44,827 nucleotides of DNA, from the IMG/VR virus record IMGVR_UViG_3300043448_001133, positions 1 to 44,827 of that record; one strand, written 5' to 3'. The stretch comes from a virus. The notes under the pieces are model-generated. The model did no database searches. It worked only from the letters and a program-made list of their open reading frames with translations, and was not told where the DNA came from. Below, one piece after another: positions 1-44,827 of this stretch (position 1 is the first letter of the stretch; each line of letters begins with the position of its first letter). The position numbers and the translations under genes are program-made.

Positions 1-240
1 GGTGAAACTCTTTTATATAAAAAAACAGATGGTTCACTGGGTATGGTTACAAAAGAATCGGGGGTTGCTAGTGAAGTTAATCCAGGTGGCGATGTGATAA
101 AAAATTTACCGATACCCCCATTGCCAGTATCATTTCCAGATCCATTTGAGGGATATGCCCTTACTGTTGTTAGGGACGGGTTTAATTTTAAATTGGTATG
201 GGCGCTTGTTGACACAAATATAGATTATAATACACCATGA
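1..240 (+). CDS. Structural/adhesin-type protein, C-terminal fragment (5' end outside window)
   Basis: The reading frame is open from base 1, so this is the 3' end of a longer gene; the Met codon at 43 is internal and not a start. The last ~77 residues align without gaps to the N-terminal part of the next protein. By my hand count 37 of 77 positions are identical, including GDVIK, GYAL, DG, NFKLVW and LVDTN. The gene overlaps the next one by four bases (ATGA). I do not recognise the module from a named family. Position next to tail-type genes and a beta-rich look suggest a virion surface or fibre component, which is inference. Confidence 0.75.
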   Translation, partial: GETLLYKKTDGSLGMVTKESGVASEVNPGGDVIKNLPIPPLPVSFPDPFEGYALTVVRDGFNFKLVWALVDTNIDYNTP

Positions 241-1895
241 GCACAGTTTCTAAATTATTTACAACTGAACAATTAAAAATATCACAATTAAATTTTGGTG
301 ATTTAAATGCTATTTTATCTGATGGTGAGAGTACTATTTACGTTGATGCAAACAATGTTTTAAAAATTGCAACAAAAAACGGGTTGTTAATTGAAGAAAA
401 AAATGCGGCGGGCGATGTAATAAAATCATTAGATGCTGACGAAATACCAAGTACTTTTCCTTTGGCAAATACTGGTTATGCGTTAATTGCGGTTCAAGAC
501 GGCACTAATTTTAAATTAGTTTGGGGGTTAGTTGACACCAACGGTAATTATAATGTAATTAGCGGATCCACGACTTACACTGTAGTTTTTACTGACCCAT
601 CGGTACAAATATTTGATCCATCAACCCCAGGTAATTATCCGTTTAACGGTATTATTAATATAACTGTTTCTGGTGATGGTGCACTTGCGGGTAAGCGATA
701 TAGTATTGATGGCGGAACAACATTCACATCAATATTATACACACCAAGCTATGAATGGCAAACACTTGGTAGCTTAACTGGTGAAACATATAATTTAATT
801 GTTGAAGATGTTAATAACGAAATTTTATATACTGATACAATAACATTAAACGCGCCAGATTATAGTTGGGATTTTATAAGTCAGGGTTTGTATACCCCGC
901 CAGATGTACCTCCTATTCAACATTTAATTTATAAATCTGATGATACGAATCCGAGCCTACCTGGTGTTGAAATTAATGTAAAAGTCATAACTAATGATGA
1001 CGGATCGGACTATTATCCAGGGTTATATAAATACGATTATTATCTCGATGGCATCTTAATTTTAGAGTCGCCTTATACAGAAGATACAGAATACGTGATA
1101 GGCGTTGGTGTGGGTACTGGCGAAGGTACTTGGACAGCGGTTGTTACCAGAAAAAACCCAGGTTATATTCGTTTAGGTGTTTTAAATATATTTAGTTCTC
1201 CAACATATTATCCAAGTGTTTTTACTTGGTCAACCGACAACGGAAATACGTTTTCTTCACCAGCGAATAGTACACCACCATTTAGTTTAAATCCAATAAC
1301 AAATCAAATTACTATATCATATTCAGCGGATTCGTTAGATGTTGGGTCAAATAAAACAATATATATGAAAGAAGGCTCTAATATATATCAATACACCCAC
1401 AGTTTAACACAATCACCAATTACATCAATTGAAATTAACCCTAATGTAATTGTTACTGGTACAACTGGTCTTATTAATGATTTTAATTTTTCTAACTCAT
1501 TTATTTTTAGCGATAGCTACAATGTGCCAAATATTATACCTAGAAATAGTGCAATGTGGACAAGTCTTTTACCAGGTTCAGCTTTAAGTTTTAAAGTTTT
1601 ATATTTGGATACATCTTATTATGGTTCCCTAACAACACAATTATCATTGAGAATTGAAGATATAAGTGGAACTTTAGTAGCAACAGAAATTGCGACATTA
1701 GCAAATGATGATCCCATTAATGGACAAGAGTTTTCTTTTTATATACCCAATTTTGACACATTAATCGCTGGTTTTAGTTTATGGGGAGAAGTTATCAGGT
1801 TTAGATTTATATTTACTCCAGATAATACGGTTATACCAGTAGCCCCAGAAAACGATGTTTTGTCTAAATTAAAATTTGTTAAATTTTTACCATAA
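237..1895 (+). CDS. Putative tail fibre/adhesin-like structural protein
   Basis: A protein of 552 residues starting at an ATG that overlaps the upstream stop. Residues ~28-104 repeat the module seen at the end of the preceding gene. After it come stretches rich in Thr, Ser, Tyr, Gly and Pro with alternating hydrophobic residues, the look of tandem Ig-like or beta-sandwich domains. Examples are YSIDGGTTFTS near residue 155 and FTWSTDNGNTFSS near residue 330. The C-terminal third resembles a carbohydrate-binding beta-sandwich more than an enzyme. No signal peptide, coiled coil or catalytic motif was seen. It sits in a tail-type structural cluster with an 8-base gap to the next gene. The function is inferred from context and composition only. 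Confidence 0.6.
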   Translation: MSTVSKLFTTEQLKISQLNFGDLNAILSDGESTIYVDANNVLKIATKNGLLIEEKNAAGDVIKSLDADEIPSTFPLANTGYALIAVQDGTNFKLVWGLVDTNGNYNVISGSTTYTVVFTDPSVQIFDPSTPGNYPFNGIINITVSGDGALAGKRYSIDGGTTFTSILYTPSYEWQTLGSLTGETYNLIVEDVNNEILYTDTITLNAPDYSWDFISQGLYTPPDVPPIQHLIYKSDDTNPSLPGVEINVKVITNDDGSDYYPGLYKYDYYLDGILILESPYTEDTEYVIGVGVGTGEGTWTAVVTRKNPGYIRLGVLNIFSSPTYYPSVFTWSTDNGNTFSSPANSTPPFSLNPITNQITISYSADSLDVGSNKTIYMKEGSNIYQYTHSLTQSPITSIEINPNVIVTGTTGLINDFNFSNSFIFSDSYNVPNIIPRNSAMWTSLLPGSALSFKVLYLDTSYYGSLTTQLSLRIEDISGTLVATEIATLANDDPINGQEFSFYIPNFDTLIAGFSLWGEVIRFRFIFTPDNTVIPVAPENDVLSKLKFVKFLP

Positions 1896-1903
1896 TATTA
1901 CAT

Positions 1904-3367
1904 ATGTTTAAAACTGAGTTAGAAAAAGGTTCATACTATGATTTTGTTTTGACAAACGATTGTAGATTTTTTAAAAGAAATATTGAAAATAATATTTTAT
2001 TTCATATTGACGTTACCGAAGATTTGTGCGACACATCTGGTTATGAATTAAATCAAAACGTTTTAATAAAAAATATATCACTCACTGGTTACGATAATTT
2101 TTTTATACCAACAGAAAATTCGTTGCCTGAGGTTATAATTGATCCAGAAATTGAATATCAATTTATATCTGGTGATACGTTTTGTTTTCATGAAGTTTCT
2201 GGTTATACAAAAAATATTAAATATAATATAGAAACTCACAACGGTTACAACCAACTAGATGGCGGTTTTTATCAAGGGTTTTTTAAATTATTTGGCTATC
2301 CAGTTGAATTTTTTCCATCTAGAATGCGAAAAGGTTGGAGTGTTAATATGTTGTTACATTTACCAACTGGCGCAACAACGGGTGTTACAACTGGTATGAC
2401 ATTAAATAATATTTTTAACAACCCAGGATTTATTTTTTATATTGGTACTAGAGCTGAAAACAAATTTTCTGATTTAACAAATGTGGAGATAACAAAATTA
2501 AAGGATGATTATTCTTTTAACTTTTTAGACACATACAATCTTTACACAGTTAATTATTACACGCTAAACGGTCTACCATATACTGGATATTTTAATTATT
2601 ACAATGGAATACCATATATTGGTAGAAAATACAACCCTTTAGAGTCAGTTGCATTAACATATAACAACAAATATAAAGATATCTTAAATAACGCACTTGG
2701 GGTTAGAATAACACCAGATGGTAGAGTTGGTTATAGAACTATTTACGAAACAGACCCATGTTATACTGGAGAAACTCAAGATGTAAGTGGTATAACAAAT
2801 AATTCTTTTATTGATTACTCGTCACTTTGTGATGATTTTACAATTCGTAAAATTATAACAAAATATTTTACAATAGAGGAATCTTACACTAGATTACCAG
2901 TTATCAATTTGTCCGATAATAAATATTTACTATTTACCATTAGCTTTGAAAGAGATTTTAGTTATGACAATAAATGTCAATTAAAATACGGTGATTACAA
3001 AAAAGGTACATTAAGTATTTTACTGAATGGTTTTACGGTTTATCGAAATCATAAATTTAAGGAAATTATTCCTCACGAGTTAGATGCGGAATCAAAATAT
3101 CAAGAAGGGGTTCCATTTAATATATCGTATGGTGGGGGGACACAAGGTTTATACGAAGCTGTTTATTTAGATGGCGCGAAAGAAGTCCAAGGTATTCTTG
3201 AAAAGTTTTTTGCTGGTACATTTGATGGTGGTGTTAAATTTATCGAAATGTATTCAACGCCACTATACCCGATAGAAGTGAGAGATATTATTAAAAATAA
3301 ATTAACTGAATACGATTTATATTTACCAAAAGGTGGTAGACGTATATTTATTAAAAACGTAATGTAA
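1904..3367 (+). CDS. Putative tail/baseplate-associated structural protein with short TTG repeat
   Basis: A 487-residue beta-rich protein with many Tyr, Asn, Gly and Thr. Near residues 156-167 it carries a short Thr-Gly tract (TGATTGVTTGMT) of the same type as the long TTG tetrapeptide array in the protein at 30679. In both proteins the tract lies between two putative beta strands, the later one containing GF. The C-terminal part (YEAVYLDGAKEV, then IEMYSTPLYPIEVRDI) looks like the end of a concanavalin-type beta-sandwich. It shares one base with the next gene (TAATG), suggesting translational coupling. A virion surface role is inferred; no named family was recognised. Confidence 0.55.
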   Translation: MFKTELEKGSYYDFVLTNDCRFFKRNIENNILFHIDVTEDLCDTSGYELNQNVLIKNISLTGYDNFFIPTENSLPEVIIDPEIEYQFISGDTFCFHEVSGYTKNIKYNIETHNGYNQLDGGFYQGFFKLFGYPVEFFPSRMRKGWSVNMLLHLPTGATTGVTTGMTLNNIFNNPGFIFYIGTRAENKFSDLTNVEITKLKDDYSFNFLDTYNLYTVNYYTLNGLPYTGYFNYYNGIPYIGRKYNPLESVALTYNNKYKDILNNALGVRITPDGRVGYRTIYETDPCYTGETQDVSGITNNSFIDYSSLCDDFTIRKIITKYFTIEESYTRLPVINLSDNKYLLFTISFERDFSYDNKCQLKYGDYKKGTLSILLNGFTVYRNHKFKEIIPHELDAESKYQEGVPFNISYGGGTQGLYEAVYLDGAKEVQGILEKFFAGTFDGGVKFIEMYSTPLYPIEVRDIIKNKLTEYDLYLPKGGRRIFIKNVM

Positions 3368-3771
3368 TGGTATTTTCAATAAGACAATATTCAACCTTAC
3401 CAACACTAAAAATGAGGTTATATCGTGATGGTAGAAACGATTATAATCGTTTTGAAGAGTTACTGGAAAACTCAGTTATAACTTTTGCGATGAAAGATGA
3501 AAAAACTGGTATTTATAAAATCGCAAATAAAGAGGCTAATATAATTTTAAAAGATCCTTGCACGGAAAATAGTCGAAAAGAATATTATATTGCATATGAT
3601 TTTACAAGTGAAGACACCGAAAAACCAGGAATTTATTTAGGTGAATTTAAAATTAATTTTTTGGATACAAATTTACAACCAAATGGCGAATTAATCGTAC
3701 CAATAGGGGAGCAATTATACATCCATATACTCGATTCTTTCGTTAAAAACGATATCACATACATTAATTAA
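3367..3771 (+). CDS. Putative baseplate protein with BppU-like N-terminal Ig fold
   Basis: A 134-residue protein whose whole length resembles the small Ig-like N-terminal domain of phage baseplate upper proteins. It has LPTLKMRLYRDG near the start, then a strand with VITFAMKDEKTGIYKI, and later the pattern YDFTSEDTEKPGIYLGEFKI. That last pattern is typical of this fold (xDTxKPGxYxxEF). The BppU link is recognition by eye, and a distant match is all that can be claimed. It is the last gene of the tail-type cluster and starts in a one-base overlap with its neighbour. A 62-base gap with a host-type promoter follows. Confidence 0.5.
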   Translation: MVFSIRQYSTLPTLKMRLYRDGRNDYNRFEELLENSVITFAMKDEKTGIYKIANKEANIILKDPCTENSRKEYYIAYDFTSEDTEKPGIYLGEFKINFLDTNLQPNGELIVPIGEQLYIHILDSFVKNDITYIN

Positions 3772-3781
3772 AAGACCAAGA

Positions 3782-3813
3782 TTTGCTTTTTACCAAGTAG
3801 TTTACTATCTTTG
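3782..3813 (+). promoter_or_regulatory. Bacteroidota-type promoter for DNA polymerase
   Basis: TTTG at 3782-3785, a 20-base spacer, and TATCTTTG at 3806-3813 match the known Bacteroidota -33 (TTTG) and -7 (TAnnTTTG) elements. The polymerase ATG is at 3834, so the predicted leader is roughly 15-18 bases. The same spacing recurs at 33420 and 41468 in this window. Confidence 0.75.
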
Positions 3814-3833
3814 TGGCAAATTATAGGTAAAGT

Positions 3834-6800
3834 ATGTCTGATTATAAAATATCTTTAAGCGAAGTCGAGTCTTTTTTACTGGGTCACGATGACGAAAAAT
3901 ATATCGTAAATTTAGAGTACGATAAAGAAACGAACTTAATTTATAAGTTCAAACAACTACCTGACGGCACAAAAACAACTGAAACCGAACCGCTTAAGTC
4001 CTTTATGTGGATGAAACACCTCGGCGAGTTAAAAGAAAACCTTAATTTTTACGGTAAAAACGATCTAAACATTCAAAATGCTAGAAAAGAATATGGTATA
4101 ACCATAACCGAACTTGACCACCAAAACCACCCTAAGCTTGAGACTGGTTACCAATATTTGGTAACTTGCGATCAGGGGCATGAAAGAATGTTGCAGTTTT
4201 TTAGAAACGGAGGTCTTTATGGTGGTGTGTACGATAGACGTAATGGTATAAATGAAAACTTCTTAATTTTGAGCCCTATCGAACAATACCTAATATCAAC
4301 AGGTAAAAGGCTTTATAAAGGTTATGAGGACTACGACAATCTAGAAAAATTCGTATTTGACTTAGAGACAACTGGTTTGGATCCTAAAACTTCTAGGATA
4401 TTTTTAGTTGGTTGTAAGTCAAATAATGGTTTTGAGGAATTATTTGATTGTGAAACCGATGGTGAAAATGCTGACAGAAGTGAAGTTGCCGCGATAGCTA
4501 AATTTTTTGCGGTTATCGATTATTTAAAACCAACAATAATTGGGGGGTACAATAGTGCAAACTTTGACTGGGATTTTATTTTTAAAAGATGTGAAATACT
4601 TGGTGTTGATATAACTAAAATCGCCAAAACACTAAAAAACGGTGAAGTTATTAATAATCGAGATGGTATATTAAAATTGGGTAACGAAATTGAAGATTAT
4701 GTTCAAACAAACATGTTCGGATATTCGATTATTGATATTATACACTCTGTTAGAAGAGCTCAAGCAATTGACTCTAGCATGAAGTCAGCCTCGTTAAAAT
4801 ACGTTTGTAAGTATAACAAAGTAGCAAAAAAGAATCGTGTCTATATTAAAGGTGATAAGATTGGCGCTTTATGGTCTAGCGATAAAAAATATTATTTTGA
4901 TGATAAGACTGGTTCTTATTTAGAAATAAAACCAAAATTTGAAAAAATGGATTATATCACAAGAGAAATTGTTCGAGATAATCCTAAAAAAATATTTGTT
5001 TTTGGTGATAATGATGAGCGTGATGGTTTTGGTGGCCAGGCTGGCCAAATGAGGGGGGAAAAAAACTCAATTGGAATACCAACAAAGAAAAAACCAACAA
5101 TGGATCCTGATGCGTTCTATTGTGATTCCGAATTTGAAGAAAATAAGAAAAAGATTAATTATGCGGTAACGCAAATTTTATCAAAAATACGAGATGGTTA
5201 TAGTGTTGTTTTTCCATCAGATGGTCTTGGTACTGGTTTAGCTGAATTACCAAAAAGAGCGCCAAAAACTTATCAGTTTTTACTGGCAAATATTAATGCC
5301 ATTGAAAAGTATGTCAATCACGATTGGATTGAAGTTGATGGTAAATACATAGTTAAAAGGTATTTGATGGATGACTTATGGGAGACCATGGAAGTTGATA
5401 ACATCTACAATCAAACATCTTTTATGTTGGCTAAAATGATCCCAACCACATATCAAAGAGTGTCAACCATGGGTACCGCTGGGTTATGGAAACTACTAAT
5501 GCTAACATGGTCTTATGAGAAAAATTTAGCAATACCAATTTCGGATAGAAAAAGAGATTTTGTTGGGGGGTTATCAAGACTATTAAAAGTTGGGTTCTCA
5601 AAAGACTTGAGAAAAATGGACTTTAACTCACTGTACCCAGCTATACAATTAGCGCATGATGTATTCCCATCTGTTGATGTTAGTGGTGTAATGAAATCTT
5701 TCTTAAAATATTTTCACTCTGAAAGATTTAAAGCAAAAGACTTGGCTAAAAAATATGGTAAAGAGGGTAATAAACAACTTGAGTCGCTTTACAAAAGAAA
5801 ACAATTACCACTTAAAATCTTCATCAACTCGATGTTCGGTGCGTTGGGTGCACCAAATGCGTTCCCGTGGGCTGAAATGGATGTTGCTGAGGGTATAACA
5901 TGTAGAGCTAGGCAGTATCTTCGTTTAATGGTTAAGTTCTTTATGAAAAGAGGTTACCAACCAACTGTACTTGACACTGACGGTGTTAACTTCATGGCGC
6001 CAAGTACAGGTGAAGAACATTTTTATTATGTGGGTAAAGGTTATAATAGCGAAGTTGTTGCGGGTAAAGAATACAGAGGTGTACATGCCGTTGTTGCTGA
6101 ATTTAATGATTTATATATGAAAGGCGAGATGGCACTTGGTTTAGATGGTATGTGGCCAGCCACACTAAATTTAGCTCGTAAAAACTATGCTCTACTTGAA
6201 AATGATGGTAGTATTAGTTTAACTGGAAATACGATTAAATCTAAAAAGCTACCAATTTATATTGAAGAGTTTTTGGATAAGTCTATTGTTTTACTTTTAA
6301 ACGGTAAGGGTTATGAGTTTGTCCAACTTTATTATGATTATATAGGTAAGATATGTGACAAAAAAATACCTTTGGCTAAAATCGCAACCAAAGCTAGGGT
6401 TAAAAAAACTATTGAACAATATAGAAACAGAGGTGTTAACAAAAACGGACAACCATTACCAAAACAAGCTCATATGGAATTGGCTATTTTAAATAATATA
6501 TCGGTCAGTTTGGGTGATACACTTTATTATGTGAATAATGGTACAAAAAAATCTCACGGAGATATCCAAACAACCAAAAAATGTAAGTTAAAGGCGGCTG
6601 AAGTTAGATTGTTTGAGATTAATAATGGTAAGTCACCAGGCCCAGAGTATTATGATATAACTGAAAAAATAAATTGCTATCTTCTTGATGAAAAGCAAAT
6701 GGAGGCTAACCCAGAAGCTGTTGGGGAATACAATGTTGAAAAATATGTTGCGATGTTTAATTCTAGAATCAAAGGGCTTTTGGTTAATTTTGATATTAAG

Positions 6801-7040
6801 GTTAGAAACCAAATACTAATTAACAACCCAGAAGAAAAAAAGAATTGGATGGTATCAGAACTTGAAATGGTTAATAGCCAACCAAATAAAGAAAGCGATC
6901 AAGATACAATTGAGGAATTATTCACACCATCAGACCTTGAAAAGATTTATTGGGGTAAATACAATTACGATTCTGATTTTTGGTTTACGGATAATGTCAA
7001 TTTCACAATCCCAGGTTTGGGTAGAGAAGTACCTGTTTAG
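3834..7040 (+). CDS. T4-like family B DNA polymerase with domain inserted in the exonuclease
   Basis: Replicative DNA polymerase of the gp43 type, 1068 residues against about 900 for T4. Exonuclease motifs: Exo I FDLET with D176 and E178, Exo II NSANFDWDF with D245, Exo III YLMDD with Y510 and D514. Polymerase motifs: A DFNSLYP (D596), B KIFINSMFGALG (661-672), C LDTDGVNF (D714, D716). Motif C has Gly717 where DTDS is the norm. The extra length is mainly a macro-domain-like segment, about residues 368-497, between Exo II and Exo III. All catalytic acidic residues are present, so it should both polymerise and proofread. The gene is alone behind a host-type promoter and is followed by a late-type motif. 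Confidence 0.96.
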   Translation: MSDYKISLSEVESFLLGHDDEKYIVNLEYDKETNLIYKFKQLPDGTKTTETEPLKSFMWMKHLGELKENLNFYGKNDLNIQNARKEYGITITELDHQNHPKLETGYQYLVTCDQGHERMLQFFRNGGLYGGVYDRRNGINENFLILSPIEQYLISTGKRLYKGYEDYDNLEKFVFDLETTGLDPKTSRIFLVGCKSNNGFEELFDCETDGENADRSEVAAIAKFFAVIDYLKPTIIGGYNSANFDWDFIFKRCEILGVDITKIAKTLKNGEVINNRDGILKLGNEIEDYVQTNMFGYSIIDIIHSVRRAQAIDSSMKSASLKYVCKYNKVAKKNRVYIKGDKIGALWSSDKKYYFDDKTGSYLEIKPKFEKMDYITREIVRDNPKKIFVFGDNDERDGFGGQAGQMRGEKNSIGIPTKKKPTMDPDAFYCDSEFEENKKKINYAVTQILSKIRDGYSVVFPSDGLGTGLAELPKRAPKTYQFLLANINAIEKYVNHDWIEVDGKYIVKRYLMDDLWETMEVDNIYNQTSFMLAKMIPTTYQRVSTMGTAGLWKLLMLTWSYEKNLAIPISDRKRDFVGGLSRLLKVGFSKDLRKMDFNSLYPAIQLAHDVFPSVDVSGVMKSFLKYFHSERFKAKDLAKKYGKEGNKQLESLYKRKQLPLKIFINSMFGALGAPNAFPWAEMDVAEGITCRARQYLRLMVKFFMKRGYQPTVLDTDGVNFMAPSTGEEHFYYVGKGYNSEVVAGKEYRGVHAVVAEFNDLYMKGEMALGLDGMWPATLNLARKNYALLENDGSISLTGNTIKSKKLPIYIEEFLDKSIVLLLNGKGYEFVQLYYDYIGKICDKKIPLAKIATKARVKKTIEQYRNRGVNKNGQPLPKQAHMELAILNNISVSLGDTLYYVNNGTKKSHGDIQTTKKCKLKAAEVRLFEINNGKSPGPEYYDITEKINCYLLDEKQMEANPEAVGEYNVEKYVAMFNSRIKGLLVNFDIKVRNQILINNPEEKKNWMVSELEMVNSQPNKESDQDTIEELFTPSDLEKIYWGKYNYDSDFWFTDNVNFTIPGLGREVPV
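4935..5324 (+). other. Macro-domain-like (DUF7831-like) insert inside the DNA polymerase exonuclease
   Basis: About residues 368-497 of the polymerase. It begins with ITREIVRDNPKKIFVFGDN, continues with GFGGQAGQMRG and IGIPTKK, and ends with VVFPSDGLGTGLAELPKRAP. I know this pattern from small stand-alone phage proteins (the family I recall as DUF7831) that look macro-domain related; the GxGTGLAxLP loop resembles a nucleotide or ADP-ribose binding loop. Polymerase sequence resumes at WIEVDGKYIVKRYLMDD, so the insert sits in a surface loop just before Exo III and leaves the catalytic core intact. The boundaries are by eye. Confidence 0.75.
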
Positions 7041-7062
7041 TTAACAAATGCGATTTCCTAGA

Positions 7063-7070
7063 TATTTATA
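7063..7070 (+). promoter_or_regulatory. Candidate late promoter TATTTATA
   Basis: TATTTATA in the 46-base gap after the polymerase, 16 bases before the ATG at 7087. It is one of several copies 12-16 bases ahead of late-type genes. The proposed reader is the gp55-like sigma at 25758. No transcription data are available. Confidence 0.5.
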
Positions 7071-7086
7071 AGAAATATTAAATAAT

Positions 7087-7617
7087 ATGGAAGACGGTAT
7101 AAAAGAGTTTGTTAATTTGGATGGTAGCATTATTAGTAGTAAAGTTCCTAATATTGACCCAAAAACCTCTGCCAAAACAACGACAGATAAAAGTGTAAGG
7201 ATGAGAACTCAACCTTACAATTGGACAATATATAATGTAAAATTACAAGAAAAAGAACTACCGTATTCTAACGAAGCTAATAAAATGGCTAAAGATCCAG
7301 AAAATTTTTATAAATTTTTGGAATCTGTTGGTGAATCTGAAAAATTTGAAGAGTACTTTGAAGCTAAATCAACACCAGAATCTAAACTAAAAGAAATTAG
7401 TAAAGAAAAGGCGTATAAAATGATGGAGACTCTTTTAGCGAAAAAAAATCACGTTGGCGATGTGTTAACAAAACAAGTTCCGACAATCGATGAAATTAAA
7501 AATAAAGAAATTTTACTATTAGATAAATTAACAAAAATCGCCGAGACAATTAAAGAAGTAATGTCTGAGGACGAGAAAAAAGTTATTTTGTCTTATTTCA
7601 GTGAAAAGATAAGATAA
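7087..7617 (+). CDS. Hypothetical phage protein
   Basis: A 176-residue, Lys/Glu-rich, mostly helical-looking soluble protein, not recognised. The N-terminal ~50 residues are Thr/Ser/Lys-rich and probably flexible. The remainder (from about EKELPYSNEANKMAKDPENFYKFLES) looks like amphipathic helices ending in a coiled-coil-like stretch (LLDKLTKIAETIKEVMSEDEKKV, quoted in part). It is the first gene behind the TATTTATA motif and abuts the next gene with no spacer, so it probably heads a late transcript of small virion or assembly genes. The start is the first ATG after the motif. Confidence 0.75.
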   Translation: MEDGIKEFVNLDGSIISSKVPNIDPKTSAKTTTDKSVRMRTQPYNWTIYNVKLQEKELPYSNEANKMAKDPENFYKFLESVGESEKFEEYFEAKSTPESKLKEISKEKAYKMMETLLAKKNHVGDVLTKQVPTIDEIKNKEILLLDKLTKIAETIKEVMSEDEKKVILSYFSEKIR

Positions 7618-8085
7618 ATGTCAAACTCAAAATTAATCGGTAAAATATTTCCAGTACCTGAGAAGGTATTGAAAGAGCTTGGAAAAAACTTAAAAAAATT
7701 CTCAGATAAAAGAGAATCTAAAGGTTTTAATCGAGCTATTTTTATTCTTGAAAGAAAGGCTTGCACATATGAGCAACTTAAAAGAATAAAAAATTACTTT
7801 GATTATGTAACTGACGAAAATTATGATGAGATTGAATATTTATTAAATGGTGGGGATGTTATGAAGGATTGGGTTAATTATACTTTGGATCAGGCGAGAA
7901 AAAGTGTTTATGGTACAAAATCAGCTAGAAAAAATGCTGGAATGGAAAACCAATTTAGATCTGACGCTGAAGACAACATGAATCCAGTTACACCAACATT
8001 AAAATCAACACCAGAATTTATGTCAACATCAGAGTTGATGGAAGAAGTAAATAAAATAAAAAAAATATACAAAAATTTAAATTAA
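7618..8085 (+). CDS. Hypothetical phage protein
   Basis: A 155-residue protein, unrecognised. The first ~95 residues are basic and helical-looking (PEKVLKELGKNLKKFSDK, then RIKNYFDYVTDENYDEIEYL). The C-terminal part is polar and probably disordered (GMENQFRSDAEDNMNPVTPT), with a final short helix (LMEEVNKIKKIYKNLN). Its ATG follows the upstream stop directly. Co-transcription with its neighbours is likely from the absence of spacers. No catalytic motif was seen. Confidence 0.75.
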   Translation: MSNSKLIGKIFPVPEKVLKELGKNLKKFSDKRESKGFNRAIFILERKACTYEQLKRIKNYFDYVTDENYDEIEYLLNGGDVMKDWVNYTLDQARKSVYGTKSARKNAGMENQFRSDAEDNMNPVTPTLKSTPEFMSTSELMEEVNKIKKIYKNLN

Positions 8086-8086
8086 A

Positions 8087-8353
8087 ATGGCAGACACCGT
8101 TAGAATTCCAGCCTCAGAACAGCTTAGAAAAGTTGCTGTTGATGAAAGAGAGGGTAAATTATTCCCTATCAATGAATATAAACCAACTTCATCGGAGTAT
8201 GGCGCAGGTCACCCAAATGCGTTATCAGATGGTGACGAAAAAGGAAAAGGTGAAACACAGACAATTGGTGGTAAAACAGATATTTTAACCAGAAGTGCGT
8301 TAAAAGCTGTGAATCAATATAGCGACTCAGCACCATATACTTCACCAGAATAA
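8087..8353 (+). CDS. Small hypothetical phage protein
   Basis: An 88-residue, Gly/Ser/Thr/Pro-rich polar protein with no membrane segment and no recognised domain. Much of it looks unstructured (TSSEYGAGHPNALSDGDEKG). One base separates it from the previous gene and 18 bases separate it from the WYL-like gene. It may be a small structural or accessory protein, but nothing in the sequence decides this. Confidence 0.65.
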   Translation: MADTVRIPASEQLRKVAVDEREGKLFPINEYKPTSSEYGAGHPNALSDGDEKGKGETQTIGGKTDILTRSALKAVNQYSDSAPYTSPE

Positions 8354-8371
8354 CTTTACATTTCGAAATCT

Positions 8372-8899
8372 ATGCTTATACTTGAACAATCGGAAAGTGA
8401 TAAATTAACCTTATTGAAAAAAGCAATTGAAGATAAGGTTGAGATTTCTTTTTGGTATAAAGGTGTAAAATTTAGAGACCCGAAAGAAAAAAGATATACG
8501 AGACAAAATTGGAGGTTTGCACAACCAACGGATTTAGGTAAAAGTAAAGCGACCGACAAATGGATGCTTAGGGCTTATCAAATTGCTGGCACAACAAATA
8601 CAAACCAAAGGTCTTGGAAAACATTTTTGGTTGATGAAATGAGTAGTATAAGATTAATGAATGGTGATAATAGTGCATATAAACCTTTTGAAACGCCGAC
8701 TGGATCTGGATTCAGTACAACTGGTGATAAAAAAATGAAGAACGATAGACCTGAATTAAAATTAGACTTAACTAAAAAACCAATAGATAATCAAAATAAG
8801 ATAGAACAACCACCAGTTGAAAATCCAGAAAAAGAACAATTAACTGAAAGCAAAGGATTTTTAAACTGGATTTTAAATTTTAATTATGAATCAGAATGA
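8372..8899 (+). CDS. WYL-like domain protein
   Basis: A 175-residue protein. Residues ~10-92 follow the WYL pattern: a helix ending in AIEDKVEISFWYKG, a basic strand RQNWRFAQPTDLG, a strand WMLRAYQIAG, and WKTFLVDEMSSIRLM at the end, equivalent to the RTFRLDRI strand. WYL domains are Sm-like beta folds known from transcription regulators and from CRISPR and phage-defence control, and are thought to bind nucleic acid or nucleotide ligands. No helix-turn-helix is present. After residue ~110 the protein is Pro/Lys-rich and disordered, ending in a short hydrophobic helix (GFLNWILNF). The assignment is by pattern, not search. Confidence 0.6.
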   Translation: MLILEQSESDKLTLLKKAIEDKVEISFWYKGVKFRDPKEKRYTRQNWRFAQPTDLGKSKATDKWMLRAYQIAGTTNTNQRSWKTFLVDEMSSIRLMNGDNSAYKPFETPTGSGFSTTGDKKMKNDRPELKLDLTKKPIDNQNKIEQPPVENPEKEQLTESKGFLNWILNFNYESE

Positions 8900-9443
8900 T
8901 AAAATGAACTTTTTAGCACAATCTATACAAAGTGCCAGAAAAGTTATGGAAAAAGTAGAGGGTGGGGCTATAACAGCAAAAAACGAATATAGTAAAAGAC
9001 CTATGACCGAAGATGATATTGATAGAATGTTAGACTCTGACGGGAATGATTTGATATCGGAGGCTCAAATGCGAACAAAGTCTAATTCTATGAGAAATCT
9101 GTCTACATCAAAAATGCCAGCGGCGATTTTAAAATCTTTCCAAGAAAATCCTATCATTGATCCAACAGCTCCTGTTGGTATGGAATCAATGATGCAAGAA
9201 ATAACAAAAAAAGTAGCCCCAGTCAAAACAGAGCAAATTACTGAACGTGTTAATCTAACACAACCACAATCATCTGCTCCAGTTATGGATACTAAACTAA
9301 TTGAATACATCATCAAAAAAACTGTAGAAGAAACATTAGAACAGGTTAGTAAAAAAACAGCTATTGATGAAAATTTTCAAATTAAAATTGGTGACAAAAC
9401 TTTTGGTGGTAAATTAACAGCCCTAAAAGAAACTAAAAAATAA
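8886..9443 (+). CDS. Hypothetical phage protein
   Basis: A 185-residue protein starting 14 bases inside the previous gene. It is Met/Lys/Glu-rich and mostly helical or disordered. The C-terminal ~55 residues (MDTKLIEYIIKKTVEETLEQ, then IKIGDKTFGGKLTALKETKK) look like a helix plus a beta hairpin and may be the only folded part. No recognised family. It lies in the late-type small-gene cluster just before the holin. Confidence 0.7.
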   Translation: MNQNDKMNFLAQSIQSARKVMEKVEGGAITAKNEYSKRPMTEDDIDRMLDSDGNDLISEAQMRTKSNSMRNLSTSKMPAAILKSFQENPIIDPTAPVGMESMMQEITKKVAPVKTEQITERVNLTQPQSSAPVMDTKLIEYIIKKTVEETLEQVSKKTAIDENFQIKIGDKTFGGKLTALKETKK

Positions 9444-9470
9444 AATAAACATACTAAAAAAAAAGAAAAC

Positions 9471-9632
9471 ATGAACAAAGAACAAGTATTAGGTTTGGTT
9501 CGCCACATTTTAACGTTTGTTGGTGGTATTTTAGTTGCGAAAGGTATCGCAACTGAAGCACAATCGGTTGAATTAGTTGGTGCCGTAATAACCGCAATTG
9601 GTGGCATTTGGTCGATTTTGTCAAAGAAATAA
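9471..9632 (+). CDS. Putative holin (Pam3-gp28-like)
   Basis: A 53-residue ORF starting at ATG 9471 and ending with TAA at 9630-9632. Two hydrophobic segments are visible: about residues 10-24 (VRHILTFVGGILVAK) and 33-50 (VELVGAVITAIGGIWSIL), joined by a short polar turn, with a basic Lys-Lys end. The pattern RHxLTFxGGxLVAKG, then a VGAV helix and WSxxSK matches what I know of the Pam3-gp28 family of small phage holins. Such proteins permeabilise the inner membrane at lysis. No endolysin is recognisable nearby. It is preceded by a poly-A-rich leader instead of a Shine-Dalgarno sequence. Confidence 0.75.
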   Translation: MNKEQVLGLVRHILTFVGGILVAKGIATEAQSVELVGAVITAIGGIWSILSKK

Positions 9633-9656
9633 TAAACTTAAAACAAAATTAATAGC

Positions 9657-9845
9657 ATGAGTAAAACAATTAAATTCTGCAAAAACAAATGCTGCCCAGT
9701 TGTTGAAATACAAGAGAATTCCATTGTATTAGGTGATAAAAATGGCCCAGAAGGTATTACAACATGGACAAAAAATCAATTCAAAGATTTTGTTGAGGCG
9801 GCAAAAAAAGGTAAATTCGATAAGGTTATCGAAGTAACCGAGTAA
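9657..9845 (+). CDS. Small hypothetical protein with CxxxCC motif, DUF397-like pattern
   Basis: A 62-residue protein with CKNKCC near the N terminus and a body that reads like the DUF397 pattern known mainly from actinobacteria. It has VVEIQENSIVLGDKNGPEG, then TTWTKNQFKDFVEAAKKGKFD, where the family shows V-DSK-P-GP followed by T--EW-AF---V--GEFD. The resemblance may be convergent in so short a protein. The clustered cysteines could bind metal, which is speculative. It ends 25 bases before a strong terminator and is the last gene of its transcription unit. Confidence 0.65.
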   Translation: MSKTIKFCKNKCCPVVEIQENSIVLGDKNGPEGITTWTKNQFKDFVEAAKKGKFDKVIEVTE

Positions 9846-9870
9846 ATTATTAGATAATAATTAATTAAAT

Positions 9871-9899
9871 GGGGTTAAGCAATTAACCCCTTTTTTTTT
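9871..9899 (+). terminator. Rho-independent terminator
   Basis: A perfect 8-bp stem, GGGGTTAA (9871-9878) and TTAACCCC (9883-9890), with a GCAA loop and followed by nine T. It closes the 7087-9845 unit and insulates it from the sugar genes that follow. Confidence 0.92.
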
Positions 9900-9924
9900 G
9901 CGTAATATTTCTTAATATTGTAAT

Positions 9925-10320
9925 ATGGATGAAAAAGTTTGGGTAAATGGTACATTTGACGTTTTACATAATGGACATTTCAGATTAATTAATTATGCGT
10001 CATCATTAGGCAAGTTAATAATCGCCATTGATAGCGATGAGCGAGTTAAAAAACTAAAAGGTGGTAACAGACCATACCATAATCAGTTTGAAAGACAGTA
10101 TAATTTACAATCAATAAAAGGTGTATACAATGTACTAGTTTTTGATAGTGATGAGGAATTAAAAGAATTAATTAAATTTAACTCACCAGAGTATTTTGTT
10201 ATAGGGTCTGATTATAAAAATAAAGAAATAATTGGATCCCAATACGCCAAGGAAATAATCTACTTTAATAGAATAAACTTTTCAACAACAGAAATCTTAA
10301 AACAATGGGACATAAAATAA
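9925..10320 (+). CDS. Cytidylyltransferase-like sugar/polyol nucleotidyltransferase
   Basis: A 131-residue protein of the nucleotidylyltransferase (HxGH) superfamily, as in glycerol-3-phosphate cytidylyltransferase (TagD) and heptose-1-phosphate adenylyltransferase (RfaE/HldE C-terminal domain). Motif NGTFDVLHNGHFRLI at residues 8-22 contains the HxGH signature, and STTEIL near the C terminus matches the ISSTxI motif. Length fits the single-domain enzymes. It would transfer CMP or AMP from CTP or ATP to a sugar or polyol phosphate; the exact substrate cannot be told. It overlaps the cupin gene by 16 bases and precedes a long glycosylation operon, which supports a role in making activated sugar. 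Confidence 0.85.
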   Translation: MDEKVWVNGTFDVLHNGHFRLINYASSLGKLIIAIDSDERVKKLKGGNRPYHNQFERQYNLQSIKGVYNVLVFDSDEELKELIKFNSPEYFVIGSDYKNKEIIGSQYAKEIIYFNRINFSTTEILKQWDIK

Positions 10321-10706
10321 AACCAAAAGTCATCAATGCAAAAGAATGCGAAAGTTGTAATATACCAAAAGGTTGGGGACACGAAATTATTTTTGAAAAT
10401 AATGAACTATATTGTGGTAAATTACTTTGTTTTAAAGCTGGGGCTAAGTTTTCTATGCATTACCACATGATAAAAGATGAAGCGTGGTATGTTAAAGAAG
10501 GTAAATTCATTTACAGGTGGATTGACACGGATAACGCCGATATTCATGAAATTGAATTACGAGAGGGTGACAGTGTTAGACAATTACCAGGTCAACCACA
10601 CCAATTAGAAGCGGTTACCGATGGTATCGTTTTTGAGGTTTCAACACAACATTTTGATTATGATTCCTATCGCGTATTAAAAGGTGATTCAAATAAACCC
10701 CAATAA
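10305..10706 (+). CDS. Cupin-domain protein (sugar isomerase/epimerase-like)
   Basis: A 133-residue single cupin. Motif 1 is FSMHYHMIKDEAWYVKEG (residues ~47-64), with two His and a Glu as metal ligands. Motif 2 is around LPGQPHQLEAV (residues ~91-101), with another His. The closest look is to the C-terminal cupin of mannose-6-phosphate isomerase/GDP-mannose pyrophosphorylase type proteins and to small cupins in sugar clusters. It probably acts on a sugar phosphate or nucleotide sugar; the substrate is unknown. It overlaps the nucleotidyltransferase gene and likely forms a two-gene unit with it. Confidence 0.8.
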   Translation: MGHKIKPKVINAKECESCNIPKGWGHEIIFENNELYCGKLLCFKAGAKFSMHYHMIKDEAWYVKEGKFIYRWIDTDNADIHEIELREGDSVRQLPGQPHQLEAVTDGIVFEVSTQHFDYDSYRVLKGDSNKPQ

Positions 10707-10713
10707 AATTAAT

Positions 10714-10744
10714 AAAATACTTGTTTTTTAGCGTATTTTTTTTT
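10714..10744 (+). terminator. Weak possible terminator
   Basis: AAAATAC (10714-10720) can pair with GTATTTT (10733-10739) across a 12-base loop, and five more T follow. The stem is A/T-rich with a single G-C pair, so strength is doubtful. It overlaps a possible promoter for the next operon. Confidence 0.3.
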
Positions 10745-10751
10745 ATTATTG
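10720..10751 (+). promoter_or_regulatory. Possible Bacteroidota-type promoter for the 10774-23166 operon
   Basis: CTTG at 10720-10723, a 20-base spacer, then TATTATTG at 10744-10751, one base off TAnnTTTG. The spacing is identical to the three better promoters in the window. The ATG of the first glycosyltransferase is at 10774. A TATAAATA string at 10765-10772 touches the ATG and is probably chance. Confidence 0.45.
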
Positions 10752-10773
10752 GGTAAAACCCAGTTATAAATAT

Positions 10774-12000
10774 ATGGCAAAAATTAAAATTTTAGTAGCC
10801 CCAGGTGATAAAGCGGGTTCTGGTAAATTTAGATGTGTTGATCCGCATGTAAACCTACAAAATAACTTTTCTGACGAATTTTTTATCGATATTGATTATG
10901 CGATAGATTTTAATAATGTAGAGTATTTAAAAAAGTATGATGTTATTTTTATACACAGAATACCGCAGCATAAACACAAAGAAGCTGTAAACATAATTAA
11001 AAATTTAAAGAAAATTGGATTAAAGGTAATCATTGATACAGATGACCACTGGAATTTAGATCCATCGCATGGTTTATATCATTCAGCTAAAAGGGAAAAT
11101 ATCTCAGGTATTTTAGTTGAGTGTATTAAAATGGCTGACATGGTTACAGTACCAACTACAATTTTAGCTGATGAAGTTAAAAAATACAATAAAAATGTTT
11201 TTGTTTTACCAAACGCAATTGACCCAAATGAAGAACAATTTAAACCTAAAAAAACAGAATCTAATTTAATTAGATTTGGTTGGTTAGGTGGTTCTTCCCA
11301 CATAAAAGATATTGAGTTATTAAAAGGTTTAGGTAATACGCAAAAATCTTTTGATAAAAAAACACAATTTGTTTTATGTGGGTTTGATACCCGAGGTACC
11401 GTTCAAATGTTGGATCCAAACACAGGTGAGATAAAACAAAGACCAATGCAACCACAAGAAACAACCTGGTTTATGTATGAGTTGTTTTTAACCGACAGTT
11501 ATAAAAACTTAGAGGGTGATGCGGATTATTTAAAATACTTAGTTTCGTTTGAAGATGATCCAAATTACAGTGTGTTAAATAAACCTTATCGTAGAATTTG
11601 GACAAAACCCATTAGTCAATATGCGACTGGGTATAATCATTTTGACATTGCGTTGGCCCCACTTAACGACTCTCAATTTAATAAGTATAAATCTCAACTT
11701 AAAGTGATTGAAGCTGGATTTCATAAAAAAGCTTTGATTGCTCAAAACTACGGGCCATATACGATTGATTTGATTGGCGCTATTGATAAAGGTGGCGCCT
11801 GGAACCCAAAAGGTAATTGCTTACTTGTTGAAACTTCTAAAAACCATAAACAATGGACTAAAAATGCTAAAAAATTAATTGACAATCCAGATTTAATCAC
11901 CGAACTTGGTGAAAAATTATATGAAACGGTTAAAGATAAATACAATTTAAATAACGTTACAAAATTAAGATCAGAACTATACAAAAATTTAATAAAATGA
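10774..12000 (+). CDS. GT-B fold glycosyltransferase
   Basis: A 408-residue glycosyltransferase of the GT4-like GT-B type. The N-terminal half has alternating beta/alpha units with KYDVIFIHRIPQHKHKEAV and VIIDTDDHW (about residues 50-95), and NVFVLPNAIDPNEE (~140) is the usual linker strand (VxPNGID). The C-terminal half starts with IRFGWLGGSSHIKDI (~168), the GT4 nucleotide-sugar site opening, and has FDIALAPLNDSQFNKYKSQLKVIEAG (quoted within limits as FDIALAPL then KVIEAG), equivalent to the ExxxxG(K)P loop. It is the first gene of a long run with short overlaps. Donor and acceptor are unknown. Confidence 0.85.
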   Translation: MAKIKILVAPGDKAGSGKFRCVDPHVNLQNNFSDEFFIDIDYAIDFNNVEYLKKYDVIFIHRIPQHKHKEAVNIIKNLKKIGLKVIIDTDDHWNLDPSHGLYHSAKRENISGILVECIKMADMVTVPTTILADEVKKYNKNVFVLPNAIDPNEEQFKPKKTESNLIRFGWLGGSSHIKDIELLKGLGNTQKSFDKKTQFVLCGFDTRGTVQMLDPNTGEIKQRPMQPQETTWFMYELFLTDSYKNLEGDADYLKYLVSFEDDPNYSVLNKPYRRIWTKPISQYATGYNHFDIALAPLNDSQFNKYKSQLKVIEAGFHKKALIAQNYGPYTIDLIGAIDKGGAWNPKGNCLLVETSKNHKQWTKNAKKLIDNPDLITELGEKLYETVKDKYNLNNVTKLRSELYKNLIK

Positions 12001-12569
12001 TACCAGCAGAAACAATTGAAAAAAACAAAAAAAGTTATTATAGCGCAGCTAAAGGCTATAAAGTTTGTGAATTAGAATTAGTTGACAAATTAGCTGATAT
12101 GGGTTTATTCGAAACACCCGCATCGACCATGTTAAGCCTACACAACGCATTTCCAGGTGGTTTAGTTGATCACTTGTTAAGAGTTACATCATATGCTGTT
12201 AAACTAAACGATATGTTACCAGAATCACTTAAACAACCTAAGGAAAGTGTTGTTAGAGTGAGCCTATTACACTCCATTGGTAAAATTGGGTTATATTCAT
12301 TATGTAAAAGTGAATGGCATATTAAAAACCAAGGTAAAATGTATGAATTTAACGAAGATCTAACATCAATGACAATTGGTGAAAGAAGCATTTATTACAT
12401 TATGTCCAATGGATTTGGTAGTATTTTAAGTGATATCGAATACCAAGCGATATTAAATCACGATAAGGGGTCATCGGATAAAATGTCTGAATGGCACACA
12501 TCATCTTTAGGTGAAACTTTAAAGATGGCGATAAAATTAGCTATAATGGAAGAAAAGACGAAGAAATAA
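11997..12569 (+). CDS. HD-domain-like protein with altered HD motif
   Basis: A 190-residue helical protein matching HD phosphohydrolases. LHNAFPGGLVDHLLRVTSYA (about residues 48-67) is like the first His region (HxxPGGLxxHxxxV), VRVSLLHSIGKIGLY (86-100) is the HD helix, and AILNHDKGS (~147) may be a later metal His. The core HD doublet reads HS (His93-Ser94), so a key metal-binding Asp is replaced. It may be a non-catalytic relative or use different ligands. It overlaps the upstream glycosyltransferase by four bases and precedes dUTPase by one. Confidence 0.65.
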   Translation: MIPAETIEKNKKSYYSAAKGYKVCELELVDKLADMGLFETPASTMLSLHNAFPGGLVDHLLRVTSYAVKLNDMLPESLKQPKESVVRVSLLHSIGKIGLYSLCKSEWHIKNQGKMYEFNEDLTSMTIGERSIYYIMSNGFGSILSDIEYQAILNHDKGSSDKMSEWHTSSLGETLKMAIKLAIMEEKTKK

Positions 12570-12570
12570 T

Positions 12571-13176
12571 ATGAGCGGAAATAATAAAGAAAAGACCGAA
12601 TTAGAAAGATTGATGAATTTAAACGTAAATGATTTTCTAACCGATGATGAAAAAAGTCAAATGAGCGACATTTTCAATCAAGTTGGTATGGAAGATTGGA
12701 TTTACGAGCCTGGTGATAGTTCGATGAAGTTAAAGATTAAAATCATTAACAATTCAACAAATCCAGATCCAACTTATCAAAAAATTGGCGATAGTGGGTT
12801 TGATTTTATGGCTAATTTACCTGAAGGTGAAATGATAGTAGTGGGGCCACTTAAACGAGCCCTTATACCAACTGGGTTACACTTTCAAATACCTATTGGA
12901 TTTGAATTACAAGTTAGACCAAGAAGCGGTTTGGCACTTAAAAATGGGATTACTGTTTTAAACACACCTGGAACTGTTGATTCTGGCTATAGGGGTGAAA
13001 TAAAAATTATTTTATATAACACCGATGAAGCCCCATTTGTGGTTAGAAATGGTGACAGAATTGCACAAGGTGTTATCGCGCCAGTTCAGTTTACAAAAAC
13101 AACCAAATTTATAAGAGTAAATAATTTAGATGAATCTGACAGGGGAACTGGGGGATTCGGTTCAACTGGAGTTTAA
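12571..13176 (+). CDS. dut: dUTP diphosphatase
   Basis: Trimeric-type dUTPase (dUTP to dUMP and PPi), keeping uracil out of phage DNA and feeding dTMP synthesis. All five motifs are present: 1 DSGFDF (74-79), 2 RPRSGLA (116-122), 3 GTVDSGYRGEI (134-144), 4 GDRIAQGVIAP (161-171), 5 RGTGGFGSTG (191-200). The 201 residues include a polar N-terminal extension of about 52 residues not usual in the ~150-residue family; its role is unknown. The gene is one base from its neighbours on both sides and is the only nucleotide-metabolism gene recognised in this operon. Confidence 0.95.
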   Translation: MSGNNKEKTELERLMNLNVNDFLTDDEKSQMSDIFNQVGMEDWIYEPGDSSMKLKIKIINNSTNPDPTYQKIGDSGFDFMANLPEGEMIVVGPLKRALIPTGLHFQIPIGFELQVRPRSGLALKNGITVLNTPGTVDSGYRGEIKIILYNTDEAPFVVRNGDRIAQGVIAPVQFTKTTKFIRVNNLDESDRGTGGFGSTGV

Positions 13177-13458
13177 ATGAGAGAATATTTCAAAGCGCAA
13201 TTAGCTTATTACCCACAAATAACAGAAGAAATTTTAGATAAAGTTGAATTTAAAACTGTTTGGTCGGGAAAAAGAATACAGCCAGGCGATAAGGTTGTAT
13301 ATGCCTACGTTTATTTATTAAACACCGATGATCTTAAAGCTATTTCGTTTTTGGAAAGGGAGTTGGATGAAATTAATACTAAATTTAAATTTATAAAATT
13401 AGAAGACGATATCATGCCAATTTTAGCATTTAAAGAAGACACAAAAAAAAGAGATTGA
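13177..13458 (+). CDS. Hypothetical protein
   Basis: A 93-residue soluble protein with a mixed alpha/beta look, not recognised. Visible stretches are QITEEILDKVEFKTVWSGK at the N-terminal half, VVYAYVYLLNTDDLKAISFL in the middle and a charged C terminus. It starts directly after the dUTPase stop and ends one base before a glycosyltransferase gene, so it is translated as part of the operon. No motif suggests a function. Confidence 0.7.
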   Translation: MREYFKAQLAYYPQITEEILDKVEFKTVWSGKRIQPGDKVVYAYVYLLNTDDLKAISFLERELDEINTKFKFIKLEDDIMPILAFKEDTKKRD

Positions 13459-13459
13459 T

Positions 13460-14131
13460 ATGGAAAACTTTTCAATGACAATAGCTTTCTCAACAAGAAA
13501 AATAAATCAAGAGTATGTTGAACACGTTAAAAAATCATGTGCATGCCCAGATTTAGAGTTGTTGGTTTATGAAAACAATGGTGATAAAAGTTTAACTGAA
13601 GTTTATAACGAAGTTTTAAAAACCGCAAAAAATGATGTTGTTGTTTTTTGTCACGATGATTTAATTTTTGACACACCTTATTGGGGTAGAAAATTAATTA
13701 AACATTTTAAAAGAAACCCAGATTATGGCATAATCGGAATTGCTGGCACCAACAATCTAATAAACGGTAGGTGGTGGTCGTTAAGGGAATCAATGCATGG
13801 TATTGTCAATCATACGGATGGTAATAGAAAATGGACAAGTATGTTTTCTCAACCACAAGGTAATAAAATAAAACAAATGGTTATACTTGATGGTTTGTTT
13901 TTTGCCGTTGATAAGACAAAAATTAAACATGGCTTTGATGAGGATTTTAATGGGTTTCATTTTTATGACTTATCATTTTGTATACCAAATCATTTAGATG
14001 GTGTTAAAATTGGTGTTATAACAGATATAATGGTCACACACCTATCTGTTGGTATGACCAATCAGAAATGGGAAGACAATAAAACGTTACTTGAAAAAAA
14101 ATATGCGGACAAATTCCCAATTAAAATATGA
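13460..14131 (+). CDS. GT-A type glycosyltransferase
   Basis: A 223-residue glycosyltransferase. The N-terminal MTIAFSTRKINQEYVEHVKK and LELLVYENNGDKSLTEVYNE mark a GT2-like nucleotide-binding half, and VVVFCHDDLIFDTPYWG (about residues 64-80) has HDD in the place of the DxD metal site. The middle has IGIAGTNN and QMVILDGLFFAVDK, with FDEDFNGFHFYDLSFC (~155-170) as the acceptor/catalytic region. This pattern is known from bacterial GT-A enzymes of surface polysaccharide or protein glycosylation loci. It overlaps the next gene by four bases. Sugar specificity is unknown. Confidence 0.8.
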   Translation: MENFSMTIAFSTRKINQEYVEHVKKSCACPDLELLVYENNGDKSLTEVYNEVLKTAKNDVVVFCHDDLIFDTPYWGRKLIKHFKRNPDYGIIGIAGTNNLINGRWWSLRESMHGIVNHTDGNRKWTSMFSQPQGNKIKQMVILDGLFFAVDKTKIKHGFDEDFNGFHFYDLSFCIPNHLDGVKIGVITDIMVTHLSVGMTNQKWEDNKTLLEKKYADKFPIKI

Positions 14132-14790
14132 AAAACATTACTAGTTTAAAAAATACCCATTCTGGGGAGGACATTTATATTTTAGCATCGGGTAAATCAG
14201 TTGATTTTTTTGATGAAAGTTTTTTTGATGGTAAAATTGTCATAGGCGTTAATCAGGCGTACAAATTTACTTGGTGTGATTATCTTGTCAGGAAAGAGGT
14301 TAAATTTATTAAACAAAGTTTAGAGACGGAATCTGTTGTTATTGTTTCCGAATATGATAGTGGTAATTTAAATTCAGGTGAACAAAAATTAAATACAAAT
14401 AAAATCGATCACCCAAATTTATATTATTTTGAACATTTGGATAATCAACACGCAAGATTAGATACATCTGTTTTTGGTACCGATAAAATTGTTGTTAGTT
14501 TTTCGACTATCACATCAGCCATACACATCGCAGCTTACATGGGTGCTAAAAATATCATTTTAATTGGCCACGATTGTGGTACGATTGATGGTGAAATGAC
14601 GTTTAAGGGGTATTATGATTCTATTAAAGACACACCATGGATAAGCTGGGATCAATATAAGAGTTGGTTAAAAATAATAGAAAGTCAAACGATAGAGGTT
14701 AAAAAACAAGTAAAAAAACACTATGGTGCTAATGTTGTATCAATCCTACCATTTGTTTCATTAAACTTAGAAAATCATTTATATTTGTGA
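14128..14790 (+). CDS. DUF115/GT42-like Rossmann-fold protein
   Basis: A 220-residue protein with EDIYILASGKSVDFFDE (about residues 13-29), IVIGVNQAYKFTWCDYLV (~37-54), and IHIAAYMGAKNIILIGHDCG (~131-150). This succession (glycine-rich first strand with GxS, a strand ending in N, then A-x-MGAKxIxLxGxD) is shared by DUF115/MAF-like proteins and GT42 sialyltransferases, both of nonulosonic acid biology. It lies directly upstream of the NeuA-like gene with GTGA coupling, supporting a nonulosonate-related role. Whether it is a transferase is inference. Confidence 0.65.
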   Translation: MKNITSLKNTHSGEDIYILASGKSVDFFDESFFDGKIVIGVNQAYKFTWCDYLVRKEVKFIKQSLETESVVIVSEYDSGNLNSGEQKLNTNKIDHPNLYYFEHLDNQHARLDTSVFGTDKIVVSFSTITSAIHIAAYMGAKNIILIGHDCGTIDGEMTFKGYYDSIKDTPWISWDQYKSWLKIIESQTIEVKKQVKKHYGANVVSILPFVSLNLENHLYL

Positions 14791-15419
14791 TAAAATATAT
14801 TATACCAGCGAGACGAAACTCAAAAGGGTTTCCATTTAAAAATAGAAAATTAATAAATTATACGTTAGATAATCTACCAAAAAACGTATATGACGATGTT
14901 ATTTTAACTACCGATGATGAAAAGTTATTGGAAATTGGTTTAAAATATGGTATAAAATGTATTAATAGAAACGCAAGCTTAGCTTTAGATGAAACCTCAA
15001 CCAAGGAAGTGATGGACGATCTAAAGTTTCAAGGTATTATTAATGACACAGACATTGTTGTTATGTTATATTTGACATATCCGCAAAGAAACTGGTTAGA
15101 TATAATTAACGCTTTGCGGTTTTTTGATAATAAAAATGCAAAAAGCCTTTTGTGTAAAAAAGAAATAACAACAACCCACCCATATTTATATTTACTTGAA
15201 GTTGGTGATTTTAAGGGTAAACAATTAACCCCCCATAATCTATACAGAAGGCAAGATTATCCAAAAGTTTTTGAAGTATCACACTTTATATCTATTTTTA
15301 AAGTCAGTGAACTCGAAAATTTAAATAATAATCTTTATAATAACGACACCGTTTTTTATCCAATTGATGATATAATTGATGTTGACACTAATAAAGATTT
15401 AGAAAGGTTTTTAGAATAA
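14787..15419 (+). CDS. neuA: Acylneuraminate cytidylyltransferase (NeuA-like)
   Basis: A 210-residue CMP-nonulosonate synthetase-type enzyme (CTP plus sialic, legionaminic or pseudaminic acid to CMP-sugar). The N terminus IIPARRNSKGFPFKNRKL (residues 5-22) is the family nucleotide-binding signature, followed by VILTTDDEKLLEIGLKYGI with the TDD metal region. VVMLYLTYPQRN replaces the usual LLQPTSPLR. YPIDDIIDVDTNKDLERFL ends the protein in the family manner (IDxDTxxDL). Length fits the single-domain enzymes. The start is GTG at 14787, coupled to the upstream stop. The exact nonulosonate cannot be told. It partners with the NeuB-like enzyme at 21291 and the GT29-like gene that follows. Confidence 0.88.
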   Translation: MIKYIIPARRNSKGFPFKNRKLINYTLDNLPKNVYDDVILTTDDEKLLEIGLKYGIKCINRNASLALDETSTKEVMDDLKFQGIINDTDIVVMLYLTYPQRNWLDIINALRFFDNKNAKSLLCKKEITTTHPYLYLLEVGDFKGKQLTPHNLYRRQDYPKVFEVSHFISIFKVSELENLNNNLYNNDTVFYPIDDIIDVDTNKDLERFLE

Positions 15420-16555
15420 TGGGCATTTTTATAAAAAATAAAACAAAAAGGGTACAAAAAGATGACACAAAACAACCAGTGTTAACTAATACAGCGACTA
15501 ATAAATCTTTAATAGGTGAAGAGGTTGTTGTTGCTGAAAAAAAAGCAATTAAAAAAGGATTTGCTGATAAAAAAATTGTAAACAAAGAACCAGTAAAGAC
15601 TACAATTAATTCTTTGTCGGTTAATAAAGAGGAAAAAAAATCTGTGTTGTTATTTGAAAATAACACAAAAAATGAACCGACCACAAATTTATTAATTAAT
15701 AAAATTAATAATTCTTCAGGTAGAAACTCAATTTTTGACAAAGTTGTTGCCCCAGAAATTAAAAATTCAAATGACAAAGTTGTTAACGACATTTATGATA
15801 AAGCTAGGAAAAATATTAGTTTTATAAAAAATAAAAATAATAAGTATTATGATTTTGTTTTCACTAAAGGGTACATAAATGAAAAAGATATTAAACATGT
15901 TAACACTGAACTAGATAAACAATTAAATAATTTAAAAATAAATCCGTCAACAATGGATTTATACTTTTTTAAATCGTTTATAAAAGATAAAACAATTGCT
16001 CTCATTGCCAACTCTTCTGATTTATTAAATAAAAAACTTGGCGGGGAAATCGATTCTCACGATATTGTAATTAGATTTAATTCGTATAAAATATTAAAAG
16101 AGGACACTGGTGAAAAATTAACTATGCATGTTAGCATTTATTTACAAAATGAAAATTTAAATAATTTTGCGCCCATTAGATTTATCCTTTCAGGTATTAA
16201 AACAAACTGGGCTAAAAAAATATTAACATTAAATAAGTTCAATCAATCCACAATATTAAAGTATAATCATCACTCAATATTACCAGGTAATTTCAAAGAT
16301 GATTCGCCAACCACAACAGGTTTTGCTACTTTAATTTTACTACTTAAAATTGGTGGTTTTAAAAAAATCAATATGTTTGGTTTTGATTTTTATCAAAAAG
16401 GTAATGATAGTTTATTTAGAACGGACATTGGTATGGAATCACAAATATCCACCGTCCATGATTATTTCTTTGAAAAAGAATTTATAATGGAATATTCGTA
16501 TGAATATAACGATAAAAAAAATATAATTACTTTTTATGATTATAGCACATTTTAA
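15419..16555 (+). CDS. GT29-type sialyltransferase with lysine-rich N-terminal region
   Basis: A 378-residue protein. Residues ~1-120 are Lys/Asn/Thr/Glu-rich and low-complexity. The C-terminal ~190 residues carry GT29 sialylmotifs. Motif L: IALIANSSDLL at 193-203, then GEIDSHDIVIRFNSYK at 209-224, matching VGNSxxL--GxxIDxHDxVxRxN. Motif S: SPTTTGFATLILLL at 296-309, then INMFGFDFY at 317-325, matching PSTGxxxLxxAL---VxxYGF. Motif VS: His347 and Glu352 in HDYFFEKEF. GT29 enzymes transfer sialic acid from CMP-sialate and are best known from eukaryotes, with sparse bacterial and viral members. It shares one base with the NeuA-like gene that would make its donor. No membrane anchor was seen. Confidence 0.85.
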   Translation: MGIFIKNKTKRVQKDDTKQPVLTNTATNKSLIGEEVVVAEKKAIKKGFADKKIVNKEPVKTTINSLSVNKEEKKSVLLFENNTKNEPTTNLLINKINNSSGRNSIFDKVVAPEIKNSNDKVVNDIYDKARKNISFIKNKNNKYYDFVFTKGYINEKDIKHVNTELDKQLNNLKINPSTMDLYFFKSFIKDKTIALIANSSDLLNKKLGGEIDSHDIVIRFNSYKILKEDTGEKLTMHVSIYLQNENLNNFAPIRFILSGIKTNWAKKILTLNKFNQSTILKYNHHSILPGNFKDDSPTTTGFATLILLLKIGGFKKINMFGFDFYQKGNDSLFRTDIGMESQISTVHDYFFEKEFIMEYSYEYNDKKNIITFYDYSTF

Positions 16556-17384
16556 AGAAACCCCAATAGCGTATGCACCAGAGGCGATTAGTGATGTTAT
16601 AAACAAATACACAGATCATAAATCTTATGTTTTTGGTTACGGTTACCCGAATAAAAAATTAATACCAAAAACCGACATACTCCATTTACATAATATGGAT
16701 AGAAATTATAATTTTGGTAAAAAAGTAATACAGTATCATAGTGAACCTTTTAGAGTAACATTAGATGTAAAGACAAAAAAATTGGTAATAGCTCAGTATC
16801 ACGCAACCTTACCTGAATATAATAATTGTACTGTTGTCAGAAATCCAATTGACATTTATGATATAAAATTTTTACCAAAATATCAAAACAAAAAAATAAG
16901 AATCGGTTATTCCCCATCAACACTTAGGCCGTTATCAATTTGGGCGGATAAAGGATATGCAGAAACATACCCCATTTTACAAAAAATAAAATCTAAATAC
17001 GGAAACTCCGTTGAAGTCGACATAATTGTAAATGTTCCATTAGATGAATGTTTAAGACGGAAATCTTTATGCAATATTTTTATTGATGAAGTTAAAACAA
17101 TATCATACCATAGGTCTGGATTGGAATCATTATCAATGGGTATACCAACAATATGTTCTATTGGCCCAACAGTTGAAAGTTTATTGTTAAAATCTTCGAA
17201 TGCGACAACTAATCCATTTATTAATGTAAATCATAACCAATTAGAAAAAAAACTAGTGGAGTTAATTAATTTAGGTTTAAATGGTTTATTGGAAATTGGT
17301 TACAATAGTAGACTTTGGATGGAAAAACATTGGTCACCAGATACCATTGCAAACGAATATATTGAAATATATAAAAAAATTTAA
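16536..17384 (+). CDS. GT-B type glycosyltransferase
   Basis: A 282-residue protein with a GT4-like C-terminal half. KIRIGYSPSTLRPLSIWADKG (start about residue 120; quoted KIRIGYSPSTL) opens the donor domain. VDIIVNVPLDECLRRKSLC is the middle strand and helix, and YHRSGLESLSMGIPTICSIG (~188-207) is the donor-binding ExLxxGxPxIxS loop. The C-terminal helix WSPDTIANEYIEIY is typical (TxxxYxxxY). The N-terminal half is short for GT4 but has DILHLHNMDRNY. It starts 20 bases inside the GT29-like gene and is two bases from the next. Sugar unknown. Confidence 0.8.
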   Translation: MIIAHFKETPIAYAPEAISDVINKYTDHKSYVFGYGYPNKKLIPKTDILHLHNMDRNYNFGKKVIQYHSEPFRVTLDVKTKKLVIAQYHATLPEYNNCTVVRNPIDIYDIKFLPKYQNKKIRIGYSPSTLRPLSIWADKGYAETYPILQKIKSKYGNSVEVDIIVNVPLDECLRRKSLCNIFIDEVKTISYHRSGLESLSMGIPTICSIGPTVESLLLKSSNATTNPFINVNHNQLEKKLVELINLGLNGLLEIGYNSRLWMEKHWSPDTIANEYIEIYKKI

Positions 17385-17385
17385 A

Positions 17386-18045
17386 ATGAAAAAATATTCA
17401 GTTATAATACCAACAATGTGGATGTCTAGCCATTTATTTAAAATGTTAGATATTTATGAGGAAAATAATTTAATAGAAGAGGTTATACTTATAGATAATG
17501 CACCAGAAAAAAATGTAGCACTACCAAAACAAATAAGTAAATTAAAGTTACATACTAAAGGTAAAAATATATATGTTAACCCATCGTGGAATTTTGGTGT
17601 TTCGATAGCAATAAGTGATTATATTATAATCGCCAATGATGATATATTATTTAATAAAAAAGATTTTAATGATTTGCTAAATAAATCATTTGAATTTTTA
17701 AATGAAAATACCATAATTGGGCCATCAATGTATTGTTTTAAACAAAATGGCCTGGTTAAATATGATTTAAAAATCGAAAAAACCGATAGTCAATTTACTT
17801 ATGGGTTTGGAACTTTTATGATAATGAAAAAGGAATCTTACACGATAATACCAGATGATATTTTAATATTTCATGGGGACGTAATTCAACATAAAACAAA
17901 TGAGGTATTTTTATTTAGCGGCATTGAAATTGATACTCCCATGAGTGTTACGCTTAAAAGCGACCCACAAATACACAATTTAGCTAGATTAGATCACGCT
18001 AAATCATTAAAATATGATGTTAAAAAATTAATTAAATTTAAATAA
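17386..18045 (+). CDS. GT2-like glycosyltransferase
   Basis: A 219-residue protein starting at ATG 17386, just after the upstream stop; an earlier in-frame start would lie inside the previous gene and is not favoured. KKYSVIIPTMWMSSHLFKML is the first GT2 strand and helix, EVILIDNAPEK the second (IDN), and SDYIIIANDDILFNKKDF (about residues 77-94) carries the NDD metal motif. FTYGFGTFMIMKKESY (~141-156) is the acceptor strand region (GxFMxxKK). The short length suggests a single catalytic domain. Donor and acceptor unknown; part of the tightly packed glycosylation operon. Confidence 0.82.
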   Translation: MKKYSVIIPTMWMSSHLFKMLDIYEENNLIEEVILIDNAPEKNVALPKQISKLKLHTKGKNIYVNPSWNFGVSIAISDYIIIANDDILFNKKDFNDLLNKSFEFLNENTIIGPSMYCFKQNGLVKYDLKIEKTDSQFTYGFGTFMIMKKESYTIIPDDILIFHGDVIQHKTNEVFLFSGIEIDTPMSVTLKSDPQIHNLARLDHAKSLKYDVKKLIKFK

Positions 18046-18690
18046 ATGGCAAACGGAATTTACAAAATAACAGAAGAATTTGAAAAAGCACTATCTGACT
18101 ATACAGGTGCCCCATATGTAATTACTGTGGACAATCAGTCAAACGCGTTGTTTTTGGCGTTATACTATGAAAAAAACATAAAAAAATCTATTATTTCGGA
18201 GTATATTGGAATCCCTTCAAGAACCTATCCTTCAGTTCCATGTGAAATTATCCATGCTGGACTTAAAGTACTTTTTGATAAAGTAGAAGGTAATACTTTA
18301 AAGGGCGCTTACGAATTAAGAGGTAGTAATGTATGGGATTCGGCATTAAGATTCACATCTGAAATGTATATGCCTGGTACACATATGTGTATTTCTTTTA
18401 CGGGCCCATATAAACACTTTAAACTAAGTAAGGGGGGCGCCATCTTAACCGATAGTCATGAGGCTTATTTATGGTTTAAAAGGGCTAGGTATAGCGGTAG
18501 AAGAGAATGTTCTTACCACGATGATCATTTTGATATGCTTGGTTGGAATTTTTACATGATGCCAGAACTAGCAGCGCGTGGAATGTTGTTAATGAACCAA
18601 TTTTACAATATTGATGGCACCAAGAAAAAAAATGAAGATTTAGAATTACCTTATCCAGATTTATCAAAATTTGATATTTATAAAAAATGA
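18046..18690 (+). CDS. Short DegT/DnrJ/EryC1/StrS-type aminotransferase
   Basis: A PLP-dependent sugar aminotransferase relative of 214 residues, against about 370 for the family. FEKALSDYTGAPYVITVDNQSNAL is the N-terminal small-domain signature (A-x-x-GxxYxxxVxxxxxAL; quoted FEKALSDYTGAPYV). CISFTGPYKHFKLSKGGAIL (about residues 126-145) corresponds to SFxxxKxLxxGxGGxI, containing the PLP lysine. The C-terminal domain is mostly missing, though DMLGWNFYMMPELAARG (~165-181) matches the GxNxxMxxxxAA helix. The protein may be a compact phage form that amino-modifies a nucleotide sugar, as needed for legionaminic or pseudaminic acids, or an inactive remnant. It sits within the nonulosonate set. 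Confidence 0.75.
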   Translation: MANGIYKITEEFEKALSDYTGAPYVITVDNQSNALFLALYYEKNIKKSIISEYIGIPSRTYPSVPCEIIHAGLKVLFDKVEGNTLKGAYELRGSNVWDSALRFTSEMYMPGTHMCISFTGPYKHFKLSKGGAILTDSHEAYLWFKRARYSGRRECSYHDDHFDMLGWNFYMMPELAARGMLLMNQFYNIDGTKKKNEDLELPYPDLSKFDIYKK

Positions 18691-19409
18691 AACACATAGT
18701 TGTCTTTTTAGCCTATGAGAATTTTGATATGATTAAAAAATCATTTAATTCTTTAAAAAATTCAAATTCTGATTTTTTCATAATAGAGAATTTTTCTAAA
18801 AATTCAAATAGTATAAAAGAATTTTTTATAAAAGAAAAATTAATTGGGTATATTCAATTTTTAGATAACGCCAGAGCTAATGCTGTAAATATTTTTATTG
18901 AAAAATATTACGATTTATTATCTCAGTATGATTACGTAACAATAACTGATGGTGATTTATTTATATATGATATAGCAGATACATTTAAAGAAATAATTTT
19001 ATCATTTAACGATATTAATTGTTATGTTTGTGGTGTTACATTGTATAAGGGTAATAATTATGAAAATAACCCCAACAGAATTATTGGTACTGAACATTAT
19101 GTTGAACACATGTTGAGTAAGTCTGAACATAAAATAGGGCCGATAAAAGGTAGAACAGGTAATCATTTATTAACTTTTAACAAAAAAAGCCTAAATGTTA
19201 TTAAAGATGTACATTATATTGATTCAAATATTTTTTTAAAAATAAAAAATTTGGGCGGGTCTTGTTATAGAACAACAAAAAATTTAGCTTATCATTTAAC
19301 TTGGGATTTATATTTTGACGGTAACCCATATTACGAAAATAAAAAAAATAATTTAAAAGAAATTTGGGCTAAATCAAATGATAATTTTATGTATAATCAA
19401 ATCATATGA
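18687..19409 (+). CDS. GT-A type glycosyltransferase
   Basis: A 240-residue protein. HIVVFLAYENFDMIKKSFNS starts a GT2-like fold and SDFFIIENFSKNS is the second strand. YDYVTITDGDLFIYD (about residues 91-105) holds a clear DGD metal motif, and GRTGNHLLTFNKKSL (~155-169) is the acceptor-side strand. The C terminus has YHLTWDLY, with a His common in late catalytic strands. It overlaps the upstream aminotransferase gene and the downstream NeuD-like gene by four bases each. Sugar unknown. Confidence 0.75.
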   Translation: MKHIVVFLAYENFDMIKKSFNSLKNSNSDFFIIENFSKNSNSIKEFFIKEKLIGYIQFLDNARANAVNIFIEKYYDLLSQYDYVTITDGDLFIYDIADTFKEIILSFNDINCYVCGVTLYKGNNYENNPNRIIGTEHYVEHMLSKSEHKIGPIKGRTGNHLLTFNKKSLNVIKDVHYIDSNIFLKIKNLGGSCYRTTKNLAYHLTWDLYFDGNPYYENKKNNLKEIWAKSNDNFMYNQII

Positions 19410-19993
19410 AAAAGGCGTTAATAGGTGCTGGTGGCTTTGCACGTGAAATTAAAGCCCACATTGGGGACGAATCAATGATATGTTTTGTTGATGATAATTA
19501 TTATATGGGTGATATTCATACATTACCCCTAAGCCAATTTGACCCAAATGAGTATGAGGTGTTAATTGCTATTGGAGATCCACGCGCAAGGTATGAGGTA
19601 TATAGTCGATTACCTAAAGAAACTAAATATTTTACGCATATTGATAAACGAGCTATTATATTGGACAGTGATGTTGAAATCGGTGAGGGTAGTATTGTTT
19701 GTGCGGGTTGTATATTAACGACAAATATTAAAATAGGTAGACACGCTCACTTAAATCTACAAACGACAATTGGACATGACACAATTATCGGTGATTTTTT
19801 TACAACAGCGCCTGGTGCAAAAGTATCGGGTAATTGTACAATATATGATTTAGTGTATATCGGTACAAACGCATCTATTAGAGAAAAAATAACAATTCAT
19901 AGTTTAGCGACAATAGGTTTAAATGCTGGTGTTGTAAAAGACATAATTGAGCCAGGTGTTTATGGTGGGACACCATGTAAAAAAATTAAATAA
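19406..19993 (+). CDS. neuD: NeuD/PglD-like sugar O/N-acetyltransferase
   Basis: A 195-residue left-handed beta-helix acyltransferase. The N-terminal KKALIGAGGFAREIKAHIGD (residues 2-21) is the Rossmann-like part of NeuD/PglD proteins, and EYEVLIAIGDPRARYEVYSR follows the same family. Hexapeptide repeats run from about residue 88 to the end (IGEGSIVCAG, IGRHAHLNL, IGHDTIIGDF, IREKITIHSLATIG, PGVYGGTPCKKI). The ending GGTPCKKIK is typical. Members acetylate sialic acids or UDP-bacillosamine precursors using acetyl-CoA. With NeuA- and NeuB-like genes in the same operon, nonulosonate acetylation is the best guess. Confidence 0.85.
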   Translation: MKKALIGAGGFAREIKAHIGDESMICFVDDNYYMGDIHTLPLSQFDPNEYEVLIAIGDPRARYEVYSRLPKETKYFTHIDKRAIILDSDVEIGEGSIVCAGCILTTNIKIGRHAHLNLQTTIGHDTIIGDFFTTAPGAKVSGNCTIYDLVYIGTNASIREKITIHSLATIGLNAGVVKDIIEPGVYGGTPCKKIK

Positions 19994-19994
19994 T

Positions 19995-20609
19995 ATGCAA
20001 AATACAATAGAATCTTTAAATTTAATTAAAAAAATATCAGATGAAATTAATAATATGACATTTCATCATCATTATTATATTTTATATGATGTGGCTAAAG
20101 AATTTGGAACCGCACCAATTAACTATGTTGAAATAGGCTGTTATGCTGGGGGCTCCGCTTGTCTTATGTTACAAAGACCAAATACCAACGTAATTAGTAT
20201 TGATTTAGGCATACCAATTAGTTCAGATATAGTTAAAGAAAATGTAAAAAAATTAAATATTTTAAATAACCATTACAATTACATACAAGGTAACTCACAA
20301 AAAATTCAAACCGTTAATGAATTAAAAAACTTAATTCAATCAATTGATATTTTATTCATCGATGGTGATCATAGTTACAACGGTGTTATTAACGATTTTA
20401 ATTTGTATTCTAAAATGGTAAAACCAGGTGGTTATATTGTTTTTGACGATTACAATGACAAACAACATAGTCCTCAAGTTAAAGTAGCTGTTGATGATTT
20501 ATTAAAAAATAACTACGAGTATGAAATATTTGGTACGTTACCAAATGTTTTTGGCGCCAGGCCTAGTGAATTAAAAGAGGGTAATTGTTTTATAATTAAA
20601 AAAAAATAA
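19995..20609 (+). CDS. Class I SAM-dependent methyltransferase
   Basis: A 204-residue protein starting at ATG 19995, right after the NeuD-like stop. VEIGCYAGGSACLML (about residues 43-57) is the SAM-binding motif I, VISIDLGI is motif II with the acidic residue, and ILFIDGDHSYNGVINDF (~117-133) with VKPGGYIVFDDYND (~140-153) are the signatures of the Methyltransf_24 type. These enzymes usually methylate sugars in polysaccharide loci. The substrate here is probably a sugar hydroxyl, inferred from the operon. Confidence 0.85.
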   Translation: MQNTIESLNLIKKISDEINNMTFHHHYYILYDVAKEFGTAPINYVEIGCYAGGSACLMLQRPNTNVISIDLGIPISSDIVKENVKKLNILNNHYNYIQGNSQKIQTVNELKNLIQSIDILFIDGDHSYNGVINDFNLYSKMVKPGGYIVFDDYNDKQHSPQVKVAVDDLLKNNYEYEIFGTLPNVFGARPSELKEGNCFIIKKK

Positions 20610-20610
20610 T

Positions 20611-21291
20611 ATGTTAGCCATTGTTATAGCCACATATCAAAGAAATGATGGCACCACACCAAATCATTTAACCAAAGCGCTAACCTCAATTAAAAACCAA
20701 ACATATCAAAAGTACACTGTATTTTTAATTGGTGATCATTACGATGACAATGATGAATTTGTAAAATTAGCGACATCAATAATTGATTCCGATAAAATTG
20801 TATTTGTAAATTTACCAAATGCCGTTGAACGAAAAAAATATCCATTTGGTGATAAGCGCCTATGGTCATCTGGTGGCGTAAATGCGGTTAATTTTGGTAT
20901 TAAGCTTGCTTTGGAACAAAATTATAGTTATATTTGTAGACTAGATCACGATGACTGGTGGGCGCCAGAACATTTGGATTTAATAAAAGATAAATTAAAC
21001 GAAAACCATTTAATAATTGCAACAAAAGGTGTACATTTTACAAAACAAATATTACCTGTGAAAGATAAAAACCCATTTTATCCACGAAGTTCCGATTTAA
21101 TACACTCATCTGTTTGTGTAAATTTTAGAGAAACACCGTTAAGATATCGTGATGTTTTTGCTGAAGAGGGTACCATTTATGCAGCTGACGCTGATTTATG
21201 GAATCGAATGTCGGATTATATGGTAAAAAACAATAAAACGGGTTATTTAATAAACAAGGTAACGTGTTATCATAGTAATGAAAGAAAGTAA
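20611..21291 (+). CDS. GT2 family glycosyltransferase
   Basis: A 226-residue GT-A enzyme. MLAIVIATYQRNDG opens the fold, followed by LTKALTSIKNQTYQKYTVFLIGD, the usual first helix and second strand (SIxxQTYxxYxxxxxGD). YICRLDHDDWWAPEHLD (about residues 109-125) carries the DHDD metal motif. The end is truncated relative to large GT2 proteins. It shares one base with the NeuB-like gene that follows (TAATG). Donor and acceptor unknown. Confidence 0.88.
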   Translation: MLAIVIATYQRNDGTTPNHLTKALTSIKNQTYQKYTVFLIGDHYDDNDEFVKLATSIIDSDKIVFVNLPNAVERKKYPFGDKRLWSSGGVNAVNFGIKLALEQNYSYICRLDHDDWWAPEHLDLIKDKLNENHLIIATKGVHFTKQILPVKDKNPFYPRSSDLIHSSVCVNFRETPLRYRDVFAEEGTIYAADADLWNRMSDYMVKNNKTGYLINKVTCYHSNERK

Positions 21292-22133
21292 TGGCTACAA
21301 AAATTATCGCAGAAATAGGAATTAATCACAATGGTGATATGGAAATCGCTAAACAACTTATTGTGGTAGCAAAAGCCGCTGGGTGTGATTATGTGAAATT
21401 CCAGAAGAGGAATCCAGATGTGTGTGTCCCAGAAGATCAAAAAAGTAAAATTCGTCAAACACCTTGGGGTGAAATGACATATTTGGAGTATAAATGGAGA
21501 ACCGAATTTAATTATGAGCAATATTGTGAAATTGACGAATTTTGTCATCAAATAGGTATTAAATGGTTTGTATCCGTTTGGGATAAAAGTAGTGTAGATT
21601 TTATGGATATTTTCAAAAGACTGGGTAAAGCATATGATGGCACCATGAAAATACCGTCAGCTTTAATCACCGATTTAGAACTTTGTAAATACGCTAGAGC
21701 AAACTGTGATAAGTTAATAATTTCAACTGGAATGAGTACTGAAAATGAAATCAAATCTTGTGTTAATGTTTGTCACCCAGACGTTATTATGCATACTAAT
21801 TCAACATATCCGTGCCCAGTAGAAGAATTAAACCTTAATTATATCAATTGGCTTAAAAGTTGGTATTTTGGCGCTGACATTGGTTATAGTGGTCACGAAT
21901 ACGGTTTAGTAACAACATTTGCAACTATTTCAATGGGGGTTACTTGGATTGAAAGACACATCACTTTAGATAGAAATATGTGGGGTTCTGACCAATCTGC
22001 TTCAATAGAACCATCTGGACTTTTTAAATTGGTTAAAGGTGTCCGCGACATAGAAGCTGCATTAAGTATACCAATGAAACCGAGAGAAGTTTTAGGTGGT
22101 GAATTAATCAAACAAAAAACTTTAAGAAAATAA
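21291..22133 (+). CDS. neuB: N-acetylneuraminate synthase family protein (NeuB-like), lacking the SAF domain
   Basis: A 280-residue TIM-barrel enzyme that condenses a hexosamine (ManNAc in the sialic acid case) with phosphoenolpyruvate to give a nonulosonic acid. Motifs: AEIGINHNGD (7-16), VKFQKR (35-40), STGMS (145-149), HTNSTYPCP (168-176), GYSGHE (198-203), ERHITLD (221-227), GSDQSAS (232-238, where GPDHxAS is common). The family is usually ~340 residues with a C-terminal SAF/antifreeze domain; here the protein stops at REVLGGELIKQKTLRK, about where that domain would begin. It overlaps genes on both sides by one base. Whether the product is sialic, legionaminic or pseudaminic acid cannot be told. 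Confidence 0.9.
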   Translation: MATKIIAEIGINHNGDMEIAKQLIVVAKAAGCDYVKFQKRNPDVCVPEDQKSKIRQTPWGEMTYLEYKWRTEFNYEQYCEIDEFCHQIGIKWFVSVWDKSSVDFMDIFKRLGKAYDGTMKIPSALITDLELCKYARANCDKLIISTGMSTENEIKSCVNVCHPDVIMHTNSTYPCPVEELNLNYINWLKSWYFGADIGYSGHEYGLVTTFATISMGVTWIERHITLDRNMWGSDQSASIEPSGLFKLVKGVRDIEAALSIPMKPREVLGGELIKQKTLRK

Positions 22134-22459
22134 TGAATATTTACGTAGACGTGGATAACACAATAACGGAAACTTCTGGTATGGATTATCAAAATGCCAA
22201 ACCAATATACTCAAAAATATTAATAATAAATAAACTTTATGATAGTGGTCATACAATAACTTATTGGACTGCCAGAGGATCTGTATCTGGAATTGATCAT
22301 TATAGCCTAACAAAAAATCAATTAGATAGTTGGGGTGTAAAATACCACAATTTTATGGTTGGAAAGCCAGCGTTTGATCTTTTAATTGACGATAAAACAA
22401 TAAATAACATTAACGAAAACCTTTTTACATGGGTAACCAAAGAAGAAGAAAAAAACTAA
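22133..22459 (+). CDS. Small HAD-family phosphatase-like protein
   Basis: A 108-residue single-domain HAD protein. MNIYVDVDNTITET carries motif I DxD (D6, D8), TYWTARGSVSG has the Thr/Ser motif II (TARG), and GKPAFDLLIDDKTIN (about residues 77-91) supplies the motif III Lys and motif IV DD. No cap domain is present. The family includes sugar-phosphate phosphatases of capsule and sialic acid pathways, which fits its place right after the NeuB-like gene. The actual substrate is unknown. PhoH starts 31 bases inside its 3' end. Confidence 0.85.
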   Translation: MNIYVDVDNTITETSGMDYQNAKPIYSKILIINKLYDSGHTITYWTARGSVSGIDHYSLTKNQLDSWGVKYHNFMVGKPAFDLLIDDKTINNINENLFTWVTKEEEKN

Positions 22460-23166
22460 CACCAGAAGAAGAATTAGAAGCTCTTGAAGCTATTAATCGA
22501 GGGCATTCTGGTAACATATTTGATAAAATCAAAATCGATATTAAATCAAAAACACCGAATCAAAAAAAATTGGTGAATGAAATAAAAGCAAAAGAAATAG
22601 TAATATGTTCTGGCTTACCTGGTACAGGTAAAACTTTTTTATCTTGTGCGGTTGCACTAGAATTATTGAAAAATGACCCGAGATATAAAAAAATTGTAAT
22701 TGTAAAATCTGTAACAACTTTAAAAGACGAGGAAATTGGGTTCTTAAAAGGTACTATGAAAGAAAAAATGGAACCGTTTATGTATTCTTTTATGCATAAT
22801 TTTGAAAAAGTAATCGGTAAATACAATGTCGAAGCTTTAAGAAATGCGGGTATGATCGAAGAGCTACCAATAGCTTACATGAGGGGTATTAATATTGATA
22901 ATTCAATTACAATTATTGACGAGGCCCAAAACATATCAATAGATAATATTAGAACAATAATGACCAGACTTGGTGAAAATTCAAAAATGATATTTTTGGG
23001 GGATGAAAACCAAATTGACATGAAGAAAAAATCTGAAAGCTCATTAAATTTCATTATAAACAAATTTAAAGACTTTGATGAGGTTGGTACAATTACCTTA
23101 GGTGAAGAAGACGTTGTTAGAAATCCTTTAATTAAGAAAATCGAACAGATTTTCAGAGAAAAGTAA
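22429..23166 (+). CDS. phoH: PhoH-like ATPase
   Basis: A 245-residue PhoH family P-loop ATPase, very common in T4-like and marine phages. Walker A SGLPGTGKTFLSCAVA lies at about residues 60-75, the PhoH signature is KEKMEPFMYSFMHN, and Walker B is ITIIDEAQNIS (~160-170). FLGDENQID (~189-197) matches the GDxxQID motif. Members are thought to be RNA or nucleotide-related ATPases; the role in phages is unsettled. A basic N terminus (GNQRRRKK) overlaps the HAD gene. It ends the operon-like run; a 58-base gap follows. Confidence 0.93.
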   Translation: MGNQRRRKKLTPEEELEALEAINRGHSGNIFDKIKIDIKSKTPNQKKLVNEIKAKEIVICSGLPGTGKTFLSCAVALELLKNDPRYKKIVIVKSVTTLKDEEIGFLKGTMKEKMEPFMYSFMHNFEKVIGKYNVEALRNAGMIEELPIAYMRGINIDNSITIIDEAQNISIDNIRTIMTRLGENSKMIFLGDENQIDMKKKSESSLNFIINKFKDFDEVGTITLGEEDVVRNPLIKKIEQIFREK

Positions 23167-23201
23167 AATAGGGTTTACTTTAGACCATTTAATCATAGAT
23201 T

Positions 23202-23218
23202 TATGTTAATTAAACATA
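23202..23218 (+). repeat. Short palindrome, possible operator
   Basis: TATGTT (23202-23207) and AACATA (23213-23218) form a perfect 6-bp inverted repeat around AATTA, in the 58-base gap between phoH and the next gene, ending 7 bases before its ATG. It could be a protein-binding site or chance in A/T-rich DNA. Confidence 0.25.
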
Positions 23219-23224
23219 TATTTT

Positions 23225-23863
23225 ATGATTATTGGTATTACAATCAATAATATTATTAGAGATCACATTAGTCAGTTAAAAAAAGCCTATACCCTTTTAA
23301 CGGAAGAGGACTGCCTCGAACCCATCAACCCATATGATCTTGAATCATCTTTCCCAAATCGAGTTTCAACCGAAATAGTCCAGGAATTTGATGTGACTAA
23401 AGAATCGGTGGAAGACTTACCATTAAATGAGGTAAATGAAGAATTTAACGTCTATGAGTTTATGTATCATGAGGCATCTTTTGAGATATTTGGTAGATCC
23501 GAAGAAACAATAGATGGTGTGGTTCGAAAACTAAAAGACTACGAAAAAAAGTTAAAAGTTAAAATTGTTCTAGTAAACAAAGAATCCCCCAGATCAAAAT
23601 GTGCTACATTATTTTTCTTATCAAAAAATGGGTTTGATTTTGATACGATTTATTTCCCAAAAGACGACAAAGGATATTGGGATAATGTTGATGTGCTAAT
23701 AACAGATAACCCTAAGATATTAAAGAAAAAACCAAAAAATAAAATATCAATTAAAGTTAATAATAATTTTAACATTGACATAAAGTCAGATTTTACTATA
23801 ATTGATCTAAATGATTTTAAAAATTTGAAAAGAATAATAAAAACAATAAAAGAAAAAGTTTAA
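23225..23863 (+). CDS. HAD/nucleotidase-like protein lacking the catalytic aspartates
   Basis: A 212-residue protein. The start MIIGITINNIIRDHISQLKK aligns by eye with deoxynucleotidase-type HAD proteins (MIIGIDxDNVxxDH), but both DxD aspartates are replaced (T6 and N8). Residues ~123-140 (CATLFFLSKNGFDFDTIYFP) sit where motif II/III would be, and VDVLITDNPKIL (~157-168) matches motif IV (VDVLIDDNP). The insert between (about residues 25-115) is acidic and unlike the family. The loss of the nucleophile suggests a non-catalytic structural or binding role. It follows a palindrome-bearing gap and begins a unit with two glycosyltransferases and the sigma gene. Confidence 0.55.
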   Translation: MIIGITINNIIRDHISQLKKAYTLLTEEDCLEPINPYDLESSFPNRVSTEIVQEFDVTKESVEDLPLNEVNEEFNVYEFMYHEASFEIFGRSEETIDGVVRKLKDYEKKLKVKIVLVNKESPRSKCATLFFLSKNGFDFDTIYFPKDDKGYWDNVDVLITDNPKILKKKPKNKISIKVNNNFNIDIKSDFTIIDLNDFKNLKRIIKTIKEKV

Positions 23864-23864
23864 A

Positions 23865-24941
23865 ATGGAAAAAATAAACGAGACATTAAAGAACATCGAA
23901 AGTGCGATTGAAAAAGTTAAAAACAAAGAAAGTAAAATCGTATTTTTATCACCAGACACAAAAGGTACGGCCAGAGCTAGCGTGTCGTATATTTACCGAC
24001 AAGCGTTAATATTAAAAAATGCTGGCTACACAATTAACATATTACACGAAAAAAACGATTACATCAAAGTCGGTAGTTGGTTAGGTGAGGAATATGATGA
24101 GCTAGAACATAAATCAATCGAAAATAACGATTTAACTGTTGGGCCTCAAGATATTATTGTGGTACCCGAAATATATGGTAATGTTTTTGAACAAATATTA
24201 CAATTACCAGTTCAAAAAGTTATATTAACGCAATCTTATGATTATTTATTAGATAGTTTTTCACCTGGTAAATCTTGGTTAGATTTTGATGTTATGACTT
24301 GTTTGACAACATCAAAAACATTATCTGATGCCATAAGCGAACTAGTACCTTCAAGTAGTATTGAGTTTGTTAATCCTGGTATTGCCGAATGTTTTTCACC
24401 GAGTGAAAAACCACAAATGCCAGTTATTGCAATTCATTGTAGAGATCAAAGAAAAGCGGCAAAAATAATTAAAACTTTTTATTTAAAATATCCGCTATAT
24501 CGCTTTATTTCGTTTAAAGATATGCACGGAATGACTGAAAGTGATTTCGCAAAAAATTTAAAAGAATGTGCGTTATCTGTTTGGGTCGATGATGATAGTA
24601 CTTTTGGCACATTTCCAGTTGAATCTATGAAATGTAACGTTCCCGTTATTGGTAAAGTACCTAATATAATTCCAGAATGGATGAATGATGATAATGGTAT
24701 TTGGGTTTACGATGAAAACCAAATTGCGGATTTAGCATTTAACTATATTAAAAATTGGATGGAAGATAGTTTACCAGAAAACCTATTAAAAGTAAGTGAA
24801 ACTGTTGATGGTAAATATACTATGGAATCATTTGAAAAAGCAACAATCGAAGTCTACAACACAATGTTTGAGAATTGTTTGGCTAGACTTAATAGAATAA
24901 AAGAAACCTTTGAAAAAACACTAGAAACTAATGAAAACTAA
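23865..24941 (+). CDS. GT-B type glycosyltransferase
   Basis: A 358-residue protein. An N-terminal helix (INETLKNIESAIEKVKN) precedes a GT4-like N-domain starting SKIVFLSPDTKGTARASVSY with ALILKNAGYTINILHEKND. The C-domain has VIAIHCRDQRKAAKIIK (about residues 186-202) and the donor loop DDSTFGTFPVESMKCNVPVI (~243-262), matching ExFGxxxxEAMxxGxPVI, followed by WMNDDNGIWVYDE. The last ~30 residues form a charged helix. It overlaps the next glycosyltransferase gene by 11 bases. Sugar unknown. Confidence 0.85.
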   Translation: MEKINETLKNIESAIEKVKNKESKIVFLSPDTKGTARASVSYIYRQALILKNAGYTINILHEKNDYIKVGSWLGEEYDELEHKSIENNDLTVGPQDIIVVPEIYGNVFEQILQLPVQKVILTQSYDYLLDSFSPGKSWLDFDVMTCLTTSKTLSDAISELVPSSSIEFVNPGIAECFSPSEKPQMPVIAIHCRDQRKAAKIIKTFYLKYPLYRFISFKDMHGMTESDFAKNLKECALSVWVDDDSTFGTFPVESMKCNVPVIGKVPNIIPEWMNDDNGIWVYDENQIADLAFNYIKNWMEDSLPENLLKVSETVDGKYTMESFEKATIEVYNTMFENCLARLNRIKETFEKTLETNEN

Positions 24942-25755
24942 TATAGACTTAACAGTTGTTATCCCAGTACACTCCGTTGCGGATGAAAAATTTAATGAAT
25001 TATTAAGCGGTGCTTTAAATAGTATCGAGAACAATAACATACACCCATCAAATGTGATGATTGTTAGATGTGGATGTTCTGAGGTTAAAGAGGTTTTGAA
25101 AGACTTTGATTTTTCAAAATATTCTTTCCACGTGACATTACTTGAAAATAAAACAGGTAAATCATTTCAAAACCAAATAAATGAAGCTGCAAAAAATATC
25201 GAAACAAAATATTTTAGCTTTTTAGAATTTGATGATGAATATTCGGTTAATTGGTTCAAGAACGTTAAAAAATATACAGAGGCGTATCCCGAAATTGACA
25301 TGTTTTTACCAATCATAACTGATGTTACTAATGAAAATAACTTCGTTGGCTTTACTAATGAAGCCGCTTGGGCATACAACTTTTCAGATACTTTAGGACA
25401 AATCGATCATGAAGTTTTAAATGAGTTCCCTAATATTAATCCAGATGGTATGGTGGTTAAAACCGAAGTCTTTAAATCGGTTGGTGGTTATAAGCCATCA
25501 ATTAAACTAACATTTAATTATGAGTTTTTATTGAGATTTACAAATGGCGGTAGAAATATTATGGTTATACCCAAAATTGGTTATAAACATGTTAATATGC
25601 GACCAGGCTCTTTATTTTGGGAATATAAAAATAGTGAAATTCCAGAAATGAGAATTACCCCCGAAGAAGCTAAATTTTGGATGGAGGCTGCTAAAAAAGA
25701 ATTTTTTTATACTGAAGATAGACCAATAATATACGAAGAAAATGAAACAGCCTAA
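24931..25755 (+). CDS. GT2 family glycosyltransferase
   Basis: A 274-residue GT-A protein. IDLTVVIPVHSVADEKFNEL is the first strand and helix, SNVMIVRCGCSEV the second strand, and KYFSFLEFDDEYSVNWFKNV (about residues 91-110) holds the FDDE metal motif. PDGMVVKTEVFKSVGGYKP (~167-185) is the GGF/GGY acceptor region, and LTFNYEFLLRFTNGGRNIMV (~189-208) corresponds to the E-D-xxLxLRxxxxG segment. It is three bases upstream of the sigma gene. Substrate unknown. Confidence 0.85.
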   Translation: MKTNIDLTVVIPVHSVADEKFNELLSGALNSIENNNIHPSNVMIVRCGCSEVKEVLKDFDFSKYSFHVTLLENKTGKSFQNQINEAAKNIETKYFSFLEFDDEYSVNWFKNVKKYTEAYPEIDMFLPIITDVTNENNFVGFTNEAAWAYNFSDTLGQIDHEVLNEFPNINPDGMVVKTEVFKSVGGYKPSIKLTFNYEFLLRFTNGGRNIMVIPKIGYKHVNMRPGSLFWEYKNSEIPEMRITPEEAKFWMEAAKKEFFYTEDRPIIYEENETA

Positions 25756-25757
25756 AA

Positions 25758-26471
25758 ATGTCAAGAAAGAAAAAAGACCGCAATTATTATGGTGCAGATC
25801 AAGAATCGGCGGTTGTTGCTTTCTTGAATGCTAAGACGGTAGCGGAGAAAGAAAAAATTTATCGTGAGTTTTTACAAGAACCGATCAATAAAATGATCGA
25901 AAGTATTATTAGAACTTATAAATTATATCGACAATCATACGAATTTAACGATTTACACGCAGATACCTTGTCATTCTTAATGACAAAGTTTGACAAATTT
26001 AATCCCGAAAAGGGTAATAAATCATTTTCATATTTTGGTACTGTTTGCAAAAACTATCTTTATAACGAAATGATGAAGGAGTACAAAAAAAGTACTTCGT
26101 TCACAAATATTGACGATAGTGAACAAGATTTTTTAAAAAGAGACGATTTATTGTATAGAATTGATGAGCAAGAAATTGATTTGTCAGATTTTATCGATAA
26201 ATTATGCTCCTCAATAAAAGAAGAACTTAAAAATGATAATTTAAATGAAAATGAATTTAAAGTTGGCCACTCCCTGGTTAAAATATTAGAAGATTGGAAA
26301 GAATTATTCGCACAAAACGAAACTGGAAAAAACTCAACAAAATTCAATAAAAATTTAATTTTACTTTATATCAGAAATATGACTGGTTTAAATACAAAAG
26401 AAATAAGAAACAGTATGAAAAGATATAAAAGTTTATATGGCTTATTTAAAGATAGATATTTAGATGAGTGA
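25758..26471 (+). CDS. Late transcription sigma factor (gp55-like)
   Basis: A 237-residue protein of the T4 gp55 type (T4 gp55 is 185 residues). The sigma region 2-like core is PINKMIESIIRTYKLYR (about residues 47-63), FNDLHADTLSFLMTKFDKFNP (from ~68; quoted in part) and KSFSYFGTVCKNYLYNEMMK (~92-111). That follows the pattern of region 2.1-2.4 (D-xxxxxxxFLxxKFDKFxPxKGxxxxSYF). An acidic middle and a basic C-terminal helix (IRNSMKRYKSLYGLFKDRYL) follow. It would direct host RNA polymerase to late promoters, in T4 together with gp33 and the sliding clamp. The first candidate late promoter after it begins one base past its stop. Confidence 0.85.
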   Translation: MSRKKKDRNYYGADQESAVVAFLNAKTVAEKEKIYREFLQEPINKMIESIIRTYKLYRQSYEFNDLHADTLSFLMTKFDKFNPEKGNKSFSYFGTVCKNYLYNEMMKEYKKSTSFTNIDDSEQDFLKRDDLLYRIDEQEIDLSDFIDKLCSSIKEELKNDNLNENEFKVGHSLVKILEDWKELFAQNETGKNSTKFNKNLILLYIRNMTGLNTKEIRNSMKRYKSLYGLFKDRYLDE

Positions 26472-26479
26472 TATTTATA
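26472..26479 (+). promoter_or_regulatory. Candidate late promoter TATTTATA
   Basis: TATTTATA directly after the sigma stop codon and 14 bases before the ATG at 26494. It would start the 26494-33418 tail/baseplate unit. It shares spacing with copies at 7063, 34629, 38539 and 40729. Confidence 0.5.
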
Positions 26480-26493
26480 GTTAAACAAATACT

Positions 26494-26874
26494 ATGATTG
26501 GCAATCAAAAAAAGAAAAAAATTGATGTTTCTGAGGAAAGCATGAAAGAACTTATGCAAGAAACGTATAATGAAATTGTTGATGAAAGAAATAAAGCTTT
26601 AACCGCTTATAAAAAATTCAGCAAAGACATTAATGAAAATTCCGATATAGCTTTAGTTGGTAAGATTACAAACGATCTTTTAAAAATAATCGATGGAACT
26701 ATTGAAAAAAAACTAAGGTTAATTAAAATTCAAAGCGATATTTTGTATAAAAACGGTAAAGGCGCATCGGGTGATGGTGGTGCCCCAATGGTGATTACAG
26801 AGGAAGATAGGAAGTGGGCTGAAGAGTTTTTAAAAAAACAAAATAACGGTGATAATGAAAAAGAATACGAATAA
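26494..26874 (+). CDS. Hypothetical coiled-coil protein
   Basis: A 126-residue, highly charged, helical protein: a basic N terminus (GNQKKKKIDVSEESMKELM), a long helix with heptad-like spacing to about residue 90, then a Gly-rich linker (GKGASGDGGAPM) and a short C-terminal helix (EEDRKWAEEFLKKQN). It overlaps the next gene by one base (TAATG). The architecture is compatible with a small assembly or packaging accessory protein such as a small terminase, but nothing identifies it as one. Confidence 0.7.
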   Translation: MIGNQKKKKIDVSEESMKELMQETYNEIVDERNKALTAYKKFSKDINENSDIALVGKITNDLLKIIDGTIEKKLRLIKIQSDILYKNGKGASGDGGAPMVITEEDRKWAEEFLKKQNNGDNEKEYE

Positions 26875-28811
26875 TGAGCCAACAAAGTGAAATATTTTCA
26901 AGGTATCGATCACTTTTTAACAGTAGTTCAATTAGACCTCTTGAAAGTGAAACATCGAGGCGGTTAAACAACATGGACTTTGTTGATTTTTTATTTGAAT
27001 TAGTTAAAGCAACAAAAGGTCAAAAACAATTTAAAAATATAATATTAAAAGGTAGTTTGTCGAAATTAAAAAAAACTGATGAATTAAACAAAACTATAAA
27101 AAAAGCTTTATTAGCTCAATTTGGTTGTGATGATACTTTAATTATACCAACTAAATACACCACCAAATCATCGCTAGGAGTTGAATTGGATAAAGGTGAA
27201 ATCGACCCTTTTGGTATGTTTGGTATCGATCCAGATACTCAAGTTGGTAAACTGATGTATGAAGGTAACGATCCCAAAAAACACATTAACTATCTATTAT
27301 TTAAATCTCAAGGGGTTGGGACAATAAACCCAGTTGAAATGAATTATAATGGTAGAGTTTTATTTAGAGTATACGCAAAAACGCCAAACACCCTTATTTT
27401 TAAATTTGGTGAATTTTACGAAAACAAACTTTATATTGAATGGTTAAATGATTATATAGATGCTATGCAGCCAATATTTAACACAGTTAATTTTACAACA
27501 ATATTAACTGATATTATTACTGGTGCAATTTCTTTAAAAGCGAATAAAAACAAAATAGAAATAAGAAAACAAAGCGGGGTTATTAAAGCCTTGCAAAAAA
27601 TATTTGGATTTTGTTCAGAGTCCGATGAAAATATTGGAGGGCCAAGTCAACCAACTAATAATATATTAAAAGATCCATTATTACAAAATTCGAATTTTAA
27701 TGGTGAAAATATTGTCGGAAGTCAAAGTGGTTTGGGTGATTTTAACAATGAAAATCAATCAAGTGACGACCCTTTTGATTTTGATTTTAATGATTTGGAT
27801 GAAATTGAACGGGATACCGATTTAAAATCTAGAGGCGTTATTAGGTTTTCAACATGTGGTGATTTGGATTTAGATATAAATCCAGATGATATTTTAAGTG
27901 GTTTAGAATTACTGTTCGCCAATGCGGATCAGAATAATGTTTACAGTTATGACGGTACAATAAATAATGAACTCCCAGAAACTGCCACTGCTAGTCCATT
28001 ATATGATAATTCGCAAATCGTACCCAATTCAGACAAAGCCGCAGATTTTTTTGATAATGCGTTAAAAAATGGGGCAAATAATGCGATAAATCAAGGTGAA
28101 ACAAATATTATTATTGATTTACCCACAATGAACGCTGAGTTACAATTAAATATTTTAAAAGCTATACCATATGCTTTAATGCAAATGGTATTAAGCCCTA
28201 AAGTTGTTTTAGTACCCAAACTATTTACGGTATTAAGTGGTGATACTGGTAAAAAATCCCCAAATGATTTTATAAAAAACATGATGCCATCCATTTCAAA
28301 AATAGGTGAAAATATAACAAGCATGTTAATACAAAATATATTTGACGCGATAAAATCAGATTTGACTAGATTGGCTAGCGAATTAGCAATTGCATACTTA
28401 AAACAACGTGGTATGGATTATTTAGCAACGCTAAGATCTTTATTAAGTTTGCTTGGCTTGTTTAGTGGCGGAGGTGGGGGTTGTGGCGGTGTTTTGGACA
28501 AACTTCTAAAATTACTAAAACTATCAAATTTTGGGCCGATGCCTATGCTACCACCACCATTGGTACTTATAGCTGGCGCAATAAAACCTGGTATGAATAG
28601 TGTATCAATGATAAATGATATTAAATCTAGTTTAACCGAAAAAGGTATAGAGACCGCACCAACACTACCCGATGGTACACCAAATAATATGATGATTGCA
28701 ATAGAAGAAACTGTTAAAACAATGGTTACACACATTAAAACAAATTCGACTATACAAACTTTTGGTATATCTGCGGTTGGCCCAGTTCAAGGCTATGGGC
28801 AAATTCAATAA
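26874..28811 (+). CDS. Large virion structural protein (baseplate/hub region), unassigned
   Basis: A 645-residue protein. The N-terminal ~230 residues are mixed alpha/beta (DFLFELVKATKGQKQFKNII, later LYIEWLNDYIDAMQPIFNT). A central acidic, Asn/Asp-rich stretch (residues ~255-330, e.g. DPFDFDFNDLDEIERD) is probably flexible. The C-terminal third is hydrophobic and helical (LNILKAIPYALMQMVLSPKV, then a leucine-rich stretch), with a glycine run GGGGGCGG near residue 540 and the proline-rich PMPMLPPPLVLIAG. That end could be membrane-active or a tape-like contact. It sits just upstream of the gp5-like spike gene, which suggests a baseplate hub protein; that is inference from position. Confidence 0.6.
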   Translation: MSQQSEIFSRYRSLFNSSSIRPLESETSRRLNNMDFVDFLFELVKATKGQKQFKNIILKGSLSKLKKTDELNKTIKKALLAQFGCDDTLIIPTKYTTKSSLGVELDKGEIDPFGMFGIDPDTQVGKLMYEGNDPKKHINYLLFKSQGVGTINPVEMNYNGRVLFRVYAKTPNTLIFKFGEFYENKLYIEWLNDYIDAMQPIFNTVNFTTILTDIITGAISLKANKNKIEIRKQSGVIKALQKIFGFCSESDENIGGPSQPTNNILKDPLLQNSNFNGENIVGSQSGLGDFNNENQSSDDPFDFDFNDLDEIERDTDLKSRGVIRFSTCGDLDLDINPDDILSGLELLFANADQNNVYSYDGTINNELPETATASPLYDNSQIVPNSDKAADFFDNALKNGANNAINQGETNIIIDLPTMNAELQLNILKAIPYALMQMVLSPKVVLVPKLFTVLSGDTGKKSPNDFIKNMMPSISKIGENITSMLIQNIFDAIKSDLTRLASELAIAYLKQRGMDYLATLRSLLSLLGLFSGGGGGCGGVLDKLLKLLKLSNFGPMPMLPPPLVLIAGAIKPGMNSVSMINDIKSSLTEKGIETAPTLPDGTPNNMMIAIEETVKTMVTHIKTNSTIQTFGISAVGPVQGYGQIQ

Positions 28812-28821
28812 TCAAGTATTT

Positions 28822-29034
28822 ATGAAAAACGAAAAGTTACAAGAAATTATAGATAATTGCAAAAACAAACCAAATAAAGATTTGGCAAATGTTTTAGTTA
28901 CGCTTGAAGTTGATTTTAATAATATTAAATCAACAATACTAGAATTAACAGAAACATTAAAAGAACTTGAAATTACATATGATACTGTATACGATGAATT
29001 ACAAAAAAGATTAAAATTTGAAGATAAAAAATGA
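28822..29034 (+). CDS. Small coiled-coil hypothetical protein
   Basis: A 70-residue protein starting at ATG 28822, 10 bases after the upstream stop; upstream in-frame starts lie inside the previous gene and are not favoured. It is almost entirely helical with hydrophobic residues at heptad spacing (LANVLVTLEVDFNNIKSTIL, then LTETLKELEITYDTVYDELQ), so a coiled coil is likely. It overlaps the gp5-like gene by four bases. A TATTTATG string overlaps its start codon. Function unknown; possibly a baseplate hub partner or chaperone. Confidence 0.7.
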   Translation: MKNEKLQEIIDNCKNKPNKDLANVLVTLEVDFNNIKSTILELTETLKELEITYDTVYDELQKRLKFEDKK

Positions 29035-30665
29035 AGGCCGATTATAAAATAGGTGTGTGTTTTGACAATGAAGATCCTAAAAATTTAGGTAGGATCAGAG
29101 CAATTCCTATTGATATTTTGGGTAAATTTGCAACATTAAAAGATATTCGCGATTTTGTCAAAAAAGAAGATGATAAAGCAATAGCCGCTTTACTTTACAA
29201 CCCGTGGTACCCAACAAAATACCAAAACTTTAAAGAAAAAGATAAATATGTTTGCGAACCATTTTTGCCAAAAAATATAGGAGTCACACCAAATGCTGGT
29301 CAATTAGTTAAAATAATAACATATGAAGACTTAAATCAAAAACTTGAGTTTATAGGCCCCTACACAATAGATCAAGTAACTCTAACTGAAGAATATAGAA
29401 ATGTTGTAAGTAACCTACAAAAAACCTTATCAATAGCTGAAGTTATACCTAAAAAGGGTAAGACATTTATTTCTGGATACTCAAACGAACAAATTATTTT
29501 GGGTGATAATGAATTTTTAATTAGATTAAACCACATAAATGGCAGTGAAAAAACTAGAAAAACTAGTTATCCTTTTATACAGTTATCTCAATTTTTTAAT
29601 AGTTATGATGTTAAACAAAAAACAACAACTATTACAGAAACACCAGATATTCCAATTGATTTTATTTGTGAATTGTTTTTACAATACACCCCAAAAAGAA
29701 ATTCGAATGAAAAAAATTTTACAGCCGAAGTTATTTTATATGACGCCTCAAAGCAAATAAATAGAAAGGGTGAAATAGGGTTAACTAAAGATACTTACTC
29801 CCCAACAACACAATATATAACAAATTCATATACAAATTATGTTGTTAAACACTACATAAACACATCTAATGGGGGTGAATTTATAAAAACAATTGAAGAT
29901 ATAATATCTGGGTATAACTCTGGTGGTTTAATAAAATATTATGATGTGAACAACACATTGTCCGAACAAAGGATTGAAAATAATAGTACTACGATAATAG
30001 TATATAATAATGTAATAACTACACCAAATGCGGGTGGTGCTTTGGGTGATTCTAATATTGTATCAAATATTAAAAGTTGGTTATTTAGACTAACGCCTGG
30101 TACAAAATTAACTGATTATGCTGGTAATTTAACCCAACCTAATTTACCTGATAATAACATTGAAACTATTAGATATAAAGATTATATTAAATTGGATTCA
30201 TTAATATCAAAATACACTGTTGATAAAAAATATGGTAACCTGGCTATCAATAATTCAAGAACAACAACTGTTACAAAACCAGTCGCCGAATCTTTAAACA
30301 AACCACAATCAGTCCATACGATTTATTCTGACAAATTTTTATTTTTAAGTAGTTTGAATTCTTTAAATATTGTTGATAATTTAAATTTTGATGGACTCCC
30401 ATCTGATAAAATAGCAGAAATTTTAAGTGGATTGAATCAAAACACAAGAACTTATGGGTTTGTGAGAGGTGAAAAATTAATGGAGTTGCTTAATGAAATT
30501 TTGGATATGTTTACTAAACATGGACATGAAGCTGGAAAAGATCCAAGAGCATCAATTATCCAATCAACCCAAGAAGCCGTTGAGAATCTAAAAAAGAAAA
30601 TAAAAGATGAGTTAAAGGAAGGTCAAAATAATGTGATAATCAATCATAACTTAAGACTTAATTAA
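29031..30665 (+). CDS. Baseplate spike/hub protein with gp5-type OB domain
   Basis: A 544-residue protein. The N-terminal KIGVCFDNEDPKNLGRIRAI (about residues 6-25) is the classic start of the gp5/VgrG OB fold (GxVxxNxDPxxLGRVRV). CEPFLPKNIGVTPNAGQLVK and IITYEDLNQKLEFIGPY (~75-115) complete the pattern (P-xxxxPxxGxxVxIxxxD). The middle is beta-rich and Asn/Thr-rich. Unlike T4 gp5, no lysozyme domain is visible. The C terminus has RGEKLMELLNEILDMFTKHG and an amphipathic helix (NLKKKIKDELKEGQNN). It most likely forms the central needle complex of the baseplate. Confidence 0.75.
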   Translation: MKADYKIGVCFDNEDPKNLGRIRAIPIDILGKFATLKDIRDFVKKEDDKAIAALLYNPWYPTKYQNFKEKDKYVCEPFLPKNIGVTPNAGQLVKIITYEDLNQKLEFIGPYTIDQVTLTEEYRNVVSNLQKTLSIAEVIPKKGKTFISGYSNEQIILGDNEFLIRLNHINGSEKTRKTSYPFIQLSQFFNSYDVKQKTTTITETPDIPIDFICELFLQYTPKRNSNEKNFTAEVILYDASKQINRKGEIGLTKDTYSPTTQYITNSYTNYVVKHYINTSNGGEFIKTIEDIISGYNSGGLIKYYDVNNTLSEQRIENNSTTIIVYNNVITTPNAGGALGDSNIVSNIKSWLFRLTPGTKLTDYAGNLTQPNLPDNNIETIRYKDYIKLDSLISKYTVDKKYGNLAINNSRTTTVTKPVAESLNKPQSVHTIYSDKFLFLSSLNSLNIVDNLNFDGLPSDKIAEILSGLNQNTRTYGFVRGEKLMELLNEILDMFTKHGHEAGKDPRASIIQSTQEAVENLKKKIKDELKEGQNNVIINHNLRLN

Positions 30666-30667
30666 AA

Positions 30668-30675
30668 TATTTATA
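30668..30675 (+). promoter_or_regulatory. TATTTATA copy close to a start codon
   Basis: TATTTATA three bases before the ATG at 30679, in a 13-base gap. The spacing is too short for the 12-16 base rule of the other copies, so it may be chance or act differently. Confidence 0.2.
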
Positions 30676-30678
30676 TTT

Positions 30679-32232
30679 ATGGGAATTTACCGCACATATT
30701 TTGACAAGAATAATACAATAGTAAGAAATTCTTTAGTTAATACAGGCAGAAACCAGGTTTCTGAGCTATATTTTGGTGACAAAGTCAGTAGATTTTTGTT
30801 TTACTGTTCATTTGATGAAATAAAAAATAAAGTTGAAAATAAAGAAATTATTATCAATGGCGATGTTAAACACTATCTTAGGATAAAGAATACATCAAAT
30901 TTTGATGTTTCACCTTTTTTATCTGATAGCAATAATTTGGTTTTTACTGATAAGTATAGATCATCTTCTTTTGATTTAGAATTAAAACCAGCAAAAGAGT
31001 TTTGGGATGAAGGTATGGGTTATGATTTTCAATTAAGCCCATTTTCCAGGCCACAAGATAGGGACTTTAACGAAGAACCGTCAAACTGGTTCAATGGCAC
31101 ATACGTCAATGAATTTTTGACGCCAGGTGTTACATTGGGTAACAGAATAGCTTTACAACATTTTGATAGAGGCAATGAGGATGTTTTAATGGATATCACC
31201 AATTTCGTTAATGGAATTATTACCACAGGAATAACCACTGGTATAACAACGGGGATAACCACTGGCATGACTACTGGAATTACAACTGGAATTACAACGG
31301 GGATAACCACTGGCATGACTACTGGAATTACCACTGGTATAACATACATAATAACAACAGGTATTACAACAGGAATCACCACTGGAATTACTACTGGCGT
31401 AACAAGTAGTTATAACGGATTTTGTTTAAAATATACCGATCCATACGAATCTTTAGTATTCGATGATGCCAGGGCTTATGTTTTGGGTTTATTTACAAAA
31501 TATACACAAACATTTTTTGAACCTTTTATCGAAACACATTATAATGACCATATAGTTGATGATAGAGTTGATTTTTTCTTAAATAAAACTAATAGGTTGT
31601 ATCTTTATGTAAATGTTGATGGTAAATTAACTAATTTAGATGAATTACCATCATTTAATATCGATGGGGTTGTTACTTTAAATCCATTTGTTGTTAAACA
31701 ACAAACAAAGGGTGTTTATTATGTTGAATTTTTTGCATCAAGCGATGTTTATGATTCTTATACTGAATATAAAGATGTATGGTCTAACATAAAAATTAAT
31801 GGTATTAACAGACCAGATATAAAATTACGTTTTGTACCCAAAGAAGATAATGATTATTACCAATTAGGATCGGATGTTTCCGAACCAATTAGGTATGGAT
31901 TATCAATTAGTGGTATAAAAAGAGAGGAAAAAATTAACCAAGGAGAAAAAAGACGCATTAATGTGCATCTTAGGAAACCATATACTGTTGAACAACAAGA
32001 CGTAAAAACTAACGTATATTATAAATTATACGTCAAACAGGGCCCAAATGTTATAGATATACTTGATTGGCAACCCGTCAATAAATTATATAATTCAAAT
32101 ACATTTAATATTGATACGACCTGGTTAGTACCTCAAATATACTACGTGGATATTAAGATTGAAAGGAATGATGAGGTTAATGTTTATAATGAAGAATTAA
32201 AATTCACTATTTTAAGTAAATTAAAAGGATAA
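30679..32232 (+). CDS. Structural protein with a 60-residue TTG[IMV] tetrapeptide array
   Basis: A 517-residue beta-rich protein. Residues 182-241 are fifteen tetrapeptides: fourteen TTGI, TTGM or TTGV and one TYII. The array sits between DVLMDITNFVNGI and NGFCLKYTDPYES, which together look like two neighbouring strands of a DNRLRE or lectin-type jelly roll, so the repeats would project as a long loop. The C-terminal half has further beta domains (VKQQTKGVYYVEFFASSD; RRINVHLRKPYTVEQQD; a final Ig-like part IYYVDIKIERNDEVNVYNEE). It lies after the spike gene in the tail unit. A tail, baseplate or head decoration role is inferred. The following gene starts at its stop (TAATG). Confidence 0.65.
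   Translation: MGIYRTYFDKNNTIVRNSLVNTGRNQVSELYFGDKVSRFLFYCSFDEIKNKVENKEIIINGDVKHYLRIKNTSNFDVSPFLSDSNNLVFTDKYRSSSFDLELKPAKEFWDEGMGYDFQLSPFSRPQDRDFNEEPSNWFNGTYVNEFLTPGVTLGNRIALQHFDRGNEDVLMDITNFVNGIITTGITTGITTGITTGMTTGITTGITTGITTGMTTGITTGITYIITTGITTGITTGITTGVTSSYNGFCLKYTDPYESLVFDDARAYVLGLFTKYTQTFFEPFIETHYNDHIVDDRVDFFLNKTNRLYLYVNVDGKLTNLDELPSFNIDGVVTLNPFVVKQQTKGVYYVEFFASSDVYDSYTEYKDVWSNIKINGINRPDIKLRFVPKEDNDYYQLGSDVSEPIRYGLSISGIKREEKINQGEKRRINVHLRKPYTVEQQDVKTNVYYKLYVKQGPNVIDILDWQPVNKLYNSNTFNIDTTWLVPQIYYVDIKIERNDEVNVYNEELKFTILSKLKG
31222..31401 (+). repeat. 12-bp in-frame minisatellite (TTG[IMV] coding)
   Basis: Fifteen 12-base units in frame with the host gene. A 38-base block is repeated exactly at 31246-31283 and 31294-31331, a 48-base (four-unit, TTGI x3 then TTGM) higher-order period. 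One unit near 31342-31353 has diverged to TYII. Such arrays are prone to slippage. Confidence 0.9.
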
Positions 32233-32633
32233 TGGTATTAACATATATTAACCCACTGAATAAAAACTATAAAGGCCAATACACCTACGAATTTATTTTT
32301 TCAAAAACAAACGAAATAAATTTTGGTGATGATTGGGACGTTTTACCAGCAGCCAGCGGGTCGCTCACACCACCACCAGTTGATGATATTGAAACTGTCG
32401 CCATATTAAAAACAAACGACATTGAATTAGATTTGGCTATTTACTCCGACAATTTTTCGATGTACGATTGTGTTGAAAACGTAATAGCGATGGGTTGGGA
32501 AAAAGAATCACCAAACAATGAAATTAGATTGGTGTTTCACTTTGGCGAATCCTATGAAAGCGTAAAAGAAAAATTATATAGCAGAGATAAAATAATTGTA
32601 ATGATAAAAACACCAGAAAATGAAGAAATCTGA
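32232..32633 (+). CDS. Hypothetical structural protein
   Basis: A 133-residue protein with an N-terminal beta-rich half (KGQYTYEFIFSKTNEINFGD), a Pro-rich linker (SGSLTPPPVDD), and a second half with FSMYDCVENVIAMGWEKESP and RLVFHFGESYESVKEKLYSR. It is not recognised. It starts in a TAATG overlap with the repeat protein and overlaps the next gene by 14 bases, so it belongs to the tail/baseplate transcript. The Gly-Trp pattern and a His-bearing strand do not form a known motif. Confidence 0.7.
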   Translation: MVLTYINPLNKNYKGQYTYEFIFSKTNEINFGDDWDVLPAASGSLTPPPVDDIETVAILKTNDIELDLAIYSDNFSMYDCVENVIAMGWEKESPNNEIRLVFHFGESYESVKEKLYSRDKIIVMIKTPENEEI

Positions 32634-33309
32634 TTTTATAGAAAAATTAAAAGAAAATAAAGAAGTCCCAAGTGTCGGTGACATTGAAAAGGCGTCACAG
32701 AATGTTGAAAAAATGGGTACGATTGTTAAACAATTTGGTGACCATATCCAATCATTAAAAGATATGGGTGTATTGGGTGAAGATTTTGATGCGTCAAAAG
32801 ACTATGAATCTGAAACTGAATTTTTTAGTGACATGATTGATCACCTAATGTATAAAAAATACAATATGACATACTTTAAACCCATTGAGGTAAAACAACC
32901 AACGACCAAACCTCAAGAACCAGAGATTAAAGATCCACAACTAAAAATTGATTTCCCCAAAGAAAAAACTTACGATTTCGAAAAAGAAGAGGAAACAAAA
33001 CCAATTTCACAAATGTCTGATTCTGAGTTTAGGGATACCATGGATAAAAAAATGATGTTTGGTGGTAGTAATTCAATATTTTATGTGGTAAATTTAATTA
33101 AAAGAGGAGTTGAAGAGCTTAAAAATAATCCAGAATCTGGAAAAAACGCTTTAAGACCCGCTTATATAGCGTTACAAGACATAATTAGAAAAAATCTTGA
33201 AGAAAATTTTGCGGATTCAAAAATCTTCACTATTATTGCGGAGGCAGAAACGCCAAAAATTAGTAAAAAAGAAATTTTAGAATACTTAAACCGCAATGAA
33301 CATGAGTAA
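32620..33309 (+). CDS. Hypothetical protein, helical ends with flexible middle
   Basis: A 229-residue protein. The N-terminal ~90 residues are helical (FIEKLKENKEVPSVGDIEKA to EFFSDMIDHLMYKKYNM). A Pro/Lys/Glu-rich linker follows (about residues 90-135, PTTKPQEPEIKDP). The C-terminal ~90 residues look like a globular helical domain (FRDTMDKKMMFGGSNSIFYV; LRPAYIALQDIIRKNLEENF). Two domains joined by a disordered linker suit an assembly or scaffolding protein, but no family is recognised. It overlaps the micro-ORF that follows by 8 bases. Confidence 0.7.
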   Translation: MKKSDFIEKLKENKEVPSVGDIEKASQNVEKMGTIVKQFGDHIQSLKDMGVLGEDFDASKDYESETEFFSDMIDHLMYKKYNMTYFKPIEVKQPTTKPQEPEIKDPQLKIDFPKEKTYDFEKEEETKPISQMSDSEFRDTMDKKMMFGGSNSIFYVVNLIKRGVEELKNNPESGKNALRPAYIALQDIIRKNLEENFADSKIFTIIAEAETPKISKKEILEYLNRNEHE

Positions 33310-33418
33310 TACAAAAGAAAAAGAGGCCCCAGTTATCACTCCGACAACTACGCCAACAGAAGATCCGTCAAAGATTAAATTTCCAAAACCTAGCGTTTTA
33401 CCAAAACCTCAGGCATAA
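33302..33418 (+). CDS. Small Thr/Pro/Lys-rich ORF (38 residues)
   Basis: ATG at 33302 to TAA at 33416-33418, 38 codons, overlapping the previous gene by 8 bases. The product (starting MSNTKEKEAPVITPTTTP) is rich in Pro, Thr and Lys and certainly disordered. It fills the space between the upstream gene and a promoter exactly, which favours a real gene; low complexity and size count against it. No function can be suggested. Confidence 0.5.
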   Translation: MSNTKEKEAPVITPTTTPTEDPSKIKFPKPSVLPKPQA

Positions 33419-33419
33419 A

Positions 33420-33451
33420 TTTGGTTATTAAATTTTTTTTGCTTATCTTTG
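33420..33451 (+). promoter_or_regulatory. Bacteroidota-type promoter for the gene at 33481
   Basis: TTTG at 33420-33423, a 20-base spacer, TATCTTTG at 33444-33451. The -7 element is identical to that of the polymerase promoter. The start site would fall near 33456-33458, inside the left arm of a terminator hairpin. Confidence 0.75.
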
Positions 33452-33480
33452 CCCTATAAATAAAAATATAGGGCTTTTTT
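33451..33480 (+). terminator. Rho-independent terminator overlapping a promoter
   Basis: GCCCTATA (33451-33458) pairs perfectly with TATAGGGC (33467-33474) around an 8-base A-rich loop, followed by six T and then directly by ATG 33481. It should stop read-through from the tail unit. Transcripts begun at the overlapping promoter would lack most of the left arm and escape. Confidence 0.8.
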
Positions 33481-34620
33481 ATGGAAAAAACTGAAAGACA
33501 ATCGAATATCGACCTAACTGGGTATCCTAAGTTGATAAACAACGATATTCTAAACAAAATCGCGAATAGACGCCATCCTATGGCTAATATGCCGTATTAT
33601 CACAAGAAAAATGAACCACAAAAACTTCACGAAGAAGATATAATTGAGGATCGTTTTAAAAATTTGGTTGATTCATATACTAATACATTTGGTGGTAGTA
33701 AAGAACATGTTAATCAAATGCGTGTGATGATGAACGCTGGTGCCAATGGTATGGAAATAATGCGAACTGAAAAACCAAAACGTAAAGAATTGGTTCGATT
33801 GGTTGAGCGTATTATGCGAGAAGAATTTAATGTTGGTCGCGATGAGGTTTTATTTGATTTGGAAATTGTTGATGTTGGATCTTGTGATCTTCCAGATGAG
33901 ATGGACACCGAAAAAGAAATTAACGATGATTTCGAGCAAACAGACAACTTTGATGTTTTAAAGAAAAGGACAATTAATGCTTTTTCACAAGGAGCCGCAC
34001 TGGCATCACATTACATTTTCCATATGTATAAAGATGATTTTGAAAAAATATGTTCGGACATCACACCAACTTACCAAAGAGCTCTTATAGCGAATGATTT
34101 GTTTTACTTCATATTGGATGATAGTAGTCTACAAAATCAACTTTGCAGTGGTGAAAGTGGTGCTAATGCTGGATACTGTCGTTTAAATTTTGATGGCGAC
34201 ATTCCTGTTATTGAAGCCAAAGCTATAAGCGCACCGATATTATTACATGAAGTTACAAAAGCCCTAATAACATTTTTTTCGATTCCAGGTATTCAAAACA
34301 TGGATAAAGAAACTATTGATGAAACGGATTATGTGATGGCCGAATTGTGGGATATTCGTTTTGGTACAACACTTTGGGTTAATTTCCACTCACTTATAGA
34401 TGAAAGAGATTATGACATTAAAAAATTAATCTTTGTTGAAGTATTTAAAATGGATTCAGAGATGTTTGTTAAAGACTTCATGTACAATGTCATGAATAAA
34501 CCCGAATTAGCTAAAAAAGAGATTGATTTTATTGTTAAAAAAATCAGAAATAAAATCACCGAATACCAATTTGAAAAGGATTCTGACGGTATCGACTTGT
34601 CCGATTTGGGTATTTTCTAA
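33481..34620 (+). CDS. Unknown phage protein between tail and packaging genes
   Basis: A 379-residue soluble protein, not recognised. The N-terminal ~130 residues are basic (HPMANMPYYHKKNEP; MRTEKPKRKELVRLVERIMR), then comes FDLEIVDVGSCDLPDEMDTE. A helical central part (FSQGAALASHYIFHMYKDDF) follows, and FDGDIPVIEAKAISAPILLH leads to HEVTKALITFFSI (about residues 258-270). The HEVTK is reminiscent of HExxH but lacks the second His. The C terminus is acidic. It has its own host-type promoter and a late motif behind it, so it probably is expressed early as a single gene even though it lies among late genes. Confidence 0.75.
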   Translation: MEKTERQSNIDLTGYPKLINNDILNKIANRRHPMANMPYYHKKNEPQKLHEEDIIEDRFKNLVDSYTNTFGGSKEHVNQMRVMMNAGANGMEIMRTEKPKRKELVRLVERIMREEFNVGRDEVLFDLEIVDVGSCDLPDEMDTEKEINDDFEQTDNFDVLKKRTINAFSQGAALASHYIFHMYKDDFEKICSDITPTYQRALIANDLFYFILDDSSLQNQLCSGESGANAGYCRLNFDGDIPVIEAKAISAPILLHEVTKALITFFSIPGIQNMDKETIDETDYVMAELWDIRFGTTLWVNFHSLIDERDYDIKKLIFVEVFKMDSEMFVKDFMYNVMNKPELAKKEIDFIVKKIRNKITEYQFEKDSDGIDLSDLGIF

Positions 34621-34628
34621 AATAAAAG

Positions 34629-34636
34629 TATTTATA
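34629..34636 (+). promoter_or_regulatory. Candidate late promoter TATTTATA for the terminase
   Basis: TATTTATA 12 bases before the GTG start of the large terminase at 34649, in the 28-base gap after the early-type gene. Confidence 0.5.
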
Positions 34637-34648
34637 TGAAAATACTTT

Positions 34649-36433
34649 GTGAATATAACAGATAAAAGACAATTACTATTAGAGTACACAAAATGCGCTA
34701 AAGACCCTTCTTATGCAATTGAAAGTTATTTCGAAACTTTTGATAAAACACAAGAGGGTTTTGTGCCATTTAAATTATTTGACAAACAGAAGTTATTAAT
34801 TAGTAATTACGAAACTAATCGATTTAATTTAGTTTTAAAATATAGACAAGCTGGTATATCAACGGTAACTGCGGCATATGCTGCGGTAAAAACAGCTTTT
34901 GCTATTTCAGATAACCCAGAGAGGGTGCTTATTCTAGCGAACAAACAAGAAACTGCCGTTGAATTCTTAAATAAGATAACAGGTTTCATCAAACAATTAC
35001 CTGATTGGACTAACATCACATTCGATAAAGCATCCCAAAAACATGTTAAACTATCAAATGGGTCAGAATTAAAGGCAGTTGCAACATCTACGGATGCATT
35101 ACGTGGTTATACACCAACGATAATGATTTTAGATGAGGCTGCGTTTATTGAAGGGGGCCAAGCTCTTTGGTCTGCGTGTTTAGCGGCGATTGGTACGGGT
35201 GGTAAAGCATTTTTAATATCAACACCAAATGGTTTAGATGAAATTTACTATGAGGCATATGAGGGTGCGATAAATGCAACAAATAAATTCAAGATAACAC
35301 ACCTAAAATGGTGGCAAGATCCTCGATTTAACAAAGATTTACGCCTAATAAAAACAAATGATATTGTAAACTGGATTCAAAAACCAGAAGCGGAAAAAGA
35401 TGAGCACATTATTGAAAGTGCGGTTGTTTTACATTATGATGTCATTTTAAAATTTCTTGAAGAAGGTTATAAACCACATTCAACATGGTACGAAAATATG
35501 TGCCGTGATATGAATCTTAATAAACGAATGATTAATCAAGAGTTGGAATGTGCTTTTATCGGTTCGGGCGACAATGTTATTGAGGGTGAGGTTTTGAGAA
35601 AACAAGAAGAAATAAACGTTATTGAACCTTCTTTTAAAGATAGAGAATGGGATAATAACGTTTGGGTTTGGAAAATGCCCCAGAAGGGCCACAGATACAT
35701 TTTAGCGTTGGATGTTTCTCGCGGCGATTCGGAAGATGCGACAGGTATGTGTATTATTGATTATGACACATACGAACAAGTTTTAGAATACCACGGAAAA
35801 GTCCCGCCAGATGTTGCTGCCCAACTTGTTGATCATTACGGTAGAATGTATAATGCGCTATCAACTTTTGATATAACTGGTGGTATGGGTATTGCTGCAA
35901 CATCAAAATTAAAAGAAATGAACTACCCAAAATCGTTATTGCACTATGATAATTTAAATGATGATGCATTTTATATTCCACCACCTGATGCAATTCCAGG
36001 TATAAATTTTGCGTCAAAAAATAGGAGGAGTCAAATTGTTGCGGCGCTTGAAGAAGCTGTATCTAGGGGTGATTTTAAAATACGAAGCGAAAGATTAATC
36101 GCTGAGCTAAAGAAATTTATATATAAAAATGGTAAACCAGATCACATGAAAGGATCGCACGATGATCTAATCATGGCTTTGGGTATGTGTTTATTTGTAG
36201 CTAACACATCATTTAAAAAGCTACAAGAGTCTGATAGTATGACAAAAGCTATGTTGGATAGTTGGAGAACAAATATTAATACAACTCCAACAAAAAGCAG
36301 CTATTTATTAGAGGATACAATAAAATCAACACCAGATGAAGGTAAAGTCTACAATAAAAGAGAAATAAACGATAATATTTTACAAAATACACGTGACTTT
36401 TCCTGGCTTTTTGGTAATATTAATAAAAGATAA
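34649..36433 (+). CDS. Terminase large subunit (gp17-like)
   Basis: DNA-packaging ATPase/nuclease, 594 residues (T4 gp17: 610). The ATPase has LKYRQAGISTVTAAYAA (residues 63-79) as the variant Walker A (K/R-x-R-Q-xGxS/T), IMILDEAAF with D162-E163 as Walker B, and AFLISTPNGLDEIYY (187-201) as coupling motif C. The RNase H-like nuclease starts at ILALDVSRGDSEDATGMCII (351-370, D355), with TFDITGGMG as the second acidic strand and GSHDDLIMALG near residue 510 as the third. The start is GTG at 34649; the ATG at 34636 is out of frame and stops quickly. It acts with the portal at 36669 to fill the prohead. Confidence 0.95.
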   Translation: MNITDKRQLLLEYTKCAKDPSYAIESYFETFDKTQEGFVPFKLFDKQKLLISNYETNRFNLVLKYRQAGISTVTAAYAAVKTAFAISDNPERVLILANKQETAVEFLNKITGFIKQLPDWTNITFDKASQKHVKLSNGSELKAVATSTDALRGYTPTIMILDEAAFIEGGQALWSACLAAIGTGGKAFLISTPNGLDEIYYEAYEGAINATNKFKITHLKWWQDPRFNKDLRLIKTNDIVNWIQKPEAEKDEHIIESAVVLHYDVILKFLEEGYKPHSTWYENMCRDMNLNKRMINQELECAFIGSGDNVIEGEVLRKQEEINVIEPSFKDREWDNNVWVWKMPQKGHRYILALDVSRGDSEDATGMCIIDYDTYEQVLEYHGKVPPDVAAQLVDHYGRMYNALSTFDITGGMGIAATSKLKEMNYPKSLLHYDNLNDDAFYIPPPDAIPGINFASKNRRSQIVAALEEAVSRGDFKIRSERLIAELKKFIYKNGKPDHMKGSHDDLIMALGMCLFVANTSFKKLQESDSMTKAMLDSWRTNINTTPTKSSYLLEDTIKSTPDEGKVYNKREINDNILQNTRDFSWLFGNINKR

Positions 36434-36439
36434 ATCATT

Positions 36440-36667
36440 GTGGCTAATAAAAAAACGGTTATATCAAGAATAAATTCAATTGGCGCAATGCGTCAGAATA
36501 TTACTGGTGTACAAATAAATGATAAAATTAGCGGTAGGGCGTTAAAAAAAGCTTACTGTTCTATTGACAATGATAGTATAACAACTTATGTCCAAAAAAA
36601 AGAATGGGTTATAAGTTTAAATGATTACTTATTTCCACCTTATGTGGAATGTGAATATGTAGTATGA
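36440..36667 (+). CDS. Small hypothetical protein between terminase and portal
   Basis: A 75-residue protein that begins with GTG at 36440, six bases after the terminase stop. It has a basic N terminus (ANKKTVISRINSIGAMRQN), then VQINDKISGRALKKAYCSID and a beta-like C terminus with WVISLNDYLFPPYVECEYVV. No recognised domain. Its place between gp17- and gp20-like genes suggests a packaging or portal accessory protein, but nothing in the sequence proves it. It ends one base before the portal start. Confidence 0.7.
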   Translation: MANKKTVISRINSIGAMRQNITGVQINDKISGRALKKAYCSIDNDSITTYVQKKEWVISLNDYLFPPYVECEYVV

Positions 36668-36668
36668 T

Positions 36669-38519
36669 ATGGCAGAAAAATTAACAGTATTTCAGAAATT
36701 AGGTCGTGCATTGGGATCGCAAGTCAGCGGGCCAGCATACATTATTGACCCAAAATCTTTTGCAAATTTAGATGCAAAAGAATTAGAACAAAAAAAATTA
36801 GAGGCTCAACAAACCTATTATCTACAAAATCAGTGGAAAAAAATAGATAATGAGCTTTACCAAAAAGCTGTATATTATGAACCAACAAGAATGGCGTCAT
36901 ATTTTGACTATGAAGCCATGGAGTATACACCAGAAATAGCAGCCGCATTAGATATTTTTGCTGACGAGGCGACAACCTCAAACGAAAGTGGTAAAATATT
37001 AAGCATTTATTCGGATAGTACCCGAATTAAGAATGAATTAGTTGACCTTTTTGAGAATGTATTGGACATAAATACCAATTTAACATCTTGGGCTAGAAAT
37101 TTATGTAAATATGGTGATAACTTTGTTTACAATAAGATCGTACCTAAAAAGGGTATTGTTGGTTGTGTTCAATTACCAAATATTGAAATAACAAGAACAG
37201 AACCAGGTTTTGTTCCTGTTAGAAATTTAGATCAATATCAAGAGGAAAACGCTATTCAGTTTCATTGGAAAGATAAGAATATAGATTTTAATTCATTTGA
37301 GGTTTCCCATTTCAGATTATTGGGTGATGATAGAAAATTACCATATGGTACATCAATGCTTGAAAAAGTTAGGAGAATTTGGAAACAATTATTACTTTCT
37401 GAAGATGCGATGTTGGTTTATCGTGTTACCAGAGCCCCAGAAAGAAGGGTTTACAAAATCTTTGTGGGTAACATGGATGATAAGGACGTTGATGGTTATG
37501 TTGATAAAATTGCCAATAACTTTAAGAGGATTAATATTGTAAACTCACAGAATGGACAGCAAGATACAAGATATAATCCTTTGGCGGTTGACCAAGATTA
37601 TTTTATTCCAGTAAGAGACCCAGCATTAACGATGCCCATTGAAACTCTACCTGGTGCACAAAATTTATCTGAAATTGCTGATATTGAATATATCCAGAAA
37701 AAAATGTTAGCGGCTCTTAGAGTACCTAAAGCATTTTTAGGTTTTGATGAAGCAACTGGTGAAGGTAAAAACTTAGCCATACTTGATATTCGTTTTGCTA
37801 GAGCGGTACATAGAATACAAAAAGCTCTTATTCAAGAGTTAAATAAGATGGCGATTATTCATCTTTACCTTAAAGGTTATGAAGATGATTTAAATAATTT
37901 CACATTATCATTAACAACACCATCAACACAAGCGGACATCCTTAAAGTACAAAACTGGAAGGAAAAAATTCAGCTATATCGCGATGCGGTATCTGATGCT
38001 GGAAACGGGTATGGTGCAGTATCGATGACATGGGCCAAAAAAGAAATACTCGGTATGTCAGAAGAGGACATCAAACTTGATATTCAAAGACAAGCTGTTG
38101 AAAAAGCGGGTGGCGAAGAAATTAAAATGTTGGCTGAGACGATTAAACAAACTGGACTATTCAGGGAAATCTATAAAGCTTACAAGATTAATCCAGATAA
38201 TATGACAGCTGGTGGTGCAACTGGAGCAGCTGGGGCTGAAGCTGGGGCTGAATTAAGTGCTGCTATCGGTGGTGGTGGTGGAGCTGAAGGTGGTTTAGGT
38301 ACCGACTTTACAGCACCATTGGAAACACCAGAAGCGGGGGCTGAGGTTGGAGCTGAAGCTGGAGCTGAAACAGGGGGTGAAGCTGGAGCTGAAACTGAAA
38401 CCGCACCAGAAGAAACTTTAGCTGAAAGATCTAAAAGATACATGGATAAAAGACGTAGTAACATTACCGAAACCATAAACAAAAGTATCGCTGAGATAGA
38501 TAAAATATTAAAAGACTAA
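36669..38519 (+). CDS. Portal vertex protein (gp20-like) with Gly/Ala/Glu-rich tail
   Basis: A 616-residue portal protein (T4 gp20: 524). Family stretches seen: ASYFDYEAMEYTPEIAAALD (about residues 78-97), IFADEATTSNE, DINTNLTSWARNLCKYGDNF, FEVSHFRLLGDDRKLPYGTS (~211-230) with MLEKVRRIWKQLLLSEDAML, RAPERRVYKIFVGNMD, and LPGAQNLSEIADIEYIQKKM followed by ALRVPKAFLGFDE. Twelve copies form the DNA channel and nucleate prohead assembly. From about residue 512 to 580 the protein is a Gly/Ala/Glu tract (AGAEAGAE repeats), probably a disordered insert, before a basic C-terminal helix (LAERSKRYMDKRRSNITETI). Confidence 0.95.
   Translation: MAEKLTVFQKLGRALGSQVSGPAYIIDPKSFANLDAKELEQKKLEAQQTYYLQNQWKKIDNELYQKAVYYEPTRMASYFDYEAMEYTPEIAAALDIFADEATTSNESGKILSIYSDSTRIKNELVDLFENVLDINTNLTSWARNLCKYGDNFVYNKIVPKKGIVGCVQLPNIEITRTEPGFVPVRNLDQYQEENAIQFHWKDKNIDFNSFEVSHFRLLGDDRKLPYGTSMLEKVRRIWKQLLLSEDAMLVYRVTRAPERRVYKIFVGNMDDKDVDGYVDKIANNFKRINIVNSQNGQQDTRYNPLAVDQDYFIPVRDPALTMPIETLPGAQNLSEIADIEYIQKKMLAALRVPKAFLGFDEATGEGKNLAILDIRFARAVHRIQKALIQELNKMAIIHLYLKGYEDDLNNFTLSLTTPSTQADILKVQNWKEKIQLYRDAVSDAGNGYGAVSMTWAKKEILGMSEEDIKLDIQRQAVEKAGGEEIKMLAETIKQTGLFREIYKAYKINPDNMTAGGATGAAGAEAGAELSAAIGGGGGAEGGLGTDFTAPLETPEAGAEVGAEAGAETGGEAGAETETAPEETLAERSKRYMDKRRSNITETINKSIAEIDKILKD
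38212..38400 (+). repeat. Gly-Ala-Glu coding low-complexity tract in the portal gene
   Basis: Repeated GCTGGAGCTGAA-type units encode runs such as GAEAGAE, broken by a glycine run near 38270. It is locally G-rich against an A/T-rich background. Confidence 0.8.
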
Positions 38520-38538
38520 ATTTAACCAATAATTCAAA

Positions 38539-38546
38539 TATTTATC
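38539..38546 (+). promoter_or_regulatory. Candidate late promoter TATTTATC
   Basis: TATTTATC, one base off TATTTATA, 15 bases before the ATG at 38562 in the 42-base gap after the portal gene. Confidence 0.4.
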
Positions 38547-38561
38547 TAAAAATAGAAAATC

Positions 38562-39278
38562 ATGTTTGGAGTTATAAAAGAAAATATTTTAGGTAAGTTA
38601 GAAAAAACTTATACTGATGGTGATGTGACTTCTTTTAAAAAAGAATTTAATCGTTACATTAAAACAATAAAGGAAAACAAAGACCTTAAAGAATTTTATG
38701 AGGTTTACGATTTGTTTAAACAAGTTAATTTTGATGACATCGATATCGCGAAAGAATTTGTTGAAGAATCCATTAGTTATCTAAAGCAATTTAACAAATC
38801 TGAGGTTGATAAATTAACCGAACTTACCGAAAGTTTACATAAATTAAATGAGAAAACGATTGAATTTAAATTAGATCAATTAATTTTTAACGAAAACATC
38901 TCTTTAAAAGAAAAAGCTCAGTACAAAGTTGAGCTAATCAAACAAATTACCAAAAAAGAAAACACAAAAATTGATTATAAAGATAGTTTCGAAGCTTTAC
39001 ATAAAAAAATAAATGAAAATGTTTCGAAATTAAATACAGAGCAAACAAAAGCGCTCGAATTGTTCATTGAAAATGATGTAAACAAGATTAATGATTTTTA
39101 TCAGAACTTAATTAATGATACAGAAACTATTGTAGAGAATAAAATTTTAAATAGTGAAAACTCTGAGGTTGTTAAGAAATTAGTTGAGGTTAAAAAAAGA
39201 CTTAATTCTCTTAAAGAAGAAAACCCAACTATAATAGAAATAGAAAAAATCATAAATCTAAAAGAATCGTTTAACTAA
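38562..39278 (+). CDS. Coiled-coil protein of the head module
   Basis: A 238-residue, Lys/Glu-rich, almost wholly helical protein with long heptad-like stretches (KSEVDKLTELTESLHKLNEK; VVKKLVEVKKRLNSLKEENP). In T4 the region after gene 20 holds the prohead core genes 67 and 68, so a core or scaffold role is plausible by position; there is no recognisable sequence match. It is preceded by a late-type motif and followed by a 75-base gap without a clear signal. Confidence 0.7.
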   Translation: MFGVIKENILGKLEKTYTDGDVTSFKKEFNRYIKTIKENKDLKEFYEVYDLFKQVNFDDIDIAKEFVEESISYLKQFNKSEVDKLTELTESLHKLNEKTIEFKLDQLIFNENISLKEKAQYKVELIKQITKKENTKIDYKDSFEALHKKINENVSKLNTEQTKALELFIENDVNKINDFYQNLINDTETIVENKILNSENSEVVKKLVEVKKRLNSLKEENPTIIEIEKIINLKESFN

Positions 39279-39310
39279 TTTGTTTTTATCATAATTTTTG
39301 TTTATTATTA
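39279..39310 (+). promoter_or_regulatory. Very weak promoter-like arrangement
   Basis: TTTG at 39279-39282, 20 bases, then TATTATTA at 39303-39310, two bases off TAnnTTTG. It is in the right place to serve 39354, but the region is so A/T-rich that chance is likely. Confidence 0.2.
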
Positions 39311-39353
39311 TACTGTTTATTAATAATAAAAATTAGAAAATTATGACAAAAAA

Positions 39354-39776
39354 ATGTTCAGTAAATTTGGTAAAGAGAAAAATCTCTTTAAAAACGACTC
39401 CTTTAGAGTCAAGTATGGCACTATTGATGCTTTAAAATTAAATGCTATATACGTGAATATAGAATCCTGGGTTCAACCCAAAGAAATAATAAATTTCGAA
39501 TCCAATATACGGTTGACTAGAAAAAGTATAATAAGCGAACTCAGGCAAAAAATTAACCAGGAAATTTTTCATGAAAATTTTATTGTTGACTTGGATTTAA
39601 GATCATCTGGTATGATGTTAAATAAAAAAAGCTTTATGTTTATTGAGGTTACTGTTTATCCAAAAAAATTTATAAAGTTTAATTCGGAACAACTAAAAAA
39701 TGAAATCAAAGATATCGCTGTGTCAGCTATAAATGTTGTTCAAAAAAATAATTTCAATTTCTACTCAAAAAAATAA
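39354..39776 (+). CDS. Hypothetical protein of the head module
   Basis: A 140-residue protein with a basic, mixed alpha/beta sequence (LNAIYVNIESWVQPKEIINF; LTRKSIISELRQKINQEIF; FIVDLDLRSSGMMLNKKSFM; FIEVTVYPKKFIKF). The alternating strand-helix-strand pattern suggests a small compact fold, not recognised. An overlapping ATG at 39343 is in another frame and closes after ~30 codons, so 39354 is preferred. It ends three bases before the AAA+ ATPase gene, suggesting joint expression. Confidence 0.7.
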   Translation: MFSKFGKEKNLFKNDSFRVKYGTIDALKLNAIYVNIESWVQPKEIINFESNIRLTRKSIISELRQKINQEIFHENFIVDLDLRSSGMMLNKKSFMFIEVTVYPKKFIKFNSEQLKNEIKDIAVSAINVVQKNNFNFYSKK

Positions 39777-39779
39777 AAC

Positions 39780-40703
39780 ATGGATATAACAGAAGATTTT
39801 TTAGATGAGCTTCAAAATGAAGCTGACAAAGAACACATAAACAATATCTTACCTAAAGTCGAATCTTGGGTAACGTTAGATAATAAAAATTTCTTTTTTA
39901 GCTTTAAGTGTATAGACACAATACCATCAGGTTTATATTCCATGACGTATAACGACCAACAAGGTTTTGGTGTGACTAAAATGGAATATAAAAGTGAAGA
40001 ATTTTTTCATTTACCGTCATTACCACACGATAAGATAATAGCCGACTTACAAAAATTCTGGGATAATAAAGAAAAATTTATAAAATATAATTTAAACCCA
40101 AAACGTGGGATTATTTTACATGGCCACCCAGGCTGCGGTAAAACATCATTAATATATTTGTTAATTGAAGAAATAAAAAAACGAAATGGTTTATCAATTT
40201 ATTTCGATGTCCCTGAAAATTGGGTTGAAATAGCCAAATTAATTAGAAAAGTTGAAAAAGAGAGGCCTTTATTATGTATTATTGAGGACATTGATTTGGT
40301 TATCGCAAAACATGGTGAAGAACCATTCTTAAATTTTCTCGATGGTTTAAATTCAATTAATAATGTTGTTTATGTTGCGACAACAAACAACATTGAAAAA
40401 ATACCAGACAGAATTAAAGATAGGCCATCAAGATTTGATAAAAAATATGAAATAAAAAAACCAACCGAGAGCGATAGAGCGTTGTATTTTGAAACCAAAC
40501 TGTTACCAGAAGATAAAAAGAAATACGATTTAAAGAAATTGGTTAAAGATACCCATAATTTTACTATGGCACATATTAAGGAAGTTTTTATTTCACTTTA
40601 TATATTAGATAACCCATACGATGAGGTTATAGTAAGATTAAAGAAGAGTAAAATTACTGATAACCCAATTGGTTTTAATCTTAATGAAGATTATGACGTT
40701 TAA
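39780..40703 (+). CDS. AAA+ ATPase in the head assembly module
   Basis: A 307-residue AAA+ protein. Walker A GHPGCGKTS lies at 115-123, Walker B LLCIIEDIDL at 164-173 (the ED order seen in Bcs1-like AAA proteins), sensor 1 VYVATTNNIEK at 197-207, and the arginine-finger region RIKDRPSRFD at 211-220. The ~100-residue N-terminal region is specific and not recognised. A C-terminal helical lid follows. Such ATPases remodel proteins or complexes. T4 has no AAA+ gene at this place; here it lies between portal and protease genes, so a role in head assembly or in delivering a host factor is possible. Confidence 0.88.
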   Translation: MDITEDFLDELQNEADKEHINNILPKVESWVTLDNKNFFFSFKCIDTIPSGLYSMTYNDQQGFGVTKMEYKSEEFFHLPSLPHDKIIADLQKFWDNKEKFIKYNLNPKRGIILHGHPGCGKTSLIYLLIEEIKKRNGLSIYFDVPENWVEIAKLIRKVEKERPLLCIIEDIDLVIAKHGEEPFLNFLDGLNSINNVVYVATTNNIEKIPDRIKDRPSRFDKKYEIKKPTESDRALYFETKLLPEDKKKYDLKKLVKDTHNFTMAHIKEVFISLYILDNPYDEVIVRLKKSKITDNPIGFNLNEDYDV

Positions 40704-40728
40704 TATGAGTTTTTAATTTACGTTAAGA

Positions 40729-40736
40729 TATTTATA
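40729..40736 (+). promoter_or_regulatory. Candidate late promoter TATTTATA for the prohead protease
   Basis: TATTTATA 14 bases before the ATG at 40751, in the 47-base gap after the AAA+ gene. Confidence 0.5.
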
Positions 40737-40750
40737 TTAAAGTTTAACCA

Positions 40751-41467
40751 ATGGCATTAAAAATTTTAAAAGAAAACGAAGAGGGGTTTGGTATAATCAT
40801 TGACCACGATGCTGGTTCAATCACTAGAGAAATTAATGAGCAATTTTTAAACGAAAGCACCATTAGTGGTACTGTTGATCTTACAAAACCAATTATATAT
40901 TACGCAACGCTACAAAAATATGGTGTTGAAAATAGAAATGGTAGAATATACCCAGAAGATATCTTAAAGAAGGAAGTTGATCGTTATCGCGATGTTATAA
41001 GACGAAACGCTAGTTTTCACGAGCTTGATCACCCACAAGAATCGGTTATATCGTTAAAAGGTGGATCACCTCACAGAATATTAGATATGTTCTGGGAGGG
41101 TAATGCTTTAGTGGGCAAACTTGAGATACTTGTTTCGGAAGGGTATAGAAAGAGTGGTATCATATCTTGTCATGGTGATTTAGTGGCAATGTATTTATCT
41201 TACGGGATGACTCTTGGTATATCATCAAGGGGTATCGGCTCTCTTAAAAAAATAAATGGTAAAAATGTTGTTCAAAATGATTTTGAACTTATTTGTTGGG
41301 ATATAGTATCTTCACCATCAACCCCAGGCTCTTATTTATATAAGAACCCAGAAGATTTTTCTAAGTACGATGAGGTCTTACCTGATGCTGAACCACAAAA
41401 AATTATAACAACTAAAGAACCTCAAGATGAATTTCTTAGTAAGTTAAGTTCATTTTTGGGTAAATAA
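40751..41467 (+). CDS. Prohead core protease (gp21-like)
   Basis: A 238-residue serine protease of the T4 gp21/herpesvirus assemblin-like fold. It has GVENRNGRIYPEDILKKEVD (about residues 58-77), HELDHPQES with the proposed catalytic His94 in DHP, and LGISSRGIGS with the catalytic Ser in SSR (158-160), followed by FELICWDIVSSPSTPGSYLY. It cleaves prohead core and capsid proteins during maturation. In T4 the cleavage consensus is (I/L)xE, and the capsid protein at 43198 has LNE at residues 58-60 just where cleavage is expected. Confidence 0.93.
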   Translation: MALKILKENEEGFGIIIDHDAGSITREINEQFLNESTISGTVDLTKPIIYYATLQKYGVENRNGRIYPEDILKKEVDRYRDVIRRNASFHELDHPQESVISLKGGSPHRILDMFWEGNALVGKLEILVSEGYRKSGIISCHGDLVAMYLSYGMTLGISSRGIGSLKKINGKNVVQNDFELICWDIVSSPSTPGSYLYKNPEDFSKYDEVLPDAEPQKIITTKEPQDEFLSKLSSFLGK

Positions 41468-41499
41468 CTTGGTTTTATAAATTTCTTTTACTATATTTG
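41468..41499 (+). promoter_or_regulatory. Bacteroidota-type promoter for the DUF4494-like gene
   Basis: CTTG at 41468-41471, a 20-base spacer, TATATTTG at 41492-41499. The ATG at 41521 is 21 bases further. It begins at the gp21-like stop codon. Confidence 0.7.
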
Positions 41500-41520
41500 T
41501 ACCAACAAAAAAAAAGTAAT

Positions 41521-41760
41521 ATGGATAAAAATTTTTATTGGTACACCGTAACAGTACAGTTTGTTGTTGAGGATGAACAAACAGGTAAAATTAAAAAAGT
41601 AAAAGAAATTTACTTGGTTAAGGCAGTTTCTATTACAGACGCTGAAACACAAGTGGCTAAAGATCTGGACGGTACAATATCGGATTACAGGATTTTAACC
41701 GCAACCGAATCAAAAATCATTAGAGTAATTAAACCAGATGACGTTGAAATAAACGCATAA
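41521..41760 (+). CDS. DUF4494-like small protein
   Basis: A 79-residue protein starting at ATG 41521; an in-frame TTG at 41497 lies within the -7 promoter element and is not favoured. FYWYTVTVQFVVEDEQTGKI, KKVKEIYLVKAVSITDAETQ and the end SDYRILTATESKIIRVIK match the DUF4494 pattern I know (WYxxxVxYxxxxExGxxKKVxExYLVxAxSxTEAE). That family occurs in Bacteroidota genomes, often near mobile elements. With its own promoter and the terminator at 41802 it is a complete single-gene unit inside the head operon. Function unknown. Confidence 0.75.
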   Translation: MDKNFYWYTVTVQFVVEDEQTGKIKKVKEIYLVKAVSITDAETQVAKDLDGTISDYRILTATESKIIRVIKPDDVEINA

Positions 41761-41801
41761 AAAATTAACATTTCTTTTTACTCATAAAAATCTGTTTACC
41801 T

Positions 41802-41827
41802 AACCCGCCCAAAAGGCGGGTTTTTTT
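41802..41827 (+). terminator. Rho-independent terminator
   Basis: AACCCGCC (41802-41809) pairs with GGCGGGTT (41815-41822) around CAAAA, and the T run extends to 41827. It closes the DUF4494-like unit. The gap 41761-41919 holds this terminator and the next motif; nothing else was seen there. Confidence 0.92.
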
Positions 41828-41869
41828 ATTTTATTTATTGAGAATTATGAACTTTTGCAAAATGCTTGA

Positions 41870-41877
41870 TATTTATT
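41870..41877 (+). promoter_or_regulatory. Candidate late promoter TATTTATT for gp22-gp23
   Basis: TATTTATT, one base off the proposed motif, after the terminator. It is 42 bases before the ATG at 41920, so the leader would be longer than at the other sites. Another TATTTATT lies at 41832-41839. Confidence 0.35.
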
Positions 41878-41919
41878 ATTAGCATTATAGACAAAATAAG
41901 TTTTTTAAAAAAAAATAAT

Positions 41920-43164
41920 ATGAGTAAAACTAACATTTTAGCTGAAACTCTAGCTGAGATACAAGAAATCAAAGAGGGTATTGAAAAGAACGCAAATCAT
42001 GTCCTTAGAAGTACTTTAAAAGATGACTTGGAAGCAATCGTTAGAAAAGGCTTAAACGAAGCTGAAGAAGATATTCAGCCAAATGATATGGTTGGTGATG
42101 GTAATCCAACCGATCAAGGAAGTGAAGTTGTGGATACAGAAGAAATGCCTTCTGATGACGCTGGTATTGACCCGACTATTGGTGTTGATTCCGAGGAAAC
42201 AGAAGTGATTGATTTAACAAATGAACCTTTTGATAAGGTTTCGGATGAATTTGACCGCATGCAACTAACAGACGAGATCGAAATCGTTAAAACCCCAGAG
42301 GGTGGTATTCAAATTAACATTGAACCAACTGGCGCTGAAATGGGATCTGAAGAGACCCCAGCTGAAGAACCAGTTCCAGGTGATGATGAAATTGTTACCG
42401 CTGGTGATCTTGGCGCTGAAATGGGATCTGAAGAGACCCCAGCTGAAGAACCAAATCCAGAGGACGATGAAACCATGAAAGAAAATGAAGTTGTGTATGA
42501 GATTGAAATTGCAGAGGATGCCACTGTCTCTGAAACTGAAGAGGTTAAAGAAGAAGGAACCGAAGAGGTTAAAGAATCTACTGAAGAAGTTAAAGAAACT
42601 GTTGAAGAAACACCAACACCAGAAAAAGAAATGGAAGAGGATGTTAAGCATGTTACAGCAAAAGCTCATATGAAGCACAACACAGAAGAGTTACATGAGA
42701 GTTTAGTGGCTACTAGAAAGAAGTTACAGGCTTTAATGACTGAAAATAAAATTAAGTCTCAAGAACTAGACAATGTTAACACTTTAGTTGAAGAGTTTAA
42801 AAATGCTGAGGTTGAATATAAATCAGCAATTAAAAATCTCAAAGGTCAATTACAAGAAGTTGCATTGTTCACATCAAACTTAACTTACGCTGTTAAATTA
42901 ATGACTGAAAATTCAACTACTAAGGATGAAAAATTAGATATCCTTAAGAGATTTGATTCAGCTAAAACTTTGACAGAATCAAGAGAGGTTTTCAATAGTT
43001 TAGAATCGTTATTTAAAACAAGCAAAAACACGGTTGAAAAAACTATCGAAGAAAGAGTTCTTGAAACACCTAAGGCCAGTGGCGCTTCAAATTTAAATGA
43101 GTCCACAGCCTACAAGAATCCACAACTCGAAAGAATGTTGGATATCATTGGAAAAATTAAATAA
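41920..43164 (+). CDS. Prohead scaffold/core protein (gp22-like)
   Basis: A 414-residue protein starting at ATG 41920 (an upstream in-frame TTG at 41866 precedes the promoter candidate and is not favoured). The N terminus is helical (AETLAEIQEIKEGIEKNANH). A long acidic Pro/Glu/Thr-rich middle (residues ~50-240) includes an exact internal repeat. The C-terminal part is coiled coil (ELHESLVATRKKLQALMTEN; LKGQLQEVALFTSNLTYAVK), as in T4-like gp22. Position between the gp21- and gp23-like genes and the extreme acidity support the scaffold role. During maturation it would be cut by the gp21-like protease into small peptides. Confidence 0.85.
   Translation: MSKTNILAETLAEIQEIKEGIEKNANHVLRSTLKDDLEAIVRKGLNEAEEDIQPNDMVGDGNPTDQGSEVVDTEEMPSDDAGIDPTIGVDSEETEVIDLTNEPFDKVSDEFDRMQLTDEIEIVKTPEGGIQINIEPTGAEMGSEETPAEEPVPGDDEIVTAGDLGAEMGSEETPAEEPNPEDDETMKENEVVYEIEIAEDATVSETEEVKEEGTEEVKESTEEVKETVEETPTPEKEMEEDVKHVTAKAHMKHNTEELHESLVATRKKLQALMTENKIKSQELDNVNTLVEEFKNAEVEYKSAIKNLKGQLQEVALFTSNLTYAVKLMTENSTTKDEKLDILKRFDSAKTLTESREVFNSLESLFKTSKNTVEKTIEERVLETPKASGASNLNESTAYKNPQLERMLDIIGKIK
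42331..42453 (+). repeat. Exact 42-bp direct repeat in the scaffold gene
   Basis: Bases 42331-42372 and 42412-42453 are identical and in frame, 81 bases apart, encoding GAEMGSEETPAEEP twice. It indicates a recent in-frame duplication in the acidic region. Confidence 0.93.
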
Positions 43165-43197
43165 TAATAAAATTAAAAACTTAAAAAAATACTAAAA

Positions 43198-44784
43198 ATG
43201 GGTGCATTATTAGAATCAGGAAAAGTTGGTAACGTAAGTTTAAATCACTTAAAAACTGTACGTACTGACGTAATTAACAGATGGGACAGCTTAGGTCTTT
43301 TAGAAGGCTTAAATGGACATCGTAAAGAGAACATCGCTCAGTTGTTCGAAAACCAAGCTTCATACATGTTGAACGAAGCTACATCATTAGGTGTTGAAGG
43401 TTCTTTCGAAACTGTTGTGTTCCCTATCGTGAGAAGAGTATTCTCAAAATTATTAGCAAACGAAATCGTTTCTGTACAAGCGTTGAACTTACCTATTGGT
43501 AAATTGTTCTACTTTGTACCGAAAATTGGTAGATCAGAATTTGGTAAATCGGGTGGCCCAGAAAGCAATGACCCAAGAAACCAAATGCAGATGGCTGAAG
43601 CTTTCAGTGCTAACAAGAATACATACGATGCTTTCTACGGAGAGGATGGTTTGTATGATAAATCAAAAGGTGAGGGTACAACAGCTACTGGTACAACCCA
43701 CACCGCTAGCTTATTTAAGTTCAGCACAGCTGGTTTTGCTGTAAAAACTGGTACCACAATCACATCTGGTACAACTGAAATCGTTAAAGTTACTTTAACT
43801 GGCGCTGGAAACTACGAAAATGCTGAAGAATTCTTAAGCACAATGGAAGTTTCTTACACTGGTGGTACTTTAGATTTTTACTTCCCATCTCAAAAATATG
43901 GTACACAATTGATGGATGGTTCGGGTGTAACTTATATCTCAGTTGTTGCTCCAGATAACGACAACGTTGATTTGTCTGATATCACTGTAACTTACAAAAC
44001 TTACGATTCATTAGAATTGTCTGATAACATGGGTGAAGTGAGCTTCGAACTTCAGTCTGTAACCGTATCGGTTATCGAAAGAAAGTTAAGAGCACAATGG
44101 TCTCCAGAATTAGCTCAAGACGTGTCAGCGTTCCATAACATTGACGCAGAAGCTGAATTAACAGCTTTATTGTCTGAGCAAGTTGCTGCTGAGATCGATC
44201 GTGAGATCTTAAGAGACTTACGTAGAGGTGCTGCTTGGAGATTGTCTTGGGATTACGCTGGTGTTACTGGCCGTGGTATCGATACAACTAACTCAGGCGC
44301 ATTCTATACTCAAAAAGAATGGAACCAAACCTTGATCACTGCGATCAATCAAGTTTCTGCTCAAATCCACAAAGCAACTCTTCGTGGTGGCGCAAACTGG
44401 ATCGTATGTTCAGCTGAGGTTTCTGCAATTTTTGATGATTTAGAATACTTCCACGTATCTAACGCTGCTCCTGAGCAAGATAAATTCAACATGGGTATTG
44501 AAAGAGTGGGTTCACTTTCTGGTCGTTACCAGGTTTACCGTGATCCTTACTTCCCAGCTGACACAATCTTGATGGGACACAAAGGAACTTCATTGTTAGA
44601 CACAGGTTACATTTACGCACCATACGTGCCAATGCAATTAACCCCTACAATGTATAATCCGTTTACCTTCGCTCCAGTTAAAGGTATCATGACTCGTTAC
44701 GCTAAGAAAATGGTTAACAACCGTTTCTATGGTGTAATCAAAGTTAAGAATATCGTTAGCTTCGGTATCGATGGTTTCAGATAA
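43198..44784 (+). CDS. Major capsid protein (gp23-like)
   Basis: A 528-residue capsid protein of the T4 gp23 type (T4: 521). The N-terminal ~60 residues form the removable delta region, with LNE followed by Ala at 58-61 as the likely gp21 cleavage site (T4 cuts gp23 after residue 65 in a similar setting). After it come EGSFETVVFPIVRRVFSKLL (67-86) and NEIVSVQALNLPIGKLFYFV, typical of the family. The C-terminal half has RKLRAQWSPELAQDVSAFHN, EAELTALLSEQVAAEIDREI, IVCSAEVSAIFDDLEYFHVS and the end FYGVIKVKNIVSFGIDGFR. Codon use is visibly different from the rest of the window (more TTC, ATC and GCT), as expected for a very highly expressed gene. Confidence 0.97.
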   Translation: MGALLESGKVGNVSLNHLKTVRTDVINRWDSLGLLEGLNGHRKENIAQLFENQASYMLNEATSLGVEGSFETVVFPIVRRVFSKLLANEIVSVQALNLPIGKLFYFVPKIGRSEFGKSGGPESNDPRNQMQMAEAFSANKNTYDAFYGEDGLYDKSKGEGTTATGTTHTASLFKFSTAGFAVKTGTTITSGTTEIVKVTLTGAGNYENAEEFLSTMEVSYTGGTLDFYFPSQKYGTQLMDGSGVTYISVVAPDNDNVDLSDITVTYKTYDSLELSDNMGEVSFELQSVTVSVIERKLRAQWSPELAQDVSAFHNIDAEAELTALLSEQVAAEIDREILRDLRRGAAWRLSWDYAGVTGRGIDTTNSGAFYTQKEWNQTLITAINQVSAQIHKATLRGGANWIVCSAEVSAIFDDLEYFHVSNAAPEQDKFNMGIERVGSLSGRYQVYRDPYFPADTILMGHKGTSLLDTGYIYAPYVPMQLTPTMYNPFTFAPVKGIMTRYAKKMVNNRFYGVIKVKNIVSFGIDGFR

Positions 44785-44827
44785 TCGTAACTGAATAGGA
44801 TAAAACCTTAATAGAAAAGGGGCTCAA

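Follow-up and report, generated by a model that had tools for sequence, protein, structure and literature searches.

The DNA polymerase encoded in this viral genome fragment is a replicative family B enzyme that carries a whole DUF7831 domain (PF25176) within its proofreading region, between the Exo II and Exo III motifs, and the same domain is found at the same site in a clade of related viral polymerases. The window, meaning the whole stretch of DNA that was analysed, corresponds to a virus record with a length of 44,827 bases. Judged from the comparison of sequences, the insertion in the polymerase is real and old. The explanation that we favor, to which we give about an even chance, is that a nucleotide-pocket module was captured in a single insertion, kept its pocket in most carriers and turned into a structural part of the polymerase. 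The polymerase and its parts are located as follows.

3834..7040, plus strand: ORF of the family B DNA polymerase of 1068 amino acids that hosts the insertion (Pfam DNA_pol_B_exo1, DNA_pol_B and RNase_H_2; PHROG 262, DNA polymerase).
4356..4367, plus strand: Exo I motif FDLE (D176, E178), identical in all aligned rows covering the motif.
4548..4571, plus strand: Exo II motif YNSANFDW (D245), with D245 invariant in 40 polymerases.
4935..5324, plus strand: inserted segment, residues 368-497, absent from non-carrier relatives (empty-site alignment; purifying selection).
4947..5285, plus strand: DUF7831 domain proper (PF25176), residues 372-484 (hmmscan E 4.7e-43; AlphaFold2 model of residues 368-495, pLDDT 96.5).
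4995..5012, plus strand: FVFGDN, residues 388-393, with the family-invariant F390, G391, D392 and N393 (residue comparison; YSDN, YSEN or YDEN in L127-129 and L134-136).
5025..5060, plus strand: GFGGQAGQMRGE, residues 398-409, glycine-rich loop and short helix (family alignment, residue comparison).
5070..5096, plus strand: IGIPTKKKP, residues 413-421 (family alignment, residue comparison).
5220..5252, plus strand: DGLGTGLAELP, residues 463-473, second glycine-rich loop (family alignment, residue comparison).
5361..5375, plus strand: Exo III motif YLMDD (Y510, D514), directly 3' of the insertion, invariant in 40 polymerases.
5619..5639, plus strand: polymerase motif A DFNSLYP (D596), with D596 invariant in the alignment.
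5973..5984, plus strand: polymerase motif C DTDG (D714, D716), invariant in the alignment.

The window polymerase has all the catalytic residues of Exo I, Exo II, Exo III, motif A and motif C, supporting its membership in family B. In the alignment of 40 polymerases, D176, E178, D245, Y510, D514, D596, D714 and D716 were kept in every row covering them, with or without the insert. The model of the whole polymerase (pLDDT 84.8) matched the KOD, 9N and Tgo polymerases with E values down to 2.5e-29, and the same Exo I-III motifs, polymerase motifs and fold are shared with KOD-type archaeal polymerases and with the large-phage family B polymerases devoid of the insert (L142-L201; L010, L011 and L016). 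The initial annotation had placed around 130 extra residues between D245 of Exo II and Y510/D514 of Exo III, and it was correct on both counts, as these catalytic residues are found in 40 of the 40 aligned polymerases and the extra segment matches DUF7831 with an E value of 4.7e-43. The carriers are taken to be large phages because a polymerase 98% identical to that of the window sits on a contig of 299 kb (L008). Downstream of the polymerase the window contains a head module, with a portal protein (36669-38519, phrog_213) and a major head protein (43198-44784, phrog_138). Seven ORFs of the window, of 358-645 amino acids, are without PHROG match at E 1e-4 (237-1895, 15419-16555, 23865-24941, 26874-28811, 29031-30665, 30679-32232 and 33481-34620).

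The match of the insert to PF25176 scored 146 bits, with a curated cut-off of 27 bits, and spanned model positions 4-116 of 118; the insert also matches phrog_2072. The small stand-alone phage family whose complete signature had been read in the insert is thus PF25176, and the motifs quoted for it are all present (FVFGDN at 388-393, GFGGQAGQMRG at 398-408, IGIPTKK at 413-419 and GLGTGLAELP at 464-473). The whole domain and all its motifs are alike in the stand-alone phage, giant-virus and bacterial proteins of PF25176/phrog_2072, with identities of 37-61% in the family alignment. Elsewhere DUF7831 constitutes a free protein of around 130 amino acids or a part of larger proteins, whereas here it is embedded in a replicative DNA polymerase. 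No useful match to the insert was obtained from NCBIfam, and sequence searches of the PDB with the insert or with a profile of 70 members returned insignificant matches only, mostly triosephosphate isomerases. DUF7831 is not mentioned in the open-access papers searched, which gave no ligand or activity for any DUF7831 protein. Neither there nor in PMC9503650 did our search find such a domain described inside a replicative polymerase, or any domain inserted into the exonuclease part of a family B polymerase from a phage.

Among the relatives in IMG/VR, the domain was detected at the same site in at least 25 distinct carrier ORFs from many metagenomes, and it is absent from at least 61 distinct related polymerase ORFs, the nearest of them 52-55% identical, the widest search covering the best 80 of more than 530 polymerase matches. 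The non-carriers that the alignment covers at this site show a loop of 15-25 residues at the place where carriers have the domain of 130 residues. This loop lies between '..YYFDDxTGSY' and 'IVxRYLxDDLWET', and the alignment of these empty sites sets the boundaries of the insert at around 364-368 and 491-498. The alignment with relatives without the insert also shows that the flanking polymerase sequence is continuous, in agreement with the clean domain insertion proposed initially. With the insert columns excluded from the polymerase tree, the 13 carriers sampled fall all on one side of a single branch with support 100, so that one gain suffices; long branches meet at the root of this tree, as the program warned, and the direction of the event as gain and not loss rests on two separate non-carrier clades. 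The inserts of the polymerases also group together in the domain-family tree, with weak support (70/36). Seven carrier contigs, of 141-321 kb, contain no other copy of DUF7831 than the insert and yielded no Pfam Macro domain, all these records being possibly fragments. In one contig of 321 kb (L036:4897-8168) a frame change near residue 757 interrupts the polymerase, which probably reflects an error in the sequence and not a split gene; an ORF of 797 amino acids was considered there as a truncated polymerase and discarded, as the remainder continues in another frame.

In several polymerases without DUF7831 (L016, L020 and L021, at about 9986-11040, and also L017 and L019), an intein-like insert of around 350 amino acids is located exactly at motif C (GD / SVTFNTPIF ... 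VDLKN / TDG). Phage polymerases often carry inteins, and such an insert in the relatives L016-L021 is what could be put forward for regarding the DUF7831 segment as an ordinary selfish element of this kind, or as an artefact or mis-assembly. We consider this explanation practically negligible, given that the segment appears in at least 25 distinct ORFs of diverse metagenomic origin, evolves under constraint, has no intein end motifs and matches end to end a domain family that is not an intein, and that no near-identical polymerase was seen with the insert precisely excised. An intein as such was rejected, since no Hint or intein Pfam match was found in the polymerase and the insert, DUF7831 from end to end, replaces a loop rather than being added to an intact host.

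Pairwise comparisons indicate that the insert is under purifying selection, with dN/dS values of 0.04-0.2 in nearly all the informative pairs and around 0.015-0.09 in the remaining polymerase; the exception is a near-identical pair with four differences, for which a value of 0.7 was obtained. To describe the putative pocket, we defined as invariant those positions conserved in at least 90% of all the non-polymerase members and also in 15 phage copies found by tblastn with no motif selection. The latter were used as the family sample instead of a census of 399 bacterial genomes, which gave the seed genome only. Eighteen positions were obtained (F390, G391, D392, N393, G398, G401, Q402, A403, E405, R407, E409, N411, G414, T417, K418, P421, G466 and P477). 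Invariance of GDN and GQA is partly built in for the IMG/VR members, since FGDN and GQA patterns served to find most of them, and GDN and the A of GQA are also kept in the 15 tblastn-found copies. We infer a ligand pocket made up of these conserved residues. The window insert keeps 17 of the 18, with Q in place of E405, and non-polymerase members deviate at a mean of 0.35 positions and at a maximum of 3.

Seventeen of the 23 carriers compared deviate at 0-1 of these positions, thus keeping at least 17 of the 18 invariant residues, even though some of them are just around 48-60% identical in the insert, which points to selection on the pocket itself. The other six (L127-L129, near-identical to each other, and L134-L136) have lost 5-8 of the 18 residues, with changes that include G391S/D, D392E, G401E/Q, A403S and P421S/Q, yet they keep the domain, and in L134-L136 its dN/dS is 0.08-0.09. 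The presumed pocket thus decayed on one branch or, more probably, on two, with the scaffold still under selection, and ligand binding does not seem to be what keeps the domain in those six carriers. From such decay with retention it follows that two roles could be separable, a function of the pocket, kept by most carriers, and a structural role that is enough for the domain to be retained. These six carriers on two branches are also an argument for supposing that the insert does nothing but shape the exonuclease, either by affecting the partitioning of the strand between the polymerase and exonuclease sites or by docking a partner of the replisome, the pocket being a leftover. The predicted position of the insertion, directly before the Exo III helix and flanked by short strands, would fit this too. 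We hold this purely structural explanation to be possible but rather unlikely, considering the conservation of the pocket in the 17 carriers, some of them divergent.

The AlphaFold2 model of the domain, built with 70 homologues (pLDDT 96.5, pTM 0.89), predicts an independent alpha/beta domain in which a strand and a helix are followed by a strand leading to FGDN, a glycine-rich loop with a short helix, a strand (IGIPTK), a long helix, a strand leading to the GLGTG loop, and two helices. The same elements appear for the insert in the model of the full polymerase, where short strands (352-363 and 498-502) flank it just before the Exo III helix. The segment is not an ordinary extension of the exonuclease fold common to all the close relatives, as there are relatives without the domain and its predicted fold is independent.

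The initial annotation had further described the module as macro-domain-like, a description for which no support was obtained. Neither PF01661 nor any other macro model was listed in Pfam at E<=10 for 70 members of the family, and a Foldseek search against 350,542 PDB chains produced no macro structure among the 50 listed of 126 matches, with a best E value of 0.49 and a best TM of around 0.42 among the matches listed. Against viral models, Foldseek retrieved DUF7831 proteins from phages and from giant viruses, together with large proteins of crAss-like phages, with no protein named macro domain among the matches listed. The comparison by hhalign with bacterial macro domain profiles gave 0.2%, in a test without power, as its positive control, cpYpsA against LOG, two accepted SLOG families of one superfamily, failed too. 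The SLOG/LOG kinship prompted by the 'GGxxxxM' and 'P..GxGT' motifs found no support either, hhalign against LOG and cpYpsA being negative, as was the cpYpsA-LOG control. The macro fold contains a six-stranded sheet of order 1-5-6-2-4-3, and four main strands are seen in the model of the insert, which is shorter than the Macro (Appr-1''-p processing) domain PF01661. What both have in common is the order of the motifs (strand-N, glycine-rich loop, strand, helix and strand-GxGTG) and the company of SLOG, NADAR and Nudix genes; this likeness in motif order is to be taken as a lead only. One could still imagine a genuine, if reduced, Macro superfamily protein which, at the fork, would free DNA or protein of ADP-ribose and so counter DarT-like host toxins, based on that order, on the ADP-ribose-type gene context and on the presence of polymerase mutations among the phage escapes from DarTG (PMC11481870). 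We find it improbable in view of the searches above, of the smaller number of strands and of the loss of the pocket in some carriers.

For the ligand, the initial annotation had suggested ADP-ribose or a nucleotide, and what stands of it is a context related to NAD, ADP-ribose or nucleotides, to which fusions and gene neighbours point weakly. Among 82 near neighbours of stand-alone DUF7831 genes, in phage clusters, we found CTP_transf_like (5), NUDIX (4), PolyA_pol (3), metallophosphatase (3), NAMPT/NAPRTase (2), RNA ligase (2), NADAR (1), PNKP-type (1) and SLOG (1) families. Outside the polymerase, the domain is accordingly met with phage genes of NAD metabolism, ADP-ribose metabolism and RNA repair. 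Among the families listed, the best 25 per set, those of NAD type (CTP_transf_like, NUDIX, NAMPT, NADAR and SLOG, a grouping picked after seeing the table) account for 13 of 82 neighbours and 2 of 82 distal controls (CTP_transf_like 1, NadA 1; control ORFs with a larger minimum length), with a Fisher p of 0.005. CTP_transf_like also includes CoaD and NadD, and one of the three neighbours of this family located by motif looks CoaD-type. There is thus moderate evidence, from gene content, for an enrichment of NAD-type genes in the neighbourhood. Among annotated phages, DUF7831 lies beside or near tRNA nucleotidyltransferase genes in RcXuper and MD18, and near RtcB and a nicotinamide phosphoribosyltransferase in Cp1R7A-A1. 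Stand-alone copies (L025, L029, L233 and L234) were also observed in the vicinity of DNA helicase genes (Mwe-JY26, phiCbK, CcrSC) or immediately following rIIA/rIIB (phiCbK, CcrColossus).

Regarding fusions, a YpsA-SLOG domain, DUF7831 and DUF488 are joined in an acidobacterial ORF of 1929 amino acids, cpYpsA-SLOG adjoins DUF7831 in a viral ORF of 3334 amino acids, and a third ORF with DUF7831, of 3563 amino acids, has a weak ART-PolyVal match below the cut-off; an N4-type virion RNA polymerase and a guanylate kinase are further partners. Viral SLOG domains have been tied to Macro and NADAR fusions and to NAD-ADPr conflict (Iyer et al. 2022, PMC9503650), and DUF7831 occurs in giant polyvalent proteins of the type described there, with SLOG, a weak ART match or a virion RNA polymerase. 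Four giant viral ORFs (L060:868-12372, L065:2-10690, L054:2335-12336 and L077:1-8262), in which DUF7831 is accompanied by N4-type virion RNA polymerase, weak ART-PolyVal, cpYpsA SLOG or 2OG-Fe(II) oxygenase matches, resemble polyvalent injected proteins, and in a viral ORF of 1615 amino acids (L093:2023-6867) the guanylate kinase domain directly precedes DUF7831. In acidobacterial ORFs of 854 to 1929 amino acids, some of them cut by contig ends (L111, L113, L114, L115 and L116), DUF7831 is located close to the N-terminus; DUF488 is matched in L111 and L116, the second of which matches YpsA SLOG as well. These ORFs may represent an uncharacterised multi-domain protein of a conflict system. From this context, we infer that the ligand of DUF7831 is nucleotide-like or ADP-ribose-like.

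According to the capture of a pocket module that we favor, the ancestor of a clade of large phages would have acquired a DUF7831 segment in frame and once, as the comparison of carriers and non-carriers indicates, at a loop of its replicative family B polymerase that tolerates insertion and connects the Exo II region to the helix of Exo III. The domain is predicted to fold independently, leaving the exonuclease and polymerase next to it intact, and its conserved glycine-rich pocket, kept in most carriers, would act at the replication fork by binding a ligand similar to a nucleotide or to ADP-ribose, either free or linked to DNA. In this way a piece of the NAD/ADP-ribose/RNA-repair toolkit of phages would have become part of the polymerase, and in the two branches where the pocket decayed and the domain is under purifying selection, a structural role would have been held or acquired. 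A more specific and bolder idea, which we regard as unlikely, is that of a polymerase with a built-in counter-defence, in which DUF7831 would recognise or remove ADP-ribose, or a related NAD-derived adduct, on the DNA of the fork, helping to cope with host DNA ADP-ribosylation; the pocket would decay in lineages no longer facing that defence, with the scaffold staying in place. DNA ADP-ribosylation by DarT halts the replication of phage genomes and polymerase mutations are one of the escape routes (PMC11481870), which makes an ADP-ribose domain borne by the polymerase plausible.

Replicative polymerases belong to the most conserved enzymes of phages, and the retention of a whole foreign domain in their proofreading part throughout a clade is unusual. 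The insert provides a defined place in which to ask about the role of DUF7831, a domain of wide occurrence among phages and giant viruses. As intact and decayed pockets form a natural series in polymerases that are otherwise equal, the question of the ligand can be separated from the structural one, in such a manner that both can be tested.
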